Shown here: piece after piece, positions 1 to 40,690 of the stretch
Layout of the letters: the number at the start of each line of letters is the position of its first letter
Position numbering within the stretch: position 1 is the first letter of the stretch
The notes under the pieces: model-generated
Databases searched by the model: none
What the model saw: the letters and a program-made list of their open reading frames with translations, nothing else
Told to the model about the DNA's origin: nothing
NCBI GenBank assembly: GCA_902800645.1
Contig: CADCFC010000010.1
Coordinates: 1-40,690 of the forward strand
DNA: 40,690 nt
Direction: 5' to 3'
Origin: an uncultured Erysipelotrichaceae bacterium
GTDB lineage: Bacteria > Bacillota_I > Bacilli_A > RFN20 > CAG-826
Translations under genes and position numbers: made by a program

Positions 1-75
1 ACTCTAATTTACTTATTAAAATCTTTAGAGATTTTTCTATCCTAATTAATAGAATAGTTTAAAATATTAGTATCT

Positions 76-1335
76 ATGGATCAAAAAACATTTAATGCGA
101 CAGTTTGCTTACTAGGAGTTTTGATTCTCTCAATTCATATTTTTAACGTCCTTTTCAAGAAGGATAGAAGAAAAGATGAAAATAGCTTACTATCTTTCTT
201 TATTTTTACTGTCATCCATTTTGCGACATATTTTGCTTTTACATTCATCAGAGATACAGTTAAGAGCGATACCTTTATTATTGGTTTTTATACGCTTTTC
301 TACATCATGAATAATGTGGAACTTCTCTTATTTTATATTTACGTCACTAGATATATTGATTTTGATGCGAAGACCAAAAAGATCTTAAACATAGTTAATT
401 ACGTCTTATTTGCGTTATTTATCATTAGCGATTTTGCTAATATCTTTGCGAAATTTTATTTCACTTCTGTTGGTGGGGTGTACACGAGAACACCATATAT
501 GATTATTTCTCAAGGATATCAATTCATTATGCTAGTGGTGGTGTTTTTGATTGTTCTAGTTAATAAGAAACTTGTTTTTAGAGAAAAACTAGCGTTCTTC
601 TTTTATTGCACAATTCCTTTTGTCGCAATTATTCTTCAAAACAATTACAAGGGATATGCGATTGCTTATGTTAGCTTATTAATGGCGATTGAAATCCTCT
701 TCTTGTTCTTAAATGTTGAGAAAAATATCAAGCTCAGAGAAGAAGAACAAAAAGTTAAAGAAGCGAATATCAAAATTATGGTTAGCCAAATTCAGCCACA
801 CTTCGTTTATAACACTTTATCTTCTATTTCGACTTTAATTCCTCTTAACCCTGAGGAAGCTCAAAAGGCTTTAGATAATTTTACAGATTATTTACGCGTC
901 AATTTCTCCGCTTTGACAGAGAATAAACTCGTGTCCTTCGAAGACGAATTAAAGCACATCAAAACCTATGTATCTCTTGAAAAGATGAGATTTAAAGATC
1001 GATTAAATGCAGTTTACGATATTGGAGTTACTGGTTTTGCTGTTCCTCCTTTAAGTATTCAACCTCTGGTTGAAAACGCAATTAAGCATGGCTTACTAAA
1101 AAAGATTGAAGGCGGAACGGTAACGATTAAAACTTATGAAACTGATGACGCATATATTGTGGAAGTAATCGATGATGGTGTTGGCTTTAATATGAGCGAT
1201 CCAGAGCTTAAGAGTAATCGACATGTAGGCTTGAGTAATATCAAACACCGTATAAAATCAATGACTAATGGTGATATATCTTTTAGTAGTGAAGTTAATA
1301 AAGGTACGAAAGTAACAGTGAAATTTTATAAATAG
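76..1335 (+). CDS. Membrane sensor histidine kinase, LytS/YehU type
   Basis: Membrane sensor kinase that should autophosphorylate on a histidine and pass phosphate to the regulator encoded 10 bases downstream. Residues 1-215 hold about six or seven hydrophobic segments with no large extracellular sensor domain. The PF06580-type kinase core follows: Q-P-H-F-V-Y-N-T with the phosphoacceptor H242, then an N-box (PLVENAIKHG, N334) and ATP-binding motifs D366-G-V-G370 and VGLSNIKHR near 384-392. The LytS/YehU family usually senses cell-envelope state or small ligands; the ligand here is unknown. Pairing with a SARP-like rather than a LytTR regulator is less usual. The ATG has no clear Shine-Dalgarno, and an AT-rich stretch (TAAAAT near 60) may supply the -10. 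Family confidence is high, the role is inferred. Confidence 0.9.
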   Translation: MDQKTFNATVCLLGVLILSIHIFNVLFKKDRRKDENSLLSFFIFTVIHFATYFAFTFIRDTVKSDTFIIGFYTLFYIMNNVELLLFYIYVTRYIDFDAKTKKILNIVNYVLFALFIISDFANIFAKFYFTSVGGVYTRTPYMIISQGYQFIMLVVVFLIVLVNKKLVFREKLAFFFYCTIPFVAIILQNNYKGYAIAYVSLLMAIEILFLFLNVEKNIKLREEEQKVKEANIKIMVSQIQPHFVYNTLSSISTLIPLNPEEAQKALDNFTDYLRVNFSALTENKLVSFEDELKHIKTYVSLEKMRFKDRLNAVYDIGVTGFAVPPLSIQPLVENAIKHGLLKKIEGGTVTIKTYETDDAYIVEVIDDGVGFNMSDPELKSNRHVGLSNIKHRIKSMTNGDISFSSEVNKGTKVTVKFYK

Positions 1336-1345
1336 GAGAAGGCTT

Positions 1346-2107
1346 ATGAAAATTTTGTTGGTTGATGATGAAGAACTTCAGTTAATGAGACTTGAAAGCG
1401 AAGCGAAAAAGGCTATATCTTCTGATGCCTCATTTGCTTCTTTTACTAATCCTTTGGAAGCTTTAAAATCTGCTAAAGCAAATAATTATGATGTTGCGTT
1501 TCTTGATATTGAGATGCCTGGATTAAACGGTATTCAACTTGCGAAAGAATTAAAAAAGATTAATCCGGTAATAAATATTATTTTTGTTACTGCTTTTACA
1601 AATTACGCTTTGGACGCTTATAAAATTCATGCTTCTGGATATTTATCTAAACCCGTACACGCTTCAAATATCAAAGAAGAGATGTCTGTTCTTCGACATA
1701 AAGAAGAAATCAGCGGTAATAAGAAGCTACAGGTAAAGTGCTTTGGAAATTTTGAAATTTTCCATAATGGCGAACCATTAAAATTCTCTTATCAAAAATC
1801 AAAAGAAGTTTTTGCTTATCTAGTTGATCGCGAGGGCTCGGTTATTAATATTAACGAACTCAATGCGGTTTTATGGGAAGAAGACCATCCTTCATATTTA
1901 AGAAATTTGATCGCTGATATACAGTCTACCTTGAAATGTGTTGACGCGAGCGACGTATTTATTAAAAGACACAATGAATGTTATATTGACCCTTCTAAAA
2001 TCGATTGTGATGCCTATGAATATAAAAAAGGTAATCCAAGCGCGATTATGATGTATCGTGGTGAATATATGATTCAATATTCGTGGGCGATTTTTGTCGA
2101 CGAATAA
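1346..2107 (+). CDS. Response regulator with SARP-like DNA-binding domain
   Basis: Two-component response regulator, partner of the kinase just upstream. The receiver domain (1-120) has the acidic pair D7/D8, phosphoacceptor D54 in FLDIEMPG, T82 and K102. Residues about 127-200 (LQVKCFGNFEIFHNGEPLKF, then KSKEVFAYLVDREG) resemble the winged-helix DNA-binding domain of SARP/AfsR-type regulators rather than LytTR or HTH_LuxR. The C-terminal tail (200-253) is short and carries no full bacterial transcriptional activation domain. A clear Shine-Dalgarno (taggag) precedes the ATG. It most likely controls the adjacent modification/export genes; the inverted repeat at 3321-3353 is a candidate site, but no binding site can be proven from sequence. 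Confidence 0.88.
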   Translation: MKILLVDDEELQLMRLESEAKKAISSDASFASFTNPLEALKSAKANNYDVAFLDIEMPGLNGIQLAKELKKINPVINIIFVTAFTNYALDAYKIHASGYLSKPVHASNIKEEMSVLRHKEEISGNKKLQVKCFGNFEIFHNGEPLKFSYQKSKEVFAYLVDREGSVININELNAVLWEEDHPSYLRNLIADIQSTLKCVDASDVFIKRHNECYIDPSKIDCDAYEYKKGNPSAIMMYRGEYMIQYSWAIFVDE

Positions 2108-2138
2108 TCGGCATATCTTTTATCCTTCATTTTAATTT

Positions 2139-3314
2139 ATGACGACAAACTATATATTGATGTATAAAAACGATGAAGTCCTTTCTTTTGGCGTGGACTT
2201 TGAAAAAAATAGAGTTAAATTTTTAAAAGAATTAGCCAACTTTTCAAAAGCTCCTTTAGGTTTAACTATGCCTAATGCTGATAAAGATATGGCGTTACAG
2301 AAATTTTTTAATAGTAGAACCATCGCTCCTCAAAGAGATGACTATAAAAAAATACTTGAAGCGACAAATTGCAAAGATGGCTTCTCTTTATCTTTTAAAG
2401 GACATGGATTATCTCTTTCTAACCATTATTGGTATAAAAAAGAGGGCGAGAATTTAAAATATGAAGACATCAGTTTTTTTATCAATAAATGGGATGATAC
2501 TTTTGGAAGAGCGGTACTAAATAAAGATTATGAATTACTTAAGACTTGCGACTTAAACGTTCCCGATATTGTCACTCCTGGATGGGGAATAAAAGGATGG
2601 GTGTTGGAGGATGTTCCAAGACTATATAAACTCGGAATTTATAGCGAGCATGTCGATGAATCTATTTGTGAAGTTCTCGCTTGTAAACTCGCTAAAAGAT
2701 TATTTGGAAGTGATGAAGTTGTGGAGCGTGAACTCGTAAAAGTTAAAGACACTTACGCCTCTACTTCTCCTTTAATTACTGGAATAAATGAGGAACTTAT
2801 TCCTCTTTCTACTGTATTGCCTCATGGTTGGTATGTTTTTTATCGAGAAAAGGATTCTAACAAAAAAAGAGAGTTTTTTGAGAAACTTAAAACGTTTGAT
2901 CTCATCCCTAATATAAATCAGTTTTTTATAAAAGTAATGGCCCTTAGAAGCTTAGCCTTTGTAAGTGATTTACATTTTGAGAATATCTCAGTTATTAGAA
3001 ATATGGAGACAGGCGAATTAAGAATGGCGCCTTTATATGATTTGGGTGGCGCTTTCGGTAGCTCAAAAACTGGTAAATCGATGATTAGTAACCTCACTAA
3101 AGCCACTTTCCTTTTAATATATTTTACATTTAACACTCTTGAACCAGATTGGGATTATTCTTGGTATGATCCTGCTCGATTGGTCGGCTTTGAAAACGAA
3201 ATAAGAAAGTACTTGTCTAAAAGTTATTTTTACACTACAGAACTCATCGAAAGAGTGATTGAAGTTTACCATCAACAAAAGTCTACTTTGGACGAATATG
3301 CAGCCAAAAAATAA
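2139..3314 (+). CDS. HipA-fold kinase-like protein
   Basis: 391-residue protein resembling HipA-type serine/threonine kinases. Supporting motifs are a glycine-rich loop GWGIKGW (148-154), a candidate ATP-contacting lysine in RLYKLG (K164), a catalytic loop D277-L-H-F-E-N282 in place of the usual D-R-H-x-x-N, and a metal-binding motif YDLGGAFG (D301). The N-terminal 130 residues are not recognised. It has no HipB-like antitoxin neighbour, so a classic toxin-antitoxin pair is unlikely. It lies between a two-component system and a radical SAM enzyme, 31 bases after the response regulator, so a role in phosphorylating a peptide or protein of this cluster is possible but is inference only. No Shine-Dalgarno is visible; a second Met at residue 8 could also be the start. 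Confidence 0.7.
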   Translation: MTTNYILMYKNDEVLSFGVDFEKNRVKFLKELANFSKAPLGLTMPNADKDMALQKFFNSRTIAPQRDDYKKILEATNCKDGFSLSFKGHGLSLSNHYWYKKEGENLKYEDISFFINKWDDTFGRAVLNKDYELLKTCDLNVPDIVTPGWGIKGWVLEDVPRLYKLGIYSEHVDESICEVLACKLAKRLFGSDEVVERELVKVKDTYASTSPLITGINEELIPLSTVLPHGWYVFYREKDSNKKREFFEKLKTFDLIPNINQFFIKVMALRSLAFVSDLHFENISVIRNMETGELRMAPLYDLGGAFGSSKTGKSMISNLTKATFLLIYFTFNTLEPDWDYSWYDPARLVGFENEIRKYLSKSYFYTTELIERVIEVYHQQKSTLDEYAAKK

Positions 3315-3320
3315 ATATAT

Positions 3321-3359
3321 GCACGTGTGGCACATTTGTGACTAGTGCTGTGCTAATAT
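3321..3359 (+). promoter_or_regulatory. Putative promoter and operator of the radical SAM gene
   Basis: The extended -10 TGCTAATAT lies at 3351-3359. GCAC half-sites at 3321-3324 and 3330-3333 face GTGC half-sites at 3345-3348 and 3350-3353, giving an imperfect inverted repeat that overlaps the -10 and is GC-richer than its surroundings. A regulator binding here would block or position RNA polymerase. This is sequence pattern only. Confidence 0.4.
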
Positions 3360-3388
3360 TTACGAGGCTAAATAAGAGGCTTATCACT

Positions 3389-4783
3389 ATGTATTATAGA
3401 TTGAAAGATGACATCGCTTTAAGAAAATGGAAATATGTTGATCGCGCTATTTATAGAAAGAGCGATGACGTTGCTAGTGGAGTAAGTAAGGAAGAATTCG
3501 AACTACTTCTTCTTTGTGATGGAGAGCACGATATTGAACCAAGTCCTTATTTATCGACTTTATTATCTAGAAGATTAATTGAAGAGTGCCAAAAAGGAGA
3601 AAAACCATCCGAATGGTCTCTATTAAAAGAATATGATAATTATTATTTCCCAAGAATGAATCTCATGATTACTGGGAAATGCAATTTAAATTGTCTACAT
3701 TGTTTTAACGCTAAAGATAACGCTCCACTTAATAGTGAATTATCTTTTGAACAAATACTAAATATACTAGATCAAGCTCGTGATATTGGTGTTCGTTCTT
3801 TTACATTAACCGGAGGAGAACCTCTGGTTCATCGCCGTTTTCTTGATATCGTTAAGGCGATATATGAACGCGATATGATGATTTTTGAATTAAACACCAA
3901 TGGTTTATTAATGAACCAAAAGATGCTTGATACATTTAAAGAAGTTGGCTGTGATCCTCTTATTAAAATTTCTTTTGATGGAGTTGGTTATCATAACTGG
4001 ATTAGACAGCATCCAAAAGCGGAAGAGTTAACAATTAAAGCAATTAAACTTTGCATCGCTAATGGATTTAGAGTTAAAGCCCAAGTTCAGGTCAACCGTA
4101 AAAATGTTGATGTAATGTTTGAGACCGCTCGTTTACTTAACGATTTAGGAGTTAGTGAAATGCGTATTATCCGTACTACTGAAGCTCCTCGTTGGGAAAA
4201 GAATTCTCCTCAATCGAGCCTAACAATTGAGGAATATTATCAATCAATGTTGGAATTCTCTAAGCAATATATTGAAAGCGGTATGGAGATGACAATTGAC
4301 GTTTGGCAACTCGTAAGATTATATCCTCATCACAAATTATATGACTTAGTTCCTATTGCTTGTGATAAGGACGAATTTAATATCCGTATTCCAATGTGTA
4401 AAGGCAATAGAGGAATGATCGCCGTTAGTAGTAGTGGTGAAGTCGTACCTTGTTTACAAATGTCTGGTTACTTTTTAGAAAAAGGGATTAGTTTAGGTAA
4501 CTTATTTAAAACACCTTTAAAAGAGTTAGTAAAAGATAGCCCTTATCTTAATTTAGCGATGGCGCCTTTATTTAAACAAATCGTGGAGAATGATAAATGC
4601 GGTAACTGCAAATACTATAAAGCTTGTACAGGCGGTTGTCCTGCTCTCGGCTTATTATATTCTGTTAATAGCGACTTCTATCATGAAGATATAACTAAAT
4701 GTATTTTCTTTGAAAATGGGTGGTATGATAAGTCCATTGAATATTTAAAAGGCTGGAAAATTAAAAAACCACTTAATATCTAG
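3389..4783 (+). CDS. Radical SAM/SPASM peptide-modifying enzyme with PqqD-like N-terminus
   Basis: 464-residue radical SAM enzyme, probably a RiPP maturase. The start at 3389 (MYYRLKDD) is chosen because aagagg lies upstream and homology begins there; the open frame continues back to 3338. Residues 1-66 look like a PqqD/RRE-type peptide-recognition domain. The SAM-binding CxxxCxxC is C98/C102/C105, followed by TGGEP (141-145). The C-terminal SPASM domain is complete: C337, G350-x4-C355, then C404-x2-C407-x5-C413-x3-C417 and C438, enough for two auxiliary 4Fe-4S clusters. SPASM enzymes install thioether or carbon-carbon crosslinks or oxidise peptide side chains. A terminator follows, then the exporter operon. 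The substrate peptide is not visible in the window. Confidence 0.92.
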   Translation: MYYRLKDDIALRKWKYVDRAIYRKSDDVASGVSKEEFELLLLCDGEHDIEPSPYLSTLLSRRLIEECQKGEKPSEWSLLKEYDNYYFPRMNLMITGKCNLNCLHCFNAKDNAPLNSELSFEQILNILDQARDIGVRSFTLTGGEPLVHRRFLDIVKAIYERDMMIFELNTNGLLMNQKMLDTFKEVGCDPLIKISFDGVGYHNWIRQHPKAEELTIKAIKLCIANGFRVKAQVQVNRKNVDVMFETARLLNDLGVSEMRIIRTTEAPRWEKNSPQSSLTIEEYYQSMLEFSKQYIESGMEMTIDVWQLVRLYPHHKLYDLVPIACDKDEFNIRIPMCKGNRGMIAVSSSGEVVPCLQMSGYFLEKGISLGNLFKTPLKELVKDSPYLNLAMAPLFKQIVENDKCGNCKYYKACTGGCPALGLLYSVNSDFYHEDITKCIFFENGWYDKSIEYLKGWKIKKPLNI

Positions 4784-4794
4784 TTAACCACTAT

Positions 4795-4820
4795 AAGCGT
4801 CTTTGACGCTTTTTTTATTT
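4795..4820 (+). terminator. Terminator after the radical SAM gene
   Basis: Stem AAGCGTC / GACGCTT with a TTT loop, followed by a T tract. It separates the radical SAM transcript from the exporter operon. Confidence 0.85.
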
Positions 4821-4846
4821 AAAATATTTTAAAGAAATAATTAGAA

Positions 4847-4855
4847 TGCTATAAT
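4847..4855 (+). promoter_or_regulatory. Extended -10 promoter of the exporter operon
   Basis: TGCTATAAT is a perfect extended -10. The expected transcription start is near 4862, only about 7 bases before the ATG at 4869, so there is no room for a Shine-Dalgarno. The -35 is poor (TTTTAA at 4827-4832, 17-base spacer). Confidence 0.75.
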
Positions 4856-4868
4856 AATTTTGATTATT

Positions 4869-5258
4869 ATGAAAAAACAAATTTCTGGAATATCTAATCC
4901 TGATGAATTAAACAAAAGACTCCAATATACTTCCCCTGTTACTTGGATTATTTTGGGGCTCGTTGCTTCTTTACTTGTTGGATTATTTGTTTGGTCTTTT
5001 GTTTATAAGATTAAAGTTAAAATTACTGGATCGGCCTCAATTAGTAGTCACGTCGCAACACTTGTTGTACAAGACGGAGATTTGAAAAAATTAGCAGTTG
5101 GACAAACTGTCTATATTTCTAATCTCGAAGGCAAGATCCTTCATTTTGATGATAATAATCAACCGGTTGTCTCTGATTTTGATTTAAGCGATGGCAATTA
5201 TACTTATACGATTATTGTCAAAGAGATGAAACCAATTGAGTTCTTATTTGGAAGATAA
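4869..5258 (+). CDS. Minimal HlyD-like secretion adaptor (NHLM type)
   Basis: 129-residue membrane protein with one transmembrane helix (about residues 26-48) followed by a short outside beta-rich part. The N-terminal pattern NPDELNKRLQYTSP, then a helix, then KITGSASI resembles the start of NHLM-system HlyD-like secretion proteins. Those are usually 250 residues or more and carry an alpha-hairpin or lipoyl region, which is absent here. It probably helps couple the two ABC exporters that follow. Its stop lies 1 base before the next start, which indicates translational coupling. The ATG at 4869 is preferred over an upstream TTG at 4860 because of the promoter position. Family call is moderate, since the protein is so short. 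Confidence 0.65.
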   Translation: MKKQISGISNPDELNKRLQYTSPVTWIILGLVASLLVGLFVWSFVYKIKVKITGSASISSHVATLVVQDGDLKKLAVGQTVYISNLEGKILHFDDNNQPVVSDFDLSDGNYTYTIIVKEMKPIEFLFGR

Positions 5259-5259
5259 A

Positions 5260-7437
5260 ATGAAAAGAATAAAATTGCCAAAGACTAAAGGAGTTGCTAA
5301 TACTCCAATCATTATGCAACTTGAGGCTCTCGAATGCGGAGCTGCTTCTTTAGCTATGGTGATGGCTTATTACGATAAATGGGTACCACTTGAACAAGTT
5401 AGAGTCGATTGCGGTGTTTCTCGTAATGGTAGTAACGCAAAAAACATCTTAAGAGCGGCACAAAAATATGGTTTTAAAACCAAAGGCTTTGCCTATAACA
5501 TAAAAAAGATTAAAGAAAACGGTCATTTCCCAGCAATTATTCACTGGGGTGGTGGTCACTTCGTTGTTTTAAATGGTTTTAGGGGGAATAAAGCCATTAT
5601 TAATGATCCTGCAAAGGGACTAGTGAAAGTTGATTTAAAGACGTTTGATAAGTTCTTTACTGGCATATATCTAGAAATCATTCCTGATGAAGGCTTTGAA
5701 CCTGGAGGAAAAAGAAAATCGATATTACAGTTTGCTAAAAAACGTTTAAAAGGCGCTGCTGCACTAATTATTTTCTTTGCTATTACCACGATTATTTTCT
5801 ATTTGTTTGGAATCATTAATCCTGCAGTTAATCAGGCGTTTGTCGATTTCTTGTTGGGTGGTAATAACCCCGATTGGTTACTTCCTTTTATCTTTATCTT
5901 TGCAGGTATTGGTTTATTACAAATCACCTTAACGATCGTTCAAGCCATTTACCAATATAAAATTAGAGGAAAACTTGATCTTATTGGTTCTACAACTTAT
6001 ATGTGGAGAATTTTAAGATTACCAATTGAATTCTTCTCTCAAAGAATGGTTGGCGATTTGCAAATGCGTCGATCTGAAAACGCATCTATTGCAGAGACGC
6101 TTGTTAACGTTTTTGCTCCTTTATTATTCAACACAATTATGATTTTTGTTTATCTCGTTATCATGCTCAATAAGAGCGAAAAGAGTTGGATATTAACTTT
6201 AATTGGTGTCTTTACAATTACATTAAATGCATTTGTTTCCCGTTTCATTTCTAAACAAAGAGTTAACATCTCAAGAGTTCAAGCTCGAGATAACGCAAAA
6301 CTTTCAGCGATGACTTCAAAAGGAATTGAAATGATTGAAACCATTAAATCTAATGGCGCTGAGAAGGCGTATTTTGATAGTTGGTCTGAAGTTCAAGATA
6401 GCGCAGTTAGTGGAAAACTTAAACTTGCGAGAACTTCTCAATTTTACGGATTAATTCCTGCTATCATTTCAATGCTTGCTAATTATTCAGTTTTGATTCT
6501 TGGTGTTTATTTAACAATGAACGGTGAATTTACTGTTGGTTCTATTTTGGCTTTCCAAGGCTTATTATCAGCGTTCATGTCTCCTGCTATGACCATCATT
6601 TCAAGCGGACAAACCATTATTGAAATGAGAACACAAATGGAAAGAGTGGATGATGTTTTAGAATACCCACTAGATAAAAATGTTACTCGTGAGATTCCTA
6701 CGGATAAGATTTCTAAAATTAGAGGAAGCCTTATCCTTAAGAATGTTACTTTTGGCTACTCTAGACTTGATGATCCGATTTTAAAAAAATTTAACTTAGA
6801 GATTAAACAAGGACAAAAAATTGCAATTGTTGGTTCTACTGGTAGTGGTAAATCTACACTTTCAAAACTTATAAGCGGATTATATTCGCCTTGGAGTGGA
6901 GATATCATCTTTGATGGCAAATCTATTGAAGAAATTGATCATGAAATTTTTACTGCTTCGATAGCGGTAGTTGATCAAGATATTACCTTATTTGAAGACA
7001 CTATTTTAAACAATTTAAAAATGTGGGATGAATCAATCGAAGATTATGAAGTTGTTATGGCGTGTAATGATGCACAAATTCATAAACAAATCATGTCTAG
7101 AGATGGGGAATATAATGCGCCTGTTCTTGAAGGTGGTAAAAACTTCTCAGGTGGAGAAAGACAAAGGCTTGAAATTGCTCGTTCTTTAGCGGGTGATCCT
7201 AGCATTATCATCTTAGATGAAGCAACTAGCGCGCTAGACGCAAAAACTGAGCACGAAGTCGTTAAAGCAATTAAAGCTAGAGGCATTACTACAATTGTTA
7301 TTGCTCACCGTTTATCAACAATTAGAGACGCTGATTTAATCGTCGTTTTAAATAAAGGTGTTATCGCCGAACAAGGAACTCATGATGAGCTAATGAAACT
7401 TAAGGGCTATTATTATGAGCTTGTGACTAATGAATAG
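5260..7437 (+). CDS. C39-peptidase ABC exporter (NHLM/bacteriocin type)
   Basis: 725-residue peptidase-containing ABC transporter that cleaves leader peptides, usually after Gly-Gly, and exports the core peptide. The C39 domain (1-140) has Q20, catalytic C26 in LECGAAS, H100 in GGGHFVVL and D116 in NDPAKG, so the triad is intact. The transmembrane region spans roughly 165-450. The nucleotide-binding domain has Walker A GSTGSGKST (525-533), signature FSGGE (629-633), Walker B ILDE (D653/E654) and H683. Layout and neighbours match the first ABC protein of NHLM bacteriocin systems. The start at 5260 is chosen because it follows the upstream stop directly and the Shine-Dalgarno ggaag is at 5250; the frame is open back to 5236. 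Confidence 0.93.
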   Translation: MKRIKLPKTKGVANTPIIMQLEALECGAASLAMVMAYYDKWVPLEQVRVDCGVSRNGSNAKNILRAAQKYGFKTKGFAYNIKKIKENGHFPAIIHWGGGHFVVLNGFRGNKAIINDPAKGLVKVDLKTFDKFFTGIYLEIIPDEGFEPGGKRKSILQFAKKRLKGAAALIIFFAITTIIFYLFGIINPAVNQAFVDFLLGGNNPDWLLPFIFIFAGIGLLQITLTIVQAIYQYKIRGKLDLIGSTTYMWRILRLPIEFFSQRMVGDLQMRRSENASIAETLVNVFAPLLFNTIMIFVYLVIMLNKSEKSWILTLIGVFTITLNAFVSRFISKQRVNISRVQARDNAKLSAMTSKGIEMIETIKSNGAEKAYFDSWSEVQDSAVSGKLKLARTSQFYGLIPAIISMLANYSVLILGVYLTMNGEFTVGSILAFQGLLSAFMSPAMTIISSGQTIIEMRTQMERVDDVLEYPLDKNVTREIPTDKISKIRGSLILKNVTFGYSRLDDPILKKFNLEIKQGQKIAIVGSTGSGKSTLSKLISGLYSPWSGDIIFDGKSIEEIDHEIFTASIAVVDQDITLFEDTILNNLKMWDESIEDYEVVMACNDAQIHKQIMSRDGEYNAPVLEGGKNFSGGERQRLEIARSLAGDPSIIILDEATSALDAKTEHEVVKAIKARGITTIVIAHRLSTIRDADLIVVLNKGVIAEQGTHDELMKLKGYYYELVTNE

Positions 7438-7451
7438 AAAGGAAAAGAATT

Positions 7452-9635
7452 GTGGGCTGGTTTGAAGAACAAGTGAAACAAAGAAAGAAACTCGATGAAA
7501 AAACATTCGAAGATTCTTTTGCTTCGCTTGCTGGAATCAAAGTTGATAAAAAGTCTAATTTGAGCGATGAAGCGATCAAAGAAAATTTCGCTATTTCTCA
7601 AGTACTTTCCTATTTCCGTCATCAAATGGTTGATATTCCTGAAAAGATTACTACCTTTAAAGATAAACTTAATTACGCTTTAAGTCAGGTTGATATCGAA
7701 TATCGTAAAGTTGAGCTTAATGGCGAATGGGTAAATGACACTCATAGTCCAGTTCTTATTTTCACTTTGATTAGCCAAACTCCAGTTGTTCTTTTCCCGA
7801 TTGGAAATAAAGCTTACTACTATATCAATTATCAAACAGGTAAGAAGGTAAAAATCGAGGCTTCTTTAATTAATAAACTTGAAATGGAAGCTTATAGTTT
7901 TTATCGTCCTCTTCCAAGCAAGAAAATATCTGTTAAAGAATATGCAAAATATTTGCAAAAGAATATTCGTGTAAGAGATATCGTTCTTCTTATTTTGACG
8001 AGTGCGATTGTTAGTGGAGTTGGTTTATTAATCCCATATTTGACTAGGATATTAACCGGCGATGTAATCGATAAAGGCAATATTAATTATTTTATAATTA
8101 CTTCGATTTATGTTGTTTCTGCTGCCGCTGGACTTGTTTTAATTAAGGCAATTGAAGGATATGTTAATTCTCGAATAACGATCTCGGTTAATAAAGGCGT
8201 TACGGAAGCAACGATGATGAAGGCCTTAAATTTACCGACCTCATTCTTTAAAAAATATAATACTGGTGAATTGACTGCACGTTTCCAAAGTGTCATCGGA
8301 CTTGCTAATTTAATTGTTTCCAGTCTATTTGTTACTTTGATATCGGTTGTGATGTCACTTATGTACTTATTCCAATTAATTGGCTTTGCTCCTTCTTTGA
8401 TCTTACCGGTTATCATCGTTTTATTCGTCTCTTCTGCTTTCTCAATTTTGATTGCGTATATTCAAAGAAACTATAGTAAGAAACAACTCGAACTTTCTTC
8501 AAAAGAAAACGGCCTTACTTATGAAATTATTAACGGAATACAAAAAATAAGATTATCCGGATCAGAAAAAAGAGTTTTTGCTAAATGGGCAAAAGCGTAT
8601 TCTAAATCCGCTAGACTTTTATATAATCCACCTCTTTTATTGAAGATAGCTCCAGCTATTTCTTTATTAATCACTCTATTAGGTAATATTGCCATATATG
8701 CTGTTGCTGCTAAAAACAACATTAGTGTTAGTAGTTATATGGCGTTTGTATCTAGTTATGGTGTTCTTTCTAGCGCCTTTGCTTCATTAAGTCAAATGGT
8801 TGGTCTTGTTTATTCAATTCAACCGATGTACGAGATGGCTAGACCATTCTTAGAAGCTGAACCAGAGAATAACTCTAAAAAGCCTCCTATTGAAAACATC
8901 AAAGGTAACATCAAATTTGAGAATGTATCTTTTAGATATAATAGTGAGGGACCTCTTGTGGTCAATAATTTATCGCTAGATATTAAAGAAGGCGAATATA
9001 TCGCAATTGTTGGACAAACAGGTTGTGGTAAATCCACTCTTGTTAGACTATTATTAGGATTTGAAGAGCCAATTAATGGTAATATATTAATTGACGGTAA
9101 CAATCTTAAAAATGTTGATTTGACTTCTTTGAGAAGAAATATCGGCACAGTTATGCAAAATGGAACTTTGTTCCACGCTGATATATTGTCTAATATCATC
9201 ATCTCTTCTCCATCTTTAAAAGAAGAAGATGCTTGGGAAGCCGCGGAAATTGCTAATATCGCTGAGGATATTAGAGAAATGCCTATGGGAATGAATACTG
9301 TTATCTCAGAAGGCCAAGGTGGCATTTCTGGCGGACAAAAGCAAAGAATCATGATTGCTAGAGCGATTGTGCATAAACCAAAGGTTTTAATCTTTGATGA
9401 AGCTACAAGCGCCTTAGATAATAAAACTCAAAAGAGTATCTCCGATTCAATTAGTAAACTTAATTGTACGAGAATTGTAATCGCTCACCGTTTATCTACT
9501 ATTCAAAGTGCGGACCGCATTTTGATGCTTGAAGGTGGAAAGGTTATTGAAGAAGGTAATTATCAGACCTTAATTGATAAAAAAGGCAAGTTTGCAGAAC
9601 TTGTCGACAGACAAAGATTAGATAATAACAAATAG
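7452..9635 (+). CDS. Second ABC exporter of the NHLM type, GTG start
   Basis: 727-residue exporter half-transporter without a peptidase domain. The N-terminal motif GWFEEQVKQR followed by EDSF is typical of the second ABC protein of NHLM bacteriocin systems, and residues 1-165 form a soluble N-terminal domain. Transmembrane helices span about 175-460. The nucleotide-binding domain is complete: Walker A GQTGCGKST (521-529), ISGGQ (625-629), Walker B VLIFDE (645-650) and H679. Translation starts at GTG with the Shine-Dalgarno gaaagga, 14 bases after the preceding stop. It probably forms a heterodimer with the C39 exporter, which is the inferred reason for their pairing. Confidence 0.9.
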   Translation: MGWFEEQVKQRKKLDEKTFEDSFASLAGIKVDKKSNLSDEAIKENFAISQVLSYFRHQMVDIPEKITTFKDKLNYALSQVDIEYRKVELNGEWVNDTHSPVLIFTLISQTPVVLFPIGNKAYYYINYQTGKKVKIEASLINKLEMEAYSFYRPLPSKKISVKEYAKYLQKNIRVRDIVLLILTSAIVSGVGLLIPYLTRILTGDVIDKGNINYFIITSIYVVSAAAGLVLIKAIEGYVNSRITISVNKGVTEATMMKALNLPTSFFKKYNTGELTARFQSVIGLANLIVSSLFVTLISVVMSLMYLFQLIGFAPSLILPVIIVLFVSSAFSILIAYIQRNYSKKQLELSSKENGLTYEIINGIQKIRLSGSEKRVFAKWAKAYSKSARLLYNPPLLLKIAPAISLLITLLGNIAIYAVAAKNNISVSSYMAFVSSYGVLSSAFASLSQMVGLVYSIQPMYEMARPFLEAEPENNSKKPPIENIKGNIKFENVSFRYNSEGPLVVNNLSLDIKEGEYIAIVGQTGCGKSTLVRLLLGFEEPINGNILIDGNNLKNVDLTSLRRNIGTVMQNGTLFHADILSNIIISSPSLKEEDAWEAAEIANIAEDIREMPMGMNTVISEGQGGISGGQKQRIMIARAIVHKPKVLIFDEATSALDNKTQKSISDSISKLNCTRIVIAHRLSTIQSADRILMLEGGKVIEEGNYQTLIDKKGKFAELVDRQRLDNNK

Positions 9636-9646
9636 GAGGATATTAT

Positions 9647-9940
9647 ATGAATCACACTTTGGAAAACGAAAAATTAACGATCTTTTTAGAAGGAGAACTC
9701 AATTCTTATAATTGCGATGAAGTTGAAACTGAGATCGAAAAGATTGTTTCTGAAAAACCTTTTAAATCTCTCGTTTTAGATTTTGACAATTTACGTTATA
9801 TCTCTTCAGCGGGTTTAAGAATTATCGTTAGATTAAAACAAAGATTTGATGATTTAAGTCTTGTTAAAGTTTCTAGTGATGTCTATGACATTCTTGATAT
9901 GGTCGGATTCGTAAAAATGTTCGCCATTGAAAAGAAATAG
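9647..9940 (+). CDS. STAS-domain anti-sigma-factor-antagonist-like protein
   Basis: 97-residue STAS protein of the SpoIIAA/RsbV type. The family's phosphorylation loop appears as YISSAGLRI (51-59), with S54 as the likely phosphoacceptor. In the partner-switching scheme the RsbW-like kinase phosphorylates this serine and the RsbU-like phosphatase removes the phosphate; both activities are encoded three genes downstream in one polypeptide. It has a strong Shine-Dalgarno (aggagg) and sits 11 bases after the second ABC gene. It is about 40% similar by eye to the STAS domain of the next gene. Placement inside an exporter operon suggests control of peptide export or synthesis rather than of a general stress sigma factor. 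Confidence 0.88.
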   Translation: MNHTLENEKLTIFLEGELNSYNCDEVETEIEKIVSEKPFKSLVLDFDNLRYISSAGLRIIVRLKQRFDDLSLVKVSSDVYDILDMVGFVKMFAIEKK

Positions 9941-9950
9941 TGAGGTTGAT

Positions 9951-11105
9951 ATGGAATTTAATGTTAATAATGGTGTATTAACCCTCTATTTTCCTAGTGA
10001 ATTGAATTCATCAAATTCCGAGAAAGTGGGACAAGAAATCGACGAAATAATTAAAGAAAATAATTTTTCATCAGTTATTGTTGATTTAGATAAATGCTCC
10101 TATGTTTCTAGTGCGGGATTAAGAGTTGTTTTAAAACTTAAACAACAATATGATGATCTCGTTGTTAATAATGCTTCTTTAGAAGTTTATGACATTTTCC
10201 AAATGACCGGATTCACTAATATTATGAAGGTAAATAAAGCCTTAAGAGTGGTGGATTTAACTAATACAGAAGTGATTGGAGATGGATATTTCTCCACTGT
10301 ATATCGCTTAGATAAAGATACGATTGTTAAGGTATTTAATCGCACTAGTGACCCAGAGCAAATTAATCGTGAATTATTTTTAGCTAAAGAAGCGTTTGTT
10401 CTTGGTGTTCCTACCGCAATATCTTTTGATATTGTTAAAGCCGGAGATAAGCTCGGCGTGATTTTTGAAATGCTTGACTGTATGTCGCTTAAAAATGTCG
10501 TTATTACTTATCCTGAAAAAATGCATGAATATTTAGAAAAATATGCAGCATTACTTAAAAAGATTAACACTACAGAATGCTTCAATGAGTCTATTCCTGA
10601 CATCAAGAAAAAGTATTTTGAAAAGCTTGAAATGATTAAACCATTTCTAGATGAAGCTCATTATAGTAAAGCCTATAATTTACTTTCTTCAATTGAAGAT
10701 CGTAAGACATTTATTCATGGCGATTGTCACTTTAAAAATATTATGGTGCAAAATGGTGAACTTATCTTGATAGATATGGACACTCTTTCTGTCGGACATC
10801 CTATTTTTGAACTTGCTGCTTTATATGCACCTTATTGTGCTTTTAACGAAGACGATCCTGGAAATAGTGAGAAGTTTTTTGGAATAAGTGATGAGAATGC
10901 TTCTAAATTATATAACGCACTTCTTAATCTATATTTTGGGAAAGATGATCCAGTTATCAAAGATAAAATTAGATTACTTTCTTATATTCATATGGTGTGG
11001 TGGAACCGCACTAATGAACCAAATAATGAAATTCGATTAAACGGATGTAGAAATAGATTATATGCTTTATTAGACAAATATAATGACTTAAACATTGGTA
11101 TCTAA
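9951..11105 (+). CDS. STAS domain fused to an APH-type kinase
   Basis: 384-residue fusion. Residues 1-100 are a second STAS domain with phosphorylation loop YVSSAGLRV (51-59, S54). Residues about 105-384 are an aminoglycoside-phosphotransferase-fold kinase: glycine-rich loop GDGYFSTVY (110-118), ATP-binding K127, catalytic loop HGDCHFKN (256-263) and metal-binding D275/D277 in LIDMDTL. Catalytic residues are intact, so an active small-molecule or peptide kinase is plausible; its substrate is unknown. The STAS part would let its activity or location respond to the partner switch. The start at 9951 (MEFNV) is preferred over 9927, which would overlap the previous gene; gtgagg lies upstream. Confidence 0.85.
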   Translation: MEFNVNNGVLTLYFPSELNSSNSEKVGQEIDEIIKENNFSSVIVDLDKCSYVSSAGLRVVLKLKQQYDDLVVNNASLEVYDIFQMTGFTNIMKVNKALRVVDLTNTEVIGDGYFSTVYRLDKDTIVKVFNRTSDPEQINRELFLAKEAFVLGVPTAISFDIVKAGDKLGVIFEMLDCMSLKNVVITYPEKMHEYLEKYAALLKKINTTECFNESIPDIKKKYFEKLEMIKPFLDEAHYSKAYNLLSSIEDRKTFIHGDCHFKNIMVQNGELILIDMDTLSVGHPIFELAALYAPYCAFNEDDPGNSEKFFGISDENASKLYNALLNLYFGKDDPVIKDKIRLLSYIHMVWWNRTNEPNNEIRLNGCRNRLYALLDKYNDLNIGI

Positions 11106-11106
11106 T

Positions 11107-12954
11107 ATGGAACTTAAAAATAAAGAATATATTGCAGCCTATAATAAAAATGAAGCTGATGCTAATAAGCATATGTCCTATGTTAATGGGGCAGCTTCAC
11201 TTTTGTCTTTGGTTCTTTGGATACTTTACTTAACTAAAATATTTACAATTTCTGAAGAACTATTTCCTATCGTCACTGTTTTATTCCCACTTGCAACAGT
11301 GCTTTTAATTATCCCAGTATTTTTAGTTAAAACCGAAGCAATTACTAAATCTTGGTATAAATATTTCATTCTGTTTTCTTTATTAATTGTAATAATTGCA
11401 ATTAATATTACCATTCCTAAGCACGGCATGCTTTTGTGGCCTTTTGCCATTCTTATTGCGAACCATTACTATAACCCAGTATTAGGTAGAATCATTTATG
11501 TTTTTACTTTAGTAATGATGCTTATTTGCATGTATTTAGGAATGCTATTTGGCGAATATGATCTCAACCTTCTTGGTGGAGGAGTTGTCGTCGATGGCGA
11601 AATCGTTTATTACGATAATTATATCCAAAGAATTAATATGCTTAAAACGATGCTTCTGAATGGAGAAAACCGTTATGTAAAAGTATTGATTTTCTATTAT
11701 TTACCAAGAGCGGCAGTTGTTACTTTATTCTTCATGGTTTCTAACTTACTTAATAGAAGAACTTATAAGTTGCTCGATCAAGAAATTAAAATTCACGACG
11801 AACAAGAAAAATCTAAAACCGAACTTGAAGTTGCTAAAGACATTCAATTAAGCACTCTTCCTGAAGAATTCATTTCCTCTAAGGACGTTGAAATTATTGG
11901 AGAACTTAAAGCTGCAAAAGAAGTCGGTGGAGACTTCTATGATTATTTAGATATTGATGAAGATCACGTTGCCATTATTATTGGTGATGTTTCTGGAAAA
12001 GGCGTTCCAGCTGCGATGTTTATGATGAAGACAATCACTTCATTTAGAGACTTCGCTAAAGGCAGTACTTCACCATCTCAAATTTTAAGAGAAGTTAATG
12101 CCTCTATTTATAGAGGCAATAAGTCGAGCATGTTTGTTACTTGCTTCTTAGCAATTTTAAATAAGAAAACTGGTCGACTTATTTACGCTAACGCAGGGCA
12201 TAATCGTCCAGTTGTTGGTCAAAAGCAAAAGTATCACTTCTTGCCTTGTGAATCAGGCTTATTACTCGGCTGCTTTAAAGACGCCTTTGTTAGCGACCAA
12301 GAAATTACTTTAAATCCTGGAGATAGTATTACTTTATATACTGATGGCATTACTGAAGCTAGAAATAATCAAGGCGGTTTCTTTGGAGAAAAGAGATTAA
12401 TTGAAGCCTTTAATAAAAATGATTATACCTGTATTGTTGAACTCCATCACGCGATCAAAGATTCAATTGCGACATTTGTTGATGGCGCACCTCAAAGTGA
12501 TGATATCACTTTCGTTACATTAAAATATCAAGGCGGACATTATTCTTATCTTGAAAAATATTTTGATGCAAGAATTGAAAATGTTAAAAACATGTTAGCG
12601 TTAATTGAAAATTTCGGTGAAGAACATCATTTCCCAATGAGTTTTGTTAATCAACTTGTTGTCGTTGGTGACGAATTATTCTCTAATATCGTTAATCACG
12701 GTTATAACAATAAAGGTGGAGACATATTCGTGAGATTACTCTTTAATGATGATACTAATGAGTTTGCTTTAACAGTTATTGATAGAGCCACTCCATTTAA
12801 TCAATTAGAGGTTAATGATGAAGCGTATGATGAAAACACTGATAAAAACAAGATTGGTGGACTTGGTATCTTAATTGTAAAAAAGATTATGACCGAGTAC
12901 GCTTACGATTATATTAACGGCAAAAATATTCTTGTACTTAAAAAACGTTTCTAG
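11107..12954 (+). CDS. Membrane RsbU-like PP2C phosphatase fused to RsbW-like kinase
   Basis: 615-residue protein carrying both arms of a partner switch. The N-terminal 220 residues hold about six transmembrane helices with no recognised sensor. After a short coiled coil, a SpoIIE/RsbU-type PP2C domain (about 240-475) has metal-binding aspartates in EVGGD (D276), GDVSGKG (D294), TDGITEA (D413) and QSDD (465-466). The C-terminal HATPase (about 480-615) of the RsbW/SpoIIAB type has E523/N527 in DELFSNIVNHGY and GGLGI near 584-588. The STAS proteins upstream are the expected substrates. ATG at 11107 follows the previous stop by one base; a TTG at 11095 is an alternative. A strong terminator ends the operon, and no sigma factor is encoded in it. 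Confidence 0.9.
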   Translation: MELKNKEYIAAYNKNEADANKHMSYVNGAASLLSLVLWILYLTKIFTISEELFPIVTVLFPLATVLLIIPVFLVKTEAITKSWYKYFILFSLLIVIIAINITIPKHGMLLWPFAILIANHYYNPVLGRIIYVFTLVMMLICMYLGMLFGEYDLNLLGGGVVVDGEIVYYDNYIQRINMLKTMLLNGENRYVKVLIFYYLPRAAVVTLFFMVSNLLNRRTYKLLDQEIKIHDEQEKSKTELEVAKDIQLSTLPEEFISSKDVEIIGELKAAKEVGGDFYDYLDIDEDHVAIIIGDVSGKGVPAAMFMMKTITSFRDFAKGSTSPSQILREVNASIYRGNKSSMFVTCFLAILNKKTGRLIYANAGHNRPVVGQKQKYHFLPCESGLLLGCFKDAFVSDQEITLNPGDSITLYTDGITEARNNQGGFFGEKRLIEAFNKNDYTCIVELHHAIKDSIATFVDGAPQSDDITFVTLKYQGGHYSYLEKYFDARIENVKNMLALIENFGEEHHFPMSFVNQLVVVGDELFSNIVNHGYNNKGGDIFVRLLFNDDTNEFALTVIDRATPFNQLEVNDEAYDENTDKNKIGGLGILIVKKIMTEYAYDYINGKNILVLKKRF

Positions 12955-12961
12955 AATAGAA

Positions 12962-12994
12962 AACAACTCCGATTGATTATTCTTCGGAGTTGTT
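12962..12994. terminator. Bidirectional terminator, 11-bp stem
   Basis: Perfect inverted repeat AACAACTCCGA / TCGGAGTTGTT with an 11-base loop and T tracts on both strands. It serves the exporter operon and the convergent Pr6Pr gene, whose last codons lie in the hairpin. Confidence 0.9.
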
Positions 12995-13939
12995 TTTTTC
13001 TTCTACATATATTTGGTTAACATCATTATTATGAATATTAGCGAGATAGCTTTCTAAATAGATATCATATTGAATGTCTAATGGAAGAGTGTTGGTCTTA
13101 TATCTTTCTGATAGTAGTTTAATTGTATCTACTGGAATATAGATCTCATCACCCTCTTTATAATAATCTGATTCTTCTTTAGCAAGTTTAGCGATTGCTA
13201 AGGTGATTTTTTCAAATTCGTAATCAGGTGATTCTTTATAATACCTTTCAATACCTTTTTTAACGTGGAAATTAGTCAAGTTATGAAGGAAGCGAAGGAG
13301 GGACGCTAAAGCAAAGGCAATAATCATTATTCCGATAAAGGCAACTGGCCAAGGCATTAATTCTTGAATGTGATAATGGTCTCTCCAAATTTTTACAACG
13401 AACGCCATAATGAAATAAATCATCGCGTAAATAAAAGTTGGAATAATTGTGAAGAAAGTGCGATTAAATTTAATCTTTACATCAGAAATAGCGATTGTGA
13501 ATAAAAGAGTAATAAAGATTGGATTAAGCGTGTGCATGAATAGATTTGATCGCTCAAACATCGCATAAACAAATCCGGCAGTTGGAGAAATCATTGTTAG
13601 GGCAATAATAAATGTTAAAAACACTCCGCAAGTGCCAATATACATCACTTCAACAACCCAACTAGGTAATTTAAATCTATTCTTTCTAATACCTTCAATT
13701 TGGAAAGGAACACAAATAGAAGCAGCAAGAGCGGCAATGATGTTAGATATAGTGGTGTACATTCTTAAAGTGCCGATGCCTGCTTCAGGAGTATCGTCTT
13801 TATAAAAATTAACGAAATTTAAAGTAACAGAGATTAATGTTAGTAATATGACGATTGAGCAAATAATAAGACCGACAATACACCTCATCTTATTAATTGT
13901 TCTAGCGTTTGTTATTTTATTTGTGCTTTCTTTTTGCAT
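12977..13939 (-). CDS. Pr6Pr-like multi-pass membrane protein
   Basis: 320-residue integral membrane protein with about six helices and a soluble C-terminal tail of roughly 90 residues. The patterns TTISNIIAAL, then a loop, and SNLFMHTLNP match the Pr6Pr-type (FAR-17a/AIG1-like) family, whose molecular function is not known. A shorter relative with the same landmarks lies at 33240-33893. The charged tail, rich in Lys, Glu and Tyr, is absent from that relative and could be a partner-binding region. The -10 TAGAAT (minus strand, 13947-13952) is 7 bases before the ATG and there is no Shine-Dalgarno, so the transcript is probably leaderless. It runs convergently to the exporter operon and need not belong to it. 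Confidence 0.65.
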   Translation of the reverse strand: MQKESTNKITNARTINKMRCIVGLIICSIVILLTLISVTLNFVNFYKDDTPEAGIGTLRMYTTISNIIAALAASICVPFQIEGIRKNRFKLPSWVVEVMYIGTCGVFLTFIIALTMISPTAGFVYAMFERSNLFMHTLNPIFITLLFTIAISDVKIKFNRTFFTIIPTFIYAMIYFIMAFVVKIWRDHYHIQELMPWPVAFIGIMIIAFALASLLRFLHNLTNFHVKKGIERYYKESPDYEFEKITLAIAKLAKEESDYYKEGDEIYIPVDTIKLLSERYKTNTLPLDIQYDIYLESYLANIHNNDVNQIYVEEKNNSEE

Positions 13940-13946
13940 GTTTTTT

Positions 13947-13952
13947 ATTCTA
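13947..13952 (-). promoter_or_regulatory. -10 element (TAGAAT), leaderless
   Basis: TAGAAT is 7 bases upstream of the minus-strand ATG at 13939. No convincing -35 is seen. Confidence 0.45.
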
Positions 13953-14034
13953 TCACAATCTAACTTTTTCTAATACTCAATTTAATATTGTGGCACTTAT
14001 GTGGCATAATGAGTTGTATATTAAATACATCATT

Positions 14035-15342
14035 ATGAATTACGTCACAATTGTTAATCTTATCTTTCTTATTATTAGTGCTTTAGTAAGTCTATATTTA
14101 TTTCACTTCTTTTTCTTTATGATCGTAGGTCTTGTTCATAAAAAAAGATTTCCGAAAGTAGAAGAAAAATGTCGATACGGAATTTTAGTATCCGCTAAAG
14201 ATGAAGAAAATGTAATTCCTAGATTAATTAATAGCATTAAGGAATCTAACTATCCTAAAGATAAATTAGATATTTTTATCATCGCTCATAATTGTAAAGA
14301 TAAGACTGCTGAGGTAGCGAAATCTATGGGTGCTAGCGTCATTATTTATAATGATGAAAACGCGCGTACTTTAGGTTTAGCGTACCAATACGCTTTTAAA
14401 CGAATTAACGTTAAAGAGTATGACGGAATTATTGTTTTAAACGCCGATAATGTCGTGAGCAAAGATTACTTTGATAAGCTCAACGACGCTTTTGTTTATC
14501 ATAAAAAAGATAGTGTGGTGACTACCTTCCGTCACGCTTTAAATATAAAAGATGGAACAATGCCAGCTATTTATAGCTATTATTTTGCCGCTGCGTGCTT
14601 ATTATCATATATTGGTAGAGAATGTTTTAATGTTTCTTGTCGAGTCACTGGATGTGGATTTGTTATACCTGTACGTCTATTAGAAAATGGATGGAATTAC
14701 ACTAGCATTACTGAAGATATTGAATTCAGTGCTGATAAGGTATTAGAAGGAGAAACAATCCATTACTGCGATGATGCTATATTTTATGATGAACAGCCGC
14801 TTGATTTCAAAACCATGTGGTTTCAGCGCCTAAGATGGTCAAAAGGACAAAATCTTACTAGTAGGAAATATTTTTGGAAATTTTTCCGAGCCCTTTTTGA
14901 TAAGAAAAAGAAGAATAAACTCTCAATTTATATTGCGATGACATTTAATTCTTTTATCCCGTTAGTGTTTTTCTTCCTATTTATTGCTCAAAATATGATT
15001 TTACTATTTTCACCATTAGCAGGTGTTTCACTTAATGAGGCGTTCTTATATTGGAATTACGAGCAAAGTTGGTTTCAGAATTTGTTCATGTCATTAAACA
15101 CCGGAGCAATATTCGGAATGATAAAAACTTTTGTGTGGCTCTTTTTAGGATCTTATTTAACTGCAATTGCAACTTTAATTGCCTCCAGAGGAAAATATAA
15201 AGGACAAGCAAAATTACCGCTTATCACTGGGTTTATTGTTTTCCCTTTATTTTTATTACTTCAAGTCCCACTAGATGTCGTTACTATTTTTATTCATGAT
15301 TTAAAATGGAGAAAGATTCCACACGGATTAAATAAAAAATAA
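14035..15342 (+). CDS. Membrane glycosyltransferase, family 2
   Basis: 435-residue processive-type GT2 enzyme (cellulose/hyaluronan-synthase-like fold) that moves a sugar from a nucleotide sugar to a cell-surface acceptor or polymer. One N-terminal helix (5-32) precedes the GT-A domain, with GILVSAKDEEN (49-59), N-A-D (136-138), TED (226-228, proposed base D228) and QRLRW (264-268). Three or four C-terminal helices complete the channel region. The polymer cannot be predicted; there is no PilZ domain and no accessory polysaccharide gene nearby. The start at 14035 (MNYVTI) is chosen because the 42 upstream codons run through promoter-like DNA into the start of the divergent gene. Confidence 0.85.
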   Translation: MNYVTIVNLIFLIISALVSLYLFHFFFFMIVGLVHKKRFPKVEEKCRYGILVSAKDEENVIPRLINSIKESNYPKDKLDIFIIAHNCKDKTAEVAKSMGASVIIYNDENARTLGLAYQYAFKRINVKEYDGIIVLNADNVVSKDYFDKLNDAFVYHKKDSVVTTFRHALNIKDGTMPAIYSYYFAAACLLSYIGRECFNVSCRVTGCGFVIPVRLLENGWNYTSITEDIEFSADKVLEGETIHYCDDAIFYDEQPLDFKTMWFQRLRWSKGQNLTSRKYFWKFFRALFDKKKKNKLSIYIAMTFNSFIPLVFFFLFIAQNMILLFSPLAGVSLNEAFLYWNYEQSWFQNLFMSLNTGAIFGMIKTFVWLFLGSYLTAIATLIASRGKYKGQAKLPLITGFIVFPLFLLLQVPLDVVTIFIHDLKWRKIPHGLNKK

Positions 15343-15354
15343 ATACTAATTTTT

Positions 15355-15386
15355 GAAAAGAAAAACACGTACTCTAAGTTACGTGT
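15355..15386 (-). terminator. Terminator of tRNA-Ser(GGA)
   Basis: On the minus strand, stem ACACGTA / TACGTGT (15365-15371 and 15380-15386) with an 8-base loop is followed by TTTTCTTTT. There is no T tract on the plus strand. Confidence 0.8.
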
Positions 15387-15401
15387 CTTGACAATCAATC
15401 G

Positions 15402-15492
15402 TGGCGGAGGAAGAGGGATTTGAACCCTCGCACCGAGTTACCAGTCTACGAGCTTTCCAAGCCCGCCCCTTCAGCCTCTTGGGTATTCCTCC
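15402..15492 (-). tRNA. tRNA-Ser(GGA)
   Basis: Class II tRNA with a long variable arm. The acceptor stem begins GGAGGAA and pairs with TTCCTCC, then G-CCA is encoded. The anticodon stem is CGGGC / GCTCG with loop TTGGAAA, giving anticodon GGA, which reads UCC and UCU. The T-arm GAGGG-TTCAAAT-CCCTC is standard. A likely minus-strand promoter lies at 15514-15543: TTGCAC, an 18-base spacer and TAAAAT. Confidence 0.95.
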
Positions 15493-15513
15493 AGATTCAT
15501 GGCTGCGATATGT

Positions 15514-15543
15514 ATTTTAATATATTAAAAAGAGAAAGTGCAA
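15514..15543 (-). promoter_or_regulatory. Promoter of tRNA-Ser(GGA)
   Basis: -35 TTGCAC (15538-15543, minus) and -10 TAAAAT (15514-15519) are 18 bases apart, about 20 bases before the tRNA 5' end. Confidence 0.6.
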
Positions 15544-15568
15544 CCTTTATTGTTAAATTAAGATAAAT

Positions 15569-15574
15569 TATAAT
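15569..15574 (+). promoter_or_regulatory. -10 TATAAT, leaderless, for the RluA-type gene
   Basis: TATAAT ends 9 bases before the ATG at 15584. No Shine-Dalgarno fits between them. The -35 is weak (TTTATT at 15546). Confidence 0.65.
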
Positions 15575-15583
15575 AATTTAGAA

Positions 15584-16543
15584 ATGATTAAGTTAACTGT
15601 TAACGAAAGCGAAAGCAATCAAACTTTAGAAAAATATGTTAAGAAGGTACTTAAAGAGGCACCTCTATCTTTTATTTATAAACTTTTTAGAAAGAAAGAC
15701 ATAAAAGTTAATGGTCACTGGCAAAAAGAGAAATATATCATTGCTTCTGGAGATGAAATATCTATTTATATTACAGATGTACAATTAGATGAATTTAGAA
15801 AAAAGAACATCACTAAAAATAGTGAAGATGTCACTTCGTATATTGTTTATGAGGACGAGAACATTCTTATCATAAATAAACCAAGAGGAATAGTGGTTCA
15901 AGAAGATGGAGTTAATAATTCTCCTTTATCACAAATGGTTCTTTCTTATTTAATTGAAAAAAAGGAATATGATCCATCAAAAGACTTGGGATATTCTCCC
16001 GCTCCAGTTCATCGACTTGATCGTAATACTGCCGGACTAGTTATATTTGGAAAAAACATCGAAACTCTTCAAGCTTTTTCAAAGATTATTAATGATAAAT
16101 CATTAATTGAAAAGAGATATTTAACTCTAGTTAAGGGTGAACTAAAAGGAGAAAAAGAGATTAATGCTCCTTTATTTAAGAATTCTAAAACTGGGATGGT
16201 AAGTGTTTCTACTATGGGGAAAGAAGCAATAACTAGATATAAAGTTATAGACTCGTTTAATGGATTTAGTCTATTAGAAGTTAGCCTATTAACAGGAAGA
16301 ACCCATCAAATTCGTGTCCATATGGCGTATAATAATTCTCCAATTATAGGCGATAGTAAATATGGTGATTACGCCTTAAATAAAGAGATTGAAAATAAAT
16401 ACTCTTTTAAGAATCAATTCCTTGTTGCGTTTTATATAAAATTCCATGAGCTAGGTGGAAAATTAAAATATTTAAGTAATAAATCTTTTAAGATTGATTT
16501 ACCTGATGAATTAAATTCGTTATTATTAAAATTAAGAGGATAG
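15584..16543 (+). CDS. RluA-family pseudouridine synthase
   Basis: 319-residue RNA pseudouridine synthase. An N-terminal S4 RNA-binding domain (about 1-65) is followed by the catalytic domain with HRLDRNTAG (143-151) and catalytic D146, then LLTGRTHQIRVHMA near 240-250. Such enzymes isomerise uridines in 23S rRNA or tRNA. RluC/RluD-like assignment is likely, but the exact target uridine cannot be set from sequence. Only 5 bases separate it from the phosphosugar mutase gene, so the two are co-transcribed. In Bacillus subtilis a relative (yjbO) lies beside nadK and yjbK; here those genes are about 4 kb downstream. Confidence 0.92.
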   Translation: MIKLTVNESESNQTLEKYVKKVLKEAPLSFIYKLFRKKDIKVNGHWQKEKYIIASGDEISIYITDVQLDEFRKKNITKNSEDVTSYIVYEDENILIINKPRGIVVQEDGVNNSPLSQMVLSYLIEKKEYDPSKDLGYSPAPVHRLDRNTAGLVIFGKNIETLQAFSKIINDKSLIEKRYLTLVKGELKGEKEINAPLFKNSKTGMVSVSTMGKEAITRYKVIDSFNGFSLLEVSLLTGRTHQIRVHMAYNNSPIIGDSKYGDYALNKEIENKYSFKNQFLVAFYIKFHELGGKLKYLSNKSFKIDLPDELNSLLLKLRG

Positions 16544-16548
16544 ATGTT

Positions 16549-18249
16549 ATGGGAACTTTAGAGTCATATAATCGCTGGTTAAATTCTTCTCTAGTTAAAG
16601 AGAGCGATAAAGAAATATTACGTAAAATGAGTAAAGAAGAAATCGATGATGCCTTCTTTAAAGATGTTGAATTCGGCACCGCTGGAATGAGAGGAATTCT
16701 TGGACCAGGAACAAATAGACTAAATGAATTTACAGTCGGAAAAGCCACTGTTGGTTTTGCTAAATATTTATTAGAAAAATATCCAAATTGTCAAAACGAT
16801 GGTGTAGTCATTTCTCATGATAATCGTCATATGAGTAGAGAATTCACTCTTCAAACCGCTAAAATTCTCTCTGAATTTGGAATTAAAGCATATATTTTTG
16901 ATTCTCTTAGACCCACTCCTGAATTATCCTTTGCTGTTAGAGAGCTTAAAGCAAGTGGCGGAGTTATGATTACTGCAAGTCATAACCCAAAAGAACATAA
17001 TGGCTATAAAGTATATGATGAAACAGGCTGCCAACTAGTTCCTGAAAAGATTTCAAGGTTAGTGGAAATTATTGCTTCTCTTCCAAACGAACTTGATGTT
17101 ACATACACTCCAGTTAATAATCCTGCTCCAATCGTTATGATTGATAAGAGCCTTGATGATAAATATGTTTCTCTTTGCGAATCAATCGCCTTAAATAGAG
17201 ATTTGCCTAAACAAGGTTTTAAAATTGTTTTCACTCCAAATCACGGAACGAGTTATGTTAATGCGATGAGAGTGTATAAAGATTTAGGATACGAAGTATA
17301 TCCAGTCTTATCTCAATGTGATCCTGATCCAGATTTCTCTGGTACTTTATCTCCTAACCCAGAAGATCAAAGAAGTTATATCGAACCAATTAAACTCGCT
17401 AAAGAGATTAACGCTCAACTTGTTGTTATGACTGATCCTGATGGAGACAGATGTGGTCTTGCATATCGAAATAAAGATGGTGAATATAAAACATTAACCG
17501 GTAATCAAAGCGCCGCGATGCTTATGGATTATATTTTTGCTACTAGAAAAAAGATGGGGCTTCTTTCGTCTAATGGAGTGATGTATAACACAGTTGTAAC
17601 TTCCTCTCTTGGTGAAAAGGTTGCTTCTCATTACGGAGTTAAAACTGAACAATTTTTAACCGGATTTAAGTTTATTGGTAATCGAATTGATTATTATGAA
17701 AAGCTTGGACATGGTCCTAAGTTTGAATTTGGTTATGAAGAGAGCTATGGATGCTTAATTGCTCCATTTGCTAGAGATAAAGATGGTATTCAAGCAATCT
17801 TAATGTATTCAGAAATGGCACTTTATTATTATCTTCAAGGTAAAACTCTTGGAGATGTTTGGGAAGAAATGGGAGAAAGATTTGGCTATCACGAAGATCG
17901 TTGTTTCTCTATCGCTTTTAGTGGTTCTACTGGAGCGAGCAAGATGAATGAACTTATGAATGGACTAAGAAATAACCCATTTATTTCTATTGATAATAAC
18001 AAAGTTATTAAGGTTGATGATTTCCTGTTGTCAGTTACTAAATGCAATGATAAAGAAACTCCTATTAATTTACCTAAGAGTAATGTTATTAAATTATATT
18101 TTGAAGATGGCACCACAATTGCGGTTCGCCCAAGTGGCACTGAAGCCAAAGTTAAATTCTATTTTGGAGTTGTTGCTTCTTCTTTAAAAGAAGCAGAAGC
18201 AATGCCTGAAATCTTATATGAAAAATTAAAGAAAGTTTTAAATATTTAA
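16549..18249 (+). CDS. pgcA: Alpha-phosphoglucomutase/phosphomannomutase, PgcA type
   Basis: 566-residue alpha-D-phosphohexomutase that interconverts glucose-6-phosphate and glucose-1-phosphate for nucleotide-sugar and wall-glycan synthesis. The catalytic phosphoserine loop is TASHNPKEHNGYK with S144. The magnesium loop is DPDGD (296-300). The sugar-binding motif is EESYG, and the C-terminal phosphate-binding motif is RPSGTEAK near 525-532. Length matches the Firmicutes PgcA group rather than the shorter GlmM group. The Shine-Dalgarno agagga overlaps the end of the upstream pseudouridine synthase gene. Specificity for glucose or mannose cannot be separated here. Confidence 0.92.
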   Translation: MGTLESYNRWLNSSLVKESDKEILRKMSKEEIDDAFFKDVEFGTAGMRGILGPGTNRLNEFTVGKATVGFAKYLLEKYPNCQNDGVVISHDNRHMSREFTLQTAKILSEFGIKAYIFDSLRPTPELSFAVRELKASGGVMITASHNPKEHNGYKVYDETGCQLVPEKISRLVEIIASLPNELDVTYTPVNNPAPIVMIDKSLDDKYVSLCESIALNRDLPKQGFKIVFTPNHGTSYVNAMRVYKDLGYEVYPVLSQCDPDPDFSGTLSPNPEDQRSYIEPIKLAKEINAQLVVMTDPDGDRCGLAYRNKDGEYKTLTGNQSAAMLMDYIFATRKKMGLLSSNGVMYNTVVTSSLGEKVASHYGVKTEQFLTGFKFIGNRIDYYEKLGHGPKFEFGYEESYGCLIAPFARDKDGIQAILMYSEMALYYYLQGKTLGDVWEEMGERFGYHEDRCFSIAFSGSTGASKMNELMNGLRNNPFISIDNNKVIKVDDFLLSVTKCNDKETPINLPKSNVIKLYFEDGTTIAVRPSGTEAKVKFYFGVVASSLKEAEAMPEILYEKLKKVLNI

Positions 18250-18263
18250 AAGGAGGAGAAAAT

Positions 18264-18962
18264 ATGAGAAAACTTCTATTTACATCGTTATTAATTGGAG
18301 CGTTTGTTTTAACTGGATGTGGTAATGAACCTACAACACCAAGTGATCCAACTCCTTCAGGTCCAACCGGAGTTAGACTTGATATTGATAAAACTCACGC
18401 TGTTGAAAATTTACTTAATTTAGCAAAAACACAAGGAGTTAAAATTAGTTTCAACGAATATTTACTATCCTCATCGGAACCAGTTGCACGTTATTTCGCT
18501 TGTAATAGCCTCGACTTATTTTGGGAAATGAATGTTAACAAAGATGAAATAGTTTACGAATTCTTCACAAACGAAAGTGAAAATATTCAGTATGATCGTT
18601 ATATTCGAGAAGATGGACAAACAACCTGGACTAAACAAGAAGTTGATAAAACTGTAAGTGCTAGAACTTCGTTTGATAATGCTAGAGAATCATCTTGGTC
18701 TAAATTGTTCTTCGCTCATATTCTTGATGAAAATTCAGAGTATAAAAAGAATGGTGAAACAACTATCGCAGGTAGAGCGGTTCAAATTTATGATCGCGAT
18801 ACAGAAACTAGCAATGAAAGATATTGGGTTGATAAGACAATCGGAATTACTTTAAAACATGTTGAATACGCTGATTCTAGTAAAACACAAATCAGTTCTC
18901 AAACTTTAGAAGTTACCTCATTTGTTACCGGATCAAGTGTTGTTCCACCAAGCTATAAATAG
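18264..18962 (+). CDS. Putative lipoprotein of unknown function
   Basis: 232-residue secreted lipoprotein. A signal peptide with lipobox VLTGC predicts lipidation at C19, followed by a Pro/Thr/Ser-rich linker (GNEPTTPSDPTPSG). The mature part has no domain I recognise; its mixed polar and aromatic strands (for example DRYIREDGQTTWTKQEV and AGRAVQIYDRDTE) suggest a beta-rich fold such as those of outer-surface LolA/LprG-like lipid-binding proteins, but that is a guess. A strong Shine-Dalgarno (aggagga) lies 14 bases after the mutase gene, so it is probably the last gene of that operon. A bidirectional terminator follows. Confidence 0.75.
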   Translation: MRKLLFTSLLIGAFVLTGCGNEPTTPSDPTPSGPTGVRLDIDKTHAVENLLNLAKTQGVKISFNEYLLSSSEPVARYFACNSLDLFWEMNVNKDEIVYEFFTNESENIQYDRYIREDGQTTWTKQEVDKTVSARTSFDNARESSWSKLFFAHILDENSEYKKNGETTIAGRAVQIYDRDTETSNERYWVDKTIGITLKHVEYADSSKTQISSQTLEVTSFVTGSSVVPPSYK

Positions 18963-18979
18963 TAAATATAATTAACAAA

Positions 18980-19005
18980 AAAACTGGCATTAATTTGCCA
19001 GTTTT
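18980..19005. terminator. Bidirectional terminator
   Basis: Stem AAAACTGGCA / TGCCAGTTTT with a 6-base loop and A/T tracts on both sides. It lies between the lipoprotein gene and convergent trpS. Confidence 0.85.
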
Positions 19006-19008
19006 AAT

Positions 19009-19998
19009 TTATTCTAAATTAAGTAATCCAACAGCTTTCTTAACTCGTTTAAGTGTTGAATTAGCAACTTCTCTAGCTCTAGCGGCTCCTTCAAGAAGAA
19101 CTTTTTCGTATTCTTTACTCTCTAAGATTTGTCTATATTTTTCTTGGAAAGCACCAAGCTCGTTACAGACAACATCGGCTACTGCTTTTTTGAAGTCTCC
19201 ATATCTTGAATTTACAAATTCTTTTTCGGCATCTTCAATTGAGATTTCTTTAAGTGCGGCATAGATTGTTAATAAGTTAGAGATGCCAGGTTTATTTTCT
19301 ACGTCATACTTAACTTCGCTTCCTGAATCAGTAACCGCGGACATGATTTTTTTACGGATAGTGGTGAGGTCATCTTTTAAGAAGATATCTCCTTTAGGAT
19401 CGCTCTTGCTCATTTTCTTACTTGGATCAGATAGAGACATAATTCTTGCTCCAACTTTTCTCATCTCGTATTTAGGAAGAGTTAAAACTTCGCCATACCT
19501 ATTATTGAAACGATTGACAAGGTCACGAGTAAGTTCGACGTGTTGAACTTGGTCTTCTCCTACTGGAACTATATTTGCATCATATAAAATGATATCGCTC
19601 GCCATTAAGACTGGATAAGCAAATAGACCTAATCCAATTGCTGATTCTTTCATCTTGCTTGATTTATCTTTGAACTGTGTCATTCTACTTAATTCACCCA
19701 TATAGAGGTAATTTTGCATGATGGCATTGAGCTCAGCGTGAGCAGACACACTTGATTGAAGAAAGAGATTTGCTTTTTTAGTATCGATTCCAGCAGCGAG
19801 ATAAAAACACGCAAGATCAATACTATTTTGTCTTAATACTTCAGGTTCGATAGGAAGAGTTAAAGCGTGAAGGTCGGCGATGAAATAAAAACATTCGCCT
19901 CTTTCAGTTTCTTTCTTTAAATTCTTTAAGACTCCAATATAGTTTCCTAAAGTTAATTGTCCTGTTGGTTTAATACCAGTTAAAATTCTTTCCGCCAT
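19009..19998 (-). CDS. trpS: Tryptophanyl-tRNA synthetase
   Basis: 329-residue class I aminoacyl-tRNA synthetase that charges tRNA-Trp. Its HIGH-equivalent signature is TGQLTLGNYIG (12-22), and the KMSKS loop is intact at 195-199. VGEDQVQHVELTRD (147-160) is the usual tryptophan-pocket region. The length is normal. The minus-strand leader has TATAAT about 24 bases upstream and the Shine-Dalgarno cgagg, so it is not leaderless. There is no T-box in the roughly 110 bases upstream, which is unlike many Firmicutes trpS genes, so regulation by uncharged tRNA is not evident. Confidence 0.96.
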   Translation of the reverse strand: MAERILTGIKPTGQLTLGNYIGVLKNLKKETERGECFYFIADLHALTLPIEPEVLRQNSIDLACFYLAAGIDTKKANLFLQSSVSAHAELNAIMQNYLYMGELSRMTQFKDKSSKMKESAIGLGLFAYPVLMASDIILYDANIVPVGEDQVQHVELTRDLVNRFNNRYGEVLTLPKYEMRKVGARIMSLSDPSKKMSKSDPKGDIFLKDDLTTIRKKIMSAVTDSGSEVKYDVENKPGISNLLTIYAALKEISIEDAEKEFVNSRYGDFKKAVADVVCNELGAFQEKYRQILESKEYEKVLLEGAARAREVANSTLKRVKKAVGLLNLE

Positions 19999-20108
19999 AA
20001 GTGTACCTCGGTCTAATCAATATTATATGCATAATAGAAAATAATTTCATTCACAAAATATTTGTTAATGAATTAGAATCTCATTATTATATTTATGGTG
20101 AGGAATTT

Positions 20109-20528
20109 ATGATTAAAATTTATACCGCTCCAAGTTGTAGTTCATGTAAAAAAGCAAAAGCTTTTTTTAAAAAGGAAGAGATTCCTTTCCAAGAAAAGAA
20201 TATTTTTGTTAATGATATTAATGAAAAAGAGCTGCGCGATATTTTAAGCAAAACGGAAAATGGAACTGGTGATATCATTTCAACTAGAAGTAAAGTGATT
20301 AAAGAAAGTGGAGCTGATATCAATAATATGACTATCAGTGAACTCATCGCCTTTATTAGAAAAAATCCTAGTGTACTCAAACGTCCTATTATGGTTGATG
20401 AAACTAAAGTTCAGGTAGGTTACAACTCTGAAGAAATTATGGTCTTCATCCCTCATGAAAAAAGAGTGAAAGAATGGGCATGTCAAAAATCTGACTGTCC
20501 AACTTATAACTTCTGCGAAGATAAGTAA
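20109..20528 (+). CDS. spx: Spx-family transcriptional regulator with Cys-rich tail
   Basis: 139-residue ArsC-fold protein of the Spx family, which binds the RNA polymerase alpha C-terminal domain and redirects transcription under thiol stress. The redox switch CxxC is C10/C13 in PSCSSCK. The family-typical region RPIMVDETKVQVGYN is at 92-106. The C-terminal tail is unusual, with three further cysteines C125-x4-C130-x5-C136, a pattern absent from Bacillus subtilis Spx. The start at 20109 is fixed by the Shine-Dalgarno gtgagg and by homology; the open frame extends back to 20001 without support. The gene order spx then CYTH then nadK recalls the Bacillus yjbD-yjbK-ppnK neighbourhood. Only 3 bases separate its stop from the convergent CYTH gene. 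Confidence 0.92.
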   Translation: MIKIYTAPSCSSCKKAKAFFKKEEIPFQEKNIFVNDINEKELRDILSKTENGTGDIISTRSKVIKESGADINNMTISELIAFIRKNPSVLKRPIMVDETKVQVGYNSEEIMVFIPHEKRVKEWACQKSDCPTYNFCEDK

Positions 20529-20531
20529 TAA

Positions 20532-21122
20532 TTAAAGTTTAAAAATGGCTCGTCTACTCTTAGAGATGTAGCCTTTTTTATATGTGACTCCAAAAGGAGA
20601 AAATGTTTCGTTTAAACGCTCAATAGCGGCGTCTTTACTATTCGATTCGATTTCTACGTTATAATCAATTTTTCCGTTATAGTGGTTTTTGTCTATTACA
20701 ATTAAGTAGTCTTCTTTTTGAATTTCTATTCGTTCGGTTTTTAATTCACTGACTTTTACGAGTCTATTTATATCAATATTTAATTTATTTAGTTCTTGTA
20801 GAATAACCTTTGATTTGATGAGACAATTTTCCTTCAAATCATTTAATTCATTTGAGGTTAAAGAATCATCGATTTCTATATCCCCTCCATCTCCCTTAAT
20901 TTTAAGAGTGATTTCAAAATTAGAATCATCGATTTCTCTACTTCTTAATACGATATGATTTTTTGTTAAAGATAGATCTTCATAATCAAAATATGTATTT
21001 GTGTTGGTAAAAGATCTTTTAGATTTATCGTTAACGAAATAATTAATTATTTGAAGATATTGCTCTTCACTTATCATCGCTCTCGCTTCGTATTCAATAT
21101 TAATATTGCCTTGTTGCTTCAT
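20532..21122 (-). CDS. CYTH-domain protein, YjbK-like
   Basis: 196-residue CYTH (triphosphate tunnel metalloenzyme) protein. The N-terminal signature is E10-Y-E12-A-R14, an E-x-E-x-R form of the usual E-x-E-x-K. Alternating charged strands follow, such as VLRSREIDD, FEITLKIKG and LIVIDKN, which line the tunnel that holds triphosphate and metal. Members hydrolyse inorganic triphosphate or thiamine triphosphate, or make cAMP; which applies here is unknown. In Bacillus the yjbK gene lies beside nadK, as here, though divergently in this window. The -10 CATAAT ends 6 bases before the ATG and overlaps the -10 of divergent nadK. No Shine-Dalgarno is present. Confidence 0.82.
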   Translation of the reverse strand: MKQQGNINIEYEARAMISEEQYLQIINYFVNDKSKRSFTNTNTYFDYEDLSLTKNHIVLRSREIDDSNFEITLKIKGDGGDIEIDDSLTSNELNDLKENCLIKSKVILQELNKLNIDINRLVKVSELKTERIEIQKEDYLIVIDKNHYNGKIDYNVEIESNSKDAAIERLNETFSPFGVTYKKGYISKSRRAIFKL

Positions 21123-21128
21123 GTAATA

Positions 21129-21141
21129 ATTATGCTACAAT
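21129..21141. promoter_or_regulatory. Overlapping divergent -10 elements, CYTH gene and nadK
   Basis: On the plus strand the extended -10 TGCTACAAT (21133-21141) ends 9 bases before nadK. On the minus strand CATAAT (21129-21134) ends 6 bases before the CYTH gene, with a possible -35 TTTTCA 17 bases upstream. The two -10 elements share bases, so the promoters should exclude each other. Confidence 0.65.
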
Positions 21142-21150
21142 AATTTCGTT

Positions 21151-21927
21151 ATGAAAATTGGATTATTTATAAAGTACGAAGTAGTGGACAAATCTTTTGA
21201 AGAAAGTATTAAAAAGAAAATCATGAGTTTTGGCTACTCTATTGATAACAGTAATCCTGATTATGTTTTTTCTTTTGGTGGAGATGGTACATTTTTAAAG
21301 GCTGTACAAAAATATCTCAGCCAATTAGACCACGTTAAATTCGTTTGTGTTAATAAAGGAAAGCTTGGTTTTTTCTGCGATTTTAAAGAAGAAGAACTTG
21401 ACGAGATATTGTCTAATTTAGATGGTGACAAATATTCTTTATCTTCATATCGCCTATTAACCGCTAGAATCAATAACGAAGATATTTTTGCCGTTAACGA
21501 AGTTAGAATTGAAAACCCATTTCATACATTAACTAGCGAAGTTCTTGTTAATGACTCTGAATTAGAAACATTTAGAGGCAATGGCCTTGTAGTATGTAGC
21601 GCGATTGGTAGTTCTGCTTATAATAAGTCACTAGGTGGAGCACTTCTTGATAGTGCTTTAGAAGTGATGCAAATTAAAGAAATCGCTCCTATTTCTAATT
21701 GCCTATATACTTCTTTAATTAATCCTTTGGTGGTTCCTTCAACTAGTAAAATTACTTTTAAAGGTAATTTTAAAGAAGTGGTGCTTGGCTATGACCATTT
21801 GACAAAAAAAGAATTATCCACTAGTGAAATTACGATTTCATTAAGTGATAAAAAAGTAAAAATCGTCTCTAAAAAAGATCGCGATTATATCAAGAAGATT
21901 AATTCTTCTTTCTTGTCTAGGAGATAG
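21151..21927 (+). CDS. nadK: NAD kinase
   Basis: 258-residue NAD kinase that makes NADP from NAD with ATP or polyphosphate. The catalytic GGDG motif is at 43-46 (FGGDGTFLK), and NEVRIENPF near 115-125 corresponds to the conserved N-E nucleotide-binding motif. SAIGSSAYNKSLGG is the glycine-rich third motif. Length is at the short end for the family, as in other Firmicutes. It is read from a probably leaderless transcript that starts in the divergent promoter shared with the CYTH gene. A small membrane-peptide gene follows after 2 bases. Confidence 0.95.
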   Translation: MKIGLFIKYEVVDKSFEESIKKKIMSFGYSIDNSNPDYVFSFGGDGTFLKAVQKYLSQLDHVKFVCVNKGKLGFFCDFKEEELDEILSNLDGDKYSLSSYRLLTARINNEDIFAVNEVRIENPFHTLTSEVLVNDSELETFRGNGLVVCSAIGSSAYNKSLGGALLDSALEVMQIKEIAPISNCLYTSLINPLVVPSTSKITFKGNFKEVVLGYDHLTKKELSTSEITISLSDKKVKIVSKKDRDYIKKINSSFLSRR

Positions 21928-21929
21928 TC

Positions 21930-22064
21930 ATGATTTTAGCGACCTTCAAAGATGCGATTAATGAATCACTAAAAAACGGCAGCTTTTATATCGCTCTTGC
22001 TGTCGTTATTATTATTCTTGCTACATTAGTGTTTCTATTGATTAGAAACAGAAAATCTAAATAG
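21930..22064 (+). CDS. Small single-pass membrane protein, 44 aa
   Basis: Short reading frame in tandem with nadK: ATG 2 bases after its stop, with Shine-Dalgarno taggag overlapping the end of nadK. The protein has a short amphipathic start (MILATFKDAINESLKNG), one hydrophobic helix (about residues 19-38, rich in Ile, Val and Leu) and a basic end RNRKSK, which places the C-terminus in the cytoplasm. There is no recognised family. Its last 8 bases overlap the last 8 bases of convergent maf, on opposite strands. Coding is supported by spacing, the ribosome-binding site and membrane-protein-like composition, but it has not been compared with homologues. Confidence 0.6.
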   Translation: MILATFKDAINESLKNGSFYIALAVVIIILATLVFLLIRNRKSK

Positions 22065-22623
22065 ATTTAAGAATTTTATTAATTGCTTCTTTAATTTCTT
22101 TAACTGGAAATCCTACTACATTGTCGAGTGAACCGGCGATGTTTTTTATTATATGGAAATCATTATTGTCTTGAATTCCGTATGCCCCAGCTTTATCCAT
22201 GGGTGAGCCATTTTTTATATATGAATTTATGAGTTCATCACTTAAATTTAAAAAGTTAACTTCTGTATCGCATACATCCACAACTATTTGGTCTTGATAG
22301 TGAATAGCGTATCCTGTATAAACGTGATGAGTTCTTCCACTCAATAGTTTTAATATTCTATAGGCATCCTTTTTATCAATTGGTTTGCCAATAATTTGAT
22401 TATCAATAACAACAATTGTATCGGCGGAGATTACTAAATCGTTTGGATATTCTTTATAAACCGCTTCGCCTTTTCTTTTTGCGATATCTTTTACCGCTTC
22501 AATAGGAGGGAGTGAGTAAGATGATTCTTCATCGATATCTTCGGTTACAACTAAAAAATCTGATGAAATTAATTTCATCAAATCTTTTCTTCTAGGACTC
22601 TTGCTCGCTAAAATGTATCGCAT
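22057..22623 (-). CDS. maf: Maf-family nucleotide pyrophosphatase
   Basis: 188-residue Maf/YhdE-type house-cleaning enzyme that hydrolyses dTTP, UTP or modified nucleoside triphosphates to monophosphates, and is linked to cell division and septum control in Bacillus. The N-terminal signature is ILASKSPRRKDL (4-15). The catalytic region includes SADTIVVIDNQIIGKP (66-81), with the conserved D68 and K80. The ATG overlaps the stop of the upstream RNase J gene by one base (TAATG), so the two are translationally coupled. Confidence 0.94.
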   Translation of the reverse strand: MRYILASKSPRRKDLMKLISSDFLVVTEDIDEESSYSLPPIEAVKDIAKRKGEAVYKEYPNDLVISADTIVVIDNQIIGKPIDKKDAYRILKLLSGRTHHVYTGYAIHYQDQIVVDVCDTEVNFLNLSDELINSYIKNGSPMDKAGAYGIQDNNDFHIIKNIAGSLDNVVGFPVKEIKEAINKILKSI

Positions 22624-24293
22624 TAGTTTTTACTCATGATTACTGGAATAACCATTGGATTTCTCTTTGTTTTACTATAGACATAAGAAGAGACTTTACT
22701 TTTAATAATTGCTTTGATTTCAGCAAAGTTAGGTTTTCCACTTAATTTCTCTTTAACTGCTTCTTTTATGATTTCAGTTAATTCAGCGACCACTTTATCG
22801 TTTTTACGAGTGATGACTCCTCTATTATATATAATAGGGTCTAAGATTAGCTCATTAGAGCGACTATCAACTGAAATAGCGACAATAATCATTCCATCTT
22901 CGATTAAGATTCTACGATCACTCATAACTGCAGCGTCTAATCCGTTAATATCTTTACCATCAATATAGGTAACACCGTGCTCTACTTGATACCCAACATT
23001 AATTTTATGTTTAGCCAATGTTAAAGTATCTCCGTTATCTAAAACGAAGCAGTGGTCTTTAGGAATACCTAATGATTCTGCAAGTTCCGCATGGAGTCTA
23101 AGCATACGGTATTCTCCGTGCATTGGCATAAAATATTTTGGTGAGAATAATTTAAGTACAAGACGTAATTCTTGCTTTGAAGGGTGACCAGAAGAATGGA
23201 TATCAGCAAGAATTGAATTAGTAATACATTCCGCTCCTGCTCTAGTTAGCATATTGACAATATGGGCAATCATGATTCCGTTTCCTGGAATAGCAGAACT
23301 GGAGAATACAACTGTATCTCCTGGAATGATATGAATATCTTTGTGATCTCCTGTAGCAATTCTACTCAAAGCAGCGTTTGGTTCTCCTTGACTTCCTGTA
23401 CATAGGATTAACACTTCGCTTCCTTTTAAGTTTCTAACATCTTCAGTTTTAATGATTGAACTATCAGGTATTTTGATATAGCCAAAGCCTCTAGATATTT
23501 CTACAGCTTTTTCCATGCTTTTACCTACAATAGCAATTTTTCTATTATGTTTTACAGCGTTTTCACAAATTTGTTGAATACGAGATATATTACTTGAGAA
23601 GGTTGAAACAATAATTCTTCCTTTTGCTTCGTTAAATATTTCATTAATTGAATCATTTACGTTTTTCTCACTAGGCGTATAGCCCTCGTTTTCTGCATTA
23701 GTGGAGTCACTTAATAATAAATCGACGCCTTCTTCTCCTAACTCGGCAATTCTTCTTAATTCAATGTCTGGTCCAATTGGAGTTAGGTCAACTTTAAAAT
23801 CTCCAGTAGAAACAATTCTTCCTTCACTTGTATCGATGACAACTCCAAAAGAGTCAGGTATAGAGTGTGTAACTCTAAAGAAAGAAATATCAAAGTCACC
23901 GATTTTGAATTTTGATTGGTTGTTATATTCCACTAATTTGACTTGATCTAACATTCTATATTCTTCAAGTCTATTTTTGATTAAGGCACACGCTAATCTA
24001 GGCGCGTAAATAACGGGTATATTAACGTGTTGGATGAGGAAAGGAATACCACCGATATGATCTTCGTGGCCGTGAGTAATAATAAGAGCAGCAATTTTAT
24101 TTTTATTGTTTTTTAAATGCGTAAAATCAGGAACGATATAGTCAATTCCTGGAAATTCAACGCCTGGGAACTTTACACCACAATCGATGATAACGATTTG
24201 GTTTTCGTTCTCAAAGCAATACATATTTTTTCCTACTTCGCCAAGACCTCCCAAGGCATAAATAGAAACAGGTTTAGAAATGCTCTTTTCCAT
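22623..24293 (-). CDS. rnj: Ribonuclease J
   Basis: 556-residue RNase J, a metallo-beta-lactamase/beta-CASP ribonuclease with 5'-3' exonuclease and endonuclease activity that governs mRNA decay and rRNA maturation in Firmicutes. The zinc site is H74-G-H76-E-D78-H79 (THGHEDHIGG). GDFKVD and DSTNAE lie in the catalytic core. The beta-CASP part includes GSQGEPNAALSRIA, and a late histidine is in HSSGHPSKQEL. The C-terminal 100 residues form the usual dimer domain. The Shine-Dalgarno ggagg is well placed. Whether it is J1 or J2 cannot be set here, so the symbol is generic. It is followed by maf in one operon. Confidence 0.95.
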   Translation of the reverse strand: MEKSISKPVSIYALGGLGEVGKNMYCFENENQIVIIDCGVKFPGVEFPGIDYIVPDFTHLKNNKNKIAALIITHGHEDHIGGIPFLIQHVNIPVIYAPRLACALIKNRLEEYRMLDQVKLVEYNNQSKFKIGDFDISFFRVTHSIPDSFGVVIDTSEGRIVSTGDFKVDLTPIGPDIELRRIAELGEEGVDLLLSDSTNAENEGYTPSEKNVNDSINEIFNEAKGRIIVSTFSSNISRIQQICENAVKHNRKIAIVGKSMEKAVEISRGFGYIKIPDSSIIKTEDVRNLKGSEVLILCTGSQGEPNAALSRIATGDHKDIHIIPGDTVVFSSSAIPGNGIMIAHIVNMLTRAGAECITNSILADIHSSGHPSKQELRLVLKLFSPKYFMPMHGEYRMLRLHAELAESLGIPKDHCFVLDNGDTLTLAKHKINVGYQVEHGVTYIDGKDINGLDAAVMSDRRILIEDGMIIVAISVDSRSNELILDPIIYNRGVITRKNDKVVAELTEIIKEAVKEKLSGKPNFAEIKAIIKSKVSSYVYSKTKRNPMVIPVIMSKN

Positions 24294-24387
24294 CCGATTT
24301 CCTCCAAATACATTATGATATGTAAAATTAGGTGTTTTTATAATAACACAATATTTAAATATTTGTATATATACAAAAAATGATTAT

Positions 24388-24930
24388 TTATAAGATTTCT
24401 TCGTTTAATAGTCGCTTATCAGGATTGTTTTTGTCGATATGGTCATAGAAAAACATACCGTTTAGATGATCATATTCGTGCTGAAGCACGATAGCTTCAA
24501 ATCCTCTAGCAGTAATGACAACGTTTTGATTTGATAAAGCATCAAAAGCTTCAATTTTTATTTTATACGCACGATGAACTAGTCCTAGATGCTCATCATC
24601 AACACTCAAACATCCTTCTCCGTGCTCTAAAGCGCATTTTTTAATGGAAGATTCTACGATACGTGGGTTGACTAATTGATATTGAACTAATTCTTCACCC
24701 ATTTGAAAATAAACAACGAACATTCGTTTGAGTAATCCTATTTGGATTGCCGCTAATCCGACGCCTTCTTTGATGTTGTGCTTTTTAGCATATTCCTCAT
24801 CTTGACTCTTTTTTAAGTAGTCAAGCATCGCATTTAAAGTTTCGCGGTCTTCGCTTGATAAAGGAAGAGTCACTGGTAGCGATCTCTTTCTCATGATTGG
24901 GTTATTATCTTTTACCAATTTCAATTTCAT
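24388..24930 (-). CDS. def: Peptide deformylase
   Basis: 180-residue peptide deformylase that removes the formyl group from nascent proteins. All three motifs are present: GVGLAAIQIG (56-65), EGCLS (105-109, metal ligand C107) and HEYDH (151-155, metal ligands H151 and H155 with E152 as base). It has the insertion after the first strand typical of type 2 Gram-positive deformylases. The minus-strand -10 TAAAAT (24938-24943) ends 7 bases before the ATG, and no Shine-Dalgarno is visible. It is divergent from the ylbF-rsmD-coaD operon. Confidence 0.95.
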   Translation of the reverse strand: MKLKLVKDNNPIMRKRSLPVTLPLSSEDRETLNAMLDYLKKSQDEEYAKKHNIKEGVGLAAIQIGLLKRMFVVYFQMGEELVQYQLVNPRIVESSIKKCALEHGEGCLSVDDEHLGLVHRAYKIKIEAFDALSNQNVVITARGFEAIVLQHEYDHLNGMFFYDHIDKNNPDKRLLNEEIL

Positions 24931-24937
24931 AGCAACT

Positions 24938-24977
24938 ATTTTAGACTATATCTTTTTGCTTTGCAAACTAGTATAAT
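24938..24977. promoter_or_regulatory. Divergent leaderless promoters, def and ylbF
   Basis: On the plus strand TATAAT (24972-24977) ends 6 bases before the ylbF ATG. On the minus strand TAAAAT (24938-24943) ends 7 bases before the def ATG. Both -35 elements are weak. Confidence 0.55.
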
Positions 24978-24983
24978 TTTTCT

Positions 24984-25340
24984 ATGGATATAAAAGTGTT
25001 TGAACTCGCTAATAGATTAAATGAGGAATTAAATAATAATCCTGATGTCATCCTTTTAAATGAGCTCGATAAAAAACTTAATGATTCTTTTGAAGTCTAC
25101 ACTCTAAGTAATAGAAAAGATGAGGCGTTAGAAAGATATTTATCAAACAAAGAAATGTATGGCGAAGAGAGTGAATTAACCATAGCCTCTTTAAAAGAAC
25201 TATCCAAAATTAAAAAAGAGTTAAACACCAATCCACTTGTTAAAGAGTATTTAAAACAATATTCAATTGTTAGAGATTTATATATGCAAATAAACGATAT
25301 AATTCTCTCTGACTTTAAAGGTAATAAAGTATGCCAATGA
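24984..25340 (+). CDS. ylbF: YlbF/YmcA-family protein
   Basis: 118-residue all-alpha protein of the YlbF/YmcA family. Charged heptad-like helices run throughout, with features such as ANRLNEELNNNPDVILLNELDK and a central KEMYGEESELT. In Bacillus subtilis YlbF acts with YmcA and YaaT in a complex that directs RNase Y; in that genome ylbF lies with ylbH (rsmD) and ylbI (coaD), the same order as here. This is one of the few genes in the window that ends in TGA, in the overlap ATGA with the rsmD start. The transcript is probably leaderless. Confidence 0.78.
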   Translation: MDIKVFELANRLNEELNNNPDVILLNELDKKLNDSFEVYTLSNRKDEALERYLSNKEMYGEESELTIASLKELSKIKKELNTNPLVKEYLKQYSIVRDLYMQINDIILSDFKGNKVCQ

Positions 25341-25882
25341 GAGTAATTGCGGGAGAACTTAGGCATCGTCTACTAGTGTATCCTGAAAATAACAAAGACA
25401 TTAGACCAACAAAAGATCGTATAAGAGAAGCTTTCTTTTCTATTGTCGGCGATATAAATAATAAAACTTTTTTAGATTTATACGCTGGATGCGGGTCTAT
25501 AGGAATTGAAGCAATCAGTAGAGGAGCGTCTCACTCTTATTTTGTTGATATTAATAACGAATCGCTTAACTATGTTAAGAAGAATATTGCTTCACTTAAT
25601 ATAGCGGATAGATGCATAGTCTATAAATTAAAAGACTTAGATGCCTTAACTAGATTTAAAGAAGAAGGAATTAAATTTGATATTATTTATTTAGATCCAC
25701 CATATGAGAGCGGATTATATCAGGCTGCTTTAGATTATATATTCCTTAATAATTTATTAAATAATAAAGGCATTGTCGCTTGTGAATATAAAGATGATAT
25801 TAGTATCAATCCTCTTTGGGATAGTAAAAATAAAGAGTATCATTATGGTGAAATTAAATTATTGGTATTAAGAAAGAATTAA
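25337..25882 (+). CDS. rsmD: 16S rRNA m2G966 methyltransferase
   Basis: 181-residue SAM-dependent methyltransferase that modifies guanosine 966 of 16S rRNA. The N-terminal MRVIAGE is the family hallmark. The SAM-binding motif is DLYAGCGSIGIE (47-58), and the catalytic motif IV is DPPY (120-123). The start at 25337 is chosen because family members begin at MRVIAG and because it gives an ATGA overlap with the ylbF stop. An ATG two codons upstream at 25331 is also possible. coaD follows after 4 bases. Confidence 0.93.
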   Translation: MRVIAGELRHRLLVYPENNKDIRPTKDRIREAFFSIVGDINNKTFLDLYAGCGSIGIEAISRGASHSYFVDINNESLNYVKKNIASLNIADRCIVYKLKDLDALTRFKEEGIKFDIIYLDPPYESGLYQAALDYIFLNNLLNNKGIVACEYKDDISINPLWDSKNKEYHYGEIKLLVLRKN

Positions 25883-25886
25883 AAAT

Positions 25887-26354
25887 ATGAAAATTGCAGT
25901 TTATCCTGGTAGCTTCGATCCGATTACTAATGGACACTTGGACATTTTAAAAAGAGCGAGCAAGATCTTTGATAAGATTATTATTCTTGTTGCTGTTAAC
26001 CCTAATAAGCATTTCAATTTTTCGCTTAAAGACAGAGTGGAATTAATTAAAGAATCAGTTAAGGGAATTAATAATGTTGAAGTTGATTCTTTTGAAGGCT
26101 TAACAGTTGATTACGCTAAAAAGCATAACGCCACTCATTTAATCAGAGGCTTAAGAGCGGTTAGTGATTTTGAATACGAATTCCAACTCGCTAGTGCTAA
26201 TGAATTTGTAGATTCATCTATCGATATGGTCTTCTTTATGGCTAGAGGAGATAAAACTTTTATTTCTAGTTCTGCAATTATGGAGTTAGCTCGTAATGGA
26301 GTGGATGTTAAAGATTTGGTGCCAGCTCCTGTATATAATTTATTAAGAAAATAA
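25887..26354 (+). CDS. coaD: Phosphopantetheine adenylyltransferase
   Basis: 155-residue enzyme for the fourth step of coenzyme A synthesis, joining phosphopantetheine with ATP to give dephospho-CoA. The nucleotidyltransferase signature is YPGSFDPITNGHLDI (5-19), containing the T/HxGH motif. LIRGLRAVSDFEYEFQLA is the substrate loop, and ISSSAIMELA holds the ISSS ATP-binding motif. The length is normal. It is the last gene of the ylbF-rsmD-coaD operon and is followed by a bidirectional hairpin terminator. Confidence 0.96.
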   Translation: MKIAVYPGSFDPITNGHLDILKRASKIFDKIIILVAVNPNKHFNFSLKDRVELIKESVKGINNVEVDSFEGLTVDYAKKHNATHLIRGLRAVSDFEYEFQLASANEFVDSSIDMVFFMARGDKTFISSSAIMELARNGVDVKDLVPAPVYNLLRK

Positions 26355-26374
26355 ATAATTAAAGTAATAACAAA

Positions 26375-26398
26375 AAAGGCCATCGATTGATGGTCTTT
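26375..26398. terminator. Bidirectional terminator
   Basis: Stem AAAGGCCATC / GATGGTCTTT with a GATT loop and one G-T pair. It ends the coaD operon and the convergent gene. Confidence 0.85.
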
Positions 26399-26413
26399 AT
26401 TAATTATAAATAA

Positions 26414-27247
26414 TTAATCCTTATAATTTGGATCAAACACACCTTCGTAGTTCCAAATCTTTTGTAACATTTGAATTTTGGTAACTAAGTTTTGTGGCTC
26501 ATCACTCTTAATTAAATCAATGAAGTTGAGATAAGCAGCAGTGATTCCATTGTAGTTGAAATAGTCTTGTTCTTGATTAACCTTTTCGAAGTCATACATG
26601 AAGGTGAGTGGTGTTTGTAATCCTTCTCCTTCGCTAGAAGTAGAATCTGCAAATTTCATCATAGCAGCTTTAACGGATGGTCCGTTAGTGCCGTCATTTT
26701 TGTATAATGCGTATTTGTCTTGAGCGGTTTCGCCATATTTACCTGTGATTTCATCTTTGAAATCTGGGTGCTTATCTGCTAAAAGTTTTTTGGCTAAATA
26801 GACGGTACTATCATTTGGGTCTTTAGTATCAACGATGATGGTGTGTAACTTGAAGCCTTCGACTCCCCATCCGACTGGGTTCTTTTCAACTTCTTTATAA
26901 GCTTCAACGCCTTCTCTACAATTATCACAATTACTTTTTACAAATGTAAGGATGAATTTTTTACCAAAATGTTCATTGATATCAGCAAATTTTTTCTCTT
27001 CTATATAACCGAGTAATTTATCGGCTCTGCCGTTGTCTTCGAGTCCTAATGCGTGATCGGTATAGTATAAATAATCGTAATCAGTGTTGTCGATTTTAGA
27101 ATTTTCAATCGCTGATTTGATGTATGGGATTGAGAAGATGATACCGAAGATACCACCAACAATTAATAATGGTTGAATCCATGCGGTATTAGCAATCCAA
27201 CGTCCAATTTTAGCGAAGAATCCTCCAATAGCCCTAAGTACTTTCAT
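26414..27247 (-). CDS. Membrane-anchored thioredoxin-like protein
   Basis: 277-residue protein with one transmembrane helix (about 24-43) and a long soluble part. FGKKFILTFVKSNCDNCREG contains a CxxC pair, C107-D-N-C110, placed after a hydrophobic beta strand as in thioredoxin-fold proteins. The rest (TIIVDTKDPNDS, DKYALYKNDGTNGPS) fits poorly with known redoxins and has long inserts. Topology would put the CxxC outside the cell if the N-terminus is inside, suggesting a disulfide or redox role in the envelope. The start at 27247 is chosen because aggagg lies just upstream; the frame extends 22 codons further without support. An inverted repeat sits in its promoter region. Confidence 0.62.
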   Translation of the reverse strand: MKVLRAIGGFFAKIGRWIANTAWIQPLLIVGGIFGIIFSIPYIKSAIENSKIDNTDYDYLYYTDHALGLEDNGRADKLLGYIEEKKFADINEHFGKKFILTFVKSNCDNCREGVEAYKEVEKNPVGWGVEGFKLHTIIVDTKDPNDSTVYLAKKLLADKHPDFKDEITGKYGETAQDKYALYKNDGTNGPSVKAAMMKFADSTSSEGEGLQTPLTFMYDFEKVNQEQDYFNYNGITAAYLNFIDLIKSDEPQNLVTKIQMLQKIWNYEGVFDPNYKD

Positions 27248-27275
27248 GATAATTACGCCTCCTATATAACAATAT

Positions 27276-27305
27276 AGCAGGTAAATAATATCACTTATAC
27301 CTGTT
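27276..27305. repeat. Inverted repeat upstream of the thioredoxin-like gene
   Basis: AGCAGGTA (27276-27283) and TACCTGTT (27298-27305) form a near-perfect inverted repeat, 7 of 8 pairs with a 14-base spacer, just upstream of a TATATT-like -10 on the minus strand. It may be an operator or a short hairpin. Confidence 0.4.
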
Positions 27306-27439
27306 ATTTTCAATAAAATAATAGATTAATTTAATTAAAAGTTAATTTCGTTAGAAATTAAAATATTTTGATATCATCGCTTTAAGTTCTTTGTTGTAAT
27401 TTTAGAAATAGATGTATAAAATACATTTTGAGTTTTCAA

Positions 27440-28385
27440 ATGAAAAAAATAGAGAGAATTAAACACAAGATCTCCGACTACTTCTACGATCACATTCACC
27501 TTAAAGAAAGCCTTATCTTTACTAAAGGTGTTTTTATCGCTACGATTACAGCGATATTCTACGCTTTTGCGTTCTATTGTTTTATTTCTCCTGCCAGTGA
27601 AAACCATTCGACTATCGCTGGCTCATCAGTTATTACTGGTGGAGTTGGTGGTATCACTCAAGTTTTGTACTTAATTATTATTTTATGTGGTGGAAAGATT
27701 GACCCATTCGTGCTTCAATCAGTTTGCTATTTTGCATTTAACATTCCAATTCTTTTATTTGCATTCTTTAAAGTTGGCAAGAAATTTGCAATTTTGTCTT
27801 TGATTAATGTCGGACTTTCTTCTGTCTTCATTCAGGTGTTCGCACAGTTAGATTTAGCAAAGGCGGTCGCAAATGAACTCGCGGGCCAGCACCTTGCACG
27901 CGTTCTCTTTGGCGGCGTATGTATTGGTATTGCCTCTGCAACCGCATTTAAGGAAGAATTATCCTGTGGTGGAATAGATGTATTTTCCTATTATTTCTCT
28001 CTTAGAAAATCTACAAGTGTAGGTAAATATGCGACTATGATCAATAGCATTATCATTACCTTGTTCTCTAATCCTATACCTATTCGTGGTTATGCTCGTT
28101 GTTGATTTTATTAACACCAGAAACAAGAAAGCTCAGATTCAAATTATTACTTCTTTAGATGGACTAGACAAAGTCCTTATCTCGAATTTCCCACACTCTA
28201 CTACAAATGTTAAAGGCAGAGGCGGATATTCCCAAACTGAAAAGAATGTCCTCTATATGGTTGTCTCTTCTAATGAAGTTAAAAAGGTAGTTGCTCTTGT
28301 AAGAAAGCTTGATCCTCATTCATTTATTACGGTAACTTCATTAATTCAAGCTTACGGTAACTTCTTCATTAAACCAATAGAATAA
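27440..28385 (+). pseudogene. YitT-family membrane protein, disrupted by a 1-base frameshift
   Basis: The reading starts at ATG 27440 and gives a YitT/DUF161-type membrane protein: hydrophobic helices with ITGGVGGITQ and CGGIDVFSYYFSLRKSTSVGK. It ends at a TGA at 28103-28105. The rest of the family protein continues in the next frame: SLILYLFVVMLVVDFINTR, then a DUF2179-like C-terminal domain, stopping at 28385. The total of 946 bases is one more than a multiple of three, so a single inserted base between 28041 and 28102, most likely near CCTTGTTCTCTAATCC (28059-28074), explains it. An intact protein would be about 314 residues. No programmed frameshift signal is seen; a real mutation and an assembly error both fit. 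YitT proteins are membrane proteins of unknown function. Confidence 0.85.
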
Positions 28386-28399
28386 AGTAGTATAAAAAA

Positions 28400-28419
28400 A
28401 CTCGGGCAATTTCCCGAGT
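28400..28419. terminator. Bidirectional terminator
   Basis: Stem ACTCGGG / CCCGAGT with a 6-base loop, an A tract on one side and a T tract on the other. It separates the YitT-like gene from convergent CobW. Confidence 0.9.
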
Positions 28420-28424
28420 CTTTT

Positions 28425-29696
28425 TTATATTTGATCAAGCTCTTTTTTGATTCCTTCTTTATCAAGGTTTTGACCGATAAAGACGAGTTTAATCAATTTG
28501 TCTTTCCATTTTGGATCCCAGTCGTGAGCGAAGTTTTTATCGTTTTCAACAAGATTCTTTAATTGCTGTTTGCTGAGAACTTCACTATACCATTTTCCAG
28601 ATAAATTAAGAGTTCTCTGGTGTCCGACTTGTTCATAGACATAAGCGTTTTTCTCTTCTTCAGCGAAGTAGCAAATGCCTTTCGAACGAATGATGTTACG
28701 TCCGTTATTCTCGGTCCAATTTTGGAACTTCTCTTTTGAGAATGGTCTCCTTCTATAATAGACGAATGTATTTACATCATATTCATCAGCGGTTCCTTCG
28801 TCATCATTTTCACCGACTCCGTGTTCGTGATGGTGGTGATGATGGTGGTGTTCGTGCTCGTGATGATGTTCGTGATGTTCGTGTTCATCTTCGTCATCAT
28901 CATCGTCATCATGATGGTGATGTTCATGCTCTTCAATTTCATCACTATCAACTTCGTTATCCCAATCTTCAAATTCTTTGATCCACGCCGCTGAACCTGA
29001 AGCTTGTTCGAAATCAAATAAGTTAGTGTCGATAATATCGTCTACATCAACTTTACAATAATCGGCGTGAACTAATTTTGCTTTTGGTTGAATTGCTTTA
29101 ATGACTTTTTCAACTCTCTCAAGTTCTTTCTTACTAATATCACTAACTTTATTTAAGATGATGACATCGCAGAATTCAATTTGTTGGATGACAAGATTTT
29201 CTAAATCTTCTTCACCTCGTTTTGTTTCTTTAAATACTTCTCCACAGCCGAATTCATCTCTCAATCTTAAGACGTCTGTGACTGAAACAATGGCGTCAAG
29301 CTTATAGAATTTTGGAAGTTTTTGACGATTGAATTCTTCTTCCATGAAAGAGATTGTCTGCGCAATTGGGACTGGTTCGCATATTCCACTTGCCTCAATG
29401 ATGATGTGGTCAAATTTTTGTGATTGAACTAAATCTGCTAATTGCTCAATTAAGTCTTTCTTAAGTGTGCAACAAATACATCCGTTTTGAAGAGAGACTA
29501 AATTGTCATCTTTTCCTGAAACAACGCCTTCTTTTTCAATCAATTCTGCGTCGATATTTACTTCACCTAAATCATTGACGATGACCGCCATTTTATGATT
29601 TTTGCTATTTCTTAATATATGGTTTACTAATGTGGTCTTACCACTTCCTAAATATCCAGTGATGAGGGTAATAGGTACTGTTTTAAATTCTGACAT
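28425..29696 (-). CDS. CobW/COG0523-family GTPase with His-rich metal-binding segment
   Basis: 423-residue GTPase of the CobW/ZNG1 group, metal chaperones that bring zinc or cobalt to client enzymes. Walker A is GYLGSGKTT (14-22), the metal-binding CxCC is C73-I-C75-C76, and the guanine-specificity motif is NKVSD (182-186). Between the G-domain and the C-terminal CobW_C domain is an acidic His-rich stretch with 21 histidines in residues 257-292, two acidic-rich runs and an H8 tract at 283-290, a likely metal reservoir. The Shine-Dalgarno aaggagga is strong. A 16-base palindrome covers its -10, consistent with metal-responsive repression. The metal is not provable from sequence. Confidence 0.9.
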   Translation of the reverse strand: MSEFKTVPITLITGYLGSGKTTLVNHILRNSKNHKMAVIVNDLGEVNIDAELIEKEGVVSGKDDNLVSLQNGCICCTLKKDLIEQLADLVQSQKFDHIIIEASGICEPVPIAQTISFMEEEFNRQKLPKFYKLDAIVSVTDVLRLRDEFGCGEVFKETKRGEEDLENLVIQQIEFCDVIILNKVSDISKKELERVEKVIKAIQPKAKLVHADYCKVDVDDIIDTNLFDFEQASGSAAWIKEFEDWDNEVDSDEIEEHEHHHHDDDDDDEDEHEHHEHHHEHEHHHHHHHHEHGVGENDDEGTADEYDVNTFVYYRRRPFSKEKFQNWTENNGRNIIRSKGICYFAEEEKNAYVYEQVGHQRTLNLSGKWYSEVLSKQQLKNLVENDKNFAHDWDPKWKDKLIKLVFIGQNLDKEGIKKELDQI

Positions 29697-29718
29697 TAAG
29701 TAATCCTCCTTTTCCGTA

Positions 29719-29734
29719 TCTTATTATAATAAGA
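29719..29734 (-). promoter_or_regulatory. 16-bp perfect palindrome over the CobW -10
   Basis: TCTTATTATAATAAGA is a perfect palindrome. On the minus strand its centre contains TATAAT, about 26 bases before the start codon. It is an attractive operator for a dimeric repressor, perhaps of the Fur/Zur type, but it does not match the published 7-1-7 boxes. Confidence 0.5.
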
Positions 29735-29761
29735 ATCGACATGAGTTGATACAAAAATGAA

Positions 29762-29790
29762 TTAAAAAAAATAAAAGACACAGATGTCTT
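29762..29790 (-). terminator. Terminator of tRNA-Ser(CGA)
   Basis: Minus-strand stem AAGACA / TGTCTT with a 4-base loop (29775-29790), then a T-rich tail. Confidence 0.75.
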
Positions 29791-29812
29791 GTGCCTAAAT
29801 TATTTTTTGTTT

Positions 29813-29903
29813 TGGCGGAGAAGAAGGGATTTGAACCCTTGCAAGACTTGCATCTTCTAGCAGTTTTCGAAACTGCCCCCTTCAGCCGCTTGGGTACTTC
29901 TCC
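29813..29903 (-). tRNA. tRNA-Ser(CGA)
   Basis: Class II tRNA with encoded G-CCA end. The acceptor stem is GGAGAAG / CTTCTCC. The anticodon stem GCAGT / ACTGC encloses loop TTCGAAA, giving anticodon CGA, which reads UCG. The T-arm AAGGG-TTCAAAT-CCCTT is normal. A TATAAT lies about 10 bases upstream of the tRNA on the minus strand. Confidence 0.95.
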
Positions 29904-29952
29904 AGTAGTGGTAATTATAATCGTAAATCTCTATAAATTCTATAAGTTAAAC

Positions 29953-29988
29953 TTATGAATTGCGAAATTCATAATATTTATCTATAAT
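29953..29988 (+). promoter_or_regulatory. Leaderless promoter with inverted-repeat operator
   Basis: The -35 TTGCGA (29960-29965), a 17-base spacer and -10 TATAAT (29983-29988) precede the ATG at 29996 by 7 bases. A 9-bp inverted repeat, TTATGAATT (29953-29961) and AATTCATAA (29966-29974) with spacer gcga, covers the -35. Confidence 0.6.
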
Positions 29989-29995
29989 TTCTCGT

Positions 29996-31759
29996 ATGAG
30001 ACTTGGAGATTTTACTGACGTCAATTTTATCATATTTCTAGTAGTAATTATAGTTTTAGGTGTTTCCTTAGCTGTAATTATTTTCTTATATGTTCTCCGT
30101 GTTTATTCTGATGACAAATTCAAATTACAAGTCGATTATGAAAGCACAACAACTAGAATCTACATCGTAGATGTAAAAAATAATAAAATCGTTCAATTTA
30201 ATAAGAGTGACTTAGCGAATAAAGTTACATATGATCTCTTCTCTTTCTATACATCTTTCCATCCAAACGACAGTGATAGAGTGAAAGATTGGATCTACCG
30301 CATTTGTGTTGATTATAAGAACGCGGATGAATATCTCGAAGCTGATATTTCTTTAGATAGCAATAAGAGATTTAGTTTTGCTCTTTTGCGTTTATTGAGC
30401 TATAACGCGAATAGCGGACTCATTCACTTAGAGAGTCATATATTGAAATATATCACCCCTAATTATTTATCTAACAAGAAGAAAGTTGATCATCGACGTA
30501 TTCCTACTGGAATTGTTAAGCGCAGTCAAATTTCTAATATCATTAATCGCAACAAATCGCTTAGCGGTTACACTTTTTGTATAAGGTTTTTCTACACTAG
30601 ACAAAAGGTTATCTCAAACGACAAGATTGAGCGATATATGGTGATGAATTTGAAGAACTCAATTTATCCATTCGCGAGCGGACCAAAGCTTTCTAGACAA
30701 ATTATGGATAATGGCGAAAGCGAAGTCTTTATCTATGATATTCATATCTCTAGTAGAGAAACCGCTCTTCAATTAGCGCAGTCGATGGCGAAAACTCTTA
30801 AACGACAAATGGAAGTCAACGGTTTTACCGGATATATTAACTTTGCAATTGGTATTATTGAAAATGGTCAATTTTATCAAGATTATGACACGATTGAAGA
30901 AAAAGCACGCGAAGCGTGTATTTCTGGACAAACCAATTCTCAACAAATTGTCTTTTATCAACGAAACATCAAAGCAAATAACGATATGGTCAAATATACA
31001 GAGCAAATTGACCATCTTCTCGAAGAAGGCGTTTTAAGATATTTATATCGTCCGATTATTAATGTTAAGACAAGTCAGATTATTGGCTATTTTGAATATG
31101 TTAAAGCGTATGATTCACCTTTCTCAAGCTTCTCTGAAATGAGTAAATATGCGACTCGAATTAATAAGAACTTAGATTTATTTGCTTTAATTGCTAAGCA
31201 CGTCATTTCTAAATTTGTTAATGAGAGACAATCTCCTTCAATGGATTTATTCCTTTCAGTTTCAATGGTCGACATTAATAGTGTCACTGAGATTATTTCT
31301 CAAATTCCATATCACGATAAAGCTAATATCGTCCTTGTTTTTGACGAACAAGAAGTTAATGAAAACTCAAATAATACTGAACTATTAATTGGCACATTAA
31401 ATAGTTTAAGAAGCAACGGCTTTGAACTCGCATTATCCTTAAAGGATAAAAACTTGCTTCTTGATGAAAAGATTTATTTCTTATTCCATTATTTCGTCGT
31501 TGGTAGTGCAATGATGGAAGAAGTAAAACATAATAATCGTATCCGCCTTTCTTTATACACATTGATTGAGTCATTACTTAAATATAATCGCCCAATTATT
31601 GCGACTGATTTAGAAGGCTGGCAAGCGGTTGAATTAATTATCAAATCTGGAATTAACTACATTTCTAGTGACGCGGTTGCGCCTACTAATGATATGCTTT
31701 TACCAGTTGAAAAGAAGAAAATGGAAAAAGTTGTCCAAATGGCGGACAAATATTTATAG
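29996..31759 (+). CDS. Membrane protein with degenerate GGDEF-EAL-like domains
   Basis: 587-residue protein. One N-terminal helix (10-33) is followed by a PAS-like or unassigned region (about 40-155), a region like a GGDEF domain (about 170-325) with no GGDEF motif, and an EAL-like fold (about 335-587). Its start, YLYRPIINVKTSQIIGYFEYVK, aligns with the EAL entry Y-x-P-I-V ... G-x-E-A-L, but EAL is replaced by EYV, and the later catalytic acidic residues are not recognisable. It should lack phosphodiesterase activity and may be a c-di-GMP sensor or a diverged structural protein. It lies 12 bases before proS in the same operon. The domain assignment is tentative. Confidence 0.5.
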   Translation: MRLGDFTDVNFIIFLVVIIVLGVSLAVIIFLYVLRVYSDDKFKLQVDYESTTTRIYIVDVKNNKIVQFNKSDLANKVTYDLFSFYTSFHPNDSDRVKDWIYRICVDYKNADEYLEADISLDSNKRFSFALLRLLSYNANSGLIHLESHILKYITPNYLSNKKKVDHRRIPTGIVKRSQISNIINRNKSLSGYTFCIRFFYTRQKVISNDKIERYMVMNLKNSIYPFASGPKLSRQIMDNGESEVFIYDIHISSRETALQLAQSMAKTLKRQMEVNGFTGYINFAIGIIENGQFYQDYDTIEEKAREACISGQTNSQQIVFYQRNIKANNDMVKYTEQIDHLLEEGVLRYLYRPIINVKTSQIIGYFEYVKAYDSPFSSFSEMSKYATRINKNLDLFALIAKHVISKFVNERQSPSMDLFLSVSMVDINSVTEIISQIPYHDKANIVLVFDEQEVNENSNNTELLIGTLNSLRSNGFELALSLKDKNLLLDEKIYFLFHYFVVGSAMMEEVKHNNRIRLSLYTLIESLLKYNRPIIATDLEGWQAVELIIKSGINYISSDAVAPTNDMLLPVEKKKMEKVVQMADKYL

Positions 31760-31771
31760 GAGTTTAGCAAC

Positions 31772-33208
31772 ATGGAAAATAATCAAATCAAAAATAGTGC
31801 GATTACTCGCCAAGAAGATGATTTTGCTCAGTGGTATACAGATGTATGCAAAAAAGCAGAATTAATGGATTATTCCTCAGTCAAAGGATTCATCATTTAT
31901 CGTCCTTATGGCTATGCAATTTGGGAACAAATTCAATCTTATCTCGATAAGAGATTTAAGGAGACAGGACACGAAAATGTCTATATGCCTATGGTCATCC
32001 CAGAAAGCTTATTTAATCGTGAAAAAGAACACGTCGAAGGATTCGCTCCTGAATGCTTAATTGCTGAAAAAGGTGGGCAAGAAAGAATTGACGATCCTCT
32101 TATTATTAGACCTACTAGCGAAGTCTTGTTCTGCGATCACTACGCAAAAATTATTAATTCCTATCGTGATTTACCAAAATTATATAATCAATGGTGTTCA
32201 GTCGTGAGATGGGAAAAAACCACTCGTCCATTCCTTCGTGGAGCGGAATTCTTATGGCAAGAAGGCCACACAATGCATGAAAACGAAGAAGAAGCGAGAA
32301 CTGAAGCATTAAAAATGCTTGAAGTTTATGATGATTTAGGAAGAGATATTATCGCTATTCCTTTCTCCAAAGGAAGAAAAACAGACAAAGAAAAATTCTC
32401 CGGTGCTTTAGAGACTTATTCTATTGAAGCACTTATGCCTGATGGAAAGGCTCTTCAATGTGGAACCACTCACTATTTTGGAAACGGATTTGCTAAGGCA
32501 TTTGGAATTCAATTCCAATCTAGAGAAGGCAAACTTGAAAATCCATATCAAACTTCTTGGGGTGTTTCTACTAGATTAATTGGTGCGACAATTATGGTTC
32601 ACGGTGATGATAATGGATTAGTGTTACCTCCTTATGTCGCTCCTATTCAAATCGTTGTTATCCCTGTTGCCGCAAATAAACCAGGTGTTATTCCTGCCGC
32701 TAGAGAAGTAGCGGATAAATTTAAAGCCGCTGGATATCGAGTCAAGATTGATGATAGCGATAAAACTGCTGGTTGGAAATTTGCTGAATACGAGATGAAA
32801 GGTGTTCCTCTAAGAGTGGAACTCGGTCCTCGTGATATTGAAAAAGGACAAGTGGTGTTTGTTAAACGTAATGATGGTAGTAAGATTTTCTGCTCCATGG
32901 ATGAAATGGTGGACAAAGCCAAAGAGTTACTTAAGACTATCCACTCTGAAATGTATGAGAAAGCCGTTAAATATTTAGCAACTCACGTAAGCGATGTTAA
33001 GAATATGGATGAACTTAATGTTGCTTTAGATAAAGGCGGATATAGCAAACTTATGTGGTGTGGCAATCGTGAATGTGAAGACAAGATTAAAGAGCTCACT
33101 AATGCGACCGCTAGATGCATTCCATTTAATCAAATGGGTGTTGACGGGGCTTGCCCAGTGTGCGGTAAAAGAGCCACTAAGATTGTCTTATTTGCAAAAG
33201 CTTATTAA
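31772..33208 (+). CDS. proS: Prolyl-tRNA synthetase, archaeal/eukaryal-like type
   Basis: 478-residue class II aminoacyl-tRNA synthetase charging tRNA-Pro. It lacks the large editing insertion of E. coli-type enzymes and carries the extra C-terminal domain of the archaeal/eukaryal-like group, with cysteines in WCGNRECEDK and CPVCGKRA that may bind zinc. Class II motifs are present: motif 2 region WEKTTRPFLRGAEFLWQEGH and motif 3 region STRLIGATIMVHGDDNGLVLP. This type occurs in several low-GC bacteria. The Shine-Dalgarno taggag is at the end of the preceding gene. Confidence 0.95.
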   Translation: MENNQIKNSAITRQEDDFAQWYTDVCKKAELMDYSSVKGFIIYRPYGYAIWEQIQSYLDKRFKETGHENVYMPMVIPESLFNREKEHVEGFAPECLIAEKGGQERIDDPLIIRPTSEVLFCDHYAKIINSYRDLPKLYNQWCSVVRWEKTTRPFLRGAEFLWQEGHTMHENEEEARTEALKMLEVYDDLGRDIIAIPFSKGRKTDKEKFSGALETYSIEALMPDGKALQCGTTHYFGNGFAKAFGIQFQSREGKLENPYQTSWGVSTRLIGATIMVHGDDNGLVLPPYVAPIQIVVIPVAANKPGVIPAAREVADKFKAAGYRVKIDDSDKTAGWKFAEYEMKGVPLRVELGPRDIEKGQVVFVKRNDGSKIFCSMDEMVDKAKELLKTIHSEMYEKAVKYLATHVSDVKNMDELNVALDKGGYSKLMWCGNRECEDKIKELTNATARCIPFNQMGVDGACPVCGKRATKIVLFAKAY

Positions 33209-33227
33209 TTTAAATTAATAAAAAAAT

Positions 33228-33255
33228 AACTTCTGTCGCTTATGCTTCAGAAGTT
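33228..33255. terminator. Bidirectional terminator
   Basis: Stem AACTTCTG / CAGAAGTT with a 12-base loop and A/T tracts on both strands. It covers the last codons of the minus-strand Pr6Pr gene and ends the proS operon. Confidence 0.75.
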
Positions 33256-33893
33256 TTTATTTTAGGTTTGATGTTGATTTTTGTATATCCAAAATATAGC
33301 CCAACTCCAATTGCGTAAGTAAGTAGTATCATTAAGAAGAAAGCTAATATTCCAAAACCGAGTCCAAATTTACCAAAGGCGTAAAAGTCATAACGATAAT
33401 CGCCGTATCCATTTCTTGCAATTAGATTGATGAAATATCCAATCCCATAGATAAACATTGGAGTCACACTATAAAGAGTAAAAACGAAGTTTGGCTTTTC
33501 AAACTCACTTTCAAGTAAAAATAGATGAATTATAGCGATAACTGGGATGACGATATGTAAGAGACTATTCGCGTCTTGTACAAGTAGCAAGAATCCCATG
33601 AGTGGGGTTAAATAAACAAGCACTGTTACGAAAGTTAAAGTAACAGCAGCAACACAAACAAATTTAATAAGCTTATATAAGTCAGTATATTTGTTTCTTA
33701 ATAAGAGAATAAAAGACATTAAAGAGGCTCCACCTACTAAGATATTAGATTGAACCGTAAAATACTTTAAAACATCTATTCCTCCGCCCGCTAACGCCTT
33801 AGTGTTTTGATTTAAGAAAATCCATAAAACTGCAGCGACAACAAGAAGAAAGATCAACATGTTGCTAATTAATTCAAGATTACGTTTTTTCAT
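33240..33893 (-). CDS. Pr6Pr-family multi-pass membrane protein
   Basis: 217-residue integral membrane protein with about six hydrophobic segments. Landmarks YFTVQSNILVGG and DANSLLHIVIPV match the Pr6Pr (FAR-17a/AIG1-like) family and align with the longer protein at 12977-13939. The function of this family in bacteria is not known. Its ATG lies inside the 3' end of the YolD-like gene, overlapping by 14 bases, so it is the third gene of the Y-polymerase operon; it may simply ride along or respond to the same damage signal. Confidence 0.7.
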   Translation of the reverse strand: MKKRNLELISNMLIFLLVVAAVLWIFLNQNTKALAGGGIDVLKYFTVQSNILVGGASLMSFILLLRNKYTDLYKLIKFVCVAAVTLTFVTVLVYLTPLMGFLLLVQDANSLLHIVIPVIAIIHLFLLESEFEKPNFVFTLYSVTPMFIYGIGYFINLIARNGYGDYRYDFYAFGKFGLGFGILAFFLMILLTYAIGVGLYFGYTKINIKPKIKTSEA

Positions 33894-34296
33894 TTTCGAT
33901 TATTACTATATCAATAATGTCGTCAAAATTAATAAAATTATTTTTGCTCAGTGAGATTTTTTTCTCTTGAATATCGATTTTCTTAATGCTTCCTGTATCG
34001 TTAATATAATTGCCACCTTTTTTTCTCTCGTCTTTTTTAAAATAAGTGATACTCACTAGTGGATGAGAAGATAGATTAGCGTATAAGAAAGCCAGTTTTT
34101 TTGATAGAAGTTCTATTTCATCTGCGCTGAGTTCAATTTTATCCACTGTCTTTCTTGCAGCTTCTTTGATTGATTCTTCGTAGCCAACAAGAGCAGCAAA
34201 AGGAGCGAATTGTGCGCTTCTATCATAGATTGACATTTGTTTATGGTTTTTACTAATTGGTCTATCTAAATAGAGGATGTCATCGTATTTTCCCAT
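33880..34296 (-). CDS. YolD-like protein
   Basis: 138-residue YolD-like protein. The family signature is plain: YDDILYLDRPISKNHKQMS and DRSAQFAPFAALVGYEE near residues 4-42. YolD-like proteins are commonly encoded with Y-family polymerases of the YqjW/UvrX group in Firmicutes, as here, and are thought to modulate them as UmuD does, although this is not settled. The start overlaps the polymerase stop by one base (TAATG), which implies coupled translation. The C-terminal half is Lys/Ile-rich and not conserved. Confidence 0.85.
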   Translation of the reverse strand: MGKYDDILYLDRPISKNHKQMSIYDRSAQFAPFAALVGYEESIKEAARKTVDKIELSADEIELLSKKLAFLYANLSSHPLVSITYFKKDERKKGGNYINDTGSIKKIDIQEKKISLSKNNFINFDDIIDIVIIENEKT

Positions 34297-35798
34297 TATG
34301 CCTTATGACCCCCTATTTGTTTATTTCGTTCAATGGTGGTTCCGCTTTCTTCATAGTTCATTCCCTTGAGGATAGCGTTTTTACCATATTTACTCTTAAT
34401 TTTTAAGATAGTCTTTTGAAGTTCTTTGGCTTTCAATTCTTCTTCCTTACTAACTTTTTTATAATTATCTATCTCTTCAGGAGTGGAAAATAAACTCAGC
34501 TGTTCATATTTAGTTTGATATTTTTCTTTTTCACTTTCCTTAATGACGTGTGATGCAATAACAAACATTCTTCTTACATGAAGTTTCTTGTTTATTAGTC
34601 GATCGTAAAGTTTGGCGAAAGCATTAACGATTTCAGTGGTGGAAGAAGTGAAGTGAGTAAAGTTATAAGAACCGTGTTCTCCAGTCGGCACTTTCCTTCC
34701 ATACCAATCTAAATCGATATCTTTTTCATTTAAATGGTCATTTATATCAGATATGTCATAGCCAATTACTAAAACAATTTGATCGAGTAATAATTCTTTT
34801 TTGGTGAGATCAAGAGAAAGAGAATCCGCCATTTCTTTAACGATTAATCTTCCTTCTTCAGGAGTATATGGACGAGAGAGGACTTGACCAACTGATAATG
34901 AATTATTTTTTGGCTTATACGCTTTTATATCATCGATTGTAACTGGTTCATATCCCCAAGCATGATCAATTAATAGTTCAGCATTAATCCCGAATTCTTG
35001 ATATAAAACATCTTCATCAATCAAAGATTGACGGGCTATATCTCCCATAGTTACTAAGCCGTGTTTATATAATCGGCTTGTGTAGCCTCTTCCCACTCTC
35101 CAAAAGTCAGTTAGAGGCAAATGATCCCATAGAAGTTTGCGATAAGATATTTCGTCTAATTTACCAATTCTAACTCCATGAGAATTTTCTTTGGTGTGTT
35201 TAGCGATTATATCCATTGCTACTTTCGCTAAATATAAATTATCTCCTATTCCACCAGTAGCGGTGATTCCAGTTGTTTTATAAACATCTAAAATCATATC
35301 GGTGACGAGCTCTTCCGCACTTTTCTTTAGCGGCTTTAAATATTTTGTGACATCCGCAAACATCTCATCGATTGAATAAACGTGGATATCTTTTGAGTCG
35401 ATATATTTCAAATATATTTGGTATATTTCAGCGCTTTTAGCAATGTAATGAGACATCTGAGGAGTAGCGGCAATGAAGTCTAATTCTAAAGATGGGTTTT
35501 GTTTAAGTTCTTTATCATCGAATGATTTGCCGGTGAATTTGTGTCCTGGGGCTTTAAGCAAACGATCTTTATTGATTTTTTTAACTGCTTGAATAACTTC
35601 AAATAGTCTTGCTCTACCAGGGATGCCGTATTGTTTTAAAGACGGGGAAACTGCAAGACAAATGGTTTTTTCTGTACGTGAAACATCAGCGACAACAAGA
35701 TTTGTCGATAAAGGATCTAAACCTCTTTCGACGCATTCACTAGAGGCATAAAAACTCTTTAAATCTATAGCGATATATTGTCTCTTACTATTTCCCAT
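34296..35798 (-). CDS. Y-family DNA polymerase, UmuC/UvrX type
   Basis: 500-residue translesion DNA polymerase, counting from the second Met of a 501-residue frame. ATG at 35798 is chosen over a TTG one codon upstream. The catalytic acidic residues are D12 in IDLKSFYAS and the pair D144/E145 in SIDEMF. The little-finger domain follows, and QLSLF near 433-437 is a sliding-clamp-binding motif. This group copies across damaged bases with low fidelity. It begins an operon with yolD-like and Pr6Pr genes. The leader has TAATAT 5 bases before the ATG, again leaderless-like. No LexA box is recognised. Confidence 0.93.
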   Translation of the reverse strand: MGNSKRQYIAIDLKSFYASSECVERGLDPLSTNLVVADVSRTEKTICLAVSPSLKQYGIPGRARLFEVIQAVKKINKDRLLKAPGHKFTGKSFDDKELKQNPSLELDFIAATPQMSHYIAKSAEIYQIYLKYIDSKDIHVYSIDEMFADVTKYLKPLKKSAEELVTDMILDVYKTTGITATGGIGDNLYLAKVAMDIIAKHTKENSHGVRIGKLDEISYRKLLWDHLPLTDFWRVGRGYTSRLYKHGLVTMGDIARQSLIDEDVLYQEFGINAELLIDHAWGYEPVTIDDIKAYKPKNNSLSVGQVLSRPYTPEEGRLIVKEMADSLSLDLTKKELLLDQIVLVIGYDISDINDHLNEKDIDLDWYGRKVPTGEHGSYNFTHFTSSTTEIVNAFAKLYDRLINKKLHVRRMFVIASHVIKESEKEKYQTKYEQLSLFSTPEEIDNYKKVSKEEELKAKELQKTILKIKSKYGKNAILKGMNYEESGTTIERNKQIGGHKA

Positions 35799-35829
35799 CA
35801 ATAATATTAAATATTATTTTTAATGAAGA

Positions 35830-35863
35830 ATAAATAAAAAAATCTCCGTAATTAACGGAGATT
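35830..35863 (-). terminator. Terminator of the epimerase-like gene
   Basis: Stem AATCTCCGT / ACGGAGATT (35841-35849 and 35855-35863), then TTTTTTTATTT on the minus strand. Confidence 0.8.
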
Positions 35864-35880
35864 AATTTGTTTTCGTTTTT

Positions 35881-36891
35881 CTATTTAAAGGTTCCGTCAG
35901 GGTAGCAGCGGTGCATCGTTTCTTCAATTGCTTCTTTTAAGCCGCCTCTAGATATGTGGAGTTCTTCACACACTCTATCGAGGACTTCTGGTTCAACTGC
36001 ACTAGCAGTGTCACTACTCATAATTTCCTTCATGACAAGTTTAAGATTTAAGCCAGGCTCTTTTCCTTGTTTCTTTTCAGCGTTTGCTACCATTTGTCCG
36101 CCCATTGCACAAAGTGCTTTACCTGGGTGAATAATTTTTCTTGGTTTCTTTAAGACTGCCCCAGTCATTGTGTTGAGCATGAAATCAAATGATTTATTTT
36201 CATCACCAACTGGATATCTTTCTCCATCTTTGCCATATTCAATTGCTCCGATCGCAGCTTCGGCGATATGACTAACAGCAATCATAGTAGTGCTTCCCTT
36301 AGGGAAGAAGATGACTTTGTGTCCGTTAGCGTATCGATCTAAGAAGACGTCTTTCCATATTGGCATTCTTTCTGGCATGGTACCAAAAATATATGGGAAC
36401 TCAAGAACGACGACTTCCATCTTCTTCTTTTGTTCATTAAGTAATTTAGCTTGTTCTAAACGGCATCTAACGTATGGATGCTTTTCTTCAAGCTTTAATT
36501 CTGGGTTTCTTCTTGCAAAATATGCAAAATATGAATTAAAGACTACAGCTTTTTTAATTCCTGCTCTTTCTGCCGCTCTAAAACATTTAGCGCATTCAAC
36601 AACCAATCTTCTATGAAAGTATTCATAAGCAGGAGCGATAGGGGTTTCTCTATCATCTGGCCCGACTGAATAAATCATATATTCATAGCCCTTCATCATT
36701 TTGACGAGATCATCTTCGCTCGTTTCAAATAGGTCAGTAAATTGAACATCAATTTCTTTTGGATACCATCCTTCTAGATTGATATCGTTTAAAGAAATAG
36801 AACCAACTTTGTATCCTTTTTCTAAAGCGAGTTTTGCTGTGTGATAACCTAAAAAGCCGGTACCACCTAAAATTAATAGTTTCTTTTCCAT
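35881..36891 (-). CDS. NAD(P)-binding epimerase/dehydratase-like protein
   Basis: 336-residue extended SDR-like protein. The Rossmann motif is LILGGTGFLGYHTAK (6-20). The middle has FNSYFAYFARRNPE, near where extended SDR proteins place Y-x-x-x-K, but I cannot find a clear catalytic Tyr-Lys pair, so it may be an atypical SDR or a NAD-binding regulator such as the NmrA group. The C-terminal 100 residues are unlike standard epimerases. It is a single-gene transcript with -10 TATAAT at 36912-36917 and Shine-Dalgarno aggag. Substrate is unknown. Confidence 0.8.
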   Translation of the reverse strand: MEKKLLILGGTGFLGYHTAKLALEKGYKVGSISLNDINLEGWYPKEIDVQFTDLFETSEDDLVKMMKGYEYMIYSVGPDDRETPIAPAYEYFHRRLVVECAKCFRAAERAGIKKAVVFNSYFAYFARRNPELKLEEKHPYVRCRLEQAKLLNEQKKKMEVVVLEFPYIFGTMPERMPIWKDVFLDRYANGHKVIFFPKGSTTMIAVSHIAEAAIGAIEYGKDGERYPVGDENKSFDFMLNTMTGAVLKKPRKIIHPGKALCAMGGQMVANAEKKQGKEPGLNLKLVMKEIMSSDTASAVEPEVLDRVCEELHISRGGLKEAIEETMHRCYPDGTFK

Positions 36892-36911
36892 AAAAAACTC
36901 CTATCTTTTTA

Positions 36912-36917
36912 ATTATA
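36912..36917 (-). promoter_or_regulatory. -10 TATAAT of the epimerase-like gene
   Basis: A perfect -10 lies about 20 bases before the minus-strand start, with Shine-Dalgarno aggag between them. The -35 is weak. Confidence 0.55.
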
Positions 36918-36939
36918 CATTTTGTATTGATTCTTGCGA

Positions 36940-36978
36940 GTAAAAAAGAAAACCCCATGAATATTTTTCATGAGGTGT
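36940..36978 (-). terminator. Terminator of tRNA-Ser(GCT)
   Basis: Minus-strand stem CCTCATGAA / TTCATGGGG with loop AAATA, one G-T pair, then TTTTCTTTTTT. Confidence 0.85.
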
Positions 36979-36988
36979 TTACTTCTTT

Positions 36989-37079
36989 TGGCGGAGTAGG
37001 AGAGACTTGAACTCTCGCACCAGTTACCCGATCTACTTCCTTAGCAGGGAAGCCCCTTCACCAACTTGGGTACTACTCC
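36989..37079 (-). tRNA. tRNA-Ser(GCT)
   Basis: Class II tRNA with encoded G-CCA. The acceptor stem is GGAGTAG / CTACTCC. The anticodon stem is CTTCC / GGAAG with loop CTGCTAA, giving anticodon GCT, which reads AGC and AGU. The T-arm GAGAG-TTCAAGT-CTCTC is standard. Confidence 0.95.
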
Positions 37080-37161
37080 AGTTTTCCGTGAACGATACTT
37101 AATATATCACAACACAAAACATTATTACATAAAAATAATTAAATAAATTTAAAACGTCCGT

Positions 37162-37167
37162 TATAAT
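37162..37167 (+). promoter_or_regulatory. -10 TATAAT of the amidohydrolase gene
   Basis: TATAAT lies 30 bases before the ATG, with Shine-Dalgarno aggaag between them, so this transcript is not leaderless. The -35 is weak (TTAAAT at 37139-37144, 17-base spacer). Confidence 0.6.
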
Positions 37168-37197
37168 AGTCTTACGAGTTAATAGGAAGAACTTTAA

Positions 37198-38469
37198 ATG
37201 AAGATTTTATTAAAAAACGCAAAAATATTAACGATGAAAAATCCGGAGATATTTGATGGTCATATCGTAATTAACGATGAGAGAATATCTTATATTGGAA
37301 AAGTATTGCCAACTGGTATTTTTGATCAAGTTATTGACTGTGAGAATAACCTTATTATGCCAGGCTTTAAAAACGCTCATACGCATAGTGCGATGACTTT
37401 TTTGCGCAGCAAGGCTGATGATTCTTCTCTTCATGATTGGCTCTTTAATGAAATATTTCCACGCGAAGCTAATTTAAGAGAAGGGTGTGTTAAAGAATTA
37501 ACTAAAGTCGCTCTTCTTGAATATCTCTCTAGTGGAATTACTGCTGTTTTAGATCAATATTTCTTTCCACAAGAATTCGCTGAGACATGTAAAGAATTTG
37601 GTTTTAGAAGCGTTTCTTTAGGGATGTATGACAAAGACAGTCGCCCAGTTGAAGAAGTTTTAAGACTCGTTAAGGAATATAATGTTCCTTCTTCAATTGC
37701 TACTTTTGTTATCGGAATGCATTCAGAATATACCGGTACAGATGAGATGTTTGAAGCAACAGACAAACTCTTAAAAGAAACTAGATTACCTTTCTACACT
37801 CATCTAAGTGAAACTAAGAGTGAAACTGAAGAATGCATTAAAAGAAGAAAAATGACTCCAATGGAATATTTTGATTCCCTTCATTTCTTTGATAATGGTG
37901 GAGCAATATTCCATGGTGTATATTTATCCTCTCATGATATTGAAATTATTAAAAAACATGATGTAACTGTAGTTACTAATCCAAGTAGTAATATGAAACT
38001 CGCTAGTGGTATCGCTGATATTAAAACTTTACTTAATAGTGGAGTTAATGTTGCTTTAGGAACTGATGGACCGGCAAGCAATAATGCGCTTGATATGTTC
38101 AGAGAAATGTATTTAGTAACTGGCTTACAAAAATTAAGAAATATGGATCCTGTTTCTATCCCTGCTTTTGAAGTTCTTAAGATGGCGACAGTTAACGGTA
38201 GTAAGGCCATGGGATTAGTTGACGCAGATGTACTAGAAGTTGGTAAATTTGCCGACTTAATTATGATTGATATGTCTCGTCCAAGTATGCAGCCAATTAA
38301 CAATATTATTTCTAACCTAGTTTATAGTGGTTCTAAAGACTGCGTTAAGATGACGATGATCGGTGGAAAAATATTATATAGAGACGGTCAATTCTTCGTA
38401 GGTGAAGATATTAAAGAAATCTATAAAAAAGTTCAATCCTTAACCGAAGAATTGAACGTGATTAAATAA
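37198..38469 (+). CDS. Amidohydrolase, MTA/SAH deaminase type
   Basis: 423-residue amidohydrolase of the TRZ/ATZ group, most like 5'-methylthioadenosine / S-adenosylhomocysteine deaminase (MtaD). Metal ligands are H61 and H63 in NAHTHSAM, H202 in FYTHLSET, H239 in IFHG and D290 in LGTDGPASNN. The enzyme would replace the amino group of MTA or SAH with oxygen to give inosine forms, a salvage step after methylation. Substrates vary in the family (guanine, cytosine, triazines), so the exact one is not certain. It is a single gene convergent with the spermidine-synthase-like gene, 8 bases apart. Confidence 0.85.
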   Translation: MKILLKNAKILTMKNPEIFDGHIVINDERISYIGKVLPTGIFDQVIDCENNLIMPGFKNAHTHSAMTFLRSKADDSSLHDWLFNEIFPREANLREGCVKELTKVALLEYLSSGITAVLDQYFFPQEFAETCKEFGFRSVSLGMYDKDSRPVEEVLRLVKEYNVPSSIATFVIGMHSEYTGTDEMFEATDKLLKETRLPFYTHLSETKSETEECIKRRKMTPMEYFDSLHFFDNGGAIFHGVYLSSHDIEIIKKHDVTVVTNPSSNMKLASGIADIKTLLNSGVNVALGTDGPASNNALDMFREMYLVTGLQKLRNMDPVSIPAFEVLKMATVNGSKAMGLVDADVLEVGKFADLIMIDMSRPSMQPINNIISNLVYSGSKDCVKMTMIGGKILYRDGQFFVGEDIKEIYKKVQSLTEELNVIK

Positions 38470-38477
38470 TATATTAT

Positions 38478-39560
38478 TTACATTAACATATTAAGTAGAG
38501 AAGAATCGCTTAATAAGAGCTTTAGTTCTTCTCTATTTTTTATGGTTAAATCTTTTGTCTTATAATAGTAGATATTTATGATCTTATCAGTGTAGGATTT
38601 TTCGACTTTATAATTATCCTCTTTATAGCCTTGTAGTTGCTCTTCAATTAAAGAGATAAAACATCTTCTTAAAAGTGCATAAAAGCTAGATTCTAACCAA
38701 TAATGATATTCCCCTTTTTTCTCTAACTTTTTAAATTTTAAGTATGATTCAATTCCATCTAATGGATTGTGCCATAAATCAACGAAGGAATAATCAAAAC
38801 TATTTGAACTCTTTAAATAGTTAAAAGCGTCATCATTTACTATTTTGATTTTTTCTTTATGCGGGAATTGAGGAAGGAGGAATTTGGTAAATAATTCAAT
38901 TATCTTCTTATCTTTTTCAATGATAGTGATGGATTTGACATCTTCTTTAAGCGAAATCATAAAGGCATAGTAGCCGATTCCTAAACCATATACAGCAACA
39001 TTTCCTTTGACTTTGCTAATTGAATTTTCCATCGTCTCGATCTCATTGGGAGTGACACTCATCCAAGTGACTCCTTTATAGTTAAGAGAGAGGAATGGGA
39101 ATTTCTGAGAAAAGAATGAAAATGAATTTTCTTCTAAATAATTATCTAAGTTAGTTGATATATCCTTTAATGGGAATAATTCGTATGGTTCATATTCATC
39201 TATTATTAGCTCGTAGTCTTTATCTTTGAAAGGCTTTTGCTTAACTAATTGATAATATGGATTATTAAGATATTTATTAATATCGGAGTTAACAATAGAA
39301 GGAGTGATGACGTTATTAAAAATATCTTCGTCTTCTTCGTTATTTAGATCTATTTCCCAATATTCAGCGTATTTATTTAGAAAGATATCTTTATCTAATA
39401 AATTAAATTTATTTTTATATGCTTCGACCTCTTTTTTTGAGATGATGTTTTTATTTCCAATGACTTCTAAAAACATATCAGAGACTGACATATTAATATT
39501 ATTAATAGATAGTAATTCTTCGATATAATTCTCTAAGGATTTGTCTTTAACAAATTTCAT
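38478..39560 (-). CDS. Spermidine-synthase-like methyltransferase-fold protein
   Basis: 360-residue protein. The C-terminal half is a class I SAM-binding fold resembling spermidine synthase: GLGIGYYA (192-199), acidic E215 after the second strand in ITIIEKD, NDDAFNYL and FVDLWHNP. The N-terminal 185 residues are not recognised, and no polyamine-synthase gate motif is clear, so the activity may be methyl or aminopropyl transfer, or lost. The -10 TATAAT (39567-39572, minus) ends 6 bases before the ATG and there is no Shine-Dalgarno. It is divergent from the zinc-ribbon gene. Confidence 0.6.
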   Translation of the reverse strand: MKFVKDKSLENYIEELLSINNINMSVSDMFLEVIGNKNIISKKEVEAYKNKFNLLDKDIFLNKYAEYWEIDLNNEEDEDIFNNVITPSIVNSDINKYLNNPYYQLVKQKPFKDKDYELIIDEYEPYELFPLKDISTNLDNYLEENSFSFFSQKFPFLSLNYKGVTWMSVTPNEIETMENSISKVKGNVAVYGLGIGYYAFMISLKEDVKSITIIEKDKKIIELFTKFLLPQFPHKEKIKIVNDDAFNYLKSSNSFDYSFVDLWHNPLDGIESYLKFKKLEKKGEYHYWLESSFYALLRRCFISLIEEQLQGYKEDNYKVEKSYTDKIINIYYYKTKDLTIKNREELKLLLSDSSLLNMLM

Positions 39561-39566
39561 ACAATC

Positions 39567-39610
39567 ATTATATATTTACCTATTGAGTTTTGGAAAAATT
39601 ATTTTATAAT
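39567..39610. promoter_or_regulatory. Divergent leaderless promoters
   Basis: On the plus strand -35 TTGAGT (39583-39588), a 16-base spacer and -10 TATAAT (39605-39610) end 7 bases before the ATG at 39618. On the minus strand TATAAT (39567-39572) ends 6 bases before the ATG at 39560. Confidence 0.7.
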
Positions 39611-39617
39611 TTTGAAT

Positions 39618-40670
39618 ATGGCTACTAAAAATGGTGTCTGTCCTTATTGTAATAATAACAACCGATTAGAGAATCGTATTTTTAAAGTTAATCCTGAAGC
39701 TAGTTTAACTTATTGTCCTAGCTGCATGAGAGAAATCGAACCTAGCGAAGCAATTAATCTATATACAAGTATTATCGATTCGATGCTTGAAAAGGCAGAT
39801 AACTCTTTATTCGTCGCTTGCGATCCCCTTTTAGCGTATCAAGAATATGCGGATGTTCTTGAAGTTGAGCCTCTCAATAGTAGGGGGTTACTCGGAAGAA
39901 TCATATGTTTAATTTATACTTCTAAAGTTAGACAAGCTTATTTAGTAGAAGCGCAAGATCTTTTAGAACTCGTCAATCATAAAGGCACAGAAGAAGTGAC
40001 TACTTACGTCTCTTTCTTAAAAAAGATTAATCTCGCTTTAGATGAATACGATACTTCTTTAATTAAGAAATTAACTCACAAAAAGAATTTCTATGATGAA
40101 GAATGCGTAAAACTTTATCTCAAACACTTATCAGAAATTATTAATTTCAAAATTAATATATTAAACAAACTCAAAGATATCAAAAGAGACTATGTCTCTC
40201 AAAATAATGAAGTGCTTATTAATTTAATCAATCACAACATCAGTGAAAAAGAATCGGTTTTAAAATCGATTAAAAACACAGTTAATGGAGCAGGATATAG
40301 ATACACAAAAATCTATAACGGTAATGTTTGTTTAGAAAAAGTTAGTGAACCAACAATATATAAGATTAATAAGAACTTAAGATACACTCTTAAGGAAGAT
40401 GTGCGTGGGAAAAGAACAATTAAAGACCGCGCCTTTAAGGATTACACCCCAATATTAAAAGCGAAAAAAGCATCATTATTCTTATCCCTTTTCTTATTTA
40501 TCATTTCTTTAGGTGGAGGAGTTGCAGCTTATATTTACTGCAATGATTTACTCTATTTCTCTTTATTAATGACTGGAGTATCAATCTTCTTTGTTGCTTC
40601 GATTGTTATGATCATTCTCCATTTCTCTTGGAAGTCCATTCTTAAAAAGAGAAAGATGAGAATTGACTAA
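39618..40670 (+). CDS. Zinc-ribbon membrane protein of unknown function
   Basis: 350-residue protein not recognised as a known family. The N-terminus has a zinc ribbon with CPYC (C8, C11) and CPSC (C33, C36). A helical, Lys/Leu-rich middle (about 45-270) contains possible TPR- or coiled-coil-like helices, and the C-terminus has two transmembrane helices (about 287-307 and 315-335) followed by a basic end SWKSILKKRKMR. The zinc ribbon would lie in the cytoplasm. The start at ATG 39618 is chosen because the promoter ends 7 bases before it; the open frame reaches back to 39612. No operon partner is visible before the window ends. Confidence 0.65.
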   Translation: MATKNGVCPYCNNNNRLENRIFKVNPEASLTYCPSCMREIEPSEAINLYTSIIDSMLEKADNSLFVACDPLLAYQEYADVLEVEPLNSRGLLGRIICLIYTSKVRQAYLVEAQDLLELVNHKGTEEVTTYVSFLKKINLALDEYDTSLIKKLTHKKNFYDEECVKLYLKHLSEIINFKINILNKLKDIKRDYVSQNNEVLINLINHNISEKESVLKSIKNTVNGAGYRYTKIYNGNVCLEKVSEPTIYKINKNLRYTLKEDVRGKRTIKDRAFKDYTPILKAKKASLFLSLFLFIISLGGGVAAYIYCNDLLYFSLLMTGVSIFFVASIVMIILHFSWKSILKKRKMRID

Positions 40671-40690
40671 TCGATTAGATTATTTATCTT

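What the first reader, a model, noticed from the sequence alone, without database searches (positions are those of the whole stretch)
76..12954. Candidate peptide modification/export system wired to a two-component pair and a partner switch
Seen directly: in one run of same-strand genes are a sensor kinase, a SARP-like regulator, a HipA-like kinase, a SPASM radical SAM enzyme, a mini HlyD protein, a C39 exporter, an NHLM-type ABC protein, STAS, STAS-APH, and a phosphatase-kinase fusion. From family knowledge: C39 exporters plus SPASM enzymes mark ribosomal peptide (RiPP) systems, and STAS plus PP2C plus HATPase mark partner switching. Inference: export or maturation of a modified peptide is controlled by phosphorylation of STAS proteins. 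No precursor and no sigma factor are present, so both the product and the target are open.
Basis: partly seen in the sequence, partly recalled or inferred. Interest (0 to 1): 0.85.

Follow-up and report, generated by a model that had tools for sequence, protein, structure and literature searches.

The report
Secreted zinc-ribbon peptide regulon and exporter
An uncultured bacterium and its relatives, many from the rumen, appear to carry one export machine, one radical-SAM enzyme and one shared on-switch for a dozen or more small secreted peptides, nearly all of them zinc-ribbon-like mini-proteins, with a phosphorylation switch beside the exporter that could make an open question about ABC transporter control testable.

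Summary
The ten genes are there and named almost correctly. The missing precursor lies on other contigs of the same genome. That genome has 13 peptides with a strongly conserved ~48-residue Gly-Gly leader: 12 with zinc-ribbon-like cores and one with a short core (ACSSEKKDNHRKIES) that tracks the radical SAM enzyme. In relatives the short-core gene usually sits beside that enzyme, and its leader has a private element (DLxQLAKD: 18 of 20; 0 of 107 zinc-ribbon leaders). Leader and C39 exporter co-occur in 29 of 196 genomes (8 leader only, 1 exporter only). A direct repeat, GTGRCAC-N4-GTGRCA, begins 57-62 bp before the first start codon of each of the 8 leader gene groups (13 genes) and of the radical SAM gene (window 3327), so peptides, maturase and exporter look like one regulon; the repeat tracks the adjacent response regulator. 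A standalone STAS gene lies in the exporter block in 27 of 31 loci, and exporter-linked SpoIIE/HATPase proteins fall in one clade. The STAS-APH and phosphatase pair also occurs without an exporter, so the switch's client stays open. Modification, zinc binding, export and switching are inferred. New variant of a known kind; interest 0.75.

The parts
76..1335 (+). Sensor histidine kinase (His_kinase PF06580 + HATPase_c), membrane N-terminus by eye
   Evidence: next to the RR in the window and several relatives
1346..2107 (+). Response regulator, receiver + SARP-like C-terminal part (by eye); proposed binder of the direct repeat
   Evidence: RR and >=2 repeat sites over 196 genomes: 32 both, 16 RR only, 7 sites only
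2139..3314 (+). HipA-like kinase (weak PF07804; kinase motifs by eye)
   Evidence: 19.3 bits, below cut-off; recurrent cassette neighbour
3327..3343 (+). Regulatory direct repeat GTGGCACATTTGTGACT (1 mismatch), starting 62 bp before the radical SAM ATG, followed by TGTGCTAATAT
3389..4783 (+). SPASM radical SAM maturase with RRE-like N-terminal domain (called start 3338 is probably wrong)
4860..5258 (+). Micro-HlyD (N-terminal part of TIGR03794 only); ATG at 4869 likely
   Evidence: conserved position in relatives
5236..7437 (+). ABC1: C39 peptidase-permease-ATPase; ATG at 5260 likely
7452..9635 (+). ABC2: permease-ATPase without peptidase
9647..9940 (+). Standalone STAS protein with SSAGL phosphosite; 42% identical to the STAS domain of the STAS-APH
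9927..11105 (+). STAS-APH fusion kinase; STAS Ser and APH catalytic residues invariant in 24 of 24 aligned
11095..12954 (+). Membrane SpoIIE (PP2C) phosphatase fused to HATPase_c_2 kinase
13990..14006 (+). Second direct repeat, no mismatch, GTGGCACTTATGTGGCA, at the 5' end of the glycosyltransferase ORF
13909..15342 (+). GT2 membrane glycosyltransferase, possible regulon member; start codon unclear (ATG 14035 would be 45 bp after the repeat start, but no ribosome site is seen there)
   Evidence: a related GT with a repeat at its 5' end follows STAS-APH in L184/L040

Best explanation
The cassette is the exporter, maturase and control unit of a peptide-secretion regulon. The histidine kinase and response regulator sense an unknown signal, and the regulator binds the direct repeat GTGRCAC-N4-GTGRCA placed where a -35 box would be. 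This switches on scattered genes for precursors with one shared ~48-residue Gly-Gly leader, and also the radical SAM-exporter-STAS-phosphatase operon. The radical SAM enzyme, through its RRE-like N-terminal domain, picks the one precursor whose leader carries DLxQLAKD and modifies its short Cys...RKI[DE][SD] core. ABC1 cuts every precursor after Gly-Gly, and ABC1/ABC2/micro-HlyD export the products: one small modified peptide, possibly the signal itself, and a repertoire of zinc-ribbon mini-proteins. The SpoIIE/HATPase protein phosphorylates and dephosphorylates the STAS protein and the STAS domain of the STAS-APH kinase, adding a post-translational gate on export or on the kinase. Shown by sequence: shared leader, exporter co-occurrence, shared repeat, private leader element, STAS in the exporter block, conserved catalytic motifs. 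Inferred: modification, zinc binding, export, RR binding, autoinduction and the target of the switch.
For: 13 leader genes in the genome. Leader (E<=1e-3) x ABC1 (E<=1e-100) in 196 genomes: 29 both, 8 leader only, 1 ABC1 only, 158 neither, p 2.9e-26; ABC1 x radical SAM 26/4/0/166. Of the 8, G010 has an exporter fragment: L033 (ABC2-STAS-STAS-APH) agrees in coordinates with G010:C51. Direct repeat, own genome, <=1 mismatch: 12 sites, reversed control 1; 8 head the 8 leader groups holding all 13 leader genes, 1 heads the radical SAM gene. In fetched loci 69 of 105 leader genes have it (<=2 mismatches, 36-110 bp upstream) against 19 of 532 other ORFs, distance peaking at 58-60 bp. 354 exact sites in 196 genomes against 18 for the reversed control (sites summed, control by eye); RR x >=2 sites 32/16/7/141, p 2.9e-18. 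Private leader element 18 of 20 short-core, 0 of 107 zinc-ribbon. All 20 short-core precursors collected come from genomes or loci with the radical SAM enzyme (loci were mostly fetched around the exporter, so this is biased). Best folds for the enzyme: SkfB Z 18.2, ChlB 16.7, PqqE 16.6, SuiB 15.9. STAS in the exporter block 27 of 31 loci; exporter-linked PP2C in a 100/100 clade.
Against: No experiment. The repeat and the RR are linked only by co-occurrence and neighbourhood; 7 genomes have >=2 sites but no RR hit and 9 have the RR but no site; MAG gaps may explain some. The genomes are related, so the p-values overstate independence. The RR occurs in 22 and >=2 sites in 10 genomes without leaders; in the four read (G071, G024, G159, G099) 16 of 20 sites precede lipoprotein or signal-peptide ORFs by eye, so the regulon is wider than peptides. 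RR-STAS-STAS-APH-phosphatase units occur without ABC1 in G071 and G149, so the switch may not act on export. 36 of 105 leader genes lack a recognisable site: 23 that follow another leader gene and 13 that do not. Three of 20 short cores lack the C-terminal motif and two lack the leader element. Radical SAM model confidence is low (pLDDT 62).
Confidence: 0.78

Rival explanations
1. STAS acts directly on the exporter, as MlaB does on MlaF: dephosphorylated STAS binds an exporter ATPase and turns it on, the HATPase part of the phosphatase-kinase protein turns it off. A refinement of the best explanation.
For: Standalone STAS directly after ABC2 in 26 of 31 loci plus one rotated block, also where PP2C and RR lie elsewhere (G009, G131). 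STAS phosphosite SSAGL in 26 of 28 exporter-adjacent sequences. Exporter-linked PP2C clade. In 4 of 6 NHLM exporter regions read on plasmids a separate cyclic-nucleotide-binding protein lies nearby, right after ABC2 in two (those gene tables are incomplete), and HetC, a C39 exporter, needs such a domain (PMC10986499 passages). The MlaFB paper leaves STAS phosphorylation of an ABC ATPase open (PMC7367683 passages).
Against: STAS with PP2C and STAS-APH also occurs with no exporter beside it (L184, L041, L044, L057). STAS here scores above the anti-anti-sigma cut-off (TIGR00377) and only marginally to the MlaB model. The second exporter of G002 (C8) and that of G012 lack it.
Confidence: 0.3
2. 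The partner switch is a separate signalling unit that controls the STAS-APH kinase or surface polysaccharide (GT2), and merely shares the operon and regulon with the exporter.
For: STAS-APH + PP2C pair without this exporter in most of L051-L079; HK-RR-STAS-PP2C-STAS-APH-GT2 in L184/L040 with repeats 178 bp before STAS and at the 5' end of the GT2; repeat at the 5' end of GT2 in the window.
Against: STAS stays in the exporter block in 27 of 31 loci even where STAS-APH is not beside it (e.g. G215, G108, G152, G210).
Confidence: 0.35
3. The short peptide is an autoinducer sensed by the histidine kinase, and the zinc ribbons are its bacteriocin-like regulon, as in streptococcal blp/com.
For: HK-RR or RR beside exporter and short precursor in several loci; one repeat class lies before pheromone candidate, exporter operon and cargo.
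Against: Sites also precede lipoproteins in leaderless RR genomes. 11 of 25 zinc-ribbon core families recur in two or more genomes, some nearly unchanged, unlike arms-race bacteriocins; the own-genome C17 arrays are leader genes back to back with no room for immunity genes, though I made no systematic search for immunity genes. The kinase is His_kinase type, not AgrC/ComD type (recalled).
Confidence: 0.4
4. The zinc-ribbon ORFs are intracellular regulators and the leader resemblance is incidental.
For: Zinc ribbons are typical of nucleic-acid-binding proteins (recalled); Pfam's nearest models for five own-genome peptides include TFIIB-, transposase- and YjdM-type ribbons, one above cut-off (YjdM 33.2 vs 30.8).
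Against: Leader 73% identical on average while cores are 26%, ends in Gly-Gly, and 29 of 30 exporter genomes have it; Cys within five residues of the cut in 126 of 127 cores.
Confidence: 0.07

Closest known systems
NHLM/NHLP export system (TIGR03794/03796/03797; Haft et al. 2010, PMC2887384, passages read)
   Same: C39-ABC1, ABC2 and HlyD gene trio; many precursors per genome (12, 18 and 29 are named in the passages)
   Different: All three proteins fall below the curated cut-offs, as do the leaders for the NHLP and Nif11 models where bits were shown; HlyD is reduced to ~130 residues; cargo is zinc ribbons plus one short core; STAS sits by the exporter
Prochlorosins (Nif11-type leaders, one ProcM enzyme; PMC10783134, search listing only)
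   Same: Conserved leader, divergent cores, many genes
   Different: Here the enzyme is paired with one core type marked by a private leader element; the rest are zinc ribbons, apparently not its substrates
Streptococcal blp/com Gly-Gly peptide regulons (recalled; PMC7595303 seen in listing only)
   Same: Direct-repeat-driven Gly-Gly peptides sharing one C39 exporter with a two-component pair
   Different: Radical SAM step, zinc-ribbon cargo, SARP-like regulator, partner switch
SkfB / SuiB / ChlB radical SAM RiPP maturases
   Same: Among the nearest solved folds, including the N-terminal part for SkfB and SuiB
   Different: About 12-17% identity; short core with one Cys and mostly no Trp; chemistry unknown
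MlaFB (STAS subunit of an ABC ATPase; PMC7367683, passages read)
   Same: STAS protein encoded with an ABC transporter
   Different: Here a peptide exporter; STAS matches the anti-anti-sigma model over nearly its full length; a phosphatase-kinase is encoded alongside

Membership tests
NHLM export system | ABC1 reaches TIGR03796 cut-off (853.3 bits) | tested here: not met
   826.3 bits
NHLM export system | ABC2 reaches TIGR03797 cut-off (709.4 bits) | tested here: not met
   662.5 bits
NHLM export system | HlyD reaches TIGR03794 cut-off (156.2 bits) | tested here: not met
   24.5 bits, profile 2-60 of 421
NHLP or Nif11 precursor families | Leader reaches TIGR03793 (50.9) / TIGR03798 (32.3) / PF07862 (23.8) cut-off | tested here: not met
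   14.0 and 15.5 bits for the first of 9 members; PF07862 15.2-22.0 for five own-genome peptides; one search lists one member at E 9e-05 without its bits
Gly-Gly bacteriocin leader (TIGR01847) | Cut-off 15.7 bits | tested here: met
   16.4 bits for the first member; 8 of 9 members listed at E<=1
Peptidase-containing ABC exporter (PCAT) | C39 domain fused to ABC permease-ATPase | tested here: met
   PF03412 107 bits, PF00664, PF00005
Peptidase-containing ABC exporter (PCAT) | Gly-Gly leader peptides in the same genome | tested here: met
   13 in own genome; 29 of 30 exporter genomes
RiPP maturase (radical SAM/SPASM) | Radical SAM + SPASM domains | tested here: met
   74.7 and 31.9 bits
RiPP maturase (radical SAM/SPASM) | RRE domain for leader binding | tested here: inconclusive
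   N-terminal part aligns with SuiB and SkfB in a low-confidence model; no Pfam hit
RiPP maturase (radical SAM/SPASM) | Modifies a ribosomal precursor | not testable with these tools
   pairing with the short core is genetic only
Partner-switch (Rsb/SpoIIA type) | STAS with phosphorylatable Ser/Thr | tested here: met
   TIGR00377 54.9 vs 53.45; SSAGL 26 of 28
Partner-switch (Rsb/SpoIIA type) | SpoIIE phosphatase and HATPase_c_2 kinase | tested here: met
   178.9 and 68.7 bits
Partner-switch (Rsb/SpoIIA type) | Sigma factor as the client | not tested
   none among the ten genes; genome not searched for one
HipA kinases | PF07804 cut-off (30.5) | tested here: not met
   19.3 bits
Gly-Gly peptide quorum regulon (blp/com type) | Shared direct repeat before cargo and exporter operon | tested here: met
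Gly-Gly peptide quorum regulon (blp/com type) | Exported peptide activates the kinase | not testable with these tools
   no experiment

The most novel reading that the evidence does not exclude
A class of secreted zinc-ribbon mini-proteins, over 100 distinct in one bacterial family, is exported by a C39 ABC system whose ATPase is gated by a phosphorylated STAS protein with its own phosphatase-kinase, and is induced by a radical-SAM-modified peptide signal: three control layers (signal peptide, two-component box, phospho-STAS) on one exporter.
Probability: 0.2. Interest if true: 0.92.

Novelty: new variant of a known kind. Interest (0 to 1): 0.75.

Why it matters
It gives a case where many probable secreted peptides, their maturase, exporter and promoter box can be read from sequence alone, in uncultured bacteria. 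A zinc-ribbon repertoire with a Gly-Gly leader did not appear in the listings of my searches (the one paper holding all terms, PMC9200625, uses them in unrelated places). The MlaFB authors ask whether STAS phosphorylation controls an ABC ATPase (PMC7367683 passages); here the STAS gene, its likely phosphatase-kinase and the exporter are neighbours, so the question can be tested in a compact system. The private leader element also gives a ready test of how one enzyme picks one of 13 precursors.

Tried and rejected
Precursor inside the window: ORFs of 20 aa or more in 1-14000 read by eye; none fits; 14000-40690 was not read for one except through the genome search, which found none on C10. Immunity genes: not searched systematically; in ORFs of chosen lengths from eight loci only a Phd/RelB-like and RelE-GNAT-like pair recurred, in three arrays. 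Own-genome repeat site C2:7198 (1 mismatch): my script found no ORF of 40 aa or more with a ribosome site within 400 bp; treated as chance. Plasmid records for a close exporter: 19 records, the eight listed at 37-39% identity, cyanobacteria, proteobacteria and Streptomyces; for ABC2, 3 records. Leader family outside the bacterial family: 5 of 395 class genomes, all in the same family. Papers linking STAS/SpoIIE to Gly-Gly export, or zinc ribbons to Gly-Gly leaders: searches showed none on point by title and start of abstract. STAS-APH fold search gives aminoglycoside, choline, maltose and methylthioribose kinases, no substrate hint. Rows dropped: four STAS-APH sequences (L058, L069, L070, L074); phosphatases covering 90% of the query or less were left out of the tree. 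The leader regex misses some zinc ribbons, so 107 is a lower bound, and two CxxC is close to the definition of that class. In the tree the label 'exporter-adjacent' itself needs 6 changes, and the root is a midpoint.


Full report
Observation. The window is contig C10 of a 1.3 Mb, 60-contig genome; named relatives are MAGs titled Erysipelotrichaceae, Bacilli, Bacillales and the like, many from ruminant gut. The ten named genes are present in order. The radical SAM gene probably starts at ATG 3389: a Met is conserved there in 7 of 7 aligned relatives, with row starts chosen by me.

Cassette in relatives. Fetching 49 loci with the STAS-APH gene and mapping window proteins on them showed the order radical SAM, micro-HlyD, ABC1, ABC2, STAS, STAS-APH, phosphatase in several loci (L035, L038, L039, L042, L043, L046, L067), once rotated (L032), while most of L051-L079 have only the STAS-APH and phosphatase pair.

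Precursor. In relatives the gap before (once after, L046) the radical SAM gene holds a ~62-residue ORF: a leader like MRKELLKGLTEEQIAKVKACDDxxDLLQLAKDEGVELTEEQLNAISGG and a short core with Cys at position 1-2 and usually an RKI[DE][SD]-like end. The window has only 74 bp there. A search of the same genome found 13 such leaders on contigs C1, C5, C11 and C17: one short core at C5:6456-6647 and 12 with ~45-residue cores carrying two CxxC knuckles. From fetched loci I collected 129 distinct peptides: 20 short, 107 zinc-ribbon, 2 other; 126 of 127 have a Cys within five residues of the Gly-Gly. Leaders of the zinc-ribbon set average 73% identity, cores 26%. Cores fall into 25 families, 11 in two or more genomes (101 genome-core pairs from 17 genomes). 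Short-core leaders carry DLxQLAKD in 18 of 20, zinc-ribbon leaders in 0 of 107. All 20 short cores are from genomes or loci with the radical SAM enzyme, but loci were fetched mostly around the exporter. In the leader models seen, scores are below the NHLP and Nif11 cut-offs, while the short TIGR01847 Gly-Gly model is met by the first member. The family was seen in 5 of 395 genomes of the class, all of one family.

Co-occurrence. In 196 genomes of the family: leader 37, ABC1 30, radical SAM 26, STAS-APH 55, phosphatase-like 81. Leader x ABC1: 29 both, 8 leader only, 1 ABC1 only (G080, 49% identity). Of the 8, G010 has ABC2-STAS on a contig cut before ABC1 (L033, agreeing with G010:C51); the other seven are 58-83% complete. 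All 26 radical SAM genomes have ABC1. Of the four ABC1 genomes without it, G017 and G108 have ABC1 at a contig end, G080 is distant, and G131, with 12 leaders, is the clearest case (89% complete). The genomes are related, so the p-values overstate independence.

Regulon. A repeat GTGRCAC-N4-GTGRCA followed by a TGATAAT-like box lies before leader genes. Own genome, up to one mismatch: 12 sites, reversed control 1. Eight head the eight leader gene groups (13 genes, grouped by closeness; start of repeat 57-61 bp before the ATG), one heads the radical SAM gene (window 3327, 62 bp), one is at the 5' end of the GT2 gene (13990; its start codon is unclear), one is before a lipoprotein (C11:3020) and one before no ORF that my script accepts. 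In fetched loci 69 of 105 leader genes (45 of 58 not following another leader gene) have a site with up to two mismatches against 19 of 532 other ORFs, some of which may be true members; distances peak at 58-60 bp. In 196 genomes there are 354 exact sites against 18 for the reversed control. RR and two or more sites: 32 both, 16 RR only, 7 sites only. In RR genomes without leaders (G071, G024, G159, G099) 16 of 20 sites precede lipoprotein or signal-peptide ORFs by eye, and in several genomes a site lies right after the RR gene. So the regulator seems to govern a surface/secretion regulon to which the peptides belong.

Partner switch. The standalone STAS follows ABC2 in 26 of 31 exporter loci and is in the rotated block of a 27th (G006); it is not found in G012, G080 and the second exporter of G002, and G063's contig is too short. 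It is 42% identical to the STAS domain of the STAS-APH. In a tree of 46 phosphatases the exporter-adjacent ones lie in one clade (100/100; 26 rows, 21 adjacent), the other 20 rows having none. The five non-adjacent rows inside are L057, L044, L041, L040 and L142. L040/L184 (G071) and L041 (G149) have no ABC1 hit in their genomes, and there the switch follows the RR directly; G009 (L142) has its exporter elsewhere; L044 and L057 were not checked genome-wide. STAS-APH keeps the STAS Ser and kinase residues in 24 of 24; its model (pLDDT 91.6) has an APH-type kinase fold. On plasmids, 4 of 6 NHLM exporter regions read carry a separate cyclic-nucleotide-binding protein nearby, twice right after ABC2, the place STAS has here. 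HetC needs such a domain (PMC10986499 passages), and the MlaFB paper proposes but does not show phospho-control of a STAS-ABC pair (PMC7367683 passages). I therefore hold 'STAS gates the exporter' at about 0.3.

Enzyme. By fold the radical SAM protein is nearest SkfB, with ChlB, PqqE and SuiB close, and SkfB leads by sequence; the model is weak (pLDDT 62). A Cys-based link in the short core is my guess; nothing tests it.

Verdict. The finding is real and larger than reported: the precursor question is answered in the genome, the product is mostly a zinc-ribbon repertoire, and the link to the two-component pair has sequence support. The switch's client and all chemistry remain to be tested.

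Noticed in passing
window 13990-14006 and 13909-15342: Exact regulatory repeat at the 5' end of a GT2 glycosyltransferase ORF; a related GT with a repeat also follows STAS-APH in L184/L040. Start codon unclear.
   Followed up: partly
L097 3020 (G000:C11:3020): Exact repeat 58 bp before a 327-aa lipoprotein-like ORF, a non-leader gene with a clear site in this genome.
   Followed up: no
zinc-ribbon and short cores: A Cys within five residues of the Gly-Gly is shared by 126 of 127 cores, beyond the four ribbon cysteines; its role is unexplained.
   Followed up: no
L136 11669-12750, L137 2378-3459, L139 7210-8291: An 82-aa antitoxin-like gene and a 278-aa RelE/GNAT-like fusion (by eye) sit inside zinc-ribbon arrays of three genomes.
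   Followed up: no
L207, L209, L210, L212: NHLM exporters of a cyanobacterium and three alphaproteobacteria have a cyclic-nucleotide-binding protein near the exporter genes, twice directly after ABC2.
   Followed up: partly
L136 10185-10430: A leader ORF whose core looks like a frameshifted zinc ribbon, a likely decayed array member.
   Followed up: no
window 15402-15492, 29813-29903, 36989-37079: Three tRNA-Ser genes (gga, cga, gct) on the minus strand within 22 kb.
   Followed up: no

Follow-up and report, generated by a model that had tools for sequence, protein, structure and literature searches.

A STAS domain is fused to an APH-fold kinase in a protein, here called SK, that is encoded in a 40,690-nucleotide stretch of DNA (the window) from an uncultured Erysipelotrichaceae bacterium. 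Gene order showed that the constant partner of SK is a gene coding a membrane SpoIIE-type phosphatase with an RsbW/SpoIIAB-type HATPase, a partnership that is well supported across loci and had been overlooked by an earlier sequence-only reading of this DNA. We consider it rather probable that these proteins form a partner-switching module without a sigma factor, the effector of which is the STAS-tethered kinase. Partner switches are generally regarded as controlling sigma factors. In this case, their parts were found in small genomes with little beyond RpoD and were physically joined to an enzyme, so that control of catalysis in cis by a STAS phospho-switch can be put to a direct test with SK.

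SK joins a STAS domain to an intact APH-fold kinase

The gene and its parts are located as follows.

9951..11105, + strand: STAS-APH kinase fusion (SK), 384 aa; ORF with ATG start and TAA stop
9957..10238, + strand: STAS domain of SK, aa 3-96 (Pfam PF01740, E 7.4e-13)
10107-10109 and 10110-10112, + strand: codons of S53 and S54
10272..10838, + strand: APH-fold kinase domain of SK, aa 108-296 (Pfam PF01636, E 1.9e-11)
10329-10331, 10716-10739 and 10773-10775, + strand: codons of K127, HGDCHFKN and D275

The sequence-only reading had described a STAS domain with a phosphorylatable loop in front of an intact APH-type kinase, and this description held in every part. Within the single 384-aa ORF, both domains scored above the Pfam gathering scores (48.6 bits against 22.6 for STAS, 44.6 bits against 23.2 for APH). 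The kinase motifs were all where that reading had placed them, with GDGYFSTVY at aa 110-118, HGDCHFKN at aa 256-263, and D275 and D277 present; these include the ATP-binding lysine (K127), the HGDxHxKN motif and the metal aspartate (D275) that define the APH family. The phosphorylation site of SpoIIAA is Ser58. When SK was aligned to SpoIIAA, the serine loop was intact and S54 of SK aligned with S58, while S53 replaced D57.

The AlphaFold2 model of SK (mean pLDDT 93.6, pTM 0.82) matched SpoIIAA (1th8_B) in its STAS half with Z 15.0 and rmsd 1.6 over 97 residues, and matched choline and aminoglycoside kinases in its C-terminal half with Z up to 16.8 and rmsd 4.4 over 250 residues. The APH fold extended to about aa 379, past the end of the Pfam match at aa 296. 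Structural matches of this second half included 3dxq, APH(2''), LicA and APH(4) at Z 15-17, macrolide kinases, and the LxmKY complex (9dk3, Z 14.4), the last of these being a fold-level likeness to the class V lanthipeptide kinase LxmK. Structure prediction had been proposed in the earlier reading as a way to a substrate class. Metabolite, antibiotic and peptide kinases, however, tied at Z 14-17, and therefore no substrate class can be called from the structure of SK. LicA and the choline/ethanolamine kinases share the APH fold with SK (LicA at 16-18% identity and Z of about 15) but lack a STAS domain, and a substrate is not transferable at such identity.

By profile, the nearest named kinase family was TIGR02172, a Fibrobacter paralogous APH-like family, with a match at aa 101-328. 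Its model spans the kinase part only, and the score of 100.5 bits was below the curated cut-off of 228.2; a search of the window's own genome with this model likewise stayed below the cut-off. We found no paper on TIGR02172 among open-licence papers. The neighbours of SK outside NHLM export loci were housekeeping-like (pyruvate kinase-like, surE-like and aldolase-like, as judged from sequence starts), and are therefore uninformative on the substrate.

The matches to aminoglycoside and macrolide kinases would fit an APH for self-resistance or detoxification to which a STAS domain was added, bringing it to the membrane phosphatase. We regard this as highly improbable, because choline and other metabolite kinases matched the fold equally well, SK scored below the cut-off of each named NCBIfam family, and plasmids gave no full-length match and viral contigs no match at all. 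The last result also speaks against carriage of SK by a plasmid or virus.

SK is conserved but patchily distributed

A genome scan found SK homologues at 49 loci in other genomes, all but a few of which were labelled metagenome-assembled Bacilli and most of which came from rumen or gut. Both Pfam domains were present in 54 of 54 members of the SK alignment. Identity to the SK of the window dropped to 34% within these 54 rows, and still S53, S54, G110, G112, K127, E141, H256, G257, D258, H260, K262, N263, D275 and D277 were invariant. A fusion by chance is therefore excluded. The sequence-only reading had named absence of the fusion from relatives, or loss of the kinase motifs in homologues, as signs of a local accident; neither was seen, and both accident and decay are ruled out by this conservation.

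Evenly drawn samples gave an SK match in 12 of 392 genomes for the phylum and in 18 of 395 for the class. The matches covered at least five families of one class, and those from the phylum sample fell only within that same class. SK is thus patchily distributed yet under constraint. We found no description of a STAS-APH fusion in open-licence papers.

Two single copies looked damaged. The SK gene of G327 (L090/L091, G327 C4:16486-17645) had several in-frame stops and lay beside a broken-looking phosphatase gene, and that of L058/G022 had a C-terminal frame break. Second, diverged STAS-APH copies, 40% identical and with the motif residues kept, were found at L052:5371-6492 and L056:4552-5673, within a few kb of the main SK gene. 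PADLOC gave no match for SK, STAS or the phosphatase, so that a defence system was rejected.

A phosphatase-HATPase gene is the constant partner of SK

Two genes flank SK in the window.

9647..9940, + strand: free STAS protein, 97 aa (PF01740, E 6.5e-14), sharing about 42% identity with the STAS domain of SK
11107..12954, + strand: membrane SpoIIE-type PP2C phosphatase with a C-terminal RsbW/SpoIIAB-type HATPase, 615 aa (SpoIIE E 1.4e-52, HATPase_c_2 E 6e-19)

The phosphatase gene begins 1 nt past SK. Its product has hydrophobic segments between aa 28 and 212, and scored 178.9 bits for SpoIIE (cut-off 25) and 68.7 bits for HATPase_c_2 (cut-off 27.4). The metal residues of the phosphatase and the N-box residues E523/N527 of the HATPase were invariant in 18 homologues.

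A phosphatase-HATPase gene adjoined SK in 40 of the 49 loci, usually within about 7 nt, and in 36 of the 44 loci that had more than 1.5 kb of downstream sequence. The remaining 9 of 49 loci had no adjacent phosphatase gene, and all nine of these genomes encoded a phosphatase homologue elsewhere (in G447, the SpoIIE part only). Gene order varied in more distant families while the partner stayed: against STAS-SK-phosphatase in the window, it was STAS-phosphatase-SK in L041 and L148, and the phosphatase lay upstream of SK in L019, L020, L085, L087, L145 and L146, with another sensor domain (5TMR_LYT) in L020. A one-chain form was found in L147/L021. In L147, HATPase (E 5.9e-16), STAS (E 1.7e-15) and APH (E 5.5e-10) made up a single chain of 525 aa with its ATG at 435 (L147:435-2012); a free STAS gene came next.

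The free STAS gene adjoined SK in 12 of 12 loci linked to the NHLM exporter, and STAS domains serve as competitors in partner switches. Both observations would suit a scheme in which sensing falls to the APH domain and output to STAS, metabolite binding or phosphorylation altering the competition of STAS for the HATPase and thereby tuning the free STAS and the exporter. We think this unlikely, as the fully conserved catalytic residues point to turnover rather than binding alone, and no free STAS gene was adjacent at 33 of the 49 loci.

A cognate sigma factor is an unlikely output

The window's genome, which is 90% complete, gave two sigma-70 region-2 matches, namely RpoD and a SigH-like protein of 201 aa. 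The latter lies beside rlmB-like and cysS-like genes, which we take to be the usual neighbourhood of SigH (names by sequence and general knowledge). Neither a SigB/SigF/SigG-type sigma factor nor a free RsbW was found in this 90% complete assembly. All three of its RsbW-type HATPases were fused to membrane proteins: the phosphatase adjacent to SK, a MATE-like transporter and a second phosphatase. No more than one sigma-70 region-2 match was detected in 14 of the 49 SK genomes, nearly all of which are metagenome assemblies where absence of a sigma factor could mean incompleteness. Taken together, these results make a cognate SigB/F-type factor unlikely as the general output of the module.

Transcription might still be the output if the HATPase sequestered RpoD, the SigH-like factor or another regulator, with the kinase as a side branch. 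The presence of the small SigH-like sigma, and of several small sigma factors in some SK genomes, would allow this. In several other SK genomes, however, the sole sigma match was RpoD-sized, and the HATPases here are membrane-tethered fusions, which makes this arrangement very doubtful. Annotation of SpoIIE and STAS genes as anti-sigma systems by default is unwarranted in such sigma-poor gut bacteria.

A second partner-switch set was observed in the window's genome at L104:27-6856 (G000 C19). It comprises an adenylation/reductase gene, the MATE-like transporter fused to an RsbW-type HATPase, a STAS gene, and a membrane protein with sensor, SpoIIE and HATPase parts.

Proposed mechanism and its relation to known switches

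In the module that we favour, the membrane sensor protein would bear two opposing activities. Its RsbW/SpoIIAB-type serine kinase (HATPase) would phosphorylate Ser54 in the STAS half of SK, and also the free STAS protein, and its SpoIIE-type phosphatase domain, governed by the membrane sensor, would strip the phosphate from Ser54. The phosphorylation state of Ser54 would gate the activity or the availability of the attached APH-fold kinase, in a direction that may be either activating or inhibiting, and the kinase so gated would phosphorylate a target, most likely a small molecule. The parts of this scheme that can be read from the sequences are the fusion, the intact active sites, the conserved partnership, the one-chain HATPase-STAS-APH form and the lack of a detected SigB/F-type factor in the assembly. 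The free STAS protein could instead be the real target of the switch, with the STAS half of SK a mere docking handle. A sigma-free, post-translational cascade, in which the STAS state turns on an APH kinase acting on a protein or peptide such as the exporter or its peptides, seems improbable to us.

The SpoIIAA/RsbV-SpoIIAB/RsbW-SpoIIE/RsbU systems of Bacillus have in common with the SK module a STAS protein with a phospho-serine loop (here with S54 as the acceptor), an RsbW-type HATPase and a SpoIIE/RsbU-type phosphatase. In the SK module, however, the HATPase is not free and is combined with the phosphatase in one membrane protein, STAS is fused to a kinase, and no cognate SigB/F/G-group sigma factor was found in the 90% complete genome.

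In SiaABCD of Pseudomonas aeruginosa, an enzyme and not a sigma factor is controlled: a phosphatase and a kinase decide whether a small partner protein is phosphorylated, and this partner, SiaC, activates the diguanylate cyclase SiaD (PMC8457831). The output of SiaABCD is a separate diguanylate cyclase, whereas that of SK would be an APH-fold kinase joined to STAS. The view of the sequence-only reading that STAS proteins usually bind partners passively is thus roughly right, with SiaC-SiaD as a case of an enzyme switched by a phosphorylated partner (PMC8457831). SypE of Vibrio fischeri resembles the phosphatase-HATPase protein in that it holds a serine kinase and a phosphatase in one protein and acts on a STAS protein, SypA (PMC8256260); SypA consists of STAS only, unlike SK. 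What differs from these switches is the covalent tie between STAS and an APH-fold kinase, together with the form that has the HATPase in cis.

SK lies in an NHLM export operon in one clade

Upstream of the free STAS gene, the window holds an export locus.

3389..4783, + strand: radical SAM/SPASM protein belonging to the export locus, probably transcribed separately
4795..4811, + strand: terminator-like hairpin with T tract, 3' of the radical SAM gene
4828..4855, + strand: extended -10 promoter-like site in front of the HlyD-ABC1-ABC2-STAS-SK-phosphatase run, identified by its match to the consensus alone
4869..5258, + strand: short HlyD-like membrane protein, 129 aa, first gene of the tight run (weak match to the N-terminal 60 positions of TIGR03794)
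5260..7437, + strand: NHLM-type ABC transporter 1 with C39 peptidase domain (TIGR03796, 826 bits; Peptidase_C39, E 7.6e-31)
7452..9635, + strand: NHLM-type ABC transporter 2, permease/ATPase (TIGR03797, 662 bits)

The hairpin and the promoter-like site divide the radical SAM gene from the tight run that ends with SK and the phosphatase. The promoter-like site is only suggestive, because promoter matches across the region were no commoner than in shuffled sequences. The two ABC proteins were full-length, and TIGR03796 and TIGR03797 were their respective best-scoring families, with scores just below the equivalog cut-offs (826 against 853 and 662 against 709 bits). The C39 leader peptidase and co-occurring GG-leader peptides expected of an NHLM system were both found. 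The HlyD-like protein has one hydrophobic segment and is short against the 421 positions of TIGR03794, and relatives keep this short form. Further upstream are a LytS-like histidine kinase and response regulator (76-2107, +), a similar regulator being found near SK in L040-L043, and a HipA-like kinase gene (2139-3314, +; weak matches to Pfam HipA_C and PADLOC PDC-M03A), which is repeatedly found next to the radical SAM gene in NHLM loci.

The sequence-only reading had placed SK in a peptide-export operon and asked whether the domain pair always lies beside NHLM-type ABC genes. The first is right for the window, where these genes share an operon with SK, and does not extend to SK in general. 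The exporter was linked to SK in 12 of the 49 loci, and in 8 of the 25 loci whose two flanks each exceeded 6 kb, so that a constant linkage is ruled out by synteny. All linked loci belonged to a single crown clade in the SK tree (20 rows, SH-aLRT 97; trees were made by a quick method without bootstrap). In at least four genomes the NHLM-STAS-phosphatase operon was kinase-free, with the kinase elsewhere in the genome; the order in G446, G477, G448 and G458 was rSAM-HlyD-ABC1-ABC2-STAS-phosphatase with no SK. The phosphatases of G446, G477, G448 and G458 shared with that of the window a 22-row clade (support 100) that was separate from most phosphatases of SK-only loci. These trees and gene orders are most simply read as the uptake of SK by an export operon with a STAS and a phosphatase already in place, although the unrooted tree leaves the direction free. 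In the lineage of the window, SK would probably couple the same sensor to export, since relatives without SK at this place still have a STAS and a phosphatase that belong to the NHLM operon itself.

The exporter was detected in 25 of the 49 SK genomes. Nif11-type peptides were found in all 25 of these and in 5 of the other 24 (Fisher p 2e-9, although relatedness makes the genomes non-independent), and neither exporter nor putative peptides were detected in 19 of the 49. It is therefore unlikely that the kinase depends on the peptides.

The APH-like kinase LxmK is thought to phosphorylate Ser/Thr of the precursor in class V lanthipeptides. SK might by analogy be a tailoring kinase that phosphorylates Ser/Thr of exported Nif11-type precursors, with STAS as a docking domain; its place within the exporter operon here, the Nif11-type peptides of the genome and the LxmKY complex among its structural matches are in line with this. 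The 19 genomes without detected exporter or peptides, and the NHLM operons without SK, make such a role quite unlikely.

The Nif11-like GG-leader peptides are paralogues, with about ten in the window's genome (G000) and as many as 31 in a single genome. Most of their cores carried a zinc-ribbon-like CPxCG...CxxCGxxW pattern, the four core cysteines being invariant in 13 aligned sequences. Their genes are located as follows.

L116:1217-3235, L117:1395-2310 (- strand), L115:991-1284 and L118:1462-1749: Nif11-like peptides on G000 contigs C17, C1 and C5
L039:1247-1531, L044:11404-11691 and L051:1240-1793: Nif11-like peptides of further loci
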